NCBI GenBank assembly: GCA_016870995.1
Contig: VFZU01000031.1
Location: 1-52,613, forward strand
Length of the DNA stretch: 52,613 nt
Reading direction: 5' to 3'
DNA from: Acidobacteriota bacterium
GTDB taxonomy: Bacteria; Acidobacteriota; Terriglobia; Bryobacterales; Bryobacteraceae
The notes under the pieces are model-generated. The model was given only the letters and a program-made list of their open reading frames with translations, did not search any database and was not told where the DNA came from. A program made the position numbers and the translations under genes. Position 1 is the stretch's first letter, and each line of letters begins with the position of its first letter. Positions 1 to 52,613 of this stretch are shown here, one piece after another.

Positions 1-125
1 AAAACTCGAACAAGCCGCCTGACGGCGGTGGGACTCTACATTACTGGATGCAAAGGAGGGACACATCCCCTCCTCTGCACTCCTCCCCTAAAAGCCCAGC
101 AAGGCAGCATTGGCCAAATTCGTAA
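1..125. other. Left-edge non-coding stretch with hairpins
   Basis: No supported gene. Positions 15-28 can form a hairpin with stem CCGCC/GGCGG and loop TGAC. Around 55-75 a looser inverted repeat (GGAGGG and CCCTCC arms) is visible. Neither is followed by a T-run, so neither is a convincing intrinsic terminator. The reading frame of the next gene is closed by TAA at 123-125, so whatever once lay upstream of that gene is not encoded here in frame. Confidence 0.4.
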
Positions 126-971
126 TTGCAGAACTTGACATACACAACTTTTGATGCGAATGCGTGGCGGAAGCCGGCTTACTTCGCCTTGCAGGAAGAG
201 TTTGGTGGGAGGTGTGGCGCGGCCCCGTCGGTGGCGGCGGATGGCATTGTGCATGCGGCGACGTTCTGGCGTGATCCAGCACTGAGTGCGGGGAGTTTCT
301 TTGCTGTGTTCGGGTCGGGCTTTGGAACCCGGGTTGTGGATTGGTCGCAATCGTTTGTGAATGGGATTGCGCCGACGTCACTCGATGGGGTGAGGATTTT
401 AGTGGATGGGCAGCCTGCGTTCTTGTCGCTGGTGTCGCCGAATCAGATCAATGCCATTGCGCCGCCAGGCGTTCGACCGGGGAGGCGAGAGGTGATTGTG
501 GAGCGGTTTGCGCAACCGAGTGTGGCGGCGATGACGGAGATTGGAGCTGTTGCGCCAGGGCTGTTTCAGTTCTCGCCGCGGAGTGGACGATTTGTGGCGG
601 CTGTGGCGGGGGATGGGTCGGGTGTGATTGCCCCGGCGGATTTGTTTGGTGGGCCGGTGAATGGCGTGGTGCCGCGTCCGGCGAAGCCCGGAGAGACCTT
701 GTTGCTGTTTGGGACGGGGTTGGGAGAGACGAGTCCTCCCACGGGGATTGGGCGTATCCCAGCCGGGGCCGCTGGACTGGTGGGAGAAGTGCGGATTCGG
801 ATTGGAGATGCAGACGCAGTGGTTGATTATGCGGGTAGGACGTCCTTCCTGGGGTTGCTGCAGTTCAACGTGCGCGTGCCTGATCTGGCGCCGGGTGAGT
901 ATCCGGTGCAGGTGCGGATCGGTGGCGTGAATACTTCGGCGAGTAGTTTTCTCGCCGTGGGGCAGAACTAA
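126..971 (+). CDS. TIGR03437 (Solibacter C-terminal module) protein, probably 5'-truncated
   Basis: Residues about 35-281 match the paired Ig/TIG-like module typical of Solibacter relatives: an AATF...SAGSFFAVFGSGFG opening, a SPNQINAIAP segment, a LLFGTGLGETSPPTG segment and a final LLQFNVRVPD...GEYPVQVRIGG block. This module normally ends a long secreted protein. Here only about 30 residues precede it. They contain a KPAYFAL string resembling the last strand of some glycoside hydrolases such as GH10, which is an inference. The only start is TTG directly after an in-frame TAA, with no ribosome binding site and no signal peptide. I read it as the C-terminal remnant of a larger extracellular enzyme. 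Its 3' end overlaps the convergent peptidase gene by 4 bp. Confidence 0.6.
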   Translation: MQNLTYTTFDANAWRKPAYFALQEEFGGRCGAAPSVAADGIVHAATFWRDPALSAGSFFAVFGSGFGTRVVDWSQSFVNGIAPTSLDGVRILVDGQPAFLSLVSPNQINAIAPPGVRPGRREVIVERFAQPSVAAMTEIGAVAPGLFQFSPRSGRFVAAVAGDGSGVIAPADLFGGPVNGVVPRPAKPGETLLLFGTGLGETSPPTGIGRIPAGAAGLVGEVRIRIGDADAVVDYAGRTSFLGLLQFNVRVPDLAPGEYPVQVRIGGVNTSASSFLAVGQN

Positions 972-3025
972 TTCAACTTGCGTTTGAAGAAGTCGGCGGT
1001 TGCTTCGGCGATCTTGAGCCAGTTGGTGTGTTTGAGGAAGTGGTGCGTATCGTCAGGGATGACGATGTGCTCCACTTCGACGTTGCGCTTTTCGAGGCGC
1101 TTGAGCAGATCGACGGTCTGGATGAACTCGACGTTGCGGTCGTCGTCGCCGTGGATGAGCAGGACGGGGGACTTCCAAGTGTCGAGGCTGGCGACGGGGT
1201 TGGAGCGCCAGGCGATGTCGCGGGAGGCTTCGAGGTCCGGAGTCTTTTCGTAGGCGTTGTCGGCGGAGCCCCGGTTGCGACCGATGAAGCGGTTGTGGAC
1301 GCCGTGGATGTCGACGCCGGCGGCGAAGAGGGCCGAGTCTCGTGCGAGGGCCAAGGCTGTGAGGTAGCCGCCGTAGGAGCCGCCATAGATGCCGATGGCT
1401 TTGTTGTTGACGGCGGGGTGGGCGTGGAGGAATTCGCCGGCGGCTTTGACGTCGCCGTATTCGCTGGCGCCGCGTGCGCCGCCGTTGGTGGCCTGGTGGA
1501 ATTCATAGCCGTAGCCGATGCCGAGGCGGTAATTGACGCTGAGGACGATGAAGCCGCGGCTGGCGAGGAATTGGTTGGTGGCGTAGGCGTTGGCGTAGTA
1601 GTCCCCGTAGTGCCAGCCGAGTAACATCTGGCGGGGTGGGCCGCCGTGGACATAGACGAGGGCGGGCTTCTTTGCTGGGCCGCCTTTGGGCACGAAGAGT
1701 TGGCCGTGGATGGTGGTGCCGTCAGGAGCTTTGAAGGTGACTTGCTCGGGGGTGACGAGGTGTTGCGCGGGGAAGTTGGCGGGGAGGGTTTCCGCGGCGA
1801 GGGTGGCTTTGTTTTTGAGGACGGTGACCATGGGTGGATTTTGTGGCGTGGTGGCGATGTAGGCGGTGGTGTCGTCGGTGGCGACGGCGGTCCACTCGAG
1901 GCCTTTGCCGGAAGTGAGGAGTTCGGGTTTGGCCTGGTCGACGGGGATCTTGAGGATGTGGCGGCGGTCGATGTCTTTGTCGTCGTTGCCGGTGTTGGCG
2001 GTGGAGAGCAAGTAGGTCTTGTCGGGGCTGAGCGAGATGTACTCGTTCATGTGGTTGCCCTTGGTGAGTTGGAGGGGAGTTCCGCCTTGTTCCGGGATGC
2101 TGTAGAGGTGGGCGTGGCCGTCGGCGTAGGAGAGAAATACGATGCGGCCTTTGGCGGCCCAGTGGAGGTTGGCTTGGCCATGAGTGGTTGGGTAGGAATC
2201 GCGAGGGGTGTTGCCGCTGGACCAGACGCGCTTTGCTTCGCCGGTTGAGGCGTTGGCGATGTGGATGGACCAGGGGTTTGGCTCGGGGTGGAGTGCTGAG
2301 CGGGGCTCGCCGCCCTGGGCGGGCATGCGGATGAAGGCGAGGCCTTTGCCGTCGGGTGACCAGCGCGGGGAGGAGTCGCGGCTGATGGTGGGGGAGATCC
2401 AGAGTATGGGCGTTGTGTCGTTTGAGTAGATGCCGATCATGGAGTGGGTGGTGCGGTTGGAGACGAAGGCAACTTGTTTGCCGTCGGGTGACCATTGAGC
2501 CTGGCCGAGGGTGCCGCGGGCGGTGAGGAGGGACTTCGCTTGTTTGCTGCCGTCGATGGGGACGAGGTAGAGGCTGCCTTGGCGACTGAAGAGGACTTGT
2601 GAGCTGTTTGGAGAGATCTCGGGGAGATCGCCTTCCGCAAGGACTTTGGGCTCGCCGCCGGAGAAGGGAATTGAGAGGATTTGTACGCGGAAGGGTGTGG
2701 GGAGGGAGGCGGGGTTGACGGGTTGAGTGACGTCCCAGTTGGAGCCGTGCTCGCCGCCGCGGACGGCGACGACGTACTTGCCGTCGTTTGAGATCGCTAG
2801 GCTGGTGAGTTCCTGGCCGTCGTCCTGCGTGTAGTTGGTGAGGCGGCGGGCCTTGTAATCAGGGCCTTCGGCGACGTAGATGTTGCGGCGGCCCTGTTCG
2901 TTGACGGCCCAGGCGAGTTTGTTGCCGGAGGCGGTGAGTTCGTTGGGGAAGGGGTAGCTTTTGATTTGTTCGAGGGTGAAGGGGGCTTGGGCGAGGGTGG
3001 CGCAAACGAGCAGCAATGGCAGCAT
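968..3025 (-). CDS. S9 family peptidase (acylaminoacyl/dipeptidyl peptidase-like)
   Basis: A 685-residue exported serine peptidase of the prolyl oligopeptidase clan. It begins with a short Sec signal (MLPLLLVCATLAQA). The N-terminal half carries WD40/TolB-like propeller repeats with repeated WSPDGK motifs near residues 175-230. The C-terminal third is the alpha/beta hydrolase domain: nucleophile Ser about 550 in GIYGGSYGGYL, Asp about 629 in HGDDDRN, His about 661 in PDDTHHF. The length is normal for the family. Such enzymes trim oligopeptides, and this one probably acts in the periplasm on imported or extracellular peptides. It is divergent from the small gene at 3074, with 48 bp between the starts. 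Confidence 0.9.
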   Translation of the reverse strand: MLPLLLVCATLAQAPFTLEQIKSYPFPNELTASGNKLAWAVNEQGRRNIYVAEGPDYKARRLTNYTQDDGQELTSLAISNDGKYVVAVRGGEHGSNWDVTQPVNPASLPTPFRVQILSIPFSGGEPKVLAEGDLPEISPNSSQVLFSRQGSLYLVPIDGSKQAKSLLTARGTLGQAQWSPDGKQVAFVSNRTTHSMIGIYSNDTTPILWISPTISRDSSPRWSPDGKGLAFIRMPAQGGEPRSALHPEPNPWSIHIANASTGEAKRVWSSGNTPRDSYPTTHGQANLHWAAKGRIVFLSYADGHAHLYSIPEQGGTPLQLTKGNHMNEYISLSPDKTYLLSTANTGNDDKDIDRRHILKIPVDQAKPELLTSGKGLEWTAVATDDTTAYIATTPQNPPMVTVLKNKATLAAETLPANFPAQHLVTPEQVTFKAPDGTTIHGQLFVPKGGPAKKPALVYVHGGPPRQMLLGWHYGDYYANAYATNQFLASRGFIVLSVNYRLGIGYGYEFHQATNGGARGASEYGDVKAAGEFLHAHPAVNNKAIGIYGGSYGGYLTALALARDSALFAAGVDIHGVHNRFIGRNRGSADNAYEKTPDLEASRDIAWRSNPVASLDTWKSPVLLIHGDDDRNVEFIQTVDLLKRLEKRNVEVEHIVIPDDTHHFLKHTNWLKIAEATADFFKRKLN

Positions 3026-3073
3026 GGTTCTGTTTTAGCACTGGGTGGAGGTGCGTGTTAGAAAGAGAGAAGG

Positions 3074-3496
3074 ATGCAGTATTCTATCGTTTTGTTGTTG
3101 GCTGCATTGAGTTGTTTGGGCCAGGAGTTGTTTGTCGATGTGAGTGGGGATGTGAAGCAGCCGCTGAGGATTGTGGAGAGTGAATTGCGGAAGTTGCCGG
3201 AGGGTGCGAGCGCGGATGGGAAGTATCGCGGGGTGTGGCTGGACGAGGTGCTCGCGAAAGCCGGGGCAGAGTTTGGGAAGGCCACGATTCATAGCTATGT
3301 CGTGGCCGAGGGTAGCGATGGGTATAAGGCGGTTTATGCGATGTCGGAGATTGACCCGAGCATGAGCGGATCGCGGGTGTTACTGGCGATTGATCGTGAA
3401 GGAAAGCAACTGCGGCTAGTGGACCCGCATGACAAGAAGGCGGCGCGCGGAGTGAGGCGGCTGGCGAAGCTGGAGGTTGTCGCGTTGATGCGGTGA
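3074..3496 (+). CDS. Small secreted protein with molybdopterin-binding-like (sulfite oxidase-like) fold
   Basis: A 140-residue protein with a Sec signal (about residues 1-16, ending in SCLGQ). The mature part resembles a stripped-down oxidoreductase molybdopterin-binding domain: FVDVSGDVKQPLRI, YRGVWLDEVLAKAG, VVAEGSDGYKAVYAMSEID and VDPHDKKAARGVRRL follow the order of conserved segments in that fold. The mature protein has no cysteine, so the molybdenum-ligating Cys of true sulfite oxidases is missing and a catalytic Mo role is unlikely. It may bind a ligand or act as an accessory protein. Assignment is from motif order only. GAGAAGG lies directly against the ATG. Confidence 0.6.
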   Translation: MQYSIVLLLAALSCLGQELFVDVSGDVKQPLRIVESELRKLPEGASADGKYRGVWLDEVLAKAGAEFGKATIHSYVVAEGSDGYKAVYAMSEIDPSMSGSRVLLAIDREGKQLRLVDPHDKKAARGVRRLAKLEVVALMR

Positions 3497-3609
3497 CGAG
3501 CTAGTCATTGCGGATCGAGGGCGCTGCTTCCGTAAGTTCGGCCGTGCGACGCGACCGGCAGCAGGGAAAGATGGGCAAGGTCTATATAATCGGTGGCGAG
3601 GAACACAGT

Positions 3610-4395
3610 ATGAATCGTCGGAAGCTTGTTGCGGGAATCGGCTTGAGCGCACTGGCGATCCCTCTTCGCGCACAGAGCGGTAAGGCACCGGCTGGAGTGA
3701 AAGCGCTGATTTTCGATGTGTTTGGGACCGTCGTGGATTGGCGCGGTTCCATTATTGAGGAAGGCAACGCATGGGGCAGAAGCAAAGGCCTGAACATCGA
3801 CTGGGCGCGTTTCGCTGACCGCTGGCGCGCAGGCTATGCGCCGGCTATGAACAAAGTTCGCAAAGGCGAAGTGCCGTGGACAAATCTCGATGGCCTGCAT
3901 CGAATGATTCTGGAGGACGTGCTCAAGGAGTTGCGCATTGGAGGATGGTCCGAGCAAGAAAAAGGAAACTGGAATCGCGTGTGGCATCGGTTGAAGCCCT
4001 GGCCGGATTCGGTGCAGGGTCTCACGCGCCTCAAGAGGAAATACACCATCGCGCCTTGCTCAAACGGGCACGTTGCTTTAATCAACAACATGGCAAAGCA
4101 TGCAGGTTTGCCCTGGGATTTGATTCTAGGGGCAGAATTGGCTAAGCACTATAAGCCCGACCGGGAAGCCTATTTAACATCGGTGAGCCTGCTTGGGCTC
4201 AAACCGGAAGAGGTCATGATGTGCGCAGCGCACAGAAGCGACCTCGATGCGGCGCGAAGCTTCGGATTGAGGACCGCGTTCATCCACAGGCCCAACGAGT
4301 ACGGAACGAGCCTCCAGGCGGACAGTGCAAAGCCGGGAGACTTCGAGGTTGTTGCCGAGAGCATCCTGGACTTAGCTTCCAAAATGGGCGCTTGA
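3610..4395 (+). CDS. Haloacid dehalogenase type II with Tat signal
   Basis: A 261-residue HAD-superfamily hydrolase. ATG 3610 is chosen because it gives a twin-arginine leader (MNRRKLVAGIGLSALAIPLRA) and has a GAGG element upstream; the open frame itself extends further up. Catalytic residues are in place for the L-2-haloacid dehalogenase group: nucleophile Asp36 in IFDVFGT, Ser151 in CSNGH, Lys182 in HYKPDREAY, and a late MMCAAHRSDLDAARSFG motif resembling the HAWD motif of type II enzymes. Family members hydrolyse 2-haloalkanoic acids or small phosphoesters in the cytoplasm. A Tat leader is unusual and suggests folding before export. The true substrate is unknown. Confidence 0.85.
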   Translation: MNRRKLVAGIGLSALAIPLRAQSGKAPAGVKALIFDVFGTVVDWRGSIIEEGNAWGRSKGLNIDWARFADRWRAGYAPAMNKVRKGEVPWTNLDGLHRMILEDVLKELRIGGWSEQEKGNWNRVWHRLKPWPDSVQGLTRLKRKYTIAPCSNGHVALINNMAKHAGLPWDLILGAELAKHYKPDREAYLTSVSLLGLKPEEVMMCAAHRSDLDAARSFGLRTAFIHRPNEYGTSLQADSAKPGDFEVVAESILDLASKMGA

Positions 4396-4424
4396 AATGG
4401 ATTGTGCGGTCGAGTTGTCGGTAA

Positions 4425-6763
4425 TCATTCGTGACGGAGTGAAGTTGAGGGGTCGATCTTTGCGGCTCTGGTGAGTGGGCCGTTGGAGAAGATCAGGGCG
4501 GTTGCGAGGAAGAGGATGGGGGTGAGGATGAAGGTGAGTGGATCGAGGGCACTGAGGCCGTAGAGTTCGGCGCGGAGGGCGTGGCCGAGGGCGGCGGCGG
4601 CGACCATACCGATGGCGATGCCGATGGCAGTGGGAGGAATCAGGCGATCGAAGCCAAGGCGCATGACTTGCCAGCGGGTGGCGCCGAGGGCGAGGCGGAT
4701 GCCGATCTCGCGGGTGCGCTGGGTGATGGCGAAAGAGATGAGGCCGGCGAAGCCGACGGTGCGGGAGTTGCGAAGGCGGCGGTCCATGCCTTCGCGCATC
4801 GTTTCGATGTTGGGGATGACGCTTGCGTTGATGCTGTTGGCGGTTTGCTGGAGGGATTGTTGCGCCTGCGTCCGATTGGTGGTGCGAACGAGGAGGACGG
4901 CGAAGCTAAGGTCGGCATCCGTGAGGGGGTGATAGATTTCCATCGCGTCGGGGTCACCGGGATGGTTGACAGCGGCGTTGGCGGCGATGGCGATGACGGG
5001 CCAGCGCTTCTTGCCGTCCTCGGTGACGAACTCTTTGCCGAGGGGGTCTTCATTGGGCCAGAGGCGCGAGGCGGCGCGGTCTGAAAGGATGAGGACGTTC
5101 TGTTCGTTGGGAAGGAAGGTGCGGCCACGAAGGAGCGGGATCCGCATGGTGTCGAAGTAATTGCGGTCGATGTTGTTGATGTAGAGAGTGCCCACTTTGC
5201 TGCAACGGACGCTTCTGCGGTTGCCCAGAGGAGGAATTGTGGCCACTGTAGTGGATTCGACGCCGGAGACTTGATCGACGCGGGCGCGGAGTTCATTGAG
5301 ATAGAGACGGGCCTTTTGGTTTTCGATGCCTACGCTTTGCAAGCCTGGGTCAATCGTGAAGGAGTGTTCGTAAGCGAAGCCGGGCTTTTCTGAAACGCCG
5401 CTGTAGATGCCTCGCGTGAGGAGGCCGGAAGTGATGAGGAGGATGCAACTGGCGGCGGCCTGGATGGTGATGAGGATGAGGCGGAGGCGGCTGGAGCGCC
5501 GCGAATGATTGCGGGTGACTTGCAGGGCGGGTGCGAGGCCGAAGAAGAGAGAAGCGAAGAGAGCGGAGACGAAGGCGAAGAGGATGACGCGCCAATCGGG
5601 GGCGGTGTCGAGGCAGGGCGGCCGTCGAGTTGTTTGATGAGGAAGCTGGATGCGGCGCTGCTGAGGGCAAGGCCGACGGCGGCGCCGAGGAGAGCGAGGA
5701 TGAGGCTCTCGGTCATGAGTTGGCGGATGACGCGGGTGCGGGTGGCACCGATGGCGTTGCGGATGGCGAATTCCCGTTCGCGCGTGACGCTGCGGGCGAG
5801 AAGGAGGTTGCCCAGGTTGGCACAGGCTGTAGCGAGTACGAGCAGGAGGAGGCCGCCGGCCAGGAGGAAGGGCAGTAGAACTTTTTCGTGTTTGGCGACG
5901 GCGTAGGCAGCGGGCGCGACGAGGAGAAATTCATCCTTCCAGATTTCTTTGGGTGCGACCTTGCGGCGTTCGTCGACGATGGGGCGCATGGCCTGCTCAG
6001 CGGCATCCGGACTGATGCCGGGAGCAAGGCGGCCGTAGAGGAAGACCGGGTCGTTGTCGATGCTGGTGAGAAGGATTGAGCCCTTGAAGAAGTGAGGGTG
6101 GTCGTCGATGATGGCCCAGAATTTTGTGGGGTCGGGGTTGAGGCCGACGAAGGAGTCTTCGACGACGTCGATGATGCGGGCGGCCTTGTTGTTGAGGAGG
6201 ATGGGTTTGTTCAGGATGGATTTGTCGCCGGCGAAGCGGCTGTTGAGGAATGCGGTGCTGATGGAGATGTCGCCCGGGGCTGAGGGTGTGAGCGTGCCAT
6301 AGGCCGGGCGGACGCCGAGGGTTGCGTTGTAGGTGAGCTCGGCTTCGGTGGTCGCGAACATTTGCGAGAAGACTTTGTTATTGCGGCGGTAGAAGTCGTA
6401 GGACGGGTAGGAAGTGTTGGTGGAACTGACGCCGGGAGCCTGTCGAGTGAGGCGCATGAGCGCGTGGGGATCTTCGATGCCGGGGAGGGGGCGGAAGAGG
6501 GCTGTGTTGACGAAGCCGAAGGCGGTGAGGGTGAAGGCGGGCGAGCGGCGGAGGAGGCGGACGGCGTAGTCGACGTCTTGCCAGAGGCGATCGAACCAGC
6601 CGAAGCCCCAGGCGTCGTTCGAATCTTCGCGGAGTTTGAGAGTGGAGCCGAAGGTGCGCGGGTCGGCCATTTCGGCGCGGTGGGCGGCCATCTCTTCTTC
6701 GAGTTCGCGCTGGATCTTTTTGCGGTTGAGAAAGACTTGAATGCGACGCCAGAGGTTGGACAT
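4425..6763 (-). pseudogene. ADOP-family ABC permease (MacB-like), frameshifted and with membrane helices missing
   Basis: The start (MSNLWRRIQVFLNRKK) and the end (AAKIDPSTSLRHE) are those of acidobacterial duplicated orphan permeases. The frame breaks at about 5610: after QLDGRPA the protein continues in another frame as DTAPDWRVILFAFVSALF and runs to the end. Adding one base gives 2340 nt, exactly 780 codons. Two hydrophobic segments are also short. SPAFTLTA runs straight into FGFVNTALF without the usual LALGIGANTAIF-type helix, and RTVGFAG runs straight into LISFAITQRTREIG without the usual helix. FtsX-type cores remain (LLLARSVTREREFAIRNAIGA; GIRLALGATRWQ). Three independent defects argue for a decaying gene. 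It follows padR by 2 bp. Confidence 0.85.
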
Positions 6764-6765
6764 GG

Positions 6766-7104
6766 TTAAGCCTTTGCGGGACGGAGGATGGATTCGATGG
6801 CGAGGGTGACGCGATCGTATTCGGAGACTTCAGTGGCGAGATGCTTGCGGCCGGCTGGGGTGAGTTTGTAGAAGCGGACTTTGCGGTTGGATTCGGAGAT
6901 GCCCCATTCGCCGATGGCCCAATCGTTTAGGAGGATCTTCTGGAGGGCGGGGTAGAGGGAGCCTTCTTCGATCTGAAGGGTTTCGCTGGAGAGGGTGTGG
7001 ATGCGCTGGGCGATGGCGTAGCCGTGGAGGGGGCCCGATTGCAGGATCCGCAGGACGAGCATGATGAGGGTGCCGGGCGGGACGCCGATGGAGTTGTCAG
7101 GCAT
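6766..7104 (-). CDS. PadR family transcriptional regulator
   Basis: A 112-residue winged-helix repressor. The PadR pattern is clear: LIMLVLRILQSGPLHGYAIAQ, then the recognition-helix region IEEGSLYPALQKI, then the wing FYKLTPAGRKHL. ATG at 7104 is preferred; a TTG two codons upstream (7110) is the alternative. Neither has a good ribosome binding site, so a very short leader is possible. PadR genes sit directly upstream of ADOP permeases in many acidobacteria and probably repress the pair. A perfect palindrome lies just upstream. With its permease broken, this gene may be an orphan regulator or may act elsewhere. Confidence 0.9.
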   Translation of the reverse strand: MPDNSIGVPPGTLIMLVLRILQSGPLHGYAIAQRIHTLSSETLQIEEGSLYPALQKILLNDWAIGEWGISESNRKVRFYKLTPAGRKHLATEVSEYDRVTLAIESILRPAKA

Positions 7105-7135
7105 AGACAAGCTATACCTAGGTACGCTATGCCTG
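7098..7135. promoter_or_regulatory. Candidate PadR operator/promoter
   Basis: TACCTAGGTA at 7115-7124 is a perfect 10-bp palindrome about 10 bp upstream of padR. It is flanked by a perfect 9-bp inverted repeat, CAGGCATAG at 7098-7106 and CTATGCCTG at 7127-7135. PadR dimers bind short palindromes overlapping their own promoters, so this is a reasonable autoregulatory site. The link to PadR is inferred from position. Confidence 0.55.
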
Positions 7136-7149
7136 TCAAGGAAGTTCCG

Positions 7150-7908
7150 TTAAATATTGCGGCAGCGGATGTGGAGGAAGTAGCCGGCGACTTGCGTGTC
7201 CTGAATGTGAGGTGTTTGGGCGGCCATTTCGTCGGTGGCGTGGGGTTCGGCGAGGTGTTCGATGGTAAGGCCGGCTTTGATGAGGGAGTTGAGCCACTGG
7301 GAGAGGGTGCGGTGGAAGCTGGGTGTTTGGAATTGAAGTTGGGATGAAGGCGCGCCGGAGAAAATCCATGATTCGACGCGGCCGTCGATGTTGTCGAAGT
7401 AGCAGCCGACTTCGAGAACGTAGGCTTTGCGGTTGGTGTCTCTTAGCAGGCGGCGGTGGGGCGTGGTGAAACAGGGGTGGGTGATGGAGAATTGCAGGAA
7501 GCCGCCGGGGCGGAGGATGCGGTGGATTTCGCAGATGGCCTGGTGGGGATCGGGGAAGTCCCTGAGGCACATGAAGGAGGTGGCGAAATCGAAGGTGTTG
7601 CTCGAGAAGGGGAGTTGGTGGGCGGTGGCGATGGAGTGGTGGATGGACTGGTGTTGGCTTGCGTGGCGGATGAAGGTGGGGGAGACGTCGATGGCGAACA
7701 TGCGGGCGCCGCGGGATTCGAGCAGGCGGGTGTTGTGACCTTCGCCGCAGCCGATGTCGAGGCCGGTCTGGTTGTGGATGTCCGGGAGGATTTCGAAGAA
7801 GGCGGGGGTGTTGAGCGCGTCGCGATAGACGTCGAGGCCGGCGCGGGCGAGGGTGGTCCAGGCTTGGGCGTTTGATTCCCAGAGAGCGGCGGCTTGGGAA
7901 TTGTCCAT
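7150..7908 (-). CDS. Class I SAM-dependent methyltransferase
   Basis: A 252-residue soluble protein. Motif I for S-adenosylmethionine binding is GLDIGCGEGHNTRLL (residues about 49-63), followed by the acidic post-I strand MFAIDVS, the motif II region FDFATSFMCLRDFPD and the post-II segment LRPGGFLQFSITHPCF. This is the Methyltransf_11/25 arrangement, whose members methylate small molecules such as quinones or natural products. No substrate domain is recognised. It lies upstream of padR on the same strand with a 39-bp gap holding the operator, so it is probably a separate unit. Confidence 0.85.
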   Translation of the reverse strand: MDNSQAAALWESNAQAWTTLARAGLDVYRDALNTPAFFEILPDIHNQTGLDIGCGEGHNTRLLESRGARMFAIDVSPTFIRHASQHQSIHHSIATAHQLPFSSNTFDFATSFMCLRDFPDPHQAICEIHRILRPGGFLQFSITHPCFTTPHRRLLRDTNRKAYVLEVGCYFDNIDGRVESWIFSGAPSSQLQFQTPSFHRTLSQWLNSLIKAGLTIEHLAEPHATDEMAAQTPHIQDTQVAGYFLHIRCRNI

Positions 7909-8111
7909 GCTTCTATTGTGGCGGGGGAGGTGGGCGTTGCGAAGTTTTAACTTGAAATTGCTATTGGAGTACCGTTTTCACTCCGCTATGTTCTGACACT
8001 GTTGTTTGACGGCGAGTTGATGAGTTTGTGAATGGAATCCTCCATGAAGATTGCGCGACGCTGCGGTGGTTTGGGATTTGTCGTTTTGTGTGGTGTGCTA
8101 CCCAAGAAGCG
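7909..8111. promoter_or_regulatory. Divergent intergenic region between methyltransferase and MDR genes
   Basis: 203 bp separate the two divergent starts. A 5-bp inverted repeat, GGAGT (7966-7970) and ACTCC (7980-7984), lies in an AT-richer stretch with TTGAAA just upstream. It could be an operator for one or both genes. No regulator gene is adjacent. I see no further structure here. Confidence 0.3.
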
Positions 8112-9083
8112 ATGAAGGCGATTGTGCAGGATCGGTATGGGGAGGCGGAGGTGTTGCGGCTGGAGGATGTGCCGATGCCGACGATTGGGGACGGGGATGT
8201 GTTGGTGCGGGTTCGGGCGGCGGGGTTGGAGCGAGGGGTGTGGCATCTGATGGCCGGAAGGCCTTATGCGGTTCGGCTGGCGTTCGGCTTGAGTAGCCCG
8301 AAGGTGAGGATTCGTGGAGTGGATTTTGCCGGGACAGTGGAGGCTGTCGGCAAACTGGTGACGCGCTTTCAAGTGGGGGATGAAGTGTTTGGGGCGGCTC
8401 GAGGGGCGTTTGCCGAGTTTGTGGTGGCTAAGGAGAGCCAGATCGTGACGCGGCCAGAGGCTGTGAGTGTGGAAGAGGCGGCGGCGCTGGCGGTCTCGGG
8501 TTGTACGGCGTTGCAGGCGTTGCGGCGGAGTGGTGTGAAGGCTGGCCAGAAGGTGCTGGTGATCGGGGCATCGGGTGGGTCTGGCGCGATGGCTGTGCAG
8601 TTGGCGGTCGCGATGGGTATGGTTGTAACGGGCGTGTGCAGTGGGTCGAAGGCTGAGTTTGTGAGAGGACTCGGAGCGGAGCGGGTGATTGACTATCGCC
8701 ATGAGGGTTGCGAGACGTGGGGGCGGGGGTATGATGCGATTCTCGATCTGGCTGGGAGCCGGCCACTGAGTGTGTTGCGACGAATGTTGAAGGAGGACGG
8801 GACGATTGTCATTATTGGGGCGGAGAATGGCGGGGATTGGATTGGCAGTTTTACCCGTGGATTGACTGGGTTGGCGATGGGACCGTTTTGGCGGCAGAAG
8901 GTGGTGAGTTTGTTGGCGGTTGTGGGAGGTGAGGATCTGAGCGAGGTGGCGAAGCGCGTGTGTGGAGAGAATTGGCGGCGTGTCGTAGGGCATAGGTATG
9001 CCCTGGCGGATGCGGTGAAGGCCGTGCAAGATATGCAAGATGGACTCCTGACGGGGAAGGCGGTGATTGTGGTTAGAGGCTGA
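8112..9083 (+). CDS. MDR-family NAD(P)-dependent oxidoreductase (quinone reductase/alcohol dehydrogenase-like)
   Basis: A 323-residue protein starting at the ATG of MKAIVQDRYG; the frame is open further upstream but shows no family similarity there. The GroES-like N-terminal domain (residues 1-110) includes VRIRGVDFAGTVEAVG and FQVGDEVFG. The Rossmann domain has the dinucleotide motif VLVIGASGGSGAMAVQLA at about 148-165. The structural-zinc cysteines are absent, placing it with the zinc-independent quinone-reductase branch. It probably reduces quinones or activated enals with NADPH. Its 3' end overlaps the convergent response regulator by 11 bp. Confidence 0.88.
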   Translation: MKAIVQDRYGEAEVLRLEDVPMPTIGDGDVLVRVRAAGLERGVWHLMAGRPYAVRLAFGLSSPKVRIRGVDFAGTVEAVGKLVTRFQVGDEVFGAARGAFAEFVVAKESQIVTRPEAVSVEEAAALAVSGCTALQALRRSGVKAGQKVLVIGASGGSGAMAVQLAVAMGMVVTGVCSGSKAEFVRGLGAERVIDYRHEGCETWGRGYDAILDLAGSRPLSVLRRMLKEDGTIVIIGAENGGDWIGSFTRGLTGLAMGPFWRQKVVSLLAVVGGEDLSEVAKRVCGENWRRVVGHRYALADAVKAVQDMQDGLLTGKAVIVVRG

Positions 9084-9762
9084 GGCGGGACTTGAAGAGG
9101 GTGGATTGGCGGCGGGAGAGTTCGATTTCGAAGTTGCCTTTGAGGGTGGCGACGAGGTTGTCGGCGGGGTTGAGCCCGACGTTGAGGATGTGGTTCAGGT
9201 TGATCAGGTGCTTGCGGTTGGCGCGGAAGAAGATGTCTTTGGGGAGACGATCTTCAAGAGATTGCAGCGAGCGGTGGATGAGAGGCTTCTGCTGGTTGAA
9301 GAAAAGGCGGGTGTAGTTGCCTTCGGATTCGAGGAGAGTGAGTTCGCCGGGCTTGAGGAACCAGCAGCGGTCGCCGTCTTTGACGAAGAGGTGGTCGAGG
9401 GGTGTGGTGTTGACTGGGGTGAGTTTTTGAAGGGCCTGGTCGAGGCGCTCCGCTGCGATGGGCTTGAGGAGGTAGTCGAGGGCAGAGACTTCGAATGCCT
9501 TGAGAGCAAAGGCGTCGTAGGCGGTGGTGAAGATGACTTCGGGCGCGGTGTCGAGTTGTTCGAGGAGGTCGAAGCCAGTGCCGCCGGGCATTTGGATGTC
9601 GAGGAAGAGCAAGTCGGGGTTGTGGGTTTGGATCGCTTCGCGGGCTTCGATGATGTTGGCGGCTTCGGCGAGGATCTCGATGCCGGGATGGGCTTCGAGG
9701 AGGCGGCGGAGTTCCTTGCGGGCCAGGCGTTCGTCGTCGATGATGAGGGCTTTGCGGTTCAT
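9073..9762 (-). CDS. LytTR-type response regulator
   Basis: A 229-residue LytR/AlgR-type regulator. The receiver domain (about 1-120) has the acidic pair in LIIDDERLARKE, phosphoacceptor Asp55 in LLFLDIQMPGGTGFD, and the later TTAYDAFALKAF switch segment. The C-terminal LytTR DNA-binding domain (about 135-229) includes FRANRKHLINLNHI. Its start overlaps the end of the kinase gene by 4 bp (ATGA), so the two are translationally coupled. Family members bind direct repeats upstream of targets, often genes for membrane or surface functions. Likely targets in the window are unknown. Confidence 0.93.
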   Translation of the reverse strand: MNRKALIIDDERLARKELRRLLEAHPGIEILAEAANIIEAREAIQTHNPDLLFLDIQMPGGTGFDLLEQLDTAPEVIFTTAYDAFALKAFEVSALDYLLKPIAAERLDQALQKLTPVNTTPLDHLFVKDGDRCWFLKPGELTLLESEGNYTRLFFNQQKPLIHRSLQSLEDRLPKDIFFRANRKHLINLNHILNVGLNPADNLVATLKGNFEIELSRRQSTLFKSRLSL

Positions 9763-10775
9763 GCAGTTGGGATGAGGATGGTCGCTTCGACTTGGCCGGG
9801 GAGTTCTTTGAGGCTAAGAGAGGCTTGGGAGCCCTTGAGGAGACTCAGGCGTTCGCGGATGTTGTGGAGGCCGGTGCCGGTTGAGTTCGGCTGGGCGGGT
9901 TGGAGTTGACCGGGGTTGGTGACCTTGAGGGTGAGCTGTTGGTTGGTGTGGGTGGCGGTGATGGTGACTTCGCCGCCGGCAGGGAGGTGGGCGATGCCGT
10001 GTTTGAGGGCGTTCTCGACCAGGGTCTGGAGAGACATGGGAGGGACTTCGATGTGGTCGATGTTGGGTTCGATTTGCCAGTTGATGATGAGTCGGTCTTC
10101 AAAGCGCATCTTCTCGATCGCCAGGTAGTCGCGGACGGCTTCGAGTTCTTCGCGTAGCGGAACCGTGGGGCGGCGGGACTGGGTGAGCGAATAGCGCATG
10201 AGCTGGGAGAGGCGGGTGACCGCGTCTTGTGCGGCTTGAGGGTTTTCGAGGATCAGACCGCGGAGGGAGTTGAGGGAGTTGAACAGGAAGTGGGGGTTGA
10301 TCTGTGCCTGGAGGGCAATCAGTTGTGATTCACGGAGCGCGATCGAGCGCCAGACAATGTGAGTGGTGAAGTAAATTAGAAGCCAAATCAGCATGAGGAA
10401 GTTCATGTTGAAAAAGGTGCCAGCGATGATCGAGGAAAGACTGACGAAAGGTTTGGCCATGGACTGGCCAGAGCCGAGGTACCAGCAAAGTTGGATGAGT
10501 GCGGTGAGCACACCCGCACCTGTCGGGATCATGATGCTGGTGTGGACGAGGATGGTGCGCCAGGGCTTAGAGAGCAGACCAGAGCGGCGGATGTGGGCGC
10601 GGAGCAAATGAGTAACCAGGATGCCGGCGAGGCCGTAGGAGAGAACGCCGAGCGTGGAAGAAAAATTCAGTCGGATGTAGGAGTTGATCAAAAAGAAGTT
10701 GATCACGGCGTAAAAGCCCCAGCCAGAAAACTGGCAGATCCAATAGAGACGGTGTTTTTGGCTGGGGCTGATCAT
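9759..10775 (-). CDS. LytS/YehU-type sensor histidine kinase
   Basis: A 338-residue membrane kinase. About four hydrophobic segments fill residues 10-145 with no recognisable extracellular sensor. The His_kinase core starts at about 150 with ALQAQINPHFLFNSLNSL (phosphoacceptor His162), followed by the N box LQTLVENALKHGI and the G box GTGLHNIRERL. These are the hallmarks of the LytS/YehU class paired with LytTR regulators. It forms an operon with the downstream regulator and lies 16 bp after the alpha/beta hydrolase. The stimulus is unknown. Confidence 0.93.
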   Translation of the reverse strand: MISPSQKHRLYWICQFSGWGFYAVINFFLINSYIRLNFSSTLGVLSYGLAGILVTHLLRAHIRRSGLLSKPWRTILVHTSIMIPTGAGVLTALIQLCWYLGSGQSMAKPFVSLSSIIAGTFFNMNFLMLIWLLIYFTTHIVWRSIALRESQLIALQAQINPHFLFNSLNSLRGLILENPQAAQDAVTRLSQLMRYSLTQSRRPTVPLREELEAVRDYLAIEKMRFEDRLIINWQIEPNIDHIEVPPMSLQTLVENALKHGIAHLPAGGEVTITATHTNQQLTLKVTNPGQLQPAQPNSTGTGLHNIRERLSLLKGSQASLSLKELPGQVEATILIPTA

Positions 10776-10791
10776 GGTTCTATCTCAGGGT

Positions 10792-11631
10792 CTATTTGAG
10801 GAAGTGGTCGAGTTGAAGGAGATACCAATCGGGATCGTCGAGCATGATGAAGTGCTTTGCCGTGTCGGAGACTTTCATCGTCTTGTTGGGTAGCTTGGCG
10901 AATTGGTCTTCAAATAGTTTGACCGATTTTTCGCGGGTGGAGAAATCCTTGTAGCCGACCCAGGAGGCGTAGATGAGGACCTTGGATTTGATGTGGGCGA
11001 TGGCATCGCGAAGATCGGTGGTGTAGAGGTCATACATGGCATTGCCGATGGCGACGGGGTCGGAGGTGAGGGACCACTTGGTGACTTCCTCGACGTCTTT
11101 GTCGCCGACGATGGACTTGATCATGCCCGAACTCGTGACGTAGTTGTTGTATTGCTCGCGGGATTGGTTCGTGATCATTGCCCGCATGCCAGCCGCCTGT
11201 GGCTTGAGAGTGGCGGGATCAGGGAACATGACGGCACCAAGATGAGGCATGGAGTCGACGATGACGAGGGGGCCGACCAGGTCGGGGTTTTGAGATGCGA
11301 TCCAGAGGGCCATGTGGCCGCCGAGGGAGTGGCCGATGATCGTGGGCTGCTTGAGCTTGTTGACCTTGATGTAGGAGACGACGGCGTCCTTGACGTTCTC
11401 GAGGTAGGGGCCATCGGAGAGGCGGGGCTGGCCGGCGAAACCGGCGAGGGTGAGGGAGTGGCAGTGGTAGTTGGCTTTGAGGTGTTCGACCGTCTTAGCC
11501 CAAACGTCGCCCGAGGAGGAAAGGCCGGGAATGAGGATGACCGGTTGGCCCTTGGGATTGCCGGAAAGCTTGACGGCGAAGGGTTCCGCCGCGTTGAGGG
11601 TGAGGGCGAGGAGAAGGATCAGATATCTCAT
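10792..11631 (-). CDS. Exported alpha/beta hydrolase
   Basis: A 279-residue protein with a Sec signal (MRYLILLLALTLNAAEP). The alpha/beta-hydrolase fold shows the oxyanion strand VILIPGLSSSGDVW, nucleophile Ser102 in IIGHSLGGHMAL, a strand ending LVIVDSMP and a late His about 260 in DTAKHFIMLDDP. The GHSLGG elbow suits esterases, lactonases or C-C hydrolases; the substrate is not evident. It may be co-transcribed with the receptor remnant 75 bp upstream and with the two-component genes downstream. Confidence 0.88.
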   Translation of the reverse strand: MRYLILLLALTLNAAEPFAVKLSGNPKGQPVILIPGLSSSGDVWAKTVEHLKANYHCHSLTLAGFAGQPRLSDGPYLENVKDAVVSYIKVNKLKQPTIIGHSLGGHMALWIASQNPDLVGPLVIVDSMPHLGAVMFPDPATLKPQAAGMRAMITNQSREQYNNYVTSSGMIKSIVGDKDVEEVTKWSLTSDPVAIGNAMYDLYTTDLRDAIAHIKSKVLIYASWVGYKDFSTREKSVKLFEDQFAKLPNKTMKVSDTAKHFIMLDDPDWYLLQLDHFLK

Positions 11632-11706
11632 GAGACAAGTGTGGGGGCTTGTGGCCCCCAGGCTTGTGGATTTGGGATGAGCGGTTGGAAGCCGTGATGA
11701 GCGGCG

Positions 11707-14700
11707 TCAGAAGGTGAGGCGGGCCTGAACCTGGAGCCAGCGGTTGGTGGCTGCGGTTTGGGCGAGGACGCGGCCGAAGTCGGTGGAATAGGGGTCGGTG
11801 TTGGGGCCGGCCATCTGGGAACGATTGATGACGTTGAGGGCGTCGAAACGGAGTTGCATCTTGACGCTCTCGGTGATGGGGATGTTCTTGGAGATATCGG
11901 CGTTCCACTGGTTGGTGTGGTCGCTGCGCAGGCCGTCGATGCGCGTGGGGAACTGGCGGCGGTGGAAGGAGTTGGGGCCGATGGCGGAATTGCGCTCGAA
12001 GTCCGCGGTGTTGAACCAGGTGTTGAAGGTGCGGTTGACGTTGGTGATGTTGGCTGTGTCGTTGCCGCGATAGAAGATGTTGCCGCCCCAGTTGAGGAGA
12101 GGGCCGGGTTGGAGTTCCCAGGTGACCGCGGTTTGCCAGCCGCCGACGAGGTAGTTCAGCGCGCGGGGTGCGCCGTTGAAGAAACGGCGGCCTTTGCCGA
12201 AGGGAAGTTCATAGACGGAGCTGGCGCCGCTGCGGTGGGGGCGGCCGTCGTTGGAGGGACGTACACGGCGGTCGGATTCGAATTCGAAAAAGAAGAAGTC
12301 CGCTTCGGTGAGCCGCATGGCGGTGTAGCCGAAGTTTAAGTTCCAGCCTTTGGAGAAGCGCTTTTCAAAAGAGACTTGAAGTTCGTGTGCTGTGGTAAAC
12401 GAATCGCCGTCGCCGCCGTTGCGAAGGCCGTCGCCGCCGGAGTTCTGCGGGAAGGCGCGGAGCAATTGGTGCTTGCGGATGATGTTGGCGGTGAAGAAGC
12501 CATTGTTGGACATGTCCTGCCAGACGAGGGGGTCGAATTTGGAGCGATCGAGGTTGCCGATGAAGAAGGGGTTGGGGACGTTGGCGTTGAGGTTGTTGGC
12601 GATGGCATCGTTGCGGGTGAGGCCGTCGGCCCAATATCGTTCGGGAAGGAAGGAATCGCGGCGGCTGACGTTATCGCCACTCAACGAGACGCGGTCGGAG
12701 TAGGAGCCCTGATACATGACGTTCAGCTGCATGGTGCCACCGATCTGGCGCTGGATGCCGAAGCTGAAGCGCTGTTGGCGGGCGTGCGGGAGCGATGTGG
12801 GAGTGTAGTCGTAACCGCGACCGGCGAGGGCCATGTTGCCGAGGGCGTTGCGAGTGGGAACGTCAAAGCGGGTGCCGTCGCCGCGAATGGGGAATGGATC
12901 GCGAAGCAGAGAGTTGCCATTGGCCGGGTTGGCGTTGGCCGGGAAGTTCCAGGTCTGGCCAAAGTTGTTCGTGATGATCGTGTTTGTGGCGCGGGAGAAG
13001 CCCGTTTGCGTTGGGCCGAAGTTCATGACGTTGAGTGTGTCGAAGAAAATGCCATAGCCGCCACGAAGGACCGTCTTCTTGTCGAGCAAGAAGGCGACGC
13101 CGATGCGTGGCATCCACATGAATTCGTTTTTGAAGGCGGAGCGGGGATTGCCGCCGACGCCAGGAAAGGTTGCGCCGCCCACCACCTTGAAACTGGAGGC
13201 GGGAAGTTCGGGGACGGGGTTGCGGGCGTAGGCGGCCTGAACCGCTTCTGTGATGGGGAGAGTGGCGTTGGGGTCGAAACCGGCGATCATGCGGTTGAAT
13301 CGCTCGGTGGCGCCGCCTTCCCATTCGAAGCGCAAGCCGAGGTTGAGCGTGAGGCGCTTGTTGACGCGCCAGGAATCCTGAATGAAGGTGCCCCAGTAGG
13401 GGGTGTGAGTGGCGAAGCTGTCGTTGGTGGCGATGGAGATGCCGTTGGGGATGCCGAGAATGAAGGCGGCCATGGAATGGACCAAGGTGGACGAGGGGAA
13501 AAAGCCATCGTCATGGCGGCGGGTAAAGTTGTCAGAGAAAGTGAAATTGCCGCTGGTGTTGCCGCCACCGCCACCGGTGCGGAAGAAATTGCGCTTATCG
13601 AAGGCGGCGCGGAGGGTGTGTTTGCCACGGATGTGAGTGGCTTCGAACTTGGCATTGATGGAGCGGGTACGAGTAAATACCGGCAGGTTGGCGGGGCTAA
13701 TGGCGGAGTAGCCGTTGAGGGTCATGCGGGGCAGGATTGCCTCGTCGCCTGCCTTTTCATCCATGTAGGCGGGAAGGCCGACATCGGTGGGTTTGAACGT
13801 GCGGGCGAAGGGCTGGACGCTGCCTTCTTTGAACTGGTTGGAGGCGAGGTTGAAATTGAAAATGGTGCTGGCGGATTTGGAGTAGATGACGTCGAAGTTG
13901 CCGCCGACGTTGTTGCGGACGAGGCCGTTGATGTTGAGGCCGCGGGCGGTTTCGTAAGTCCAGTCGCCGCGATCTTCGGGGCCAAAGTTGTTCCAGGACC
14001 AGCGGCCGTACATGCGCCACTTGTCGCTGAGGTTGTAATCGACGCGGTTGGAGTAAGCGGAGTAATCCCAGTTGTAAGCAGTCTGGTTGGCGAGATAGTT
14101 GTTGGTGGGATCCTGGCCGAGGATGGTGGCGTTGGGCTTGGGATAGAGAGCCATGATCTTGTCGAAGGCGGGGTTGGCGAAGCGGCTCTTGGGGATGACG
14201 TTGTTGGGGAAGGCCTGGCGGATGAAGTTGTTGGGGCGGGCGGGATCACGAGTGATCGAGATGGGGTCGTGGAGGATGAAGCGCTGGCCGTTGGGGATGC
14301 TCAGCATGTCGGTGAAGATGCCTTCGCGGGCGTTGAGGGTGGGGACGGTGCGGTTAAAGGCTGAGGAGTCTTCAACCTTGACGTCTTTGAAGGCGTTGTA
14401 GGTGAAGAACCAGAAGAGCTTGTTGCGGCCGTCGTAGATTTTGGGAATGATGACGGGGCCACCGCCGGAAGCGCCCCAGTTGTTGGAGCGGCCGGTGGGT
14501 TGTTTGTCGGTGTTGCGGATGCGGTCGGCCAGGGCTTTGTTGCCGGCGGCTTCGGCGGCGTTGATGCTGCGGAAGTAGTTTTGCTTGACGAAGAAGGGAG
14601 TGCCCTGCCAGCGCTGCTGCCAGTGTTGCCAGGTTGCGGTGCCGTGGAATTCGTTGGAGCCGGATTTGGAGATCATTGTGATCGCCGCGCCGGAGGATTG

Positions 14701-15400
14701 GCCGATGGAGGCGTCGTAGTTGTTGGTTTCGACTTTGAACTCGCTGATGGCGTCGGTGTAAGGCATGTAGGTCGGTGTAAGGCATGTAGGCGGTGCGTCG
14801 GCTGGGGCCTTGGTTGGGGGAGCCGTCGAGGGTCCAGGAATTGCCGCCGATGTTGCCGCCGACACTGTAGTCGGAGCCGCCCGCGTTGGAGTGAAGGGCG
14901 AGATAGTTGTTGACGCCGCCGGTCTGGATGCCGGGGGAGTTCTTGACGAGGAGCATGGCGGAGTTGCCCATGACGGGGAGCTCCATGAGAGTTTTGTTGT
15001 CGATGACACGGCCTGAGGAGACGGAGTTGGTTTCGAGCAGCGGGGCTTCGGCGGAGACGGAAATGGTCTCGGTGAGTGCGCCGATTTCGAGGCTGAGGTT
15101 GACTTCGATGCGAGAGGAGACTGGGAGGATGATGCCGGTGCGGTTGACCTTCTTGAAGCCTTTGGATTCGGCCGTGATCTGATACGGGCCTGGCATGAGG
15201 AGGTTGGCTTCGTAGTAGCCGCTGGGATTGGTTTCAAGCGTCTGGCTGGCACCCGTGTCGGTGTTGCGGACGATAACCTTGACGCCGGCGACAGTTGCGC
15301 CTTGAGCGTCTGTGGCGCGGCCGAGGAGTGTGGAGCGGGTCTCCTGGGCTGTGATGAGGCTCAAGCTCAGCAGGGAGCAACACAGAATTCTAAAGAACAT
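11707..15400 (-). pseudogene. Oar-like TonB-dependent receptor broken by a 19-bp tandem duplication
   Basis: The N-terminus (ATG 15400, MFFRILCCSLLSLSLITAQ signal, RBS GGGG) continues through a carboxypeptidase regulatory-like domain (GATVAGVKVIVRNTDTG, PSGYYEANLLMPGPYQI) and a plug (SAEAPLLETNSVSSGRVID). After RTAYMPYTD the frame is lost. Positions 14752-14770 and 14771-14789 are identical 19-bp copies. Removing one restores RTAYMPYTD-AISEFKVETNNYDASIGQ and a 1225-codon gene whose barrel half is intact to the LTF terminus. The family is an outer-membrane protein with a plug, usually about 1000-1250 residues, importing oligosaccharides or peptides. As read, translation yields about 220 receptor residues and then nonsense. 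Phase variation by slippage is a second possibility. Confidence 0.92.
14752..14789. repeat. Exact 19-bp tandem duplication, two copies
   Basis: Unit GTCGGTGTAAGGCATGTAG occurs twice with period 19. The match stops at 14751 and 14791, so the duplicated unit is exact and ungapped. Since 19 is not a multiple of three it shifts the receptor frame. Confidence 0.97.
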
Positions 15401-15468
15401 GTAAGAAATCCCCTTGTTTTCGTGGGTCAATCTTATCACGCAGGTGCGATAAAATTGCGCAAAGGGAT
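15401..15468. promoter_or_regulatory. Shared divergent promoter with imperfect palindrome
   Basis: 68 bp separate the two receptor starts. TTATC at 15433-15437 and GATAA at 15448-15452 form the arms of an imperfect palindrome. TAAAAT at 15450-15455 is a plausible -10 for the rightward gene, and the reverse strand carries TAAGAT at a similar place for the leftward gene. AAAGGG precedes the ATG at 15469. A common regulator of both receptors is an inference. Confidence 0.4.
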
Positions 15469-18400
15469 ATGTTGCGAATTATTGTATTTGTGTTGCTGAA
15501 TTGGGGGCTCTGGGCTCAGTCGAGCGCTGGGGGCGGGGCGATCCAGGGGACCGTGAAGGACCCGACGGGGGCGGTGTTGCCCGGGGCCAAAATCAACGTT
15601 CTGCATATCGATACGGGGCGGACTTTCAACACGACTTCGAATGGTGAGGGGTTTTACATCACGCCGCCTCTGAATATCGGGGAATACAAGATGCGTGTGG
15701 AATTGGCCGGGATGAAGGCGTGGGAGGGTGAGATTCGGGTTGAGACAGGGCGTGTGGTGGGTGTGGATCCGGTGTTGACTCCCGGGCAGGTGAACGAGAC
15801 GGTGACGGTGAGCGATAGTGTGCCGCTGGTGAATGTGGTGGATGCGACGGATGCGTCAACGCTTGATTCGCAGCGGATCAAGGAGTTGCCGATCAATGGG
15901 CGGAATCTGAATACGCTGTTGGGGAATGTGACGCCTGGAGTGGAAGATGCTGATGGGGCGGGCGGGAGTATTCGTGTGTCGGGTTTGATGAGCTACTCGA
16001 CGGATTATGTGCAGGATGGGGCATCGTCGAATAACCGCGAGTTTGGCGGGTCGGCGAACTTGCAGGGTTTGGAATCGATCGGAGAGGTGAGAGTGGAGAC
16101 GTCGACTTCGTCGGCGAAGTACACGCGGCCGACTTCGGTGATTGTGTCGACCAAGAGCGGGACGAATCGCTTGAGCTTCGCGATGTTTGAGACGCACCGG
16201 AATAACGGGTTTGGCGTGGCGAGGGCGCGGCAGGATGTGTTTCTGGACGGACGGCCATTTCAGACGCCGAAGTTGATTCGCAATGAGTTTGGGGGGAGTG
16301 TTGGCGGGCCGGTGGTGATTCCGAAACTCTATAACGGAAGGAATCGGACGTTCTTCTTTTTCACTCGCGAGGGGAGTGAGTGGGTGCAGGGAATTACTCG
16401 TGATTTTCGGGTGCCAACCGTGAAGATGCGTCAGGGCGACTTTAGCGAATTGGTGGATTTGCAGGGGAGATCTCTGCAGCTGTATGATCCGCTGACGACG
16501 CGCCAGGAGGAGTTTGAGAATGGGCGGATTGTGAGTGTACGCGACCCGTTTTCGAACAATCAGATTGATCCGCGGAGGCTGAGCGCGTTTACGAAGCGGA
16601 TTCTCGACATTACGCCGATGCCGTCGGACATTACGAATCCGAACATTGTCAACAACCTGAGGATGGTGGTGCCGACGACGCAGTTTCCGATGTTGAGCGA
16701 TAGCCCGGTGGTGTTGCGTGTCGATCACCGGTTTACGGAGAAGGATAACTTCTTTGTGAAATTGAACGGCGGGACGCGACAGTCGCACTATCTGGGGACT
16801 GCGGGGAACAACGGGCCACCCACGTTGAACAAAGAAGCGAATGTGACCTATCAGCCGGTGAGAGGGCGGAGTGTGGCGTTAAGTTTGATTCATACGTTTT
16901 CGCCGACGTTCTTTGTGGAGACCTTGGCGAACCGGACGTGGCAGTTTTCAAAGACGGTGACGGGGCCGGAGCAGCGGGATTGGTCGAAGGAGTTGGGGCT
17001 GCCGAATCCACTGGGTGAGATTGGATGGCCGAATATTACAGGAACTGGGTTTACGAACTACAACTACATCGAGGGAGATCAGCGCCGGCAGTTGTACAGC
17101 ATGATCTCGAATGTGGAGCAGAATTACACGTGGATCAAGAAGTCGCATAACATCTCGTTCGGTTACCGATGGCATGACGAGAAGCAACATTTGTTGCCGG
17201 ATCAGGGAGCGATCTCGGGATCGGTGGCGTTTAGCAGCCTGGCGACGGCGCTGGAATCCTCAACCTTGGGCACGTCGATCAACCCTGGAACAACGCCGCA
17301 GACGGGGCATGATATGGCGAACTTCTTTTTGGGTTATGCGAGTACCTACACGGTGGGGTTGAAGCGCGGGATTCTGCGTGTGCAGGAGCAGAATCACGGT
17401 ATGTACTTTCAGGACAACTGGAGGGTGTCACGGAGGTTGACGTTGACTCCGGGAGTTCGCTGGGATATCAATCCGGCGTTTCGAGAGAAGAGCAATCTGT
17501 TGACGGCTTTTGATCTGGAGTCGAAGTCGATTTTGCTGCCGGAGTCGCTGGACTTTTACTACAACATCGGCGCCACGAGTCCGCGGGTTGTGAGGAATTT
17601 TGAGAATGTGGGAATGTCGTTTCGGAGCGCAGCGGACTTGGGTCGGCCGAAGCAGCTGTTCCCTTCGAATTACTTCGATATCGGGCCAAGAGGCGGGTTT
17701 GTGTACAGCATTATGGATGGGAAGAAGCCGCTCATTTTGAGGGGCGGGTATGGGCTCTACATATCGGCTGTGCCGATGCGCACGCTGCTCGCGCAATTTT
17801 CGAACTTGGCTCCGTTTCGCGCCAACTTTACTTACAATCCGAACGCGGCGGCGCAGAGCCCTGACGGTATCGGTAACGTGTTGCTGCGGACGGTGCCGGA
17901 TGTAAAGGTAGGCGTGAATAGCGCAAATGTGATTGATTTGAACAACCCGACTTCGCTGGGACGTGGGCAGGGAGTAGTTGCGATGGATGGCAAGCAACCG
18001 AGCTTGCAGATTCATGAGTGGAATCTGGCGCTGGAGAAGCAATTGGCGGCGTCGACGGTGGTCCGTGTGACTTACAAGGGTAAGTATGGTGTCAATTCGG
18101 ACCAGCTGTACAACATCAATCCGCAGTCGAATGACTATATCTGGTACCTGACGACAGGGCGGGCGATACCGCCAGGTGAGTTTGCCAACGTGTTGCGGCG
18201 GCCTTTTGATCAGAACGCCTACACGGATATTCGGATTCTGCAGCGGTCGGGAATCATTAGCTCTTCGACGTGGGCGCTTGAGGTGGAGCGGCGGTTCCGC
18301 AATGGCTTGGGCTTTCAGGCGTTCTACACGATGACGAATGCGTTGCGGCTGGCGGGGAATTCGTTCCGGGACGACCAGAGCTCGGCGCTGAATGCTTATC

Positions 18401-19233
18401 TGCCGGGGACGGTGCCGACGGACTTGAAAGAGCTAAATCGGTTCTTGTTTTATGACCGGGATACGGGCGTGCCGAAGCACCGGATCCGCTGGAATTGGAG
18501 CTACGATATGCCGTTTGGCAAGGGTAAGCCGATTCTGCGGAATGCCCGTGGATTCCTGAATGCCGCTGTGGGTGGGTGGAAGTTGTGGGGGACGGGGACG
18601 GTGGTGAGCACCTGGTATGCGATGCCGACCGGGGAATGGGGCGAGATGGGCAAGTTTGAGGTGTACCGGAATAAGCACAAGATCCTGGATTGCCGGGCGA
18701 CACCTGCAGACGCCCGGACGGCGAGAGATGAGCGTTGTATCGAAGGGTATCTCTGGTTCAACGGTTACATTTCTGAACGATTCATCGATAGCCGGAATGC
18801 GTTTGGAATGAGGAACGGCGTGTTCGGATTGCCAGCTGATTACAAGCCTGCGCAGAAGCCGATCAACCCGTGGCCCAAGGGCGGGCGGCCAACGGATTTG
18901 AACAATGCGGATTACGACACGGATTTCGTTTATCTACCATTGCAGACCGGAGGTGTGGTGCGCGTGGATTACAACACTGGGTTGCACCCGTGGAGAAACC
19001 AGTACAAGCTGGGCCCATTCAACTGGACCATGGATTCGTCGTTGATGAAGTACTTTGACTTCAACGAGAAGAAGACGGCGCGGTTGCGGTTTAACGTGGA
19101 CGTGTTCAATGTCTTCAATACTCAGGGGCTCGTGGTGCCGAATTCGCAGGGGATTTCGAGCCTTGCGACCTCCTACAACGGGTTCAGTATTCGACCGCGG
19201 CAATTGCAGGCGACGATGCGGTTGGAGTTTTAA
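15469..19233 (+). CDS. Oar-like TonB-dependent receptor
   Basis: A 1254-residue outer-membrane receptor. It has a signal peptide (about 1-18), a carboxypeptidase regulatory-like domain (GGAIQGTVKDPTGAVLPGAK and GEGFYITPPLNIGEYKM), a plug region (NETVTVSDSVPLVNVVDATDAS, ELPINGRNLNTLLGNVTPG) and a long barrel ending ...QATMRLEF with a terminal Phe, as OMP barrels do. Acidobacteria carry dozens of these, presumed to import complex glycans or peptides using TonB energy. It is intact, unlike its divergent partner. An enolase-superfamily gene follows 26 bp downstream on the same strand and may metabolise what it imports. Confidence 0.93.
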   Translation: MLRIIVFVLLNWGLWAQSSAGGGAIQGTVKDPTGAVLPGAKINVLHIDTGRTFNTTSNGEGFYITPPLNIGEYKMRVELAGMKAWEGEIRVETGRVVGVDPVLTPGQVNETVTVSDSVPLVNVVDATDASTLDSQRIKELPINGRNLNTLLGNVTPGVEDADGAGGSIRVSGLMSYSTDYVQDGASSNNREFGGSANLQGLESIGEVRVETSTSSAKYTRPTSVIVSTKSGTNRLSFAMFETHRNNGFGVARARQDVFLDGRPFQTPKLIRNEFGGSVGGPVVIPKLYNGRNRTFFFFTREGSEWVQGITRDFRVPTVKMRQGDFSELVDLQGRSLQLYDPLTTRQEEFENGRIVSVRDPFSNNQIDPRRLSAFTKRILDITPMPSDITNPNIVNNLRMVVPTTQFPMLSDSPVVLRVDHRFTEKDNFFVKLNGGTRQSHYLGTAGNNGPPTLNKEANVTYQPVRGRSVALSLIHTFSPTFFVETLANRTWQFSKTVTGPEQRDWSKELGLPNPLGEIGWPNITGTGFTNYNYIEGDQRRQLYSMISNVEQNYTWIKKSHNISFGYRWHDEKQHLLPDQGAISGSVAFSSLATALESSTLGTSINPGTTPQTGHDMANFFLGYASTYTVGLKRGILRVQEQNHGMYFQDNWRVSRRLTLTPGVRWDINPAFREKSNLLTAFDLESKSILLPESLDFYYNIGATSPRVVRNFENVGMSFRSAADLGRPKQLFPSNYFDIGPRGGFVYSIMDGKKPLILRGGYGLYISAVPMRTLLAQFSNLAPFRANFTYNPNAAAQSPDGIGNVLLRTVPDVKVGVNSANVIDLNNPTSLGRGQGVVAMDGKQPSLQIHEWNLALEKQLAASTVVRVTYKGKYGVNSDQLYNINPQSNDYIWYLTTGRAIPPGEFANVLRRPFDQNAYTDIRILQRSGIISSSTWALEVERRFRNGLGFQAFYTMTNALRLAGNSFRDDQSSALNAYLPGTVPTDLKELNRFLFYDRDTGVPKHRIRWNWSYDMPFGKGKPILRNARGFLNAAVGGWKLWGTGTVVSTWYAMPTGEWGEMGKFEVYRNKHKILDCRATPADARTARDERCIEGYLWFNGYISERFIDSRNAFGMRNGVFGLPADYKPAQKPINPWPKGGRPTDLNNADYDTDFVYLPLQTGGVVRVDYNTGLHPWRNQYKLGPFNWTMDSSLMKYFDFNEKKTARLRFNVDVFNVFNTQGLVVPNSQGISSLATSYNGFSIRPRQLQATMRLEF

Positions 19234-19259
19234 CCACAAGCGGGGAAGAGCTGAAGAGT

Positions 19260-20432
19260 ATGAGTCGCATTTCGCTCGTCGAGGTTCACGTCTTCCAATT
19301 CGATGCTCCCCATCTTGGCTCAGCCGGTGGGGAGGCCGTTGGCGCCCTGGGCTGTAAACGTGACGCGGTGACTCGCCTCACCAAGTACGCCGTCGTGATC
19401 GCCACCTCTAACGGACTGCGCGGTGAATATGTCACTCATTGGGTTGCCTCTTCCTCTGCTCTTGGCCAGACGCTGATGCTTGCGCCGTACCTGATCGGTC
19501 GCGAAGCCGAGCAGCGCGAGATTCTCTATGACGATCTCAAGCGCGAAGCCCGCCAGTTTGATCATATGGGCCATGGGCCTCTTGATATTGCGCTCTGGGA
19601 CCTGGCTGGCAAGAAGTACAATGCGTCAGTTTCAGAACTGCTCGGCGGCTACCGCCAGCGCCTTCCGGCTTACGCTTCGACTTACATGAGCGACCGCAAC
19701 GGCGTTCTTTCGAGCAAGGAAGCTCACGGGGAGTTCGCCTTGCACTGCCGCTCGCTGGGCTACCGCGCTTACAAGATCCACGGCTGGAACGAGGGCGATA
19801 AACGGGAAGAGGCCGCCAACGTGCTGCATGTGCGTGAGGTTGTCGGCGACACCATGGAACTGATGATTGATCCCGCCTGCCAGCTCCGTACCTTTGCCGA
19901 TGCGCTCTACGTTGGTCGCGCGTGCGATGAAGCCAGCTACTTCTGGTACGAGGATCCTTTCCGTGACTCTGGAGTTTCCGCCCATGCCCACCGCAAGTTG
20001 CGCCAGATGATTCGCACTCCTCTGCTGCAAACCGAGCATGTCCGCGGCCTTGAACCCAAAGCCGATTTCCTCGCCGCCGAAGCCACCGATTTCCTCCGCG
20101 CCGATCCCGAGTACGACATGGGCATCACCGGTTGTATGAAGATCGCACATCTGGCCGAATCCTTCGGGCTCGATTGCGAAATCCATGCCTCTGGCCCCGC
20201 GCATCGCCACGCGATGGCCGCCATCCGCAACACGAACTACTACGAGGTCGCCCTGGTTGGACCCGGGACGCCGAACGCGATCCCACCGGTTTACCTGTGC
20301 GGCTACTCGGACTCACTCGAAGCGGTTGGCACGGACGGCTGTTTCCCCGTTCCTACCGGCCCGGGCCTCGGCGTGACGCACGACTGGGATTTCATCGCGC
20401 GCAATCGCATTGCGCTGCACCGGTTCGATTGA
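19260..20432 (+). CDS. Enolase-superfamily (mandelate racemase/muconate lactonizing) enzyme
   Basis: A 390-residue two-domain protein. The capping domain is N-terminal. The barrel carries candidate metal ligands Asp204 (MIDPAC), Glu231 (YEDPF) and Glu259 (QTEHV). Lys172 (YKIHGW) is the second-strand base position, and His309 lies in CEIHASGPAHRH. The pattern fits sugar-acid dehydratases or racemases, and the exact substrate cannot be read from sequence. Its coding strand is C-rich in third positions, whereas neighbouring + strand genes are G/T-rich, so the gene may be a recent arrival. It ends 7 bp from the convergent acetyltransferase. GAAGAG precedes the ATG. Confidence 0.88.
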   Translation: MSRISLVEVHVFQFDAPHLGSAGGEAVGALGCKRDAVTRLTKYAVVIATSNGLRGEYVTHWVASSSALGQTLMLAPYLIGREAEQREILYDDLKREARQFDHMGHGPLDIALWDLAGKKYNASVSELLGGYRQRLPAYASTYMSDRNGVLSSKEAHGEFALHCRSLGYRAYKIHGWNEGDKREEAANVLHVREVVGDTMELMIDPACQLRTFADALYVGRACDEASYFWYEDPFRDSGVSAHAHRKLRQMIRTPLLQTEHVRGLEPKADFLAAEATDFLRADPEYDMGITGCMKIAHLAESFGLDCEIHASGPAHRHAMAAIRNTNYYEVALVGPGTPNAIPPVYLCGYSDSLEAVGTDGCFPVPTGPGLGVTHDWDFIARNRIALHRFD

Positions 20433-20439
20433 TTCAACG

Positions 20440-20862
20440 CTAGTTGAACGTGAAGATCGTGACGTGGGCGGGTTCGCCATCGATGTGGTGGTAGAAATCA
20501 AGGGCGTGTGAGTCTTCATTGTCGGCGGCGACGAAGACGGTTCTGCGGTGGGCCAGCGTGCGGAGGATCTGATCGAGTTGAGAGCCGATGCCGCGGCGTT
20601 GGTGCGAGGGGAGAACTGCGATGTCGTAGAGAAAGACCTCTTCGACAGGTAGGCGTGTGAGCGGGAGGGTGTGGGCGGTGAGACTGCCGACGATCTGGTT
20701 GTTGTCGAAGGCGGCGAGGGCCCAGAAGGAATCGTTGGTGAGGAGATTCTGGATGTAGTCTGCGGGAAGGGGCTCGCTCGGTTCTTCAAAGACCGATGCC
20801 ATGACGGTGAAGAGCTTGGCGGCGATGGAGGTGTCGTTGGCTGTGAGGCGGCGGATTTCCAT
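20440..20862 (-). CDS. GNAT family N-acetyltransferase
   Basis: A 140-residue acetyltransferase. The acetyl-CoA signature is in VFLYDIAVLPSHQRRGIGSQLDQIL (the QRRGIGS loop binds the pyrophosphate), followed by RTVFVAADNEDSHALDFYHHIDG, as in AAC(3)-I-like or general GNATs. Substrate unknown. It is the last gene of the long minus-strand operon, 2 bp after the NHL-repeat gene. Confidence 0.88.
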   Translation of the reverse strand: MEIRRLTANDTSIAAKLFTVMASVFEEPSEPLPADYIQNLLTNDSFWALAAFDNNQIVGSLTAHTLPLTRLPVEEVFLYDIAVLPSHQRRGIGSQLDQILRTLAHRRTVFVAADNEDSHALDFYHHIDGEPAHVTIFTFN

Positions 20863-20864
20863 GG

Positions 20865-23369
20865 CTAGTTGAGGATGACGGTAAGGGGCGGCGAGGTGAT
20901 TTCGTTTGCGGTGATGCGGACCTGATGGGGGCCGGGGGTGATGCCTTCCGGCAGGCGGAGGTTGATTTGATAGAGGCCGCCGATCTGGCCGGGAGCGCCA
21001 CCGGAGTATTCGACGGTGGCTTCTTTGCCGTCGATGGTGGCGGTGACGGCGTTTGTGGTGGTGTGTAGTTGTGTTGTCGAGAGGAAGTCGCCCAGGGCGG
21101 GGTTGGTGGAGATGGCACCGAGGCCTGTGGCGTACAGGATGAGGCGGTCTTTGTCGGGTTGGGCGGTGGCGTTGAAGAGGCCTGGAGTGGTGGGTTGGTA
21201 GCGGACGGTGAAGGGTTGAATGAGAGTGAGGCCCTGCCAGGTGAAGTAGAGCTGGAAGGTGCCGGTGGTTGAATTGGGGGCGGCGACGGTGACCTGCGTG
21301 TCGTTTGAAAAGATCACGGGAAGCGTGGTGCCGGTGAGAGTGGCCTGGGGGATCGCACCTGAGAAATTGCCGAGAATGATAGCGGGGTAAGGGGCGGCCT
21401 GACCGCCTGCGCGAAGGACGCCATCGAGGATGAAACTCTGGCCCTCAGCGGGGCCGAGGCCGGAGCCGAAGAGTGTCAGAAGAGAGCGGGGCGAATAGGT
21501 GTTGGGGTAAGTGAAGGTGGCGGCGTTGGTGACGGCGTTGACGCGGGGTTGGGGTTGCCAGGAGCAGGCGTTGGGGTTTTCGAGTCGATAGAAGCCGCCG
21601 TCGGTGAAGTGGACGAAGACCTGGTTGTTGCCGGTGGTGATGAAGTCCGGGGTGAGGACGGTTTCGAGGTATTCGATGTTGCCCGGTTGGCCGCGGAAGA
21701 TGCGGGTCGCGGCATTGAAGTAGTTGCCGGATGTGGAAGTGATGGGGAGTAAGCGGAGGTTGCCGAAGGGGGTTGCTGCGGTGGGGGAAAGGCGGAGGAT
21801 GCTGCGGAAGTTGGCGCCGTTGCCCGCGATAGCAATGGCGGTGCCGTCCTCGAGGCGGTTGAGCGCGGCGAGGCCCGGGATGGTGAGTTCTGTAATGGTA
21901 GAGGTGGCCTTGTTGAAGACGGCGAGATTGACCGTAAGGACGCCGCCGGGAGGTGTGGCGGCGGCGGAGTTCCAGTAGATGTTGCCGGCTTGATCGGTAG
22001 TGATGCGCTGCAGAGTTGAGAAGCCACCGAGGGGAGCGAAGATGACTTCATTGCCGTCGGCGGTTTTGAGGACGCTGACTTTACCGGCTGTGTCGACGAT
22101 CAGAATGCGGCGACGGTTGGTATCGGCAAAGATGATGCGGCCTTCGTTGTCGATGGTGAAGGTCTGGATGCCGAACAGGGAGAGGGCGGTGGCAGTCTTG
22201 CCGTCGGCGTCGCCGATGTCGTCGCCGCCGCCGACGACGAAGCGGGGCTGCTGGCCGGGGCGGGTTTCGAGGATCCCGGTTTTGTTGCCGAGGGTGGCTG
22301 AGTAGAGAAGGGAGTTGTTGCGTGGGTAGTAGATGCCGAAGGGCGGGGCCTGGCCGTCGACGGTGTTCGCCACGGGTGCGCCCGCGATAACGGTTTGAAA
22401 ACGGTTCGAGATGCGGACGAGAGGATTGCGTTGATCGGGGCGCGCGTTGCCTTCGAAGTAGAGATCGCCGTTGATTGCAACGGCGCGGGGCGTGCCGGTG
22501 AAGGGAGGATAGGGGGCTGCGCCGAGTTCGATGTTGCCGTCGGCGCGGAGGGGGAAGACGCGGTTGGTTGTGGATGCGGCCGGGGTGCCGTTGGCGAGCA
22601 GGAGGATCGAGATGGCGGTGTCAAAGTTGGAGTTGACGGTGTCGATGATGCCGTCGGGCGTGATGAGGCGGATGTGGCGGCCACCGAGATCGCGAAGCCA
22701 GATGTTGCCGTTGGGGAAGGGGATGACCTGGCGGGGGTTGGAGAGGGAGGCTTCTGTGGCGGGGCCTTCGTCGCCGGTGAGGCCAGTGGTGGCAGCGGGG
22801 CGAGTGGAGCCGGCGATGGTGCGGAGCGTGCCGTCAGGGGAGAGTTTGCGGAGTCGATTGAAGCCGTCGATGATGAGGAGACTGCCTGCAGAGTCGAAGG
22901 CCGTATTGACAATGCCGCCGAGGTTGATTTGGGTGGCGGGGCCGGACTCGCCGTTGAAGCCGGGCCGACCAGTGCCGGCGACGGTTTTGATTTCGTTATT
23001 CGCAATGATGAAGATGCGACCGAGGGCGACGAAGTGGAGGGTGCCATCGGGGGAGAAGAGAATTTGCGAGACGGCTGGGAGAGCCTGATCGGCGGGGCCG
23101 TCGGTGAGGGTGGTAGCACGTGTGCCGTTACCGGCGAGAGTGATCATGCGGCCGTTTGGAGTGATGCGGCGGATGCGGGAGGCGGTGTCGAGGAAGTGAG
23201 GGACTTGCGAGGGTGAGAGGCCGAAGACGGTGGTTTGGAAGGTTTGGGATTCGGTGGCGCGCTCGCCTTCTTCGATACGAAGAGGAGGTTGAGCGGGAGA
23301 TAGGACAGTAAAGCGGCAGTCTTGGGCGAGGAGGCTCGAAACCAGAGCCGTAAGCAACAACGAACGCAT
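20865..23369 (-). CDS. Secreted NHL-repeat protein with TIGR03437 C-terminal module
   Basis: An 834-residue protein with a Sec signal (MRSLLLTALVSSLLAQ). Residues about 40-600 hold NHL/SMP-type propeller repeats with recurring phrases such as GTGRPGFNGESGPATQINL, FDSAGSLLIIDGFNRLRKL and GRIIFADTNRRRILIVD. Residues about 610-834 are the Solibacter C-terminal module (NAATFTYPNTYSPRSLLTLFG; RLILYATGLGAI; GLYQINLRLPEGI). It is probably an extracellular or surface-attached propeller protein binding a polymer or peptide. It is 24 bp after the dehydrogenase gene, so likely part of the same transcript. Confidence 0.87.
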   Translation of the reverse strand: MRSLLLTALVSSLLAQDCRFTVLSPAQPPLRIEEGERATESQTFQTTVFGLSPSQVPHFLDTASRIRRITPNGRMITLAGNGTRATTLTDGPADQALPAVSQILFSPDGTLHFVALGRIFIIANNEIKTVAGTGRPGFNGESGPATQINLGGIVNTAFDSAGSLLIIDGFNRLRKLSPDGTLRTIAGSTRPAATTGLTGDEGPATEASLSNPRQVIPFPNGNIWLRDLGGRHIRLITPDGIIDTVNSNFDTAISILLLANGTPAASTTNRVFPLRADGNIELGAAPYPPFTGTPRAVAINGDLYFEGNARPDQRNPLVRISNRFQTVIAGAPVANTVDGQAPPFGIYYPRNNSLLYSATLGNKTGILETRPGQQPRFVVGGGDDIGDADGKTATALSLFGIQTFTIDNEGRIIFADTNRRRILIVDTAGKVSVLKTADGNEVIFAPLGGFSTLQRITTDQAGNIYWNSAAATPPGGVLTVNLAVFNKATSTITELTIPGLAALNRLEDGTAIAIAGNGANFRSILRLSPTAATPFGNLRLLPITSTSGNYFNAATRIFRGQPGNIEYLETVLTPDFITTGNNQVFVHFTDGGFYRLENPNACSWQPQPRVNAVTNAATFTYPNTYSPRSLLTLFGSGLGPAEGQSFILDGVLRAGGQAAPYPAIILGNFSGAIPQATLTGTTLPVIFSNDTQVTVAAPNSTTGTFQLYFTWQGLTLIQPFTVRYQPTTPGLFNATAQPDKDRLILYATGLGAISTNPALGDFLSTTQLHTTTNAVTATIDGKEATVEYSGGAPGQIGGLYQINLRLPEGITPGPHQVRITANEITSPPLTVILN

Positions 23370-23393
23370 GAGCCTTCTGATTATATTTCGAAG

Positions 23394-24485
23394 CTAGCTC
23401 TGGATGAGAGATTTGAGAGGCACTGGATAGAGGGGTTGGCGGACGGAGTCTGAAGGCCAGCCGTAAAGCTGCTCAAGGATGGGGCCACAGATGCGGCCCT
23501 GGCAGGGGCCCATGCCGCAGCGGGTTTGGAGCTTGGCTTCGCGCATGGAGGAGCACTGGGTGGTTCTTGAGAATGGGATGTCTTCGCAGCGGCAGAGGAT
23601 GGTGTCGGGCTGGGCGAGTTGCTTGAGTTCGTCGCGGAGCTTGAAGGTGCGGGTGAGGAGTTTGACAAAATCCTGATGGTTGCCGAGGGTGGCAGTGCCG
23701 GCGCCAGCGGCTTCCCCTTCTGCTTCGGCCTTTTCAAGGCCGCCGATGCCGGTGAGTTCGCCGACGGCGTAGATGCCTTGCACCGAGGTTTGCTGATGGC
23801 GGTTGACTTTGACGAAGCCGTTTTCGATTTTGCAGTTGGCGAGGCGGGCGAGCTCCAGGTTGGGCAGGAGACCGAAGGCGCAGGCGAGATAGTTGCAGGG
23901 GTAAGTCTTGCCGTTCGACATCAAGACTTCGCCAGGCTTGGCTTCGATGGGCCAGAGGTTCGGGGTGTAGTTGATGTTGAAGAGTTGCAGAGCCTGCGTG
24001 AGTTTGGAAGGCCAGCGGAGGAGTTGCGAGCCGAAATGCAGAAGGCTGGACCAGGGGGCTTGTTCGGCGATGAGGGTAATGTCAGCACCGGCTTTTTTGA
24101 GGTTGCTGGCGACGGCGAGGAGGAGTGGGCCTGAGCCGGCGATGACTACAGACTTACCTTGGACGTTGAGGCCTTGCTTGGCCATGGCCTGGAGGCCGCC
24201 CGCGCCGAGGACGTGAGGCAGAGTCCAGCCGGGGAAGGGCAGGAAGAGTTCGCGGGCACCGGTGGCGAGGATGATCTGGGTGGCGGAGAAGTTGAGGTCT
24301 GTGATCTGGGTGCTGAAGCGGCGGTCGACGCCTTTGAGTTCGATGCCATCTCGGCCACGCCAGATTTGGCCACCGGGACCGTGATTGTCATCGATGATGA
24401 GCGTTTGTTTGCCGGCATGTTTTGCGGCGCGAGCCGCAGCAAGGCCAGCCGGGCCAGCGCCGATGATGATCGCGTCATATCGCAT
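23394..24485 (-). CDS. D-hydroxyproline dehydrogenase alpha-like FAD oxidoreductase with BFD-type 2Fe-2S domain
   Basis: A 363-residue flavoprotein. The first dinucleotide motif is IIIGAGPAGLAAARAAK (residues 6-22) and the second is VVIAGSGPLLLAVASNL. The C-terminus has a BFD-like 2Fe-2S site, LCRCEDIPFS followed by TRCGMGPCQGRICG. This matches the HcnB/SoxA-like subunit of heteromeric amino-acid dehydrogenases that pair with a DadA-like subunit and a small ferredoxin-like subunit. All three are adjacent here. With the neighbouring epimerase and lyase, D-hydroxyproline (cis-4-hydroxy-D-proline) is the best substrate guess, with proline or an opine as alternatives. The start overlaps the 2Fe-2S gene by 11 bp. 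Confidence 0.85.
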   Translation of the reverse strand: MRYDAIIIGAGPAGLAAARAAKHAGKQTLIIDDNHGPGGQIWRGRDGIELKGVDRRFSTQITDLNFSATQIILATGARELFLPFPGWTLPHVLGAGGLQAMAKQGLNVQGKSVVIAGSGPLLLAVASNLKKAGADITLIAEQAPWSSLLHFGSQLLRWPSKLTQALQLFNINYTPNLWPIEAKPGEVLMSNGKTYPCNYLACAFGLLPNLELARLANCKIENGFVKVNRHQQTSVQGIYAVGELTGIGGLEKAEAEGEAAGAGTATLGNHQDFVKLLTRTFKLRDELKQLAQPDTILCRCEDIPFSRTTQCSSMREAKLQTRCGMGPCQGRICGPILEQLYGWPSDSVRQPLYPVPLKSLIQS

Positions 24486-24714
24486 CGGTAGAGACCTCCA
24501 TGCCTTCGCGGACTTCCACCTGGCAGCCGCGCTGGTAGGCGATGCCGTCGATGGTGACTCTACATTCGAAACAGATGCCCATGCCGCAGAGAGGATTGCG
24601 GGGCTGGCCGGAGACGCTGGTGCGCGAGGTGATGCCGAGATTCATCAGTGCGGCAGCGACGGTTGTCTTCTCGTCGGCCTGATGCGGCGTGCCGTTGATG
24701 ACTATGTGCGGCAT
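24475..24714 (-). CDS. Small (2Fe-2S)-binding subunit of the dehydrogenase (gamma-like)
   Basis: A 79-residue ferredoxin-fold protein. The cysteines of a plant-type 2Fe-2S cluster are in RNPLCGMGICFECRVTIDG, with a later Cys in GCQVEV. In opine, sarcosine and D-hydroxyproline dehydrogenases such a subunit passes electrons from the catalytic flavin to the second FAD subunit. It overlaps the upstream DadA-like gene by 13 bp and the downstream gene by 11 bp, indicating tight translational coupling and fixed stoichiometry. Confidence 0.87.
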   Translation of the reverse strand: MPHIVINGTPHQADEKTTVAAALMNLGITSRTSVSGQPRNPLCGMGICFECRVTIDGIAYQRGCQVEVREGMEVSTDAI

Positions 24715-25799
24715 TGGGGGAAACGCTCCGGGAGATATGGCGTGGGGTCGATGGGTGCCTTTGTCTTTGCGATCAAATGAGTGAGGAGTTCGGCGGTGGC
24801 CATGGCGGTGGTGATGCCGAGACCCTCGTGGCCGGTGGCGAGCCAGGTGCGGTCCGCGTTACGGTAGCGACCGACAAGAGGAAGCTTGTCGGTAGTGGCG
24901 GCGCGGAAGCCAGTCCAGGTGCGGATGATGCTCATGTTGAGAATGTTGGGGAGATATTGTGCGGCGCGGGCGAGCATCTTCGAGATCATGTGCGGCTCGA
25001 CCGCGCTGTGATCGGCTCCGAATTGGCGGGAACTGCCAATGAGGAGTTGGCCGGTTTTGCGAGGTTGGACGTTGAAGGCGACACTTTCTGTGGAATCCCC
25101 ATGGGCACTCTTTAGGTAACCGAGTTCAATGAGTTGGTGGCGGACCTGGCCGGGGTAGCGATCGGTGATGGCGAGATGGCCTTTGCGCGGCTTCACAGGG
25201 ATTGTCGAAAAGAGTTGGGTGACGTAATGGCCGCTGGCGATGATGAGATTGGCGGCTTTGTGTTGTTCGCCGATGGCCAGAGTGACTTTGCCGTCGTCGA
25301 TAGTTTTTACGTCGGCCTGGATGATGTTGGCGCCCTGAGCGAGCCATGCGGCGGCGCAAGGGGCATAAATGACGCTGTCGTCTGGGACGAGAAAGCCACC
25401 GGCGAAGCCCTCACGGAGATGGGGCTCGGCATCGTAGAGGGTTTGTGCGCTGAGAAGCTGGGCGCTGACGTGGCGCGAATTGTAGTAGCTGAGCTTGGGG
25501 CTGACGGCGTTGAATTCCTGTTGATCGGCGGCCACCCAGAGGGTGCCTCGGCGCTCGAACTCGACGCTTGAGGGAAGCTCAGGGACGAGTTGATCCCACA
25601 GGTCGCGGGAGCGTTTGGTGAGAGCGAACTGGGCTTCGCTGTCGTCCATGACGACGATGTGGCCCATGCCTGCGGCGGTTGCTCCGCCGCCGATGAGTTC
25701 GCGCTCGATGATGGTGACCTTGAGGCCTTGTTTGAGGAAAGCGCGGGCGCAGGCAGCGCCGACGATGCCGCCGCCGAGGATGAGCACATCAGAGGTCAA
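24702..25799 (-). CDS. DadA-like FAD-dependent D-amino acid/hydroxyproline dehydrogenase, catalytic subunit
   Basis: A 365-residue DAO-fold flavoprotein. Its start is a TTG fused to the epimerase stop (TTGA). VLILGGGIVGAACARAFLKQG at the N-terminus binds FAD (GxGxxG), and the C-terminal RTWTGFRAATTDKLPLVGRY followed by GHEGLGITTAMATAELL is typical of DadA/glycine oxidase relatives. It is the likely site of oxidation of cis-4-hydroxy-D-proline to 1-pyrroline-4-hydroxy-2-carboxylate, with electrons leaving through the two accessory subunits. Assignment rests on operon context; the fold alone would only say D-amino acid dehydrogenase. Confidence 0.85.
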   Translation of the reverse strand: MTSDVLILGGGIVGAACARAFLKQGLKVTIIERELIGGGATAAGMGHIVVMDDSEAQFALTKRSRDLWDQLVPELPSSVEFERRGTLWVAADQQEFNAVSPKLSYYNSRHVSAQLLSAQTLYDAEPHLREGFAGGFLVPDDSVIYAPCAAAWLAQGANIIQADVKTIDDGKVTLAIGEQHKAANLIIASGHYVTQLFSTIPVKPRKGHLAITDRYPGQVRHQLIELGYLKSAHGDSTESVAFNVQPRKTGQLLIGSSRQFGADHSAVEPHMISKMLARAAQYLPNILNMSIIRTWTGFRAATTDKLPLVGRYRNADRTWLATGHEGLGITTAMATAELLTHLIAKTKAPIDPTPYLPERFPQCRT

Positions 25800-26728
25800 C
25801 CGCGAATCCCCCAGCAGAATGGATCGCGGGGATCGAGCACGAGGAAGGCCTCAGAGTTGACCCAGGCGCGGCCGGAAATGGCGGGGACAATTTGATTGCC
25901 TTGCTGTTTGTAGCTTGCGTCGAAATGGCTGCCCACAATGCTCTCCTGGCGCCAGAGGTCGCCTTCTTTCAGTTTGCCATCGGCGGCGAGGCAGGCGAGC
26001 TTGGCGCTGGTGCCTGTGCCGCAGGGAGACCGATCGTAGGCATTGCCGGGGCAGAGAACGAAGCTGCGGCTGTTGGCTGTGGGCGAGGGCGCGAAGATCT
26101 CGATGTGGTCGATCTCGGCGTTGTTTTCGCCAGTAATGTTGTTGTCGAGAAGCGCTTGCTTGATCCTGGTTGCGACCTGAGTCCAATGAGAGGCTTGTTT
26201 GACGTCGAGCTGGGTGGTGAGGCCATCGACGAGGAAGAACCAGTTGCCGCCCCAGGCGATGTCGCCCTGGATGAGGCCGAGGCCTTCGACTTCGATGGGG
26301 ACCTTTGCTTTGTAGCGATAGCTGGGGACGTTGTGGATCGTGACTTCGCCGGATTCGGCGAGTGTGGCAGTGATGACGCCGACGGGAGTTTCGATGCGTT
26401 GAGGGCCAGGCTTGATGAGGTTGAGGTAGTCGAGGGTGGCGACGACGCCGATGGCGCCGTGGCCGCACATGCCGAGATAGCCGACGTTGTTGAAGAAGAT
26501 AACGGCGGCGGTAGAGGTCGAATCGCAAGGGGGAACGAGCAAAGCGCCGACCATGACATCGCTGCCGCGGGGCTCCTTGACGACGGCGCTGCGGAAGCCA
26601 TCGTGGGATGTGCGGAAGATTTCGAGACGCTCTGCGATGGAGCCCTGACCGAGGTCAGGGCCTCCTTCGATGACGACTCTGGTGGGTTCGCCGCCAGTGT
26701 GAGAATCGATGACGCGGACGCGCTTCAC
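25796..26728 (-). CDS. lhpA: 4-hydroxyproline 2-epimerase (proline racemase family)
   Basis: A 310-residue cofactor-independent epimerase. Both catalytic cysteines of the two-base mechanism are present: Cys88 in GYLGMCGHGAIG and Cys236 in DRSPCGTGTSAKLA. The pair separates it from the trans-3-hydroxyproline dehydratase branch, which has Thr at one position. DSHTGGEPTRVV at the N-terminus is a family signature. It converts trans-4-hydroxy-L-proline to the cis-D form, the first step of bacterial hydroxyproline catabolism. Its GTG start is embedded in the lyase stop (GTGA). The following dehydrogenase and preceding lyase complete the next two steps. Confidence 0.9.
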   Translation of the reverse strand: MKRVRVIDSHTGGEPTRVVIEGGPDLGQGSIAERLEIFRTSHDGFRSAVVKEPRGSDVMVGALLVPPCDSTSTAAVIFFNNVGYLGMCGHGAIGVVATLDYLNLIKPGPQRIETPVGVITATLAESGEVTIHNVPSYRYKAKVPIEVEGLGLIQGDIAWGGNWFFLVDGLTTQLDVKQASHWTQVATRIKQALLDNNITGENNAEIDHIEIFAPSPTANSRSFVLCPGNAYDRSPCGTGTSAKLACLAADGKLKEGDLWRQESIVGSHFDASYKQQGNQIVPAISGRAWVNSEAFLVLDPRDPFCWGIRG

Positions 26729-27621
26729 AGCTTGGGCCTGGTGGCGAGAGCTTGGCGGATGATTTTGAGGACTTCTTCGCGTTCAGCGCCTTCGACCTTG
26801 AGCCGGGGCGCGCGGGTGACTTCGCTGCCGAGGCCGACTTCGGCCATACACATCTTGATGTATTGGACGAGCTTGATTTTCGTGTCGAGGTGGAGGAGGG
26901 GCGTGTACCAGCGGTAGAGCTCGAGGGCTTCGTTCCAGCGGCGCGCTTTGCAGTGTTCCCAGAGGACGCGGTTTTCGTCAGGGAAGGCGTTGACGAGGCC
27001 GGAGACCCAACCAACGGCACCGAGCATGGCGGACTCGAGGACGAGATCGTCGACGCCAGAGAAGAGGATGTAGCGATCGCCGACCGTGTTGACGAGGTCA
27101 GTGATGCGGCGAGGGTCGCCGGAAGATTCTTTGATGGAGACGAGGGTGGGCTGGTCGGCAAGTTCGACGAAGCAATCGGGCGTGAGGTCGACAAAGTAGC
27201 TGGGGGGATTGTTGTAGACCATAATGGGCAGGCTGCTTGAATTGGCAACGGCGCGGAAGTGGGCGATGGCTTCCCGACGGTCGGCCTTATAGATCATGGC
27301 GGGGAGGACCATCATGCCGTCGATGCCGATCTTTTCGCAGTCGCGAGCGAACTGGCATGCTGTGCGAGTGGTGTTCTCTGCATTGCCCGAGAGCAGCGGG
27401 ATGCGGCCGTTGACGACGGGCTTGAGCTCTTTGAGGACGCTGAGTTTTTCTTCGTAGGAGAGAGCCGTGTTCTCACCGACGCTGCCGAGGAGGATGACGC
27501 CGTGGATGCCGGCGGCGATCATCTTCTCAAGGTGAGCAGCCGTGGCGTCGAAGTCGATCGACTCGTCGCTGCGGAACTGCGTGGTGAGGGCGGGGAAGAC
27601 CCCGTGCCAGTTGACGTTCAT
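26725..27621 (-). CDS. DHDPS/NAL-family lyase, probable 1-pyrroline-4-hydroxy-2-carboxylate deaminase
   Basis: A 298-residue TIM-barrel enzyme. ATG 27621 is chosen because it forms TAATG with the upstream stop and has GGAG 8 nt upstream. The Schiff-base Lys164 is in TLVSIKESSGD, Tyr136 in IMVYNNPPSY, and GSVGENTALSYEEK is the substrate-carboxylate loop. In hydroxyproline clusters this family deaminates Pyr4H2C to alpha-ketoglutarate semialdehyde. Placement before the epimerase and dehydrogenase supports that role; on fold alone it could be a keto-sugar-acid aldolase or dehydratase. The semialdehyde dehydrogenase that should act next is not in the window. Confidence 0.85.
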   Translation of the reverse strand: MNVNWHGVFPALTTQFRSDESIDFDATAAHLEKMIAAGIHGVILLGSVGENTALSYEEKLSVLKELKPVVNGRIPLLSGNAENTTRTACQFARDCEKIGIDGMMVLPAMIYKADRREAIAHFRAVANSSSLPIMVYNNPPSYFVDLTPDCFVELADQPTLVSIKESSGDPRRITDLVNTVGDRYILFSGVDDLVLESAMLGAVGWVSGLVNAFPDENRVLWEHCKARRWNEALELYRWYTPLLHLDTKIKLVQYIKMCMAEVGLGSEVTRAPRLKVEGAEREEVLKIIRQALATRPKL

Positions 27622-29369
27622 TAGAATCTCCATTTGGCGACAAAGTTTTTGTCGAGTTTCGTTTGAGTGAGGCTAGCACGGACCATTTCAATGGGGAGTG
27701 CGTTGCCTTTGAGAATGTGGTCGTGGAAGTCTTTGGGCTTCATTTTGCCCTTGGTGACAAGGTCATTGTAAAGGCTGCGGATCTGGAGGCCACCGAGCAT
27801 GTAGGCGGCTTGATAAAGCGGCGGGTAGGTTCCTTCGAAACTGCGGCGGACTTCGGCGGCGGCATTCTCGCGTTCGTGTCCGACGCGGTCGACCAGGAAG
27901 TCGACGCACTCTTGCGCTTTCATCTGGCCGAGGTGGAACTTGAGTGAGAAGATGATGCGGGCGCAGCGGTGCATGCGCCAGAACAGCATGCCGATTTTGT
28001 CTTCGGGGCCGCGCGGGAAACCGAGATCCCAGAGGAGCATCTCCCACCAGAGGGCCCAGCCTTCGCGCCAGAAGGGGGTCTCGAAGGCGGCGCGGTATTG
28101 GCGATAGCGCTGGTTGTAGTAACGCTGGAGGTTGTGACCGGGGATGAGCTCGTGTTGGACAGTGGCGCGGGAGAAGTGTTCGTTGTTGCCGCGCATGCTC
28201 ATGAGCTTCTCTTCGTGCGTCATGGTGTCGGTGGGGAAACTGACGATGATGCTTTCGCCGCCGAGGAAGAAGGGGTTGATGCGTTGGCGCTCTGGGGACA
28301 TCATGAGCATGCGCCAGGAGTCGCGGGCGAGATGAGGGACAGTGACGAGGTCGCGTTTGGTGACGAAATCGATGGCCTCCACAGCGAGATCCAGGATCAT
28401 TTTCGGTTGGCCGCCGGGATCACGGTGGAGGGTTTTGACGCGTTCCATGGCGGCTTTGGTGTCCTCGCCGAGTCCCATTTCGCGGGTGGCCTTTTTGAGC
28501 TCGTTGTCGCACCAGGCGAACTCGCGGTTGGCGATCTCGATCAGTTCTTCGGGGGTGTAGGCAATCATGTCGGCCTTGAGGTCGCTCATGAGGGCTTCGC
28601 GGCCAATGGGGTCGCCGATGATGGTGTCGCGGTCGTCGCGCTTGAGGCCGGCACCGCGCTCGCGCAGGGTGGCGGCGTAATCGGTGAGGGATTTGGAGAG
28701 CTTCGTGTAGGGGTCTTTGACCCACCATTCAAAGAGTGGATCGTAACCTTGATAGAAAGCGAACCATCGTTTGAGGCTTGCTTCCATTTCGAGGGTGAGG
28801 CGATGGGCACGCAATGCAACGGTTTGATTTTGCTTTGGAGTGTCGGGTTTTTTGAGCCAGGTGTCGAGCTCTTTGATCTGCTTGGAGACGTTGACGAGAG
28901 TTGCGGCCGCATCGCGGCCCGCGATTGGGTCGACGCGCTGGCGGATCTCTTCGAGACGCCAGAGGCTGGTGGCAAAGCCAATCAGAGGTTGCATCTCGTG
29001 CCAGCGGGTTTGATCGAGATCGAGTAGAGCGAGGGCGCGTTGATTGATGTTGCGCAACATGAGCCAATCGATACGAGTTTCGACATCATAGGAGTCGAAG
29101 GGGAGGGACTCGATGTTCTTGAGCCAGGTTTGGTGGAATTCGCGAAGTGTTTCGATGCGAGCTGAAGAGTAGGTGAGTGAGAAGAAACTGTCGATGGCGC
29201 GAAGGTCGGCGCGGTAGCGCTCGATGAGTTCGGGTAGGGTGGAGGGCATTGATTCCCAAAGGTATGGGGATCGGTTCGGGCGTTGGGCCAATGCCACCGA
29301 TGCCGTGAAGGAGGCGAGCAGGGAACGTCTTGTCCATCGGGTGAGAGGCTGCGATAGGATTGACGGCAT
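27621..29369 (-). CDS. DUF885 family putative metallopeptidase with Tat signal
   Basis: A 582-residue protein if started at ATG 29369; an ATG at 29414 adds 15 residues. The leader RWTRRSLLASFTASVALAQR is a twin-arginine signal. The family's zinc-protease-like motif is HELIPGHNLQRYYNQR, followed by a glutamate-bearing EGWALWWEMLLWDLGF helix. DUF885 members are presumed zinc-dependent peptidases. It heads the hydroxyproline operon and couples to the lyase through TAATG, so release of hydroxyproline from collagen-like or plant-extensin-like peptides in the periplasm is an attractive inference. Its start codon overlaps that of the divergent gene. Confidence 0.82.
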   Translation of the reverse strand: MPSILSQPLTRWTRRSLLASFTASVALAQRPNRSPYLWESMPSTLPELIERYRADLRAIDSFFSLTYSSARIETLREFHQTWLKNIESLPFDSYDVETRIDWLMLRNINQRALALLDLDQTRWHEMQPLIGFATSLWRLEEIRQRVDPIAGRDAAATLVNVSKQIKELDTWLKKPDTPKQNQTVALRAHRLTLEMEASLKRWFAFYQGYDPLFEWWVKDPYTKLSKSLTDYAATLRERGAGLKRDDRDTIIGDPIGREALMSDLKADMIAYTPEELIEIANREFAWCDNELKKATREMGLGEDTKAAMERVKTLHRDPGGQPKMILDLAVEAIDFVTKRDLVTVPHLARDSWRMLMMSPERQRINPFFLGGESIIVSFPTDTMTHEEKLMSMRGNNEHFSRATVQHELIPGHNLQRYYNQRYRQYRAAFETPFWREGWALWWEMLLWDLGFPRGPEDKIGMLFWRMHRCARIIFSLKFHLGQMKAQECVDFLVDRVGHERENAAAEVRRSFEGTYPPLYQAAYMLGGLQIRSLYNDLVTKGKMKPKDFHDHILKGNALPIEMVRASLTQTKLDKNFVAKWRF

Positions 29370-29796
29370 GAAAACCAGATTAATACTGCTGGCGCTTGTG
29401 GCGGGATGCCACATGTTCGCGGCGTCTCAAGAAGATGAGCTGAAGGCCACGATCGATAAGTGGCGGACGGCGGTGATCAAGAAGGACAAGGCGACGCTTG
29501 AGAAATACACGTCACCGACTGTGACGTATTCGCACTCGAATGCCTTGATGGAAGACCGCGCACAGATGATCGCAGCGATGACAGCCCCGGATATCGCTTA
29601 CACGGCCATGGATATGGAAGAAACGAAGATGCGTTTCTTTGGCAAGGTGGGTGTAGTCAACACGAAGATGACAGTCAAGAATGCCAACAAGGGTGTGGCG
29701 CAAACGATTCCGCTGAGTGTTTTGATGGTTTGGGTTAAGGAAGGGTCGGATTGGAAGCTGACTGCGCGTCACACGACGCGATTCCCTCAGAAGTAG
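29368..29796 (+). CDS. NTF2-like (SnoaL/DUF4440) secreted protein
   Basis: A 142-residue protein with a Sec signal (MKTRLILLALVAGCHMFAAS). ATG 29368 follows AGGA with proper spacing; the frame stays open upstream, but that part has no signal and lies antisense to the peptidase. The cone fold is seen in DELKATIDKWRTAVIKKDKATLEKYTSPTV, then YSHSNALMEDRAQM, and VLMVWVKEGSDWKLTARHTT at the end, a standard DUF4440 layout. Function unknown; relatives are small-molecule binders or isomerases. Confidence 0.82.
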   Translation: MKTRLILLALVAGCHMFAASQEDELKATIDKWRTAVIKKDKATLEKYTSPTVTYSHSNALMEDRAQMIAAMTAPDIAYTAMDMEETKMRFFGKVGVVNTKMTVKNANKGVAQTIPLSVLMVWVKEGSDWKLTARHTTRFPQK

Positions 29797-29889
29797 AGAT
29801 TGAACTGCGGCATTTGTTTGGCTGCTTCGCGATGGGCCAGTGACAGGAATTGCCTGGCCCATAAAACAATGAATGCGAGGATTGCGTCT

Positions 29890-30504
29890 ATGACACGTCG
29901 AATGGCATTGCTGGCCGCTGTGGCGGCACCGTTAATTGGACAGAAGACTGAAGCCGAGTTGCAGGAGAAGATTCGCAAGGAGCTCATCACGCTGCCGTAT
30001 TACGGCTGCTTTGATTTGCTGACGTTTCAGTTGTCGGGGACAGCTGTGAAGCTGGGCGGGTATGCGATGCGGCCGACGTTGAAGGACGACGCCGAGAGGG
30101 TGATCAAGGATCTCGAGCGAGTGTCGAAGGTGGAGAACGAGATCGAAGTGTTGCCGCTATCTCCGAACGATGATCGGATTCGGTGGGGTGTATTTCGGGC
30201 GATCTATCGAGATCCCGCGTTGTCGCGGTATGCGCCGGGAGGAGGACTCTACATGAGGCGGCGTGGGGGAACTTTCTTTGGAGGACCGTTTGAGAACTGG
30301 AATATGCCAGCCGGGACTCAAGAACCGCTGGGCTCGTTTCCGATTCACATCATTGTGCAGAATGGAGATGTGATTCTGGTGGGGGTTGTGGACAACAAGG
30401 CGGACGCGGATCGCGCGAACATCCTGGCCAATGGTGTAGCAGGGGCGATGAGCGTTAAGAATCTGATCGAGACGGCGCCTCCAGCCAAAGGGCGGAAACG
30501 GTAA
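29890..30504 (+). CDS. BON-domain secreted protein
   Basis: 204 residues from ATG 29890 (GAGG upstream), with a signal MTRRMALLAAVAAPLIG; an ATG at 29869 is possible but lacks a ribosome binding site. Two BON-like segments are seen: EAELQEKIRKELITLPYYGCFDLLTFQLSG...RVIKDLERVSKVENEIEVLP and a second half IHIIVQNGDVILVGVVDNKADADRANILANGV with a leading amphipathic part. BON proteins bind phospholipid or act at the periplasmic face. The C-terminus is basic (KGRKR). It overlaps the convergent ctaA by 50 bp. Confidence 0.82.
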   Translation: MTRRMALLAAVAAPLIGQKTEAELQEKIRKELITLPYYGCFDLLTFQLSGTAVKLGGYAMRPTLKDDAERVIKDLERVSKVENEIEVLPLSPNDDRIRWGVFRAIYRDPALSRYAPGGGLYMRRRGGTFFGGPFENWNMPAGTQEPLGSFPIHIIVQNGDVILVGVVDNKADADRANILANGVAGAMSVKNLIETAPPAKGRKR

Positions 30505-31330
30505 TCCAGACGAGCTGAGCGGTTAGCAGGTGTGCGAGCTGGAAGGGCGCTGGTGCGCTGAGCCAAATGTTCGCGAGGCCGAGTAAGACTTGCAATGTGA
30601 CCAGACCAAGGCCGGCTAACGCCCATGTGTTGCCCGTGCGGCGCTGGATTGTGGTGAGGATCGCGAGGAGTGCGGTGGCGGAAACAGCAGCGATCACAGG
30701 GTGAAGGAAGCGGAGGCGAACCAGGAAGTGGTGGGTTGGGGAGAGGTCTGCGCGGATCTTTGCAAGAAGTTCCGGGCCTGAGGCAGGCGTGGTGGGGAAG
30801 AGCGTGTCGCCAAGAGCCGTGACAGCGCCGCTCGCGTTGGTGAGGACTAGTGCGGCCATGGCGGCGTAGATCCAGATGTTGTTGAAGCGGGGAGTGACCC
30901 GGTTGAGGCGGAGCGGTACCGCAACGGCACAAAGCATGAGCAGCATTGTGTTGACGAGGTGGAGGGAGATTACGATGGCGCGGCTGAGGGAGGCATCATT
31001 TTCGACGAGTTCTTTTTTGACGAGGACTGCGCCGATGAAGCCTTCAACGAGGAGGAAGAAGAACATGCCGGCGGCCCAGGAGAGGGCGGGAGATTTTTTG
31101 CGCCAGGTGTAAACGAGGATGGCGAGGCCGAAGATGCCGGAGAGGCCGCTAGTGAGGCGATGGGTGAATTCGATGATGGTTTTGAGACTGGGATCGGGCG
31201 GGATCACGACGCCCTGGCAGGTGGGCCAGTGATTGCCACAACCCGCACCGGAGCCAGAGATGCGAACCCACGCGCCGAAGAGGATGACGAAAATCAGGTA
31301 CCCGACAAAGGCCCAGGCAAAGCGCTGCAT
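30455..31330 (-). CDS. ctaA: Heme A synthase, COX15/CtaA family
   Basis: A 291-residue inner-membrane protein with about eight hydrophobic helices. The four heme-binding histidines are present in two halves: EFTHRLTSG and ISLHLVNTM, then FLHPVIAA and QLAHLLTAQLVW. The conserved extracytoplasmic cysteine pair is in GCGNHWPTCQG after the first helix. It oxidises the C8 methyl of heme O to make heme A for cytochrome oxidase. ATG 31330 (MQRFAWAF) is preferred; ten extra codons upstream are open. No cox genes are nearby. Confidence 0.92.
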   Translation of the reverse strand: MQRFAWAFVGYLIFVILFGAWVRISGSGAGCGNHWPTCQGVVIPPDPSLKTIIEFTHRLTSGLSGIFGLAILVYTWRKKSPALSWAAGMFFFLLVEGFIGAVLVKKELVENDASLSRAIVISLHLVNTMLLMLCAVAVPLRLNRVTPRFNNIWIYAAMAALVLTNASGAVTALGDTLFPTTPASGPELLAKIRADLSPTHHFLVRLRFLHPVIAAVSATALLAILTTIQRRTGNTWALAGLGLVTLQVLLGLANIWLSAPAPFQLAHLLTAQLVWITVSALWLEAPSRSDS

Positions 31331-31400
31331 ACCTTTAGGATAGCGACCGGGTCGTCCCAAATTGCTTTTTTTCGCGGACAGGTCGTAGTTGACTGAAAGG

Positions 31401-32495
31401 ATGAAAGTTCATTGGCTCGGATTGATTGCGGTTAGCGCGTTTGCACAGAATCCCGGATTGACACTGCCACCCAGCGGGGGGAACCAGCAGGCCACGGTTG
31501 TGCAAGGGATCGGGCCGGTGAAGGTGAAAATTGAATATTCAAGCCCGTCTGTGAAGAATCGCCGCGGCAAGATTTGGGGAGGGTTGGTGCCCTATGGGTT
31601 GACTCAGCTGGACTATGGCAACGGCAACCCAGCGCCTTGGCGGGCAGGGGCGAATGAGAACACCGTTTTTGAGGTGTCGCACGATGTGCTGGTGGAAGGG
31701 AAGGCATTGGCAGCGGGACGATATGGGCTGCATATGATTGCGGGGCCAGAAGAATGGGTGACTGTGTTTTCGAAGAATGCGGATTCGTGGGGGAGCTACT
31801 TTTATGATTCCAAGGATGATGCCTTACGGGTGACTGTGAAGTCGGCCAAGCATGAGTATCGTGAGTGGCTGACGTATGAGTTCGTTTCGCGCAAGTATGA
31901 TTGGACGAAGGTGGAGATGCAGTGGGAAGACCTGGCGGTGGGTTGGACGGTGAGCGTGCCGAACGCCAATGAGATCCTCGTCAGTGCACTGAAGAAAGAT
32001 CTGCAGCGGGAGGCGGGATTCAACCTGCAGGGTTACCTTGCGGCAGTGGACTTTGGTTTGCAGCAGAAGACGCACCTTGAGCAGGCCTTGATCTGGGCGG
32101 ATGCCGCGATTTCGACACCTGGGATTGGAGTGAAGAATTTTGCGACTTTGTCTGCGAAGTCGCAAGTGTTGTCGGCGCTCAAGCGAGAGGGTGAGGCAGC
32201 AGCGATGTTGAAGGCGGCCGCGGCTTTGCCGACGACCTCGACGCAGGAGATTCATATGGCGGGCCGGATGTTGCTCGCGTCCGGAAAGGCAGCGGAGGCT
32301 CTTGAGGTGTTTCGAATCAATCAGCAGCGGAATGGAAATGCCTGGCCGGTGAATGTGGGGATGGCCCGTGGCCTGGCTGCAACTGGGGATAAGGCTGCGG
32401 CGCTGGACTATGCGAAGAAGGCGCCGGCGCAAGCGCCGGACGAAGTGAACCGGAAGGCACTTGCGCAGTTGGTGAAAGAGCTGTCTGCCCAGTGA
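31401..32495 (+). CDS. DUF2911 domain protein with C-terminal TPR-like region
   Basis: 364 residues with a short signal (MKVHWLGLIAVSAFAQ). The DUF2911 domain covers about 20-170: VKIEYSSPSVKNRRGKIWG, PAPWRAGANENTVFEVSHDV, LAAGRYGLHMIAGPEEWVTVFS. From about 190 to the end, helical repeats fit TPRs (AAAMLKAAAALPTTSTQEIH, AAEALEVFRINQQRNGNAWP). Common in Bacteroidetes and acidobacteria; function unknown, probably periplasmic. ATG 31401 sits immediately after AAAGG, so initiation spacing is poor; TTG 31389 is a weak alternative. Its last 179 bp lie antisense to rlmN. Confidence 0.83.
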   Translation: MKVHWLGLIAVSAFAQNPGLTLPPSGGNQQATVVQGIGPVKVKIEYSSPSVKNRRGKIWGGLVPYGLTQLDYGNGNPAPWRAGANENTVFEVSHDVLVEGKALAAGRYGLHMIAGPEEWVTVFSKNADSWGSYFYDSKDDALRVTVKSAKHEYREWLTYEFVSRKYDWTKVEMQWEDLAVGWTVSVPNANEILVSALKKDLQREAGFNLQGYLAAVDFGLQQKTHLEQALIWADAAISTPGIGVKNFATLSAKSQVLSALKREGEAAAMLKAAAALPTTSTQEIHMAGRMLLASGKAAEALEVFRINQQRNGNAWPVNVGMARGLAATGDKAAALDYAKKAPAQAPDEVNRKALAQLVKELSAQ

Positions 32496-33462
32496 GCTGC
32501 ACCAGCTTGAGCTGGCCACAGGCCGCGTAGATGTCGCGGCCCCGCGGCTTGCGCACGTAGCAGAGGATCTTGCGCATGATGATGCGCTGGAAGCGCTTGA
32601 CGCGCTCATCGGATGGCGTTGTGTAGGGGATGCCGGGGCCAGGATTGAGCGGGATCAGATTGACCTTGCAGGTGAGGCCATCGAGGAGGTCGAGCACACG
32701 CTCGGCGTCTTCGATGAAATCGTTGACGCCGCCGAGGAGGACGTACTCAAAGAAGATATGTTCTTTGGGTTTGAGCGGGAATTTGCGACAGGCTTCGATC
32801 AAGTCGGCGAGGTGCCACTTTCTTGTGATAGGCATGATCTCGCGGCGCTGCGTTTCGCTTGAGGCGTTGAGGCTGATGGCGAGGCGGGGGCGGATGGAAT
32901 GCTGGGCGAGTTCTTCGATTTTGGGGATGAGGCCTGAGGTGGAAAGACAGATGCGGCGTTCGCCCATGCCGATGCCGCGTTGATCGATGAGGATGCGCGT
33001 GGCCTTGAGGACGTTGTCGAGGTTCATGAGCGGCTCGCCCTGGCCCATCATGACGATGTTCATCGTGCGGGACTTGGGGGCGAGATTATGATTGCGCATG
33101 ACATGCCAGACCTGCGCGACGATTTCGCCAGCGGTGAGGTTGCGATCGAGGCCCATGAGTGCGGTGAGACAGAACTTGCAATCGACGGGGCAACCAACTT
33201 GAGAAGAGATGCAGATGGTGTCGCGACTGCCTTCGGTCATGAAGACGGTCTCGACAGTTTTGCCGTCGGCGAGTTCAAGCAGGTAGCGCACGGTGCCGTC
33301 GGAGCTCGTGTACTTGCTGGCTTCCTTGAGTGCGCCGAGAGTGTAGCCTGGGGGCAATTCAGTATTGCGGTCCGCGTAGACGGACTTGAAGATGCGACGG
33401 GCGTGGAAGGTGGAGAAAGCGGTCTCGAGGTCGGAGAGTTCGAGGCCGATCAGGTCAGGCAC
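32317..33462 (-). CDS. rlmN: 23S rRNA/tRNA A2503 methyltransferase RlmN with extended C-terminus
   Basis: A 381-residue radical-SAM enzyme. The cluster motif is CPVDCKFC (Cys91, 95, 98; CX3CX2C). MMGQGEPLMN and LIPLNPGPGIPY are RlmN signatures, and RDIYAACGQL holds the resolving cysteine about 315. It methylates C2 of A2503 in 23S rRNA and A37 of tRNAs. Family members usually stop a few residues after GQL. Here no stop occurs for about 60 more codons, giving a Pro/Ser-rich low-complexity tail read antisense to the 3' end of the DUF2911 gene. It starts 7 bp after the DUF885 gene and may share its transcript. Confidence 0.93.
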   Translation of the reverse strand: MPDLIGLELSDLETAFSTFHARRIFKSVYADRNTELPPGYTLGALKEASKYTSSDGTVRYLLELADGKTVETVFMTEGSRDTICISSQVGCPVDCKFCLTALMGLDRNLTAGEIVAQVWHVMRNHNLAPKSRTMNIVMMGQGEPLMNLDNVLKATRILIDQRGIGMGERRICLSTSGLIPKIEELAQHSIRPRLAISLNASSETQRREIMPITRKWHLADLIEACRKFPLKPKEHIFFEYVLLGGVNDFIEDAERVLDLLDGLTCKVNLIPLNPGPGIPYTTPSDERVKRFQRIIMRKILCYVRKPRGRDIYAACGQLKLVQLTGQTALSPTAQVPSGSLRPALAPAPSSHSPAPQPYPQLQPGHGPSPHSPARHFHSAAD

Positions 33463-33469
33463 ACTTTCA

Positions 33470-34696
33470 TTATGACTTCAGAGTGGAGGGGAGGCGCGGA
33501 GAGGACAGAAGTGCCTCGAAGGCTTTCCACTGGTCGGGTTGTTTGGCGAGGTAGGTGCGAATGAGATCCTGGCCGTGGTTGTAGGTGATGACGTAGGCGC
33601 GATTGGCTTCGATGAAGCGAATGCGTTGTTCGGCTTTGGGGGCAGTCATGAGCGAGTATCGTTCGAGATATTGCTGGCAGGCGGCGCGGTTGATCTTGTC
33701 ATCGAGATACTGACGGGCGGCCTGGTTCACGGCGTGACTGAGGCTTGCGAGTGCGCTGAGAACCTTGAGGTAGTGGGCAGCCTGTTTGGGGTCGAGGCCG
33801 GCTTTGGGGAAGAGGATCTGTTCGTGGAAGGCGAGGGAGCTCACTGCTGGAAAGGTGAGGCCAACGCCGTATTCGGCGGTGCCTTCTGCAATGCAGCTTT
33901 GGGGGCTGAAGAGCGGGTAGATCGAGAACTCGCGCCAACCCTTGCCGTTGACGAGGTGTTGTTCGAGCAGGGTGTTGTAGACATGGTGGCCGGGGTAGCC
34001 TTCATGAGCGGCGAGAGTGACGATGCGGCCGATCTCGACGGGCAGGTCGAGGTTGACCTGGATCAAGCTCTTGTAGCGGCTGCGGTACCAGTTATACGCT
34101 GACCAGACTTTGCCCTTGACGTACTCGATCTCGAAGGATTCTTCGGCCGGGAGTGCGATGTGTTTCTGTGTGATGGATCTCGATTCGTCGACGGCAGCAC
34201 GGAAGCAGGCGTCGACGCGGTCTGCGGGGATGTTGAAGGAGTTGCGGTATAGGGCGTGACGCTCGGCGATGGGGCCTTTGCTGGGGAGTAGGGAATCCAG
34301 CTGCTGGATCGCCTTTTCGAAAGTGGCCTCCGGGATGACGGGAGCGACGGTGTCGTAGAGATGCTGCGACTCTTCGTCGAAGGTGAACTTTCTGCCGGAG
34401 AGCATCTCGGTGCGCTTGACGAGGGATTTGGTCTGGATGACGAGGAACTGGCGGCGGAGCACGTTCGGTTCGTCAAGCGATGAGAGGAAGGAGTGAGCGC
34501 GATCGCGGATTTGATCAAGAGTGAGATTCTCGTTCTCCGCCTGCTGCTTGAGTTGGGGCGGGCCGTAGTAGGCGTCGACGTAGGAAGGCTCGTGGACGCC
34601 GAGGGCGAGGACGAGTTTCATGTATGTGTTTGCTGCGTCCGGCTTTTGGCAGGAGGCGAGAAGTGAGGCCATAGCGAGGGTGTGTCTGCGTGTCAT
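33470..34696 (-). CDS. Second DUF885 family putative metallopeptidase (lipoprotein)
   Basis: 408 residues from ATG 34696, which overlaps the sulfatase stop (ATGA). The leader MTRRHTLAMASLLASC ends in a lipobox-like LLASC, suggesting a lipoprotein. The motif AAHEGYPGHHVYNTLLEQHL is the family's HExxPGH site, followed by SCIAEGTAEYGVGLTFPA with its conserved Glu. It is shorter than the DUF885 protein at 27.6 kb and clearly a paralogue of a different branch. It may process peptides next to the DUF1501/DUF1553 set. Confidence 0.83.
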   Translation of the reverse strand: MTRRHTLAMASLLASCQKPDAANTYMKLVLALGVHEPSYVDAYYGPPQLKQQAENENLTLDQIRDRAHSFLSSLDEPNVLRRQFLVIQTKSLVKRTEMLSGRKFTFDEESQHLYDTVAPVIPEATFEKAIQQLDSLLPSKGPIAERHALYRNSFNIPADRVDACFRAAVDESRSITQKHIALPAEESFEIEYVKGKVWSAYNWYRSRYKSLIQVNLDLPVEIGRIVTLAAHEGYPGHHVYNTLLEQHLVNGKGWREFSIYPLFSPQSCIAEGTAEYGVGLTFPAVSSLAFHEQILFPKAGLDPKQAAHYLKVLSALASLSHAVNQAARQYLDDKINRAACQQYLERYSLMTAPKAEQRIRFIEANRAYVITYNHGQDLIRTYLAKQPDQWKAFEALLSSPRLPSTLKS

Positions 34697-36140
34697 TGGG
34701 GGATGCGTCTTGTTTCGAATGCTCGTGTAGGGTTGAAGTTCGGGTTGCGCGTTGGGATGGGTGCGTCGAGGGACTGCAGCCAAGAGTGAAGCTGGGCGCG
34801 CATGCGGCGAGTGCGCGCGGGATCTTTGGAGGCGAGGTTGGTGGTTTCGCCAGGGTCTTTCGAAAGGTCAAAGAGTTCGAGGTGAGGCTCGGTGATGTAG
34901 GTGTAGTTCTTCGAGGAGTCGAAGTGGTCGCCGAAGGCTTCAATGAGCTTGTAGTTGCCGTCTCGGATGATGGCGGAGGGAGTGGCGGCCCAGTTGAGCT
35001 CGTAGAAGGGCATGTACCAGTAGAGCGGACGTGACGGGATGCGTTTGCCAACGAGCAAAGGAGTGATGTTGACGCCATAGATGGTGTCTTGCGGCTTGGC
35101 GCCAGCGGCACTGAGAAGGGTGGGAAGGAGGTCGACGGCATGAACGGGAGTGTCGCAAATCGTATTGGGCCGAACGTGGCCGGGCCAGCGGACGATGAAG
35201 GGGACGCGGATGCCGCCTTCATAGTTGAAGCCCTTGCCTTCGCGGAAAGGGGCGTCGTCAAAGAGGGTTTCGCAAATTTCGAGATGACTGGCGGATTGGG
35301 CGGGTGGCTTGAGGTGACGATGGATGCCGCCGTTGTCGGTTAGAAACATGACGATGGTGTTCGATGCGAGGCCTGTGTCATCGAGGGATTGGATGAGGCG
35401 GCCGAAGGCGGTGTCCATGTGTTCGAGAGCGGCGAGGTAGGTGGCATTGTTGCGGTCGGTCGCGGGGTAGCCTTTGGCTCGATACCTGGCGACGAGATCG
35501 TCCGGTGCGGCGACGATGTTGTGAATGGAGTGATGAGGAAGGTAGAGGAAGAAGGGGTTGGACTTGTTCTGCTGGATGAAGCGGATGGCTTCGCTCGTGA
35601 AGCGATTGACGGCTTTGTCGCCGCTGGAAATCTCCTTGGGGTTCTGCAGGGGAGTTGAGACAACATCGAAGCCGTAGTGCTTGCTCGAGGCGGCGTTGAG
35701 GCCGTTATAGTTGCCGTCCGCGTTGGTTGTGAGATGCCATTTGCCGATCGCAGCCGTGGTGTAGCCTGCCTGCTTGAGGCCCTTGGGCAGGATAAAGGTG
35801 TCGCGCGAGAGATTGTGCAAATGAGGGACTTCGCTCATGCGTGCATAAGGGTATTCGTAGGGAGGGATGACGTGGAACATCCGGTTGCGGGCGGTGTATT
35901 GGCCCGTCATTAGAATGGACCTTGTGGGCGTGCATTGCGGCGTAACGTAAGCGCTGGTGAAGCGCATGCCCTGGGAGGCGAGGCGATCCAGATGAGGAGT
36001 TTGAACGTGTTGATTCCCCTGGCAACTGAGGGCACCTTAGCCCATGTCGTCCATCAGCACGAGAATGATGTTGGGTTGGGGCGACTGGCCTGGAGGAGGC
36101 TGGTGGCGAGAAAGGATCTACGGTTGAGCAAGTTGGTCAT
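34693..36140 (-). pseudogene. Arylsulfatase A-like sulfatase with 5-bp duplication and nonsense codon
   Basis: ATG 36140 gives a Tat-like leader MTNLLNRRSFLATSLL and the start RPN of the sulfatase N-terminus. TTGGG is then tandemly duplicated on the + strand (36071-36075 and 36076-36080), shifting the frame. In the shifted frame the expected NIILVLMDDMG follows, with metal-binding Asp pair, and then TAA at 36039-36037 where GYGAL is expected, so TAC has become TAA. From MRFTSAYVTPQ the rest is intact, with formylglycine motif CTPTR and the alkaline-phosphatase-like fold to the end. Removing 5 bp gives 481 codons exactly. As read, the enzyme cannot be made. Confidence 0.92.
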
Positions 36141-36144
36141 TTCG

Positions 36145-37551
36145 TCAAGACAGAATTTGTTTGACCACATTCCCGTGGACGTCAGTGAGACGCCGCTGCA
36201 GGCCGTTGTGATACCAGGAGAGGCTCTTGTGATCGAGGCCCATCAAATGGAGGATGGTGGCGTGGAAGTCATAAATGGTGACGGGGTTTTCGACCGCTTT
36301 GTAGCCCATTTCATCTGTTGCGCCAAAGCTGAAGCCGGGCTTGAGGCCGGGGCCGGCCAGGAAGGAAGTGAAGCCTTCGGGGTTGTGGTCGCGACCGCCT
36401 TCGCCGAGGCCTTGGCTGATGGGGAGACGGCCGAACTCTGTGGTGAAGACGACCAGAGTTTCATCGAGCATGCCGCGCTGTTTGAGGTCGCGGAGGAGAG
36501 CGGCCGTTGGCTTGTCGAGGATGGCGGCGTTGTTGTTGTGATTCGCGACGAGATCTTCATGAGCGTCCCAATTGACGCGGGGCTCGCCGAAGTGGCCGCC
36601 GTTGTAGAGCTGGATGCAGCGGACGCCTTTCTCGATGAGACGGCGGGAGAGGAGGCAGTTGTAGCCGTAATCGCGAGTGATGGGGTTGTTGAGACCGTAG
36701 GCTTCGCGAGTGGCTTCGGATTCGCCAGAGATGTCGGTGACGCCGGGAGCGCTGAGTTGCATGCGGGCGGCGAGCTCGTAGGCCTTGATGCGAGAGACAA
36801 GGGCGTCTTCGCCGGGATTGTCCTTGAGGTGTTCTTCGTTGAGTTGCGAGAGGAGATCGTAGCTGGCGGCCTGGGCCGGGGCTGCGATGTGGTTGACAGG
36901 GCGGAGGTCGGCGATGGGGTTGCGCTGGTCGCCGAAGATGACGCCCTGGTGGGAAGCGGGGAGGAAGCCATTGCCCCAGTTGGCGACGCCGCAGGGCGGA
37001 AGGCCGCGGCGATCGGGGAGCACGACGAACGAAGGGAGGTTCGCGTTCTCACTGCCGAGGGCGTAACTGACCCAGGAGCCGATCGAGGGGAAGCCCTGCA
37101 AGATGAAACCCGTCGACATCTGAAAGAGGGCTGGGCCGTGGGCGTTGCTGCGGGAGACCATCGAGTGGATGAAGGTCATGTCGTCGACGAGCTCGCCCAT
37201 TTGCGGAAGGAGGTCTGAGACGTACTTGCCGGATTTGCCTTTGGGCTTGAAGGTCCAAGGCGATTTCATGATGGTGCCGCGCTGGCCGAAGAAGGGGGTG
37301 ATGGCGTTGGCGCCTTGAGTCTCTTTGCCGTGATGTTTGACGAGCTCAGGCTTGAAATCGAAGGAGTCGATCGAGCTGAAGCCGCCCGGGAGAAAGATCA
37401 TGATGATGTTCTTCGCCTTGGGGGCGAAGTCCGTGCCGGGCTTGCGGAGCCTGGCGGGAGCGGCGTTGAGGAGTTGCGCGAGGGCGATGCCGGCGAGGCC
37501 TCCGCCCATTTCCCAAAGGGCGTGGCGGCGGGTTGGGTTGTTATGGGACAT
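36145..37551 (-). CDS. DUF1501 domain protein (Tat-exported, sulfatase-like fold)
   Basis: 468 residues. The Tat leader is MSHNNPTRRHALWEMGGGLAG. Family segments: NIIMIFLPGGFSSIDSFDFKPEL, THSP-region equivalent MTFIHSMVSRSNAHGPALFQ, RLIEKGVRCIQLYNGGHFGEPRVNWDAHEDL, and LVVFTTEFGRLPISQG with RDHNPEGFTSFLAGPGLK. DUF1501 proteins share the alkaline phosphatase fold and almost always pair with a DUF1549/DUF1553 protein, as here (11-bp overlap). The family was described in planctomycetes; its biochemical role is not established. Confidence 0.92.
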   Translation of the reverse strand: MSHNNPTRRHALWEMGGGLAGIALAQLLNAAPARLRKPGTDFAPKAKNIIMIFLPGGFSSIDSFDFKPELVKHHGKETQGANAITPFFGQRGTIMKSPWTFKPKGKSGKYVSDLLPQMGELVDDMTFIHSMVSRSNAHGPALFQMSTGFILQGFPSIGSWVSYALGSENANLPSFVVLPDRRGLPPCGVANWGNGFLPASHQGVIFGDQRNPIADLRPVNHIAAPAQAASYDLLSQLNEEHLKDNPGEDALVSRIKAYELAARMQLSAPGVTDISGESEATREAYGLNNPITRDYGYNCLLSRRLIEKGVRCIQLYNGGHFGEPRVNWDAHEDLVANHNNNAAILDKPTAALLRDLKQRGMLDETLVVFTTEFGRLPISQGLGEGGRDHNPEGFTSFLAGPGLKPGFSFGATDEMGYKAVENPVTIYDFHATILHLMGLDHKSLSWYHNGLQRRLTDVHGNVVKQILS

Positions 37552-39904
37552 AGAGGAACTCGTTGGTGTTGAAGAGGGCTCGGGTGTAAAGGGACAACGA
37601 TTGTTTGGCCATGAATTGCTGGCCCAGAGAGAGTTCGCGTTCGGTCGGCTTGCGACCGTAGAGGAGCTGGTAAGCCTTCTTGATTTGGCTTACGGGAGAT
37701 TGCCCCGCTTCTTGCTGGAGGCGCTCGGCGAGCAGGTTCGACTGGCGGAGGACGAAGGCGTTGTTGAGGAGGGTGAGCGCCTGGACCGGGGTGTTGGAGA
37801 TGCTGCGCTGTGGTGTGGCGACCGAGGGGTCGGGACAGTCGAAGCTGTCCATCATGATGCGCTCGCCGCCGCGGACGACGAAGCGATAAATGGCGCGACG
37901 CCAGACTTCGGGGCCATCATTGTCGAGTGCTTCGTAGATGAATGCGCCGCGCTCTTTCTTCTTTTGCAGGGCGAAGCTGGGGCCGCCGATGGGGGAGAGC
38001 TTGAGCTGGCCGCTGGCGAGGAGGATCGAGTCGCGGAGCATCTCGGCGTCCATGCGTTTGAGGGGCATGCGCCAGAGGAGACGGTTGTCGGCGTCTTTGG
38101 CGAAGTTGGCTTCGTTGTTGGCGGTGGAGCGCTGGTAGGTCTTTGAGAGGAGGATCTGGCGGTGGAGCCATTTGATACTCCAGCCGTTTTCCATGAAAGA
38201 GACAGCGAGCCAATCGAGTAACTCAGGGTGAGAGGGGCGATCGCCGTTGAGGCCAAAGTCGCTCGGCGTATTGACGATGCCGTTGCCGAAGTGGCTGTAC
38301 CAGATGCGATTGACGAGGACGCGGGCGGTGAGTGGGTTCTTGTCGCTCGCAACCCAATTGGCCAGGGCCAGGCGGCGGTCGGAATCTGATGCGTTGGGCG
38401 GCAGGCCGAGGTTGGCGTCTAGCTGGCGGACGGCTGTGAGAGCGCCCGGTGTGACTTCTTCGACGGGTTTAGCGACAGAGCCGCGTTCGAGCAGGAAGGC
38501 TTTGTCCATGGCCTTGGGCTTGGCGGCGTAGAGCTTGCGTGGTTCCGGGATGGCGGCGAGTTGTGATTCAAGCTGGGCGCGTTGATCGAGGAGGGCTTTG
38601 CGATCGGGGAGTTCATTTGCAGCGACACGAGGCATGTCGATCTCGAGGTCTCGGATGTGATCGAGCGAGGAGCAGAGCGTGTTCCAATTGAAGCCGTCGA
38701 TGGAAGCCTCGAGACGATAGACCTTGGGCATGCCGCTGGTTCCGGCGGTCTTCTGGTCGGTCCAAAACAAAAGACGCTCGATTCGTTTTGCATCCGGATT
38801 CGGAATGTTGATGTAGACGGGAGCGTCTGCGGTGGCTTTGGTTTGGGCTTGCCAGTTGGAGATGGTGAGCTTGGCGGGCTCGACGGTAACTTGTTCGAGC
38901 CGGGCGCGATCACTGTAGTGGCTCGTGATGACGAAGCGGAGGTGCTTTGCGTTCGTGGCAGCGAAATGGTTGTAGTTCCAGACAGGGTTGAGCGGGATGC
39001 GGCGAGACTGATCCTGGCGGGACTTGTCGAAGGCTTGATAGCGAGTTAAGAGGAGCTTTGCGCGAACGGGGTCTTCGATGGCTGCGATCCGGCTGTTGAC
39101 TTCCTTCAGCTTTTGTCGAATGGGTTGGGTGGCTTGATCGTAAGCCTTTTTGTCTTCGTCGCTGGCGACAACGCGAGTGCCGAAGGTGACGCCAGAGTAA
39201 ACGGCAGTGAGGCGGTAGAAGTCTTTGCTGGGGATGGGGTCGAACTTGTGATCGTGGCAGCGGGCGCAGTTGACGGTGAGCGCCTGGAAGGTGTGGAAGG
39301 TTGTGGTGGCCATGTCGTCGAGCTCGTCGACGCGAGCGGTGGCGGCGAAGATTTTGTCTTTGTTGAGCTCGGCGGAGACTTGATCCCAGGGGCCGGCGAC
39401 GAGGAAGCCGGTGGCGGCCAAGTTGGGTTTGGGCAGGAGGTCGCCCGCGATCTGTTCGCGGATGAAGTCGGTGTAGGGCTTGTCCTTTAAGAAGGCGTCG
39501 ATGACGTAATCGCGATATGGCCAGGCGTGGAAGCGCTCGTAGTTGTGTTCGCCGCCGTCGGTCTCGCCGAAGCGGACGACGTCGAGCCAGTGGCGAGCCC
39601 ACCGCTCGGCGTAGTGAGGCGAGGCGAGCAGCTTGTCGATGGTTTGCTCGTAGGTGAGATTGTAGTCTTCCGGTTTGGGTGGGAGGCCAGTGAGATCGAA
39701 GTGAAGCCTGCGGATCAGGGTGCGATGGTCGGCCTTGGGATTGGCTGTGAGGCCTTTGTCGGCGAGCTTGGCATCAATGAGTTCGTCGATCGATTTGGCG
39801 GTGCCTTTGACTGGGGAGCGGAACGACCAGAAGTCTCGGCGAGCAGGGACTTGGGCCTCAAGTGGGATGAAGAGCAGGACGAGCGCGAGGGCGATGAACT
39901 TCAT
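37541..39904 (-). CDS. DUF1549/DUF1553 domain secreted protein
   Basis: 787 residues with a Sec signal (MKFIALALVLLFIPLEAQ). DUF1549 covers about 35-245 and contains the LTGLPPKPEDY, YAERWARHWLDVVRFGETDG and CARCHDHKFDPIPSKDFYRL motifs; the last has a CxxCHxH heme- or metal-like site. A discoidin-like middle (about 290-420) includes HLRFVITSHYSDRA. DUF1553 (about 490-780) includes RVLVNRIWYSHFGNGIVNTPSDFG and NTPVQALTLLNNAFV. No N-terminal cytochrome c domain is present, unlike many planctomycete homologues. First gene of the block with DUF1501, sulfatase and DUF885. Confidence 0.92.
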   Translation of the reverse strand: MKFIALALVLLFIPLEAQVPARRDFWSFRSPVKGTAKSIDELIDAKLADKGLTANPKADHRTLIRRLHFDLTGLPPKPEDYNLTYEQTIDKLLASPHYAERWARHWLDVVRFGETDGGEHNYERFHAWPYRDYVIDAFLKDKPYTDFIREQIAGDLLPKPNLAATGFLVAGPWDQVSAELNKDKIFAATARVDELDDMATTTFHTFQALTVNCARCHDHKFDPIPSKDFYRLTAVYSGVTFGTRVVASDEDKKAYDQATQPIRQKLKEVNSRIAAIEDPVRAKLLLTRYQAFDKSRQDQSRRIPLNPVWNYNHFAATNAKHLRFVITSHYSDRARLEQVTVEPAKLTISNWQAQTKATADAPVYINIPNPDAKRIERLLFWTDQKTAGTSGMPKVYRLEASIDGFNWNTLCSSLDHIRDLEIDMPRVAANELPDRKALLDQRAQLESQLAAIPEPRKLYAAKPKAMDKAFLLERGSVAKPVEEVTPGALTAVRQLDANLGLPPNASDSDRRLALANWVASDKNPLTARVLVNRIWYSHFGNGIVNTPSDFGLNGDRPSHPELLDWLAVSFMENGWSIKWLHRQILLSKTYQRSTANNEANFAKDADNRLLWRMPLKRMDAEMLRDSILLASGQLKLSPIGGPSFALQKKKERGAFIYEALDNDGPEVWRRAIYRFVVRGGERIMMDSFDCPDPSVATPQRSISNTPVQALTLLNNAFVLRQSNLLAERLQQEAGQSPVSQIKKAYQLLYGRKPTERELSLGQQFMAKQSLSLYTRALFNTNEFLYVP

Positions 39905-39920
39905 TTAGTACTCATTGTTA

Positions 39921-40150
39921 TCACATGCGGGAGATTTGGGTTTCGACGGCGGTTTTGAGGTAATCGAGGAAGGCGCGGGTTTTGGGGAGGCGTTCGCTTT
40001 GCGCGGGGTAAAGCGCCATGAGTTCGACTGGGCTCGATTGCCATCCGGGAAGGACGGGGGCCAGTTTTGTATGCGCGGTGAGCCAAAGTGGAATCAGCGT
40101 GATGCCGCAGTGTTGTGCGGCAAGTTCGGCGAGGACGGCGGGGTCGGGGG
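39921..40150 (-). pseudogene. LysR-type regulator, C-terminal remnant
   Basis: The minus strand encodes the end of a LysR substrate-binding domain: LAELAAQHCGITLIPLWLTA, LAPVLPGWQSSPVELMALYP, LPKTRAFLDYLKTAVE. The HTH domain and most of the effector domain are gone. The frame runs on to 40304, but beyond about 40150 it is only the antisense of the NmrA remnant. It is the left half of a collapsed divergent pair. Confidence 0.82.
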
Positions 40151-40161
40151 CGGAGAAGCGA

Positions 40162-40812
40162 GTCTTGAGCGCGGTGAACAACATCTCCAAGTTGATCGTG
40201 GACGGGCAAAAGAACTTGTTGCGCGCTGCGGAAAGACAAGGCGTGAAACGGTTCTTGCCGTCGGACTTCAGCGTGGATTTTCGCAAGGTGGCGATGGGGG
40301 ACAACTACAACTTGGATATGCGGAAGAAGTTTTTGCCGGTTGTGCAGGATTCGAAAGTCGCTCATATGCCGGTGATCAACGGAGCCTTCTATGAAGTGGT
40401 GGCGGCACCGTTTCTTGGGTTTGTAGACCTGGAAAAGAAGCAGGTGACGATTTGGGGGGATGGGGAGCAGAAGATGGAGTTTACGGCGACCGATGACGTG
40501 GCGAAGTATGTTGCGGCTGCGGTGCTGGACCCGAGGATGGAGAATCGCACTTTGAGTGTGGCGGGAGATGTACTGAGCAGCAATGAAGTGGCGGGCCTAT
40601 TTGGTTTTGAGCGACGCGAAGCAGGCAGTGTCCGTGATTTGAAGGCGCGCATCGCCGCCAAGCAGCAGGGCGCGACGAACCCGTGGGCTTATCTAGGGGC
40701 TCAGTATCTGTGGGCGATGGTGAGTGGCGTGGCGCAGGCCGACAGGATCGACAATGCGATGCATCCAGAGATTCGCCCGATGGGGCTGAAGCAGTTTTTC
40801 GGGATGGCTTAA
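40162..40812 (+). pseudogene. NmrA-like NAD(P)-binding family protein, N-terminus deleted
   Basis: From 40162 the + strand reads VLSAVNN...IVDGQKNLLRAAERQGVKRFLPSDFSVDF, the middle of an NmrA/isoflavone-reductase-like protein, and continues to the end (VVAAPFLGFVDLEKKQVTIWG, FTATDDVAKYVAAAVLDP). The N-terminal GxxGxxG Rossmann motif and first 60 or so residues are missing. The open frame continues upstream only as antisense of the LysR remnant. Unlikely to bind NADP. Confidence 0.83.
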
Positions 40813-42878
40813 CGGGAGGCGGAGAGGGCTTGATCGAAGGAGCCAAGCATCGTCTTGACGGACTTGGCTTCATCCATGTCGGGGTTGAGGGTGAGCATGC
40901 GTTGGAAATGTTTGCGGGCGACCGCAAGGGTTTCAAGGCTACCGGTTGATTGAGCCTGCGTGGCGTAGACGAGGCCGCTCAAGTAGTGGGCATAAGGGTA
41001 ATCGGGATCGTACTGCAGGCTCTTTTGGCAGAACAGCGTGGCGTCGGTGAGTTTCTTGTCGCGAAAGGCGCAGTCGCAGAGGCCGAAATAAGCCATGGAG
41101 CGAAGGTCCTGCCAAATGTCTTTTTGCGCGGCGCGGCGGCGTTTGCCGTGGCCAACGAGAAAGCCAACGACGTAGTAGTTCAAGTTGCCAGCCATGCCGG
41201 AATCGAAGTTGCTGTACTTGAGGTAGTCGACGTACTCCTTGCGCGACTCCTTGTAGTCGCCCTTCATGCGGAGACTCTCGGCGAGCCAGAAGTGAGGCTC
41301 GGCGATGTTGGGCGAAATAGCGATGGCGGCACGAGCGCTCTCGATGGCGTCGTCGTAGCGTTCTTTGATGCGGTAAGCCTGAGCGCGCAGATAGAGAGTT
41401 TGGAGATCTTTGGGGTTGCGCTTCAGGACGACATCGAACTGACGAATGCTGCCGTCGACATCGCCGATATCGAGTAGCATGCCGCCGAAGCTTGACCGCG
41501 CTTCAGAGTAATCCGGGTCGATCTTAATGGCGGTTTCGAACAACTGGCGGGCTTTCGTTTGATCGAACAAAGCGTTGTAGGCGCGCCCAAGATAGAGAGC
41601 GGACTGGCTGTAGGTAGGGTCTGTCGCGAGAGCCTCGGCGAAATGCTCGACGGCTTTCTTGTAGTTCTGCTCGAAGCCCTTGTTGTAAAAGTCGAGGCCT
41701 TTTTCGAACTGGTCGACGGCGGCCTTGGGGCGTTTGCGGGGGATCAGGATCTGGATCTTAACGGTGGATTCCTGGCCGGGGTAGACCATTTCTTCGCGAG
41801 GGCCGTCGGGCTCGTAACCCATCTTGACGCCCTGAACCTGATGCGCGCCGGGACGGAGGCCTGGGATACGTAATGGGTTGCCCTTGCTTGCGACCCCAGC
41901 GCTCTTGCCATCGAGGAAGACTTCGACATCTTCGCGGTTGGTCTCAAAGATGAGCGTGCCGAACTTGGGTGCAGGAGGTGCGGCGGCCGTGGCGTAGCTG
42001 GGAACATAGGCGATCAGCATTTCGGGATCGAAAGCACCGCGATCGGAACGAGGTGTCTGCTTGCCTTTGGTGGCTTCGCGGACGTTCTTGCGGACGTACT
42101 CGGTCATCTCAACGGCAGTGACCTGGCCGTCGCGGTCGTCGTCGGCTTCGCCTTCCATACCCTTGACGACATAGTAGGTGAACACGCCGTGGCCGCCACC
42201 GAAGTCGGGAGATTCAAAGCTGCGTTCTTCGTCGCGGGAGGCGGTGAGGGAGAACATGCTCTTGTCGAGGTTCTGCCAGAGGTTATTGAGATTGTCGGCG
42301 CGGGTTTCGCTGGTGACGAAGCCGGAGTGGCAAGAGTCGGTCATCAGGACCTTCCACTTGGCCTTCACCTTCTTGCCGATGGTTTGGGCCAGCGCCTCCA
42401 TGGGGTAGCCCGAGCCGGCAATGTTGTTGAGGTTGAAGTCGTAGGGGGCGAGATAACCCTTGCCCTGGTGGACAAAGCCGTGACCGGCGAAGTAAATGAA
42501 GACGCGGTCGTTTTCGTTGGCGACGCTGGGGAGCCATACTTCCAGTTCCTTCTTGAGGTTGGCGAGAGTGGCTTTGGGCCCAAGGAGCTTCTTGACGTTT
42601 TCAGCGCGGAAGTTGCCACCTTCCAGGCTGATGAGGATCGAGTAGAGCGAGTCTGCATCTCGCTCGGAATAGGCGAGGTGGAGATCCTTGGGCAGGTTTT
42701 GATAGGCGCCAACGCCCATGACGATAGCGTAGCTGCGGGGAATCTCCACCTTCTTGGTGAGAAGCTGCGACTCGCCTTCGGGGAAGGGATCCGCTTCGAC
42801 CTTGAGGTCGCGCGCCTGTTTGTTCTGCTGGGCGGCGAAGCTCAGTGCGGCAATGAGGAGTGTGGCAAAGAGCTTCAT
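40809..42878 (-). CDS. Secreted caspase-like (C14) protease with PEGA and TPR modules
   Basis: 689 residues with a Sec signal (MKLFATLLIAALSFAAQ). The peptidase C14 domain (about 48-290) has the catalytic dyad: His133 in FIYFAGHGF and Cys183 in VLMTDSCHSG. A PEGA domain (about 305-380) reads GTLIFETNREDVEVFLDGKSAGV...IPGLRPGAHQV, followed by about seven TPR units to the C-terminus (YNKGFEQNYKKAVEHFAEAL, YSQSALYLGRAYNALFD, RYDDAIESARAAIAISPN). The signal means it works outside the cytoplasm. It follows the DUF4384 gene with TAA immediately before ATG. A scaffold-bound surface protease is likely; its target is unknown. Confidence 0.9.
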   Translation of the reverse strand: MKLFATLLIAALSFAAQQNKQARDLKVEADPFPEGESQLLTKKVEIPRSYAIVMGVGAYQNLPKDLHLAYSERDADSLYSILISLEGGNFRAENVKKLLGPKATLANLKKELEVWLPSVANENDRVFIYFAGHGFVHQGKGYLAPYDFNLNNIAGSGYPMEALAQTIGKKVKAKWKVLMTDSCHSGFVTSETRADNLNNLWQNLDKSMFSLTASRDEERSFESPDFGGGHGVFTYYVVKGMEGEADDDRDGQVTAVEMTEYVRKNVREATKGKQTPRSDRGAFDPEMLIAYVPSYATAAAPPAPKFGTLIFETNREDVEVFLDGKSAGVASKGNPLRIPGLRPGAHQVQGVKMGYEPDGPREEMVYPGQESTVKIQILIPRKRPKAAVDQFEKGLDFYNKGFEQNYKKAVEHFAEALATDPTYSQSALYLGRAYNALFDQTKARQLFETAIKIDPDYSEARSSFGGMLLDIGDVDGSIRQFDVVLKRNPKDLQTLYLRAQAYRIKERYDDAIESARAAIAISPNIAEPHFWLAESLRMKGDYKESRKEYVDYLKYSNFDSGMAGNLNYYVVGFLVGHGKRRRAAQKDIWQDLRSMAYFGLCDCAFRDKKLTDATLFCQKSLQYDPDYPYAHYLSGLVYATQAQSTGSLETLAVARKHFQRMLTLNPDMDEAKSVKTMLGSFDQALSASR

Positions 42879-43742
42879 TTATTTATGGATCAAGGTGACT
42901 TCAGCGGTGACGCGAGGATCATCGCTGCGCTTGCTCGCGACATAGGCAGCGTGTTCGAAGCGCGGCCCGATGCTCGAAGTTTTCACTTCGCCCTCGACCT
43001 TTTCAACGATCAGATCGCGCGCATACATGGTGCGGACTTTGTCGACGAAGGGGTCGCCAATCATGGTGGCCTGGGCGAGCATGATGTTGGGGTTGGAGGG
43101 GCGCGCGGCGGGCGACTCAGGTTTTTGCGTGCGATCCGGGGCGACTTTGTAGATCAAGCTGTCGAAATCGGGCTCGGGCTTGCGGGAGAAGACGATGAAG
43201 ATGCGCTCTTCGCCGGGTTGGTCGTCGAACTTGAAAACGTAATTGTGAGGGATGGTGTAAGGCTGGTTGGGGCCGACGCGGTTGTCACCGCCGGAAATCG
43301 CTGGAGAAGGGAAGAGTGGGCTCCACTTGCCGGAAGATCCGCGGGCGAGGATATACAGATAACCGAACTCGTTGACTTCGACGCGGACGTTGATGCGGTC
43401 ACCACTTTTGAAGGCTTTGGTGGTGGGGACTTCCTTTTTGTCGCCATCGGGCATGAGCTGGGTGATCGTCCAGCGCATGGCGAGGCCGCCGCTTTGAGTC
43501 GTGGTTTGAGCGGCGACCTGGATCGGAAGCTCGGGGGATTGTTGTTGGGGGCGGCTCATGGACTCAGTCGGTTTCTTGATGGCGGGGGCCTTGGGGGCCG
43601 ACGGAGCCTTGGCAGGGGCAGCCGGTGCGGCGGGTTTTGCGCCATAGAAGATTTCACGCGCGGTAAGGCGGGGACCACTGTCTTCCTGGGAAAAAGCAAA
43701 TGTGGCGCAAAAGATTGAAAGGGCAAAGGATCTTAGGTGCAT
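42879..43742 (-). CDS. DUF4384 domain secreted protein
   Basis: 287 residues from ATG 43742 (MHLRSFALSIFCATFAFSQ signal); the frame is open further upstream without support. A Pro/Ala/Lys-rich linker (about 35-75) precedes the DUF4384 domain: LAMRWTITQLMPDGDKKEV, FKSGDRINVRVEVNEFGYLYILARGSSGKWSPLFP, and YVFKFDDQPGEERIFIVFSRKP. DUF4384 proteins typically accompany or are fused to caspase-like proteases, as here. It is a probable partner or regulator of the next gene. Confidence 0.86.
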   Translation of the reverse strand: MHLRSFALSIFCATFAFSQEDSGPRLTAREIFYGAKPAAPAAPAKAPSAPKAPAIKKPTESMSRPQQQSPELPIQVAAQTTTQSGGLAMRWTITQLMPDGDKKEVPTTKAFKSGDRINVRVEVNEFGYLYILARGSSGKWSPLFPSPAISGGDNRVGPNQPYTIPHNYVFKFDDQPGEERIFIVFSRKPEPDFDSLIYKVAPDRTQKPESPAARPSNPNIMLAQATMIGDPFVDKVRTMYARDLIVEKVEGEVKTSSIGPRFEHAAYVASKRSDDPRVTAEVTLIHK

Positions 43743-43788
43743 TGAGGTGGCCTTAAAAGTTATCTTCAGTATATTCTTATAGAACGAT
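43743..43788. promoter_or_regulatory. Short divergent promoter region
   Basis: 46 bp separate the DUF4384 and Ig-like starts. The stretch is much AT-richer than its surroundings. On the minus strand TATACT is a good -10 candidate. On the + strand TATAGA near 43779 is a weaker one. Both genes must share this space, so co-regulation is likely. Confidence 0.4.
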
Positions 43789-44535
43789 ATGCAAACGTTA
43801 TCTCTGCAGCAAGTACTGGCTGGATGTCTCGCGTTGCTCCTGATTCCGGGACCGTTGGCGTCGGCTGAATTGACCGGAATTCCCGAGCAAGGCACCTGGG
43901 TGAAGCTGCGGGTAGCTGGGGCTGGACGGTTTGAAATGCCCGTTTTGGTTCCCGTTAGGCAAGAAGTGCTTGTGAGTCATCCACAACCTATAGCGGCAAA
44001 AGATGTCGATTCTGGTCCACTGCAGGAGCCGGCTGCGCCGCAGGGGGCCATGAAGTTGAATATTGTCGTGATCAGCGGAGATGGAGCGATTAATAACATC
44101 AAGAGCCGGACGGCTCGGGAAATGATTGTGGAAGTGAGAGACGAGAACAACAAGCCGGTCGCGGGGGCAAGCGTTGTGTTTCTGTTGCCGGATTCAGGCC
44201 CTGGCCTGGTGAGCAGCAATGGATCTCGAATGCTGACTTCGATGACAGATGCTAATGGGCGGGCGGCGGCGCGGGGATTGAAGCCGAATGGACAAAGTGG
44301 CAGGTTTAACATGCAGGTGCGAGCGAATTATCAGCAGTCCTTTGGACAGGCGTCTATTGCGCAGACGAACATGGTGGCGGTCGGAGCGGCACTTTCTGGT
44401 TTGACGATCGGGCTGATTGCGGTCGGCGCGGCTGTGGCAGCGGGAACGGTTTACGCGGTGACGAGGGATAGCGGGCCGGGACGAGCCACTGTTGGAGTGA
44501 ATCCGGGGACGCCCTCGGCGGGAGCACCACGCTAA
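43789..44535 (+). CDS. Ig-like (Big_1/CarboxypepD_reg-like) membrane-anchored protein
   Basis: 248 residues. Signal peptide about 1-27 (LAGCLALLLIPGPLASAE). One Ig-like domain at about 95-190: MIVEVRDENNKPVAGASVVFLLPDSGPG, SMTDANGRAAARGLKPNGQSG, FNMQVRANYQQ. A hydrophobic segment near 205-228 (LSGLTIGLIAVGAAVAAGTVYAV) is followed by a Gly/Pro-rich tail, as in a surface protein held in a membrane. Its TAA shares an A with the next ATG (TAATG), so the two are coupled. Function unknown; adhesion or envelope assembly is plausible. Confidence 0.75.
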   Translation: MQTLSLQQVLAGCLALLLIPGPLASAELTGIPEQGTWVKLRVAGAGRFEMPVLVPVRQEVLVSHPQPIAAKDVDSGPLQEPAAPQGAMKLNIVVISGDGAINNIKSRTAREMIVEVRDENNKPVAGASVVFLLPDSGPGLVSSNGSRMLTSMTDANGRAAARGLKPNGQSGRFNMQVRANYQQSFGQASIAQTNMVAVGAALSGLTIGLIAVGAAVAAGTVYAVTRDSGPGRATVGVNPGTPSAGAPR

Positions 44536-47500
44536 TGCGAAATTCTTTACTGATTGTTGGATTGATGGTGGCGGCGTTGCCGGGCCTGGCGCAGGTTACG
44601 GTGAAAAACCCACCCGCGTTGAATATTCTGACGACGGCGCTTCCGGTTGGAGTCCTAGGTGGAAGCTATACGGCACCCATTCTTGTAAGTGGTGGGGTTC
44701 CACCGCTTGTGGCCAGCATCTTCAGCGGTTCTTTGCCTGCTGGGCTACAACTGATGCAAAACTCTTCGGGGTTGTCGATTACCGGGCAGCCCACGCAGGC
44801 TGGTGCGTCGAGCTTCCGGCTGCGTGTGCAGGACTCGTTTGGACAGAACGCCTTCAGTGACTACACCCTGGTAGTAACTTTGGCAGATCCGCTGCGCCTC
44901 ACAACCAGCTTCCTCAATGAAGCAACTGTGGGTGTGAACTTCTCGCAGACGATCGACGCTGCGGGCGGGGCGCCACCTTACCGATTTGGAATTAGCGGTG
45001 GCACGGCTGCGCCCGGCGTCAGCTTGAACTCAAATGGTACTTTGCAAGGCGTACCAACGACAGCCGGCACATATCGGTTTGAAGTTGAAGTGACGGATAC
45101 GGCAGGTAGCCGCGTCACCGGTGGGTATTCTTTGGCTGTATTCCAAGGGAATTTCCGCCTGGGTTGCCCGAATTCGCAGGCGGAGCTGGGCGTGCCCTAC
45201 AGCTCACCAGCGAACGTTTTGGGCGGATCACAGCCGTATGCATTTTCAATCGCAGCCGGGCAGTTGCCGAACGGATTGAGCCTGGATAGTGCCACAGGCA
45301 CGATCAGCGGGCAGCCGACGCAAGGTGGTGTGTTCATCTTCACCTTTGGTGTGAGCGATGCCCGGCAGGCGCGGACCCAAGCTCAGTGCAGCATCGGTGT
45401 TCAAAGTGGCGCACTGCGGATTTTGACCACCGGCCCGATCTCGACTCGGGCAGGCGAGCCATATGAAGGTGCGCTCGATGCAGCAGGCGGCTCAGCGCCC
45501 TATCGCTGGACCGTTCTGAATTCGAGCCCCGCAGCGGGCATCACGGTGAGCAGCGAGGGAAGGTTTGCTGGCAGGGCGACGCGCGTGGGCCGCTACCAGG
45601 TGGTGGTGCAGGTGGCGGATGCCGCCGGTGCGACTGCTTCTCGCAGTATCGACGTGGACGCAGGAAATTCGACGTTGACACTGGCATGCCCGGCTGTGAC
45701 GCGATTCCAACTTGGGGTCACTGCCAATGGCAATTTTGGATTGTCGGGCGGGATGCCGCCTTACCAGTTGTCTCTTTCGCAGGGCACTTTGCCCAGCGGA
45801 TTTTCGTTTACCTCTGCTGGGGCGTTTACGGTAAGGGCGCTTGAAGCAGGGACCTTCGCAGTGCAGTTTTCTGCATCCGACACAACGGGAACCAACGTCA
45901 CAACGCGATGCTCGTTTGAAGTAACAGGCGAGTTGTTGACGATTACTACCGATGCACTCCCCGAAGGCCGAGTGGGCATAGAGTACTCCGCGGGAGTTGC
46001 CACGCGCGGTGCTATTGGCGCTGTACGCTTTGGCTTGACCAGTGGCGGGCTGCCGGCAGGTTTATCGATCGATGGTTCCAATGGCAGCATTTCTGGGACC
46101 CCTGAGCAGGAAGGAACCTTTGCTGTTGGTGTGAGCGCGACGGATGAATTGCAGCGGCGCGCTGCCAAGGCACTCAGCTTGACGATTGCCACCGGTACGT
46201 TGCCGTTCCGCATTACAACGGGCTCGCCCTTGTCGGATGGCTTTGTGGGCCGAGAGTATTCGGCGGGCTTTGCGTCTGAAGGTGGTAAGGCGCCGTTTAC
46301 CTGGTCGATCAGCGGATTGCCCGCAGGGCTGACGCCGAGCGGCGACAGCTTCAGCGGTATGCCCACGGCAGCAGGCGAATCGACAATTGCAGTGTCGGTG
46401 CGTGATGCGGCGGGGCGGACGGCTTTGAAGTCGTTCCTGCTGCGCATCAAGGCCGACGGATTGACGATTACGACCGAGAGCCTTCCGGATGGCGTTGTTG
46501 GGCAGAATTATGCGACCGGCTTGACCCGCGAGGGTGGCAGGGCGCCGTTTACGTGGTCGATCGTGAGTGGCTCGATCCCGCCGGGGGTGACGTTTAACCC
46601 CGCGACCGGCGAATTTGAGGGAAGCCCGACAACCAGCGGTGCGTTTGCCTTCTCAGTGATTGTGGTGGACGCTCTGGGCGCATCAGCGCAGCGCAACTAC
46701 GCCTTTGAAGTCAGGCCGCCGGGCGTGGAGCGGTTGTCGGTGACGACAGCGAGCCTGGCCAATGGCAATGCCGGTGTGCCATATTCGGCTGCGCTTGGCG
46801 CGACAGGCGGACGCACCCCTTATACGTGGTCTCTGAACGGTGATCTGCCGGCGGGCCTCGTGTTCGCGAGCAGTGGAAGCATCAGCGGTACGCCTACGGC
46901 CGTGGGTGTTGCGACGTTCCAAGTGACGGTGACGGATTCTCTCGGCTTGAGAGCTTCTCGCGCGTTGAGCCTGCGGATCGGAACGGATTCGACGCCAGCA
47001 CTAACCATCGAAGGATTGCCCGATACGGCGAATTCAAACCAGACGCTGCCGTTTACGTTGCGGATGGCCAGCGCTTTTGGTCTTCCGGTGAGCGGTCGGC
47101 TGACGCTGGTGTTTGTGCCTGATTCGGTTCATAACGCCGATGATCCGGCGATTCGATTTGGCGGTGGTTCACGGACGATCGACTTCACGATCCCCGCGGG
47201 TTCGACAGCCGTGAATCTGACAGGCGCCACGATCTCGACCGGGACGTTAGCCGGGACCATTCGAATCGATAGCGTTCTTACGTTTGCAGGTGTCAACGTG
47301 CCGGGACCGACGCGTTCGGTCGCGATCCGTCGTGCCGTGCCGGTGATTTCGAATCTGCGTTTGACGCGGACGGCCGGAGGACTGGAGATCCGCATCGAAG
47401 GCTTCACCAATACACGTCAATTGAGCGAGGCTCGAGTGACGTTTACGGCGGCTGGCAGCGTGGATCTGACTTCTGCAAGCCAGGTGACGGTCAATGTGGC

Positions 47501-47666
47501 AGCGGCAATTCAGGCATGGTTCGCCAGCTCCGCGGCGGCGCAATTCGGTGGGCAATTTGCACTGACGCTGCCGTTTACGGTGAGCGGCGATTCGGCTGGC
47601 ATCACAGGCGTGAGCGCGGTGATCGTCAACGGAGAAGGCGCTTCTGCTGCAGCTAGTGCAAACTAG
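44535..47666 (+). CDS. Large secreted protein with nine He_PIG-type Ig repeats
   Basis: 1043 residues, signal peptide about 1-20. Nine repeats of about 88 residues begin near 28, 117, 206, 296, 384, 471, 559, 645 and 735, each with a hallmark such as LTITTESLPDGVVGQNYATGL, a GGxxPFTWS core and an SGTPTxxG loop. Repeats 7 and 8 are very alike even at DNA level (GGCGCCGTTTAC shared). Residues about 825-1043 form a distinct tail (VSGRLTLVFVPDS; GGSRTIDFTIPAGSTAVNLTGA; FTNTRQLSEARVTFTAAG) that I cannot assign. He_PIG domains occur in adhesins and polysaccharide-binding proteins. Probably a long rod-like surface protein. Confidence 0.85.
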   Translation: MRNSLLIVGLMVAALPGLAQVTVKNPPALNILTTALPVGVLGGSYTAPILVSGGVPPLVASIFSGSLPAGLQLMQNSSGLSITGQPTQAGASSFRLRVQDSFGQNAFSDYTLVVTLADPLRLTTSFLNEATVGVNFSQTIDAAGGAPPYRFGISGGTAAPGVSLNSNGTLQGVPTTAGTYRFEVEVTDTAGSRVTGGYSLAVFQGNFRLGCPNSQAELGVPYSSPANVLGGSQPYAFSIAAGQLPNGLSLDSATGTISGQPTQGGVFIFTFGVSDARQARTQAQCSIGVQSGALRILTTGPISTRAGEPYEGALDAAGGSAPYRWTVLNSSPAAGITVSSEGRFAGRATRVGRYQVVVQVADAAGATASRSIDVDAGNSTLTLACPAVTRFQLGVTANGNFGLSGGMPPYQLSLSQGTLPSGFSFTSAGAFTVRALEAGTFAVQFSASDTTGTNVTTRCSFEVTGELLTITTDALPEGRVGIEYSAGVATRGAIGAVRFGLTSGGLPAGLSIDGSNGSISGTPEQEGTFAVGVSATDELQRRAAKALSLTIATGTLPFRITTGSPLSDGFVGREYSAGFASEGGKAPFTWSISGLPAGLTPSGDSFSGMPTAAGESTIAVSVRDAAGRTALKSFLLRIKADGLTITTESLPDGVVGQNYATGLTREGGRAPFTWSIVSGSIPPGVTFNPATGEFEGSPTTSGAFAFSVIVVDALGASAQRNYAFEVRPPGVERLSVTTASLANGNAGVPYSAALGATGGRTPYTWSLNGDLPAGLVFASSGSISGTPTAVGVATFQVTVTDSLGLRASRALSLRIGTDSTPALTIEGLPDTANSNQTLPFTLRMASAFGLPVSGRLTLVFVPDSVHNADDPAIRFGGGSRTIDFTIPAGSTAVNLTGATISTGTLAGTIRIDSVLTFAGVNVPGPTRSVAIRRAVPVISNLRLTRTAGGLEIRIEGFTNTRQLSEARVTFTAAGSVDLTSASQVTVNVAAAIQAWFASSAAAQFGGQFALTLPFTVSGDSAGITGVSAVIVNGEGASAAASAN

Positions 47667-48025
47667 TTGATTTCAACTATAGTTAAACGTTTTCTGTGGA
47701 TAAACATGATACTTGCTCACCCGCCTCCCTGCGATTCTTCGCATCTCAGCTGATCTGAGAATGCAGAGGCATTGGGGCAGTGTAACTGTCGGGTTGCCCA
47801 GCAAGTGCGGCGTACCGAAGAGGGTGAGCCCGATTTGCAACGCCAGCCTGTGCGCAGTATTGGCCTGATTGCAGTCGGAATATTGATTTGATTGCCTTGG
47901 GCAGGGCCAAAGTGTCACCTATGACTGAATTTTGGATGTCACGGATGGTGGCAGACATTGATGGTGAAGAAAATAGCTTAAAGATTCAATAAACCTAATG
48001 AGCCGAGAGAGACATCCGACAGTTG
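47667..48025. other. 359-bp non-coding region with several hairpins
   Basis: No convincing gene; a 70-codon minus-strand frame (47958-47746) matches nothing I know. Hairpins: TAGTTG (47664-47669) with CAACTA (47674-47679) right at the upstream stop; GCGA/TCGC at 47731-47742; TCTCAG (47744-47749) with CTGAGA (47755-47760) and a 5-nt loop. The first is followed by an AT-rich run and could be a weak terminator. The last 40 bp are AT-rich and should hold the sigma-gene promoter. It is the longest intergenic gap in the window. Confidence 0.45.
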
Positions 48026-48577
48026 ATGCAGATGGACGACCTCCTCTCGGACGGAGAATTACTGGAAAGAGTGAAGCAGCGCGATGGGGAATCGCTGCTT
48101 GTGTTGTACCGCCGCTATCGTCTTCGCGTTTTTGCCTTGATTCTGCGGGTTTTGCAGAATCGGCCGCAAGCCGAAGAAGTCCTGCAGGATGTATTTCAGC
48201 GACTTTGGGACCATCCGGAGAAGTTTGACCCTGCAAAGGGCCAGCTGCTGGCGTGGTTGCTGACCGTCGGAAGAAATATTTCACTAGATCATTAGAGAAA
48301 AGAATCCCGACGGGCGGTTTATCACGTATACCCTGATGAAGCGACTCCAGTCGCAGTGGACTCTACTCTCGATCCCGAAACGATCCATAGCGTTCGTCAG
48401 GTGCTCGAGACGTTGCCTGAGGAACAGAAGCGTGTGCTCGAAATGTCGTACTACGACGGATTGACACACGTGGAATTAGCTGAGCAATTGGGAGAGTCCC
48501 TGGGAACCGTGAAAACACGGATCCGGCTGGGGATGCAGAAGCTTAAACAAGGACTTCGGCTCGGATTGCTGCAGTAA
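48026..48577 (+). pseudogene. ECF-type RNA polymerase sigma factor split by an in-frame amber codon
   Basis: Region 2 reads LLVLYRRYRLRVFALILRVLQNRPQAEEVLQDVFQRLWDHPEKFDPAKGQLLAWLLTVGRNISLDH; then TAG at 48293-48295; then, in the same frame, RKESRRAVYHVYPDEATPVAVDSTLDPETI and region 4 VLETLPEEQKRVLEMSYYDGLTHVELAEQLGESLGTVKTRIRLGM. The stop stands where a Leu is usual (DHLRKE), so a single T-to-A change from TTG would explain it. Overall 183 sense codons, normal for ECF factors. Either a dead gene or a two-piece product; region 4 alone could start at GTG or ATG codons near 48351. It is 3 bp upstream of its anti-sigma gene. Confidence 0.88.
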
Positions 48578-48580
48578 AAC

Positions 48581-49672
48581 ATGAAGACAGGATGTGATTG
48601 GAAAGAAGCGGACTGGGATTCGCTAGCGCTGGGGTGTCTCGAAAGCCACGAGGCGGAATCAATGCTGGCGCATTTGCGCACGTGCTGCCAGGTTTGCGGA
48701 CCTCTGTACGCCGAATCTCTACTCGCTTGCCAAGCGATGGCTACCAGTTTGGCCGGGCAAGCTCCCGGGCAAACTGTGGAAGATCGTCTGGAGGCGTACG
48801 TTAAACCAAAACGGTCAGCACTCTTTCTGGTGCAGGCCCACAAAGCCACACCCTGGTTGTTGGCTGCAGCAAGTCTCGCCTTTGCCTTCTGGATGGGGAT
48901 TCGCCAGATTGAGCCGGTGAAACATGTTGTGGTTGAGCCCGGCAAAGTGGAGACACGGGTGGTAGATCCAAACCCGGAGCTCGAGCGTCGCATTGCAGAG
49001 TTGCAGAGCCGTCCTGTTGAAGGTCCGCGCGTAGTGGAAAAGGTATTGTCCGATCCGCGCGTGGCAGAGCTTGAGGCCCGGCTGGCGGAGGCCGAACGAA
49101 AGCTTGCGCTGAAGCCCGAGTCCGTGGCTCCCTCAGCACCAGCTGCTCCTTCTGTGGTTCGCGTAGTGGACGAAGAGCGGGTAAAGAAACTGGAAGCTCT
49201 TTTGGCCGAAGCGCAAAACGCACATCGCGAGGATGCGCGTGCGAGCCAGCAGCGAACCCAGCACTTGCAGATGCGCATGGCAGGACTTGAGGCGACGATT
49301 GCCGATTATCGGAATGCGTTTCGCACCATCGAATCAGACGGCATGAAGCAAGTGGAACTGGCTCGCGTAGACGCTGCGGCGCAGCGTAGCGCAGCTCGTG
49401 CGCTCTATTCCAAGCAAGGTGGGTTGCTGGTGGTGGCTCATGATTTACCGCAGCTACCAGCGCAGAAGTGCTACCAGGTATGGATTTTGCGCAAGGGCTC
49501 TCCGTCGATCGTCAGTGGTGGCTTGATGAAGCTGGATGCGAGTGGGCATGGCGTATTGCAATCGCCTCCTACGGCGGCCCTGGCGGATGCAACCGGATTT
49601 GCGATCACCGATGAGCCCGAAGGCGGCAGCGTCGTGGCGCGAGGCCGCAAGCTACTCTTCGGCGCTCTCTAG
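48581..49672 (+). CDS. RskA-like anti-sigma factor with coiled-coil insert
   Basis: 363 residues. A zinc-finger-like N-terminus carries a His/Cys cluster (MLAHLRTCCQVCGPLY), one TM helix lies near 88-106 (PWLLAAASLAFAFWMGI), a long charged coiled coil spans about 125-270 (ERRIAELQSR, VAELEARLAEAERKLAL, RVKKLEALLAEAQ), and an RskA-type domain follows from about 280 (GGLLVVAHDLPQLPAQKCYQVWILRKGSPSIVSGG). Normal RskA proteins lack the coiled coil, which would stretch the sensor well into the periplasm. It should sequester the sigma factor encoded just upstream, but that gene is interrupted. Its end overlaps the convergent gene by 4 bp. Confidence 0.86.
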   Translation: MKTGCDWKEADWDSLALGCLESHEAESMLAHLRTCCQVCGPLYAESLLACQAMATSLAGQAPGQTVEDRLEAYVKPKRSALFLVQAHKATPWLLAAASLAFAFWMGIRQIEPVKHVVVEPGKVETRVVDPNPELERRIAELQSRPVEGPRVVEKVLSDPRVAELEARLAEAERKLALKPESVAPSAPAAPSVVRVVDEERVKKLEALLAEAQNAHREDARASQQRTQHLQMRMAGLEATIADYRNAFRTIESDGMKQVELARVDAAAQRSAARALYSKQGGLLVVAHDLPQLPAQKCYQVWILRKGSPSIVSGGLMKLDASGHGVLQSPPTAALADATGFAITDEPEGGSVVARGRKLLFGAL

Positions 49673-50643
49673 AAGTGAAAAGACCCTCTTGGGGCAATCG
49701 TGTAGAAATTCGCTCCGTTGGATAGCTTGTTCCAACGCAGGTCGAGCCCCCAGGAGAATCGGGGCCGCATGCGCCATTCGATTCCACCGCCGGTTTGAAA
49801 TCCCGGAGTGATGCCGCCCTGGCCTGAAGGAATTCCCAACGCAGTCAATTCGCGCGCGGCTGTAATTTGGCCGCCAATCAACGAGCCTCCGAAGGGTGCG
49901 CCATTCCCGAACAATGCGTTTAGCGCCGCGCGAAGTTCGGCTGGAAGATTGGCGTCGGGCCGTAGCCCGGTGAGCGAATTTTGATTGCTGATGGTGACGT
50001 AAAGGCCGAGGCCGGCAATGACGTATGGCCGAAGTCGCCAGCGGTTGAGCATTGAAGTTTGATACTTCAGGGCGAAGGGAACCACTTGCAATAAGTCGAT
50101 GTCGGATTTGGTTTGTATCTGCACCGGGAAGGGAGCTGCGCCGGTGCCGCGCAAAGCGTCGTTGAGCAGTCCTGGACCCAGAACAGCGAGGTTGGCGACC
50201 TGAGCGACGTTCGATGTGACGTTGAGGTTGGTTGAGCTTTGGCTCAGCCCAGCAGAGAATTCGTAGAGCAACTGCCCGGCAGGGGCTTTCGCGAGCGGTA
50301 AGCTCACCGAGCCAGCGAAGTAATTGCCGCGGGCTGAGGAGTAAGGGCCTGAGTGAGTTCCGGCCGAAAAACTGCTTGTGGCACCGATCAGGCCGAGATT
50401 GGGCAGCAACTCCTGAGGCATGCGATCGGGGGCGATTGCGGTTTCTGACTTGCGAACCTCGGGGGCTGAGGCGGGTGCGGGAGTTTCGAGAGAGGGAGTG
50501 CGCGCTTCCATCAATTGGCGTATCAGCGCCTCAGCTCGCTCCAGACGGGCCTCCAGATCACGAATGCGTTGTAGGGTTTCTTCCTGGGTAGCGGCCTGCA
50601 GACATGAGGCAATCACTAGTGTGAGTAGAAAGACTCGGTACAT
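49669..50643 (-). CDS. Putative outer-membrane beta-barrel protein with N-terminal coiled coil
   Basis: 324 residues from ATG 50643 (MYRVFLLTLVIASCLQA signal). A short coiled coil (about 22-47, EETLQRIRDLEARLERAEALIRQL) is followed by a Pro/Ala linker. From about 85 alternating strands suggest a barrel: SSARGNYFAGSVSLPLA, QLLYEFSAGLSQSST, LRPYVIAGLGLYVTIS, TGGGIEWRMRPRFSWGLDLRW, ending GSFHF with terminal Phe. No named family recognised. It could pair with the adjacent anti-sigma factor or the Ig-repeat protein in envelope function. Confidence 0.7.
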   Translation of the reverse strand: MYRVFLLTLVIASCLQAATQEETLQRIRDLEARLERAEALIRQLMEARTPSLETPAPASAPEVRKSETAIAPDRMPQELLPNLGLIGATSSFSAGTHSGPYSSARGNYFAGSVSLPLAKAPAGQLLYEFSAGLSQSSTNLNVTSNVAQVANLAVLGPGLLNDALRGTGAAPFPVQIQTKSDIDLLQVVPFALKYQTSMLNRWRLRPYVIAGLGLYVTISNQNSLTGLRPDANLPAELRAALNALFGNGAPFGGSLIGGQITAARELTALGIPSGQGGITPGFQTGGGIEWRMRPRFSWGLDLRWNKLSNGANFYTIAPRGSFHF

Positions 50644-50702
50644 CAACACAAATGTAGCAATTGCACTTGTATCACCTCAGATTTCCGTTCGCCTGCGGGG
50701 CC

Positions 50703-51494
50703 TTAGTGCGTCATGGCGTAGGCGACGTAGTTGACGCCCAGGCGGAGAGCCATCGCAGAAAACTTCTCGGGGTAGTCGGGGTCGTCGGCAAATTCCCAGC
50801 CGTCGCCGACGTCCATGTTGAAGCAGATGGCGACGATGATACGGCCATCTTTGTCCATGATGCCGCGCCAGTAGGGAGTGATACCGTCCTTCTCGTAGCC
50901 GGGGCCGTGGACGACATTGGCGCCGGGGACGTTGATGCGTTCCTTCAGTTCGTAGACGATGTTGAAGATCGGCTCTTTATCGCCCAGTTCGACCACCGAG
51001 GCTTCGGGAAAGATCTGTCGAATACCGATCATGAAGGTCTCCCAGTCGCGGGGGCCGTGGAAGTCATCGACCATAAGGAAGCCACCGCGATCGAAGTAAT
51101 TCCGGAGGCGCTGTGCCTGGCTGGGGGAGATGCGCCAGTCGCTCGGCGAGACAGCGAATAGAAATGGCGAATCGTAAATGGCGTCGCTCTCGACGTCGAT
51201 GATGTCTTCTGTCGATTGAGTGTGGATGCGCGTTAGCCGGCGGATGGTGGAGAGGAAAATGCGATCGCCTTTGTTGGCGTCGATGCCCCAACGGGCGTAA
51301 GGGCCGCGTCCATCGCGATTGGAGCGGTAACGCAAGCGGCCAAAGATAAATTCGCCAGCATCAAAGGCGTCTGGCGGGTCGTCGACGGGGTCTTGCATTT
51401 CGTACTCATACTGCTGCCACTTGCGGGCCCGCTTTTGGGCGTAGAGCCCCGAGAGCGTGGCCAGGATGAGCGCGCCGGCAAGGATTCGCCGCAT
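50703..51494 (-). CDS. DUF4159 domain secreted protein
   Basis: 263 residues with a Sec signal (MRRILAGALILATLSGLYAQ). The DUF4159 domain covers about 45-260: FIFGRLRYRSN, YARWGIDANKGDRIFLSTIRRLTRI, SPFLFAVSPSDWRISPSQAQRLRNYFDRGGFLMVDDFHG, PIFNIVYELKERINVPG, and a last IIVAICFNMDVGDGWEFAD block. Resembles a glutamine-amidotransferase-like fold. In acidobacteria it often lies near MoxR/DUF58 genes, which are absent here. Intact; function unknown. Confidence 0.85.
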   Translation of the reverse strand: MRRILAGALILATLSGLYAQKRARKWQQYEYEMQDPVDDPPDAFDAGEFIFGRLRYRSNRDGRGPYARWGIDANKGDRIFLSTIRRLTRIHTQSTEDIIDVESDAIYDSPFLFAVSPSDWRISPSQAQRLRNYFDRGGFLMVDDFHGPRDWETFMIGIRQIFPEASVVELGDKEPIFNIVYELKERINVPGANVVHGPGYEKDGITPYWRGIMDKDGRIIVAICFNMDVGDGWEFADDPDYPEKFSAMALRLGVNYVAYAMTH

Positions 51495-51564
51495 GGCACT
51501 AGCTTAGCGGAAGATTTTGCAGGTCTCGAGGACCTTTTCTGATTCCAGAGCGAGACTGAATTGC

Positions 51565-51753
51565 ATGTGCAGAATAGTCATGCGGGGGATTCTGGCAACG
51601 GCGTTTGGTTTGGGACAAACCAGCGGCGAATTGCAGAAGGCGATTGAAGATGTTCAGTGGAAGCTGGAGCTGAGCGACATCGCGGATGTGGGCAAAATCC
51701 GCTACACGGGCCCGGGGCGGGGAAAAGGGCCGGATAGCTCGATGATTCTTGAA
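51565..51753 (+). pseudogene. 5' stub of an unidentified gene cut by an IS element
   Basis: An open frame starts at ATG codons near 51571-51586 and encodes MRGILATAFGLGQTS...GELQKAIEDVQWKLELSDIADVGKIRYTGP, a short signal-like leader and a helical start, then meets the IS end at 51754 and stops 6 codons later. The rest would lie beyond the element, outside the window. I do not recognise the family from so few residues. Confidence 0.55.
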
Positions 51754-52613
51754 CCTAGAATCGGCATTTGAACCCCTCACGCTTGGCTATTCAGCAGCCG
51801 TCCCGTCCACTTTTCCGCAGTGAAGTGCTGAAAAATCCACCTCAGCATCACCACCCAGCGCTGGCTCAGCGCCAACTGCTCCGCCATTGTCTTAAATCTT
51901 TTGAACCAGGCACTAATCTTCGCCAGTCAGTGCGCCACCTTGCCAGCCTTGGCGTGCATACTTTGGATCGTCAGAAAGTTCTGATTCCCGCTGCGCGTCT
52001 TGCGCGCCAGGCTGAACAGGAACAGCGGCCTTGTCGTCAGCGCCTCGCGGTGTATATTGCGCGTGGCCATGCGCGTGAAGATGCTCCACCAGTTGAAGAT
52101 CAGCGCCACGATCCGCGCCATCAACTGGCTGCGTTTGTGATCCTGCGTGGTGAAGCCTGTCCAGCCCCATTGATTCTTCAGTTCGTCGAACATATTCTCG
52201 GCGTCGGCCCGGTCCCGATACATCTGGGCGACCGCGAGCAGATCGCGCTCCGCCCAACTCGTCACCAGCACCGCATGCTCATAGCGTTCGCCTTGCCGGT
52301 CCTGCCATTCCAGGCCCGGCAGTGCCATCTGTTCGTTACCCGGCTCGAGATCTTCGAATGACATCGGCGGCGCACCCACCTTCCGGCGCATTACGATCAC
52401 GCGCCGGTCGCGGCTCCAGCCCTGAAGCCGAATGCTGCTTTCGATTCCCTTCCAATGCCCGCCAACCGATTGCCATTCCCCGTCTCGCGCTCCCAGCTCG
52501 GCAATCAACTTCAACACTCCCGGCGAGCGCTTCAGCTTGAACAGATAGGGCAAATTGCGCGCCTCGGCCTCCTTCATCATGTTCTCGGAGGCATGCGCCA
52601 CATCGCCGCGCAA
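51754..52613 (-). mobile_element. IS1380-family insertion sequence, right-end part
   Basis: CCTAGAATCGG at 51754 begins like the terminal repeat of the IS1380-family element ISEcp1, which starts CCTAGA. From here on the + strand changes from G-rich to C-rich. About 170 bp of non-coding end precede the transposase stop. The element runs off the window, so its other end and target duplication cannot be checked. Confidence 0.75.
51927..52613 (-). CDS. IS1380-family transposase, C-terminal part
   Basis: At least 228 residues, N-terminus outside the window. The first residues read RGDVAHASENMM, which suits the second catalytic Asp region of this family (RGD), followed by LPYLFKLKR. Later, QMYRDRADAENMFDELKNQWGWTGF holds the third acidic residue with the Y-R-x-R-x-x-x-E-N spacing of IS1380/IS4-clan DDE enzymes. 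The apparent TTG start at 52613 is an internal Leu codon. Intact as far as seen, so the element may be active. Confidence 0.88.
   Translation of the reverse strand: MRGDVAHASENMMKEAEARNLPYLFKLKRSPGVLKLIAELGARDGEWQSVGGHWKGIESSIRLQGWSRDRRVIVMRRKVGAPPMSFEDLEPGNEQMALPGLEWQDRQGERYEHAVLVTSWAERDLLAVAQMYRDRADAENMFDELKNQWGWTGFTTQDHKRSQLMARIVALIFNWWSIFTRMATRNIHREALTTRPLFLFSLARKTRSGNQNFLTIQSMHAKAGKVAH

Follow-up and report, generated by a model that had tools for sequence, protein, structure and literature searches.

The locus studied here raises the question of what a DUF885 protein, member of a family that Pfam (PF05960) still describes as of 'unknown function', is doing at the head of a row of genes resembling those of hydroxyproline (Hyp) catabolism. 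The window (the whole analysed stretch of 52,613 nucleotides of an Acidobacteriota genome) was examined by inspection of its sequence and open reading frames (ORFs), and the DUF885-epimerase pair was searched for in other genomes.

A row of six overlapping genes

Six ORFs, each overlapping the next, occupy positions 23394-29369 of the reverse strand and code for the DUF885 protein and for catabolic enzymes. The first gene (27621..29369) encodes a putative secreted metallopeptidase of 582 amino acids, with an RR-type signal, the motif HELIPGH and, downstream, EGWALWWE. It is followed by a DHDPS-type lyase (26725..27633; PF00701, 184.9 bits), a 4-hydroxyproline 2-epimerase-like protein of the two-Cys proline racemase family (25796..26728; PF05544 Pro_racemase, 317.6 bits) and the three subunits of a proposed D-hydroxyproline dehydrogenase: an FAD-dependent DAO-type subunit (24702..25799; PF01266, 206.8 bits), a 2Fe-2S ferredoxin-type subunit of 79 amino acids (24475..24714; PF13510 Fer2_4, 75.0 bits) and an NAD(P)/FAD oxidoreductase subunit with a Cys-rich C-terminus (23394..24485; PF07992 Pyr_redox_2, 92.8 bits). 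The operon is bounded by a divergent DUF4440 gene outside the pathway (29368..29796, forward strand; PF14534, 56.2 bits over the scanned region 29371-29796), whose ATG overlaps that of the DUF885 gene in the sequence CATG (29367-29370).

The stop codon of the DUF885 gene and the start codon of the lyase gene (27621) are shared in the sequence TAATG (27619-27623); an alternative ATG at 27633 would give an overlap of 13 nt. The lyase/epimerase and epimerase/FAD subunit junctions are GTGA and TTGA, respectively, and the two remaining junctions are overlaps of 13 nt and 11 nt. The ORFs, the junction sequences and the Pfam matches thus bear out the preliminary description of six overlapping genes with a TAATG junction, and its assignment of the lyase, the two-Cys epimerase and the three-subunit FAD/2Fe-2S dehydrogenase agrees with the Pfam families and the Cys motifs. 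From this layout, the six genes are probably co-transcribed. No uptake system is found among the genes of the operon. The families of the epimerase, the D-Hyp dehydrogenase and the DHDPS-type deaminase are co-located, and their order is identical at many of the compared loci, where genes were called with a codon-scored picker, a base-composition picker being also used.

The epimerase carries both Cys motifs, MCGHG and DRSPCGTGTSA, whose cysteines we take to be the catalytic pair. Among six NCBIfam models, the 4-hydroxyproline epimerases came out on top with 409 and 408 bits, below their curated cut-offs of 450 and 442; the proline racemase and trans-3-Hyp dehydratase models gave 198 and 168 bits. 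A function as trans-3-hydroxyproline dehydratase or proline racemase is less likely, since the second Cys is present and the scores of these models are lower. The nearest PDB sequence is 2azp (PA1268). Two Cytophagales epimerases that were tested exceed the cut-off of the model NF010578 (594.9 and 596.7 versus 376). The genome of the window contains seven aldehyde dehydrogenase matches, the best of which on the KGSADH model, a KGSA-dehydrogenase-like gene (L255, 598.8 bits), falls below the cut-off of 770. The specificities proposed for the epimerase, the dehydrogenase and the lyase are predictions from sequence.

A pathway for the degradation of trans-4-hydroxyproline was reportedly described by Watanabe in 2012. 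In the part of an eLife article of 2014 used here (PMC4113996), this degradation involves 4HypE, a cHyp oxidase and a Pyr4H2C deaminase, so that an epimerase, a DAAO-type oxidoreductase and a deaminase of the DHDPS superfamily are common to that pathway and to the operon. The operon differs from the pathway of that source by a DUF885 peptidase gene coupled to the lyase gene and by the lack of an aldehyde dehydrogenase gene.

The DUF885 protein

The protein scores 135.7 bits against PF05960 (gathering threshold 32.4) and is a member of this family; its clade comprises at least 575 confirmed relatives among at least 590 motif matches. The textbook spacing of zinc metallopeptidases is HExxH. The DUF885 motif differs from it by an HEx4H spacing (HE-x-x-P-G-H), and its residues H, E, P, G and H, together with the following Glu, are conserved in 59 of the 61 homologues of the alignment; the two remaining rows have gaps at this place. 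This motif suggests a zinc-type metallopeptidase, in which both zinc binding and peptidase activity are predicted. A search with Foldseek retrieved the DUF885 structures 3u24, 3iuk and 3o0y, whose fold is like that of the DUF885 model (TM 0.55-0.67 by query length), whereas the identity is only 15-17% and the structure titles state no function. Neither a characterised DUF885 member nor a DUF885 enzyme tied to hydroxyproline was found in the literature searched.

Export of the protein is predicted from its N-terminus. A Tat-type sequence, WTRR or WSRR, is present in the five DUF885 rows of the window's genus in the alignment. The homologues outside the genus, inspected by eye, mostly display other signal-like N-termini, and a few also have RR (L129 and L156). 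Judged by the motif, the Tat export put forward in the preliminary description may apply to the genus, but not to most homologues elsewhere. A simple hydropathy count detected signal-like N-termini in 37/40 and 45/62 cases versus 1/62 in the control; these values are only a hint, and the count of 45/62 takes in an outgroup row and genus rows whose chosen starts had lost the signal.

Genomic link with hydroxyproline catabolism

In 200 genomes of the window's order, an epimerase match was detected at E 1e-20 in 93. After removal of 11 genomes with distant matches only, 82 were counted, two of which hold fragments. Any DUF885 match at 1e-10 was present in 148 of the 200 genomes and the clade of the window (E <= 5e-75) in 62. 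Both genes occur in 38 genomes, 14 of which have them within 10 kb on one contig, where about 0.13 would be expected. A DUF885 paralogue used as control was on the contig of the epimerase in none of 26 places. Conversely, 24 of the 62 genomes with the DUF885 clade have no detected epimerase (in two of them, G189 and G139, the contig seems to be broken there), and in two genomes of the window's genus (G018 and G061) the operon is present without DUF885.

Two architectures start with DUF885, namely DUF885-DHDPS-epimerase and DUF885-epimerase-...-DHDPS; in other genomes the gene lies at the end of the operon, is divergent or is found elsewhere. A single form of the operon always led by DUF885 was rejected, the gene orders being variable and the gene absent or elsewhere in many genomes. 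DUF885 can thus be said to head the operon in these two architectures, but not to be fixed there as first proposed. A continuous frame joining DUF885 and lyase at L179 may be an assembly error and is not claimed as a fusion.

The search for this adjacency in other genomes, called for in the preliminary description, found it in two further orders as well, so that a non-conserved DUF885 neighbour, the refuting outcome named there, did not arise. In Cytophagales, the epimerase is present in 37 of the 40 genomes with the DUF885 clade versus 26 of 201 others (Fisher test, kinship ignored), and 15 DUF885-epimerase pairs lie within 10 kb. The commonest neighbour clusters in the 40 Cytophagales stretches around DUF885 are DHDPS (16), DadA-like (14), epimerase (12, or 14 with tblastn, which recovered two epimerases missed by the longest-ORF picker) and aldehyde dehydrogenase (12); 26 of the 40 stretches have no epimerase. 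In Opitutales, the epimerase is present in 6/6 genomes with the clade, one of them with adjacent genes, versus 15 of 190 others (Fisher test, kinship ignored), three of these 15 matches being distant (about 31% identity). The seed genomes of these two orders were picked for showing the link; when they are excluded, the values are 36/39 (Cytophagales) and 5/5 (Opitutales). A broader scan found an epimerase near DUF885, within the stretch examined, in only 4 of 80 loci; inspection by eye indicated mostly other neighbours (M28-like peptidases, TonB receptors or symporters), and one TonB receptor was confirmed.

A DUF885 tree of 175 rows requires no fewer than 15 changes of the adjacency label, 12 of them forced by well supported branches; stricter and wider relabelling both gave 17 changes. 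An adjacent label was given to L141, L121 and L128 for their DHDPS neighbour, the epimerase being on another contig or missing, and to L279 for a distance of 9.3 kb; L072 and L080 were labelled not adjacent although an epimerase lies within 10 kb. Rows below 300 amino acids were left out of a first tree; a second left out one row of at most 380 amino acids and L174, L203, L221, L225 and L246, taken as duplicates.

The clusters around DUF885 also hold peptidases of the S9 DPPIV, M24 aminopeptidase P, M28, M61 and M1 types, and an amino-acid permease and SusC/SusD-type proteins likewise adjoin DUF885 homologues. Genes for GH127 beta-L-arabinofuranosidases are found beside DUF885 homologues at L145, L176, L214 and L246; no PF07944 match was detected at E 1e-30 in the genome of the window or in seven other genomes of its genus. 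The S9 DPPIV-type, M24 and GH127 neighbours point to hydroxyproline-rich glycoproteins (HRGP) or collagen-like peptides as substrate. In the part of PMC6085000 used here, HypBA/HypAA genes of Bifidobacterium and Xanthomonas act on extensin arabinans and a broken prolyl oligopeptidase gene adjoins hypAA in Xanthomonas. Arabinofuranosidases for Hyp-arabinans thus stand beside a proline-type peptidase, as at L145, L176 and L246 (GH127 and S9), but that part mentions neither DUF885 nor hydroxyproline catabolism, and GH127 was not detected in the window's genus. The collagen-utilisation cluster of Colwellia, for which an M9 collagenase, PepQ and YpdF are named (PMC7883544, in part), resembles the operon in uniting peptidases and hydroxyproline catabolism. 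It differs in that no DUF885 is named there, and no PF01752 (M9) match was obtained in the genome of the window, nor in any control genome.

The pathway reading of the preliminary description is well supported, and the DUF885 clade is strongly linked at the genomic level to hydroxyproline catabolism: the genes co-occur in three orders of three phyla, are repeatedly adjacent in two and once in the third, and have peptidases of the proline type as neighbours, joined at some loci by GH127.

Proposed function and alternatives

The six genes probably form an operon for the catabolism of trans-4-hydroxy-L-proline that includes a secreted peptidase of its own. The exported DUF885 protein, as a zinc-type metallopeptidase, would cut Hyp-containing peptides of plant hydroxyproline-rich glycoproteins or of collagen-like protein down to fragments fit for uptake, and may free hydroxyproline from peptides of collagen or extensin. 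Once inside, trans-4-hydroxy-L-proline would be epimerised: the epimerase would convert trans-4-hydroxy-L-proline into cis-4-hydroxy-D-proline, the three-subunit dehydrogenase would oxidise the latter, the DHDPS-type lyase would deaminate the product to alpha-ketoglutarate semialdehyde, and an aldehyde dehydrogenase encoded elsewhere would yield alpha-ketoglutarate. We propose more tentatively that the clade is a dedicated Hyp-peptide peptidase of a recurrent cross-phylum module feeding on HRGP, in which GH127 would remove arabinose, the S9 DPPIV-type peptidase and aminopeptidase P would cut Pro bonds, DUF885 would cut Hyp bonds and the epimerase operon would burn the amino acid; the window would then show a stripped-down form of it. 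The link offers the uncharacterised DUF885 family a testable role, predicts the substrate class of one large clade and proposes the missing peptidase step between HRGP or collagen and hydroxyproline catabolism. It could be tested in a named strain, Chryseolinea lacunae Jin1.

The 24 of 62 order genomes with DUF885 and no detected epimerase, the other neighbours seen by eye at most loci of the broader scan and the S9, M24, M28, M61 and M1 peptidases of the same clusters would also suit a general scavenger of proline-rich or any peptides, the association with Hyp reflecting a common peptide-feeding lifestyle and no specificity. We consider this rather unlikely, as hydroxyproline genes are the commonest clusters in the Cytophagales stretches, the epimerase accompanies the clade in nearly all genomes of that order (37/40) and the paralogue lacks the link (0/26). 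Hydrolysis by DUF885 of a non-peptide Hyp conjugate (N-acyl, cyclic or glycosylated derivative) appears improbable in view of the metallopeptidase-type HE...H plus Glu motif, the peptidase neighbours and a weak, non-significant similarity of the model to the ACE fold (Foldseek, E 0.19 to 0.47), even if GH127 neighbours suggest that Hyp conjugates are handled nearby and the literature searched yielded no characterised member of the family.

The adjacency in the window could also be read as a chance neighbourhood of no functional meaning, with which the operons of G018 and G061, lacking DUF885, agree. This is highly improbable and was rejected: the association recurs in three phyla and in several gene orders with strong co-occurrence, the genes cluster in Cytophagales, the tree shows 15 or more changes of the adjacency label, and the paralogue was on the contig of the epimerase in 0/26 places.

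Gene organisation and proposed pathway enzymes

The operon is composed of six minus-strand genes running from position 29369 to 23394 of the window, with an overlap at each junction. The best Pfam models, in gene order, are DUF885, DHDPS, Pro_racemase, DAO, Fer2_4 and Pyr_redox_2, all above cut-off, and the sequence TAATG is common to the stop of DUF885 and the start of the lyase. The overlapping operon with a TAATG-coupled DUF885-lyase pair, claimed in the preliminary description, is borne out by the sequence and the Pfam scan. DUF885 is encoded twice and Pro_racemase once in the genome of the window. The epimerase-like protein displays both Cys motifs; its nearest PDB sequence is 2azp (PA1268), and 4-hydroxyproline epimerase models top its NCBIfam ranking with scores beneath their cut-offs. 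In Pseudomonas, D-hydroxyproline is oxidised by a several-subunit enzyme. According to a figure legend in PMC4113996, Pyr4H2C deaminase belongs to the DHDPS superfamily and cHyp oxidase to the DAAO superfamily. Seven aldehyde dehydrogenase matches were detected in the window's genome, of which one (locus L255) scores best on the alpha-ketoglutarate semialdehyde dehydrogenase model, beneath cut-off.

At positions 29367-29370, the DUF885 start codon (minus strand) overlaps that of a divergent DUF4440 gene (plus strand) in a CATG, which leaves no room for an intergenic promoter. The same CATG is retained at the loci L044, L121, L141 and L159; at L045, which is without DUF885, the called lyase and DUF4440 starts are 119 nt apart. 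Just downstream of the operon, on the same strand (20865-23369), a protein combines an NHL-like stretch and a Solibacter C-terminal domain; we know of no tie to the operon. Elsewhere, the window encodes two large OMP_b-brl_4 outer-membrane barrel proteins (11707-15252 and 15469-19233) and a caspase-domain (Peptidase_C14) protein with tetratricopeptide repeats (40809-42878).

Conservation in Bryobacterales and phylogeny of DUF885

The genomic association of DUF885 with hydroxyproline (Hyp) genes put forward in the preliminary description is real and extends, beyond what that description could know, to other phyla. In 200 genomes of the order, an epimerase match (E 1e-20) was found in 93; removal of 11 genomes with distant matches only leaves 82, two of them with fragments. 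Any DUF885 match (E 1e-10) is present in 148 genomes and the window's clade, delimited by an E-value gap from 5e-75 to 1e-21, in 62. The DUF885 clade and the epimerase occur together in 38 genomes, DUF885 only in 24, the epimerase only in 44 and neither in 94 (Fisher p 1.6e-4, ignoring relatedness). Adjacency in other genomes, which had been proposed as a check, recurs: by match coordinates, the two genes lie at most 10 kb apart in 14 of the 38 genomes with both (G000, G187, G109, G059, G155, G104, G128, G120, G073, G133, G114, G199, G161 and G022), on the same strand in 12 of the 14, whereas chance would give about 0.13 (6.5-Mb genome assumed). DUF885 stands first in two gene orders. None of the 26 places of DUF885 paralogues in epimerase genomes (63 places among the matches listed) is on the epimerase's contig. 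In the genome G143, the lyase gene still adjoins DUF885 (L128, L070), and the epimerase and dehydrogenase genes are on a different contig, without a called lyase there.

Within the window's genus, DUF885 occupies the operon position in five genomes (G000, G187, G184, G189 and G139), the contig ending within or after the DUF885 or lyase gene in the last three. The operon is present without DUF885 in G018 and G061; G049 gave no DUF885 match, and its contig stops just short of the lyase gene. In the genome G143, the lyase gene still adjoins DUF885 (L128, L070), and the epimerase and dehydrogenase genes are on a different contig, without a called lyase there.

In a tree of 61 DUF885 proteins plus outgroup, the Hyp-adjacent copies are scattered. 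On a 175-row tree the adjacency label must have switched no fewer than 15 times, with 12 switches forced by starred branches, versus 27-32 in 50 runs with shuffled labels; two alternative labellings give 17 switches each. Adjacency is clustered by descent, yet was gained or lost many times. The motif HE-x-x-P-G-H and the following Glu are retained in all 59 rows covering them, two further rows being gapped. The AlphaFold model (pLDDT 87.3) matches the DUF885 structures 3u24, 3iuk and 3o0y; designed and other helical proteins aside, the next match is angiotensin-converting enzyme, which is not significant.

The genomic association makes a function of the DUF885 clade testable, with hydroxyproline-containing peptides as the candidate substrate. 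No hydroxyproline link is evident for DUF885/PF05960 in the literature searched, PMC12572635 and PMC8478523 among it, a weak absence as subscription papers lay mostly outside it. The closest printed idea found is a Colwellia collagen cluster (PMC7883544).

Association in other phyla

A contig scan across genomes detected at least 575 confirmed DUF885 relatives, 80 of which were analysed as loci. The epimerase is included in four of the 80 fetched stretches: L174 (the G187 contig), L179 (record titled Acidobacteria), L206 (from an Opitutaceae genome, Verrucomicrobiota) and L246 (from Chryseolinea lacunae; Cytophagales, Bacteroidota). At L179:8998-11616, DUF885 and the lyase share one continuous frame, by fusion or assembly error.

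Among 241 Cytophagales genomes, 40 contain the DUF885 clade (E 1e-100) and 63 the epimerase (E 1e-60), the latter being found in 37 of the 40 versus 26 of the 201 others (p 4.4e-23, relatedness ignored), and in 36 of 39 without the seed genome. The two genes are at most 10 kb apart in 15 pairs and at most 20 kb in 18. From the 41 DUF885 places, 40 stretches were fetched (a fragment in G217 was left out); their commonest neighbour clusters are DHDPS (16), DadA-like (14), epimerase (12, versus 14 by tblastn) and aldehyde dehydrogenase (12; Aldedh by Pfam). Observed gene orders are DHDPS-ALDH-epimerase-DadA-DUF885-permease (L281, L282, L284, L285, L287, L294), DUF885-DHDPS-M1-like-epimerase-DadA (L273, L274) and S9-DHDPS-ALDH-epimerase-DadA-DUF885-S9 (L289, L297). 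Both epimerases scored against NF010578 are above cut-off. Pfam confirmed, on neighbour representatives, the peptidases M24 (with aminopeptidase P N-domain), S9/DPPIV, M1, M28 and M61, and also permease, SusD and SusC-type TonB receptor.

Among 196 genomes of the order to which the Opitutaceae genome belongs, six contain the DUF885 clade (E 1e-100) and 21 an epimerase match (E 1e-20), three of these matches being distant; all six possess the epimerase (5/5 without the seed). Adjacency is restricted to the seed; the genes are 16 kb apart on one contig in G552 and far apart or on separate contigs in the remaining genomes. The DUF885-epimerase interval of the seed (L206:5733-7320) contains an apparently degenerate DPPIV-type S9 peptidase-like fragment (66% over 6257-6526).

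Link with GH127 arabinofuranosidases

According to PMC4454575, GH127 enzymes free arabinose from the hydroxyproline of extensins, and PMC6085000 gives hydroxyproline-rich glycoproteins as the substrates of HypBA/HypAA enzymes. At L246 the order is epimerase-DAO-S9-GH127-GH127-DUF885, followed by AraC and an alpha-L-arabinofuranosidase. GH127 also adjoins DUF885 at L176 (titled Acidobacteria), L214 (titled Verrucomicrobia) and, by tblastn, L195, giving four of the 80 loci sampled from the relatives. The window itself is without a GH127 form because none of the eight genomes of its genus matches GH127 (E 1e-30). Of the 62 genomes of its order that contain the DUF885 clade, four or more (G060, G024, G165 and G193 among them) have GH127 at most 10 kb from DUF885, versus 0.27 expected from 83 GH127 genes (P 1.8e-4, relatedness ignored). 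GH127 is on the opposite strand to DUF885 in G024; in G165, DUF885, S9 and two GH127 genes follow each other on one strand.
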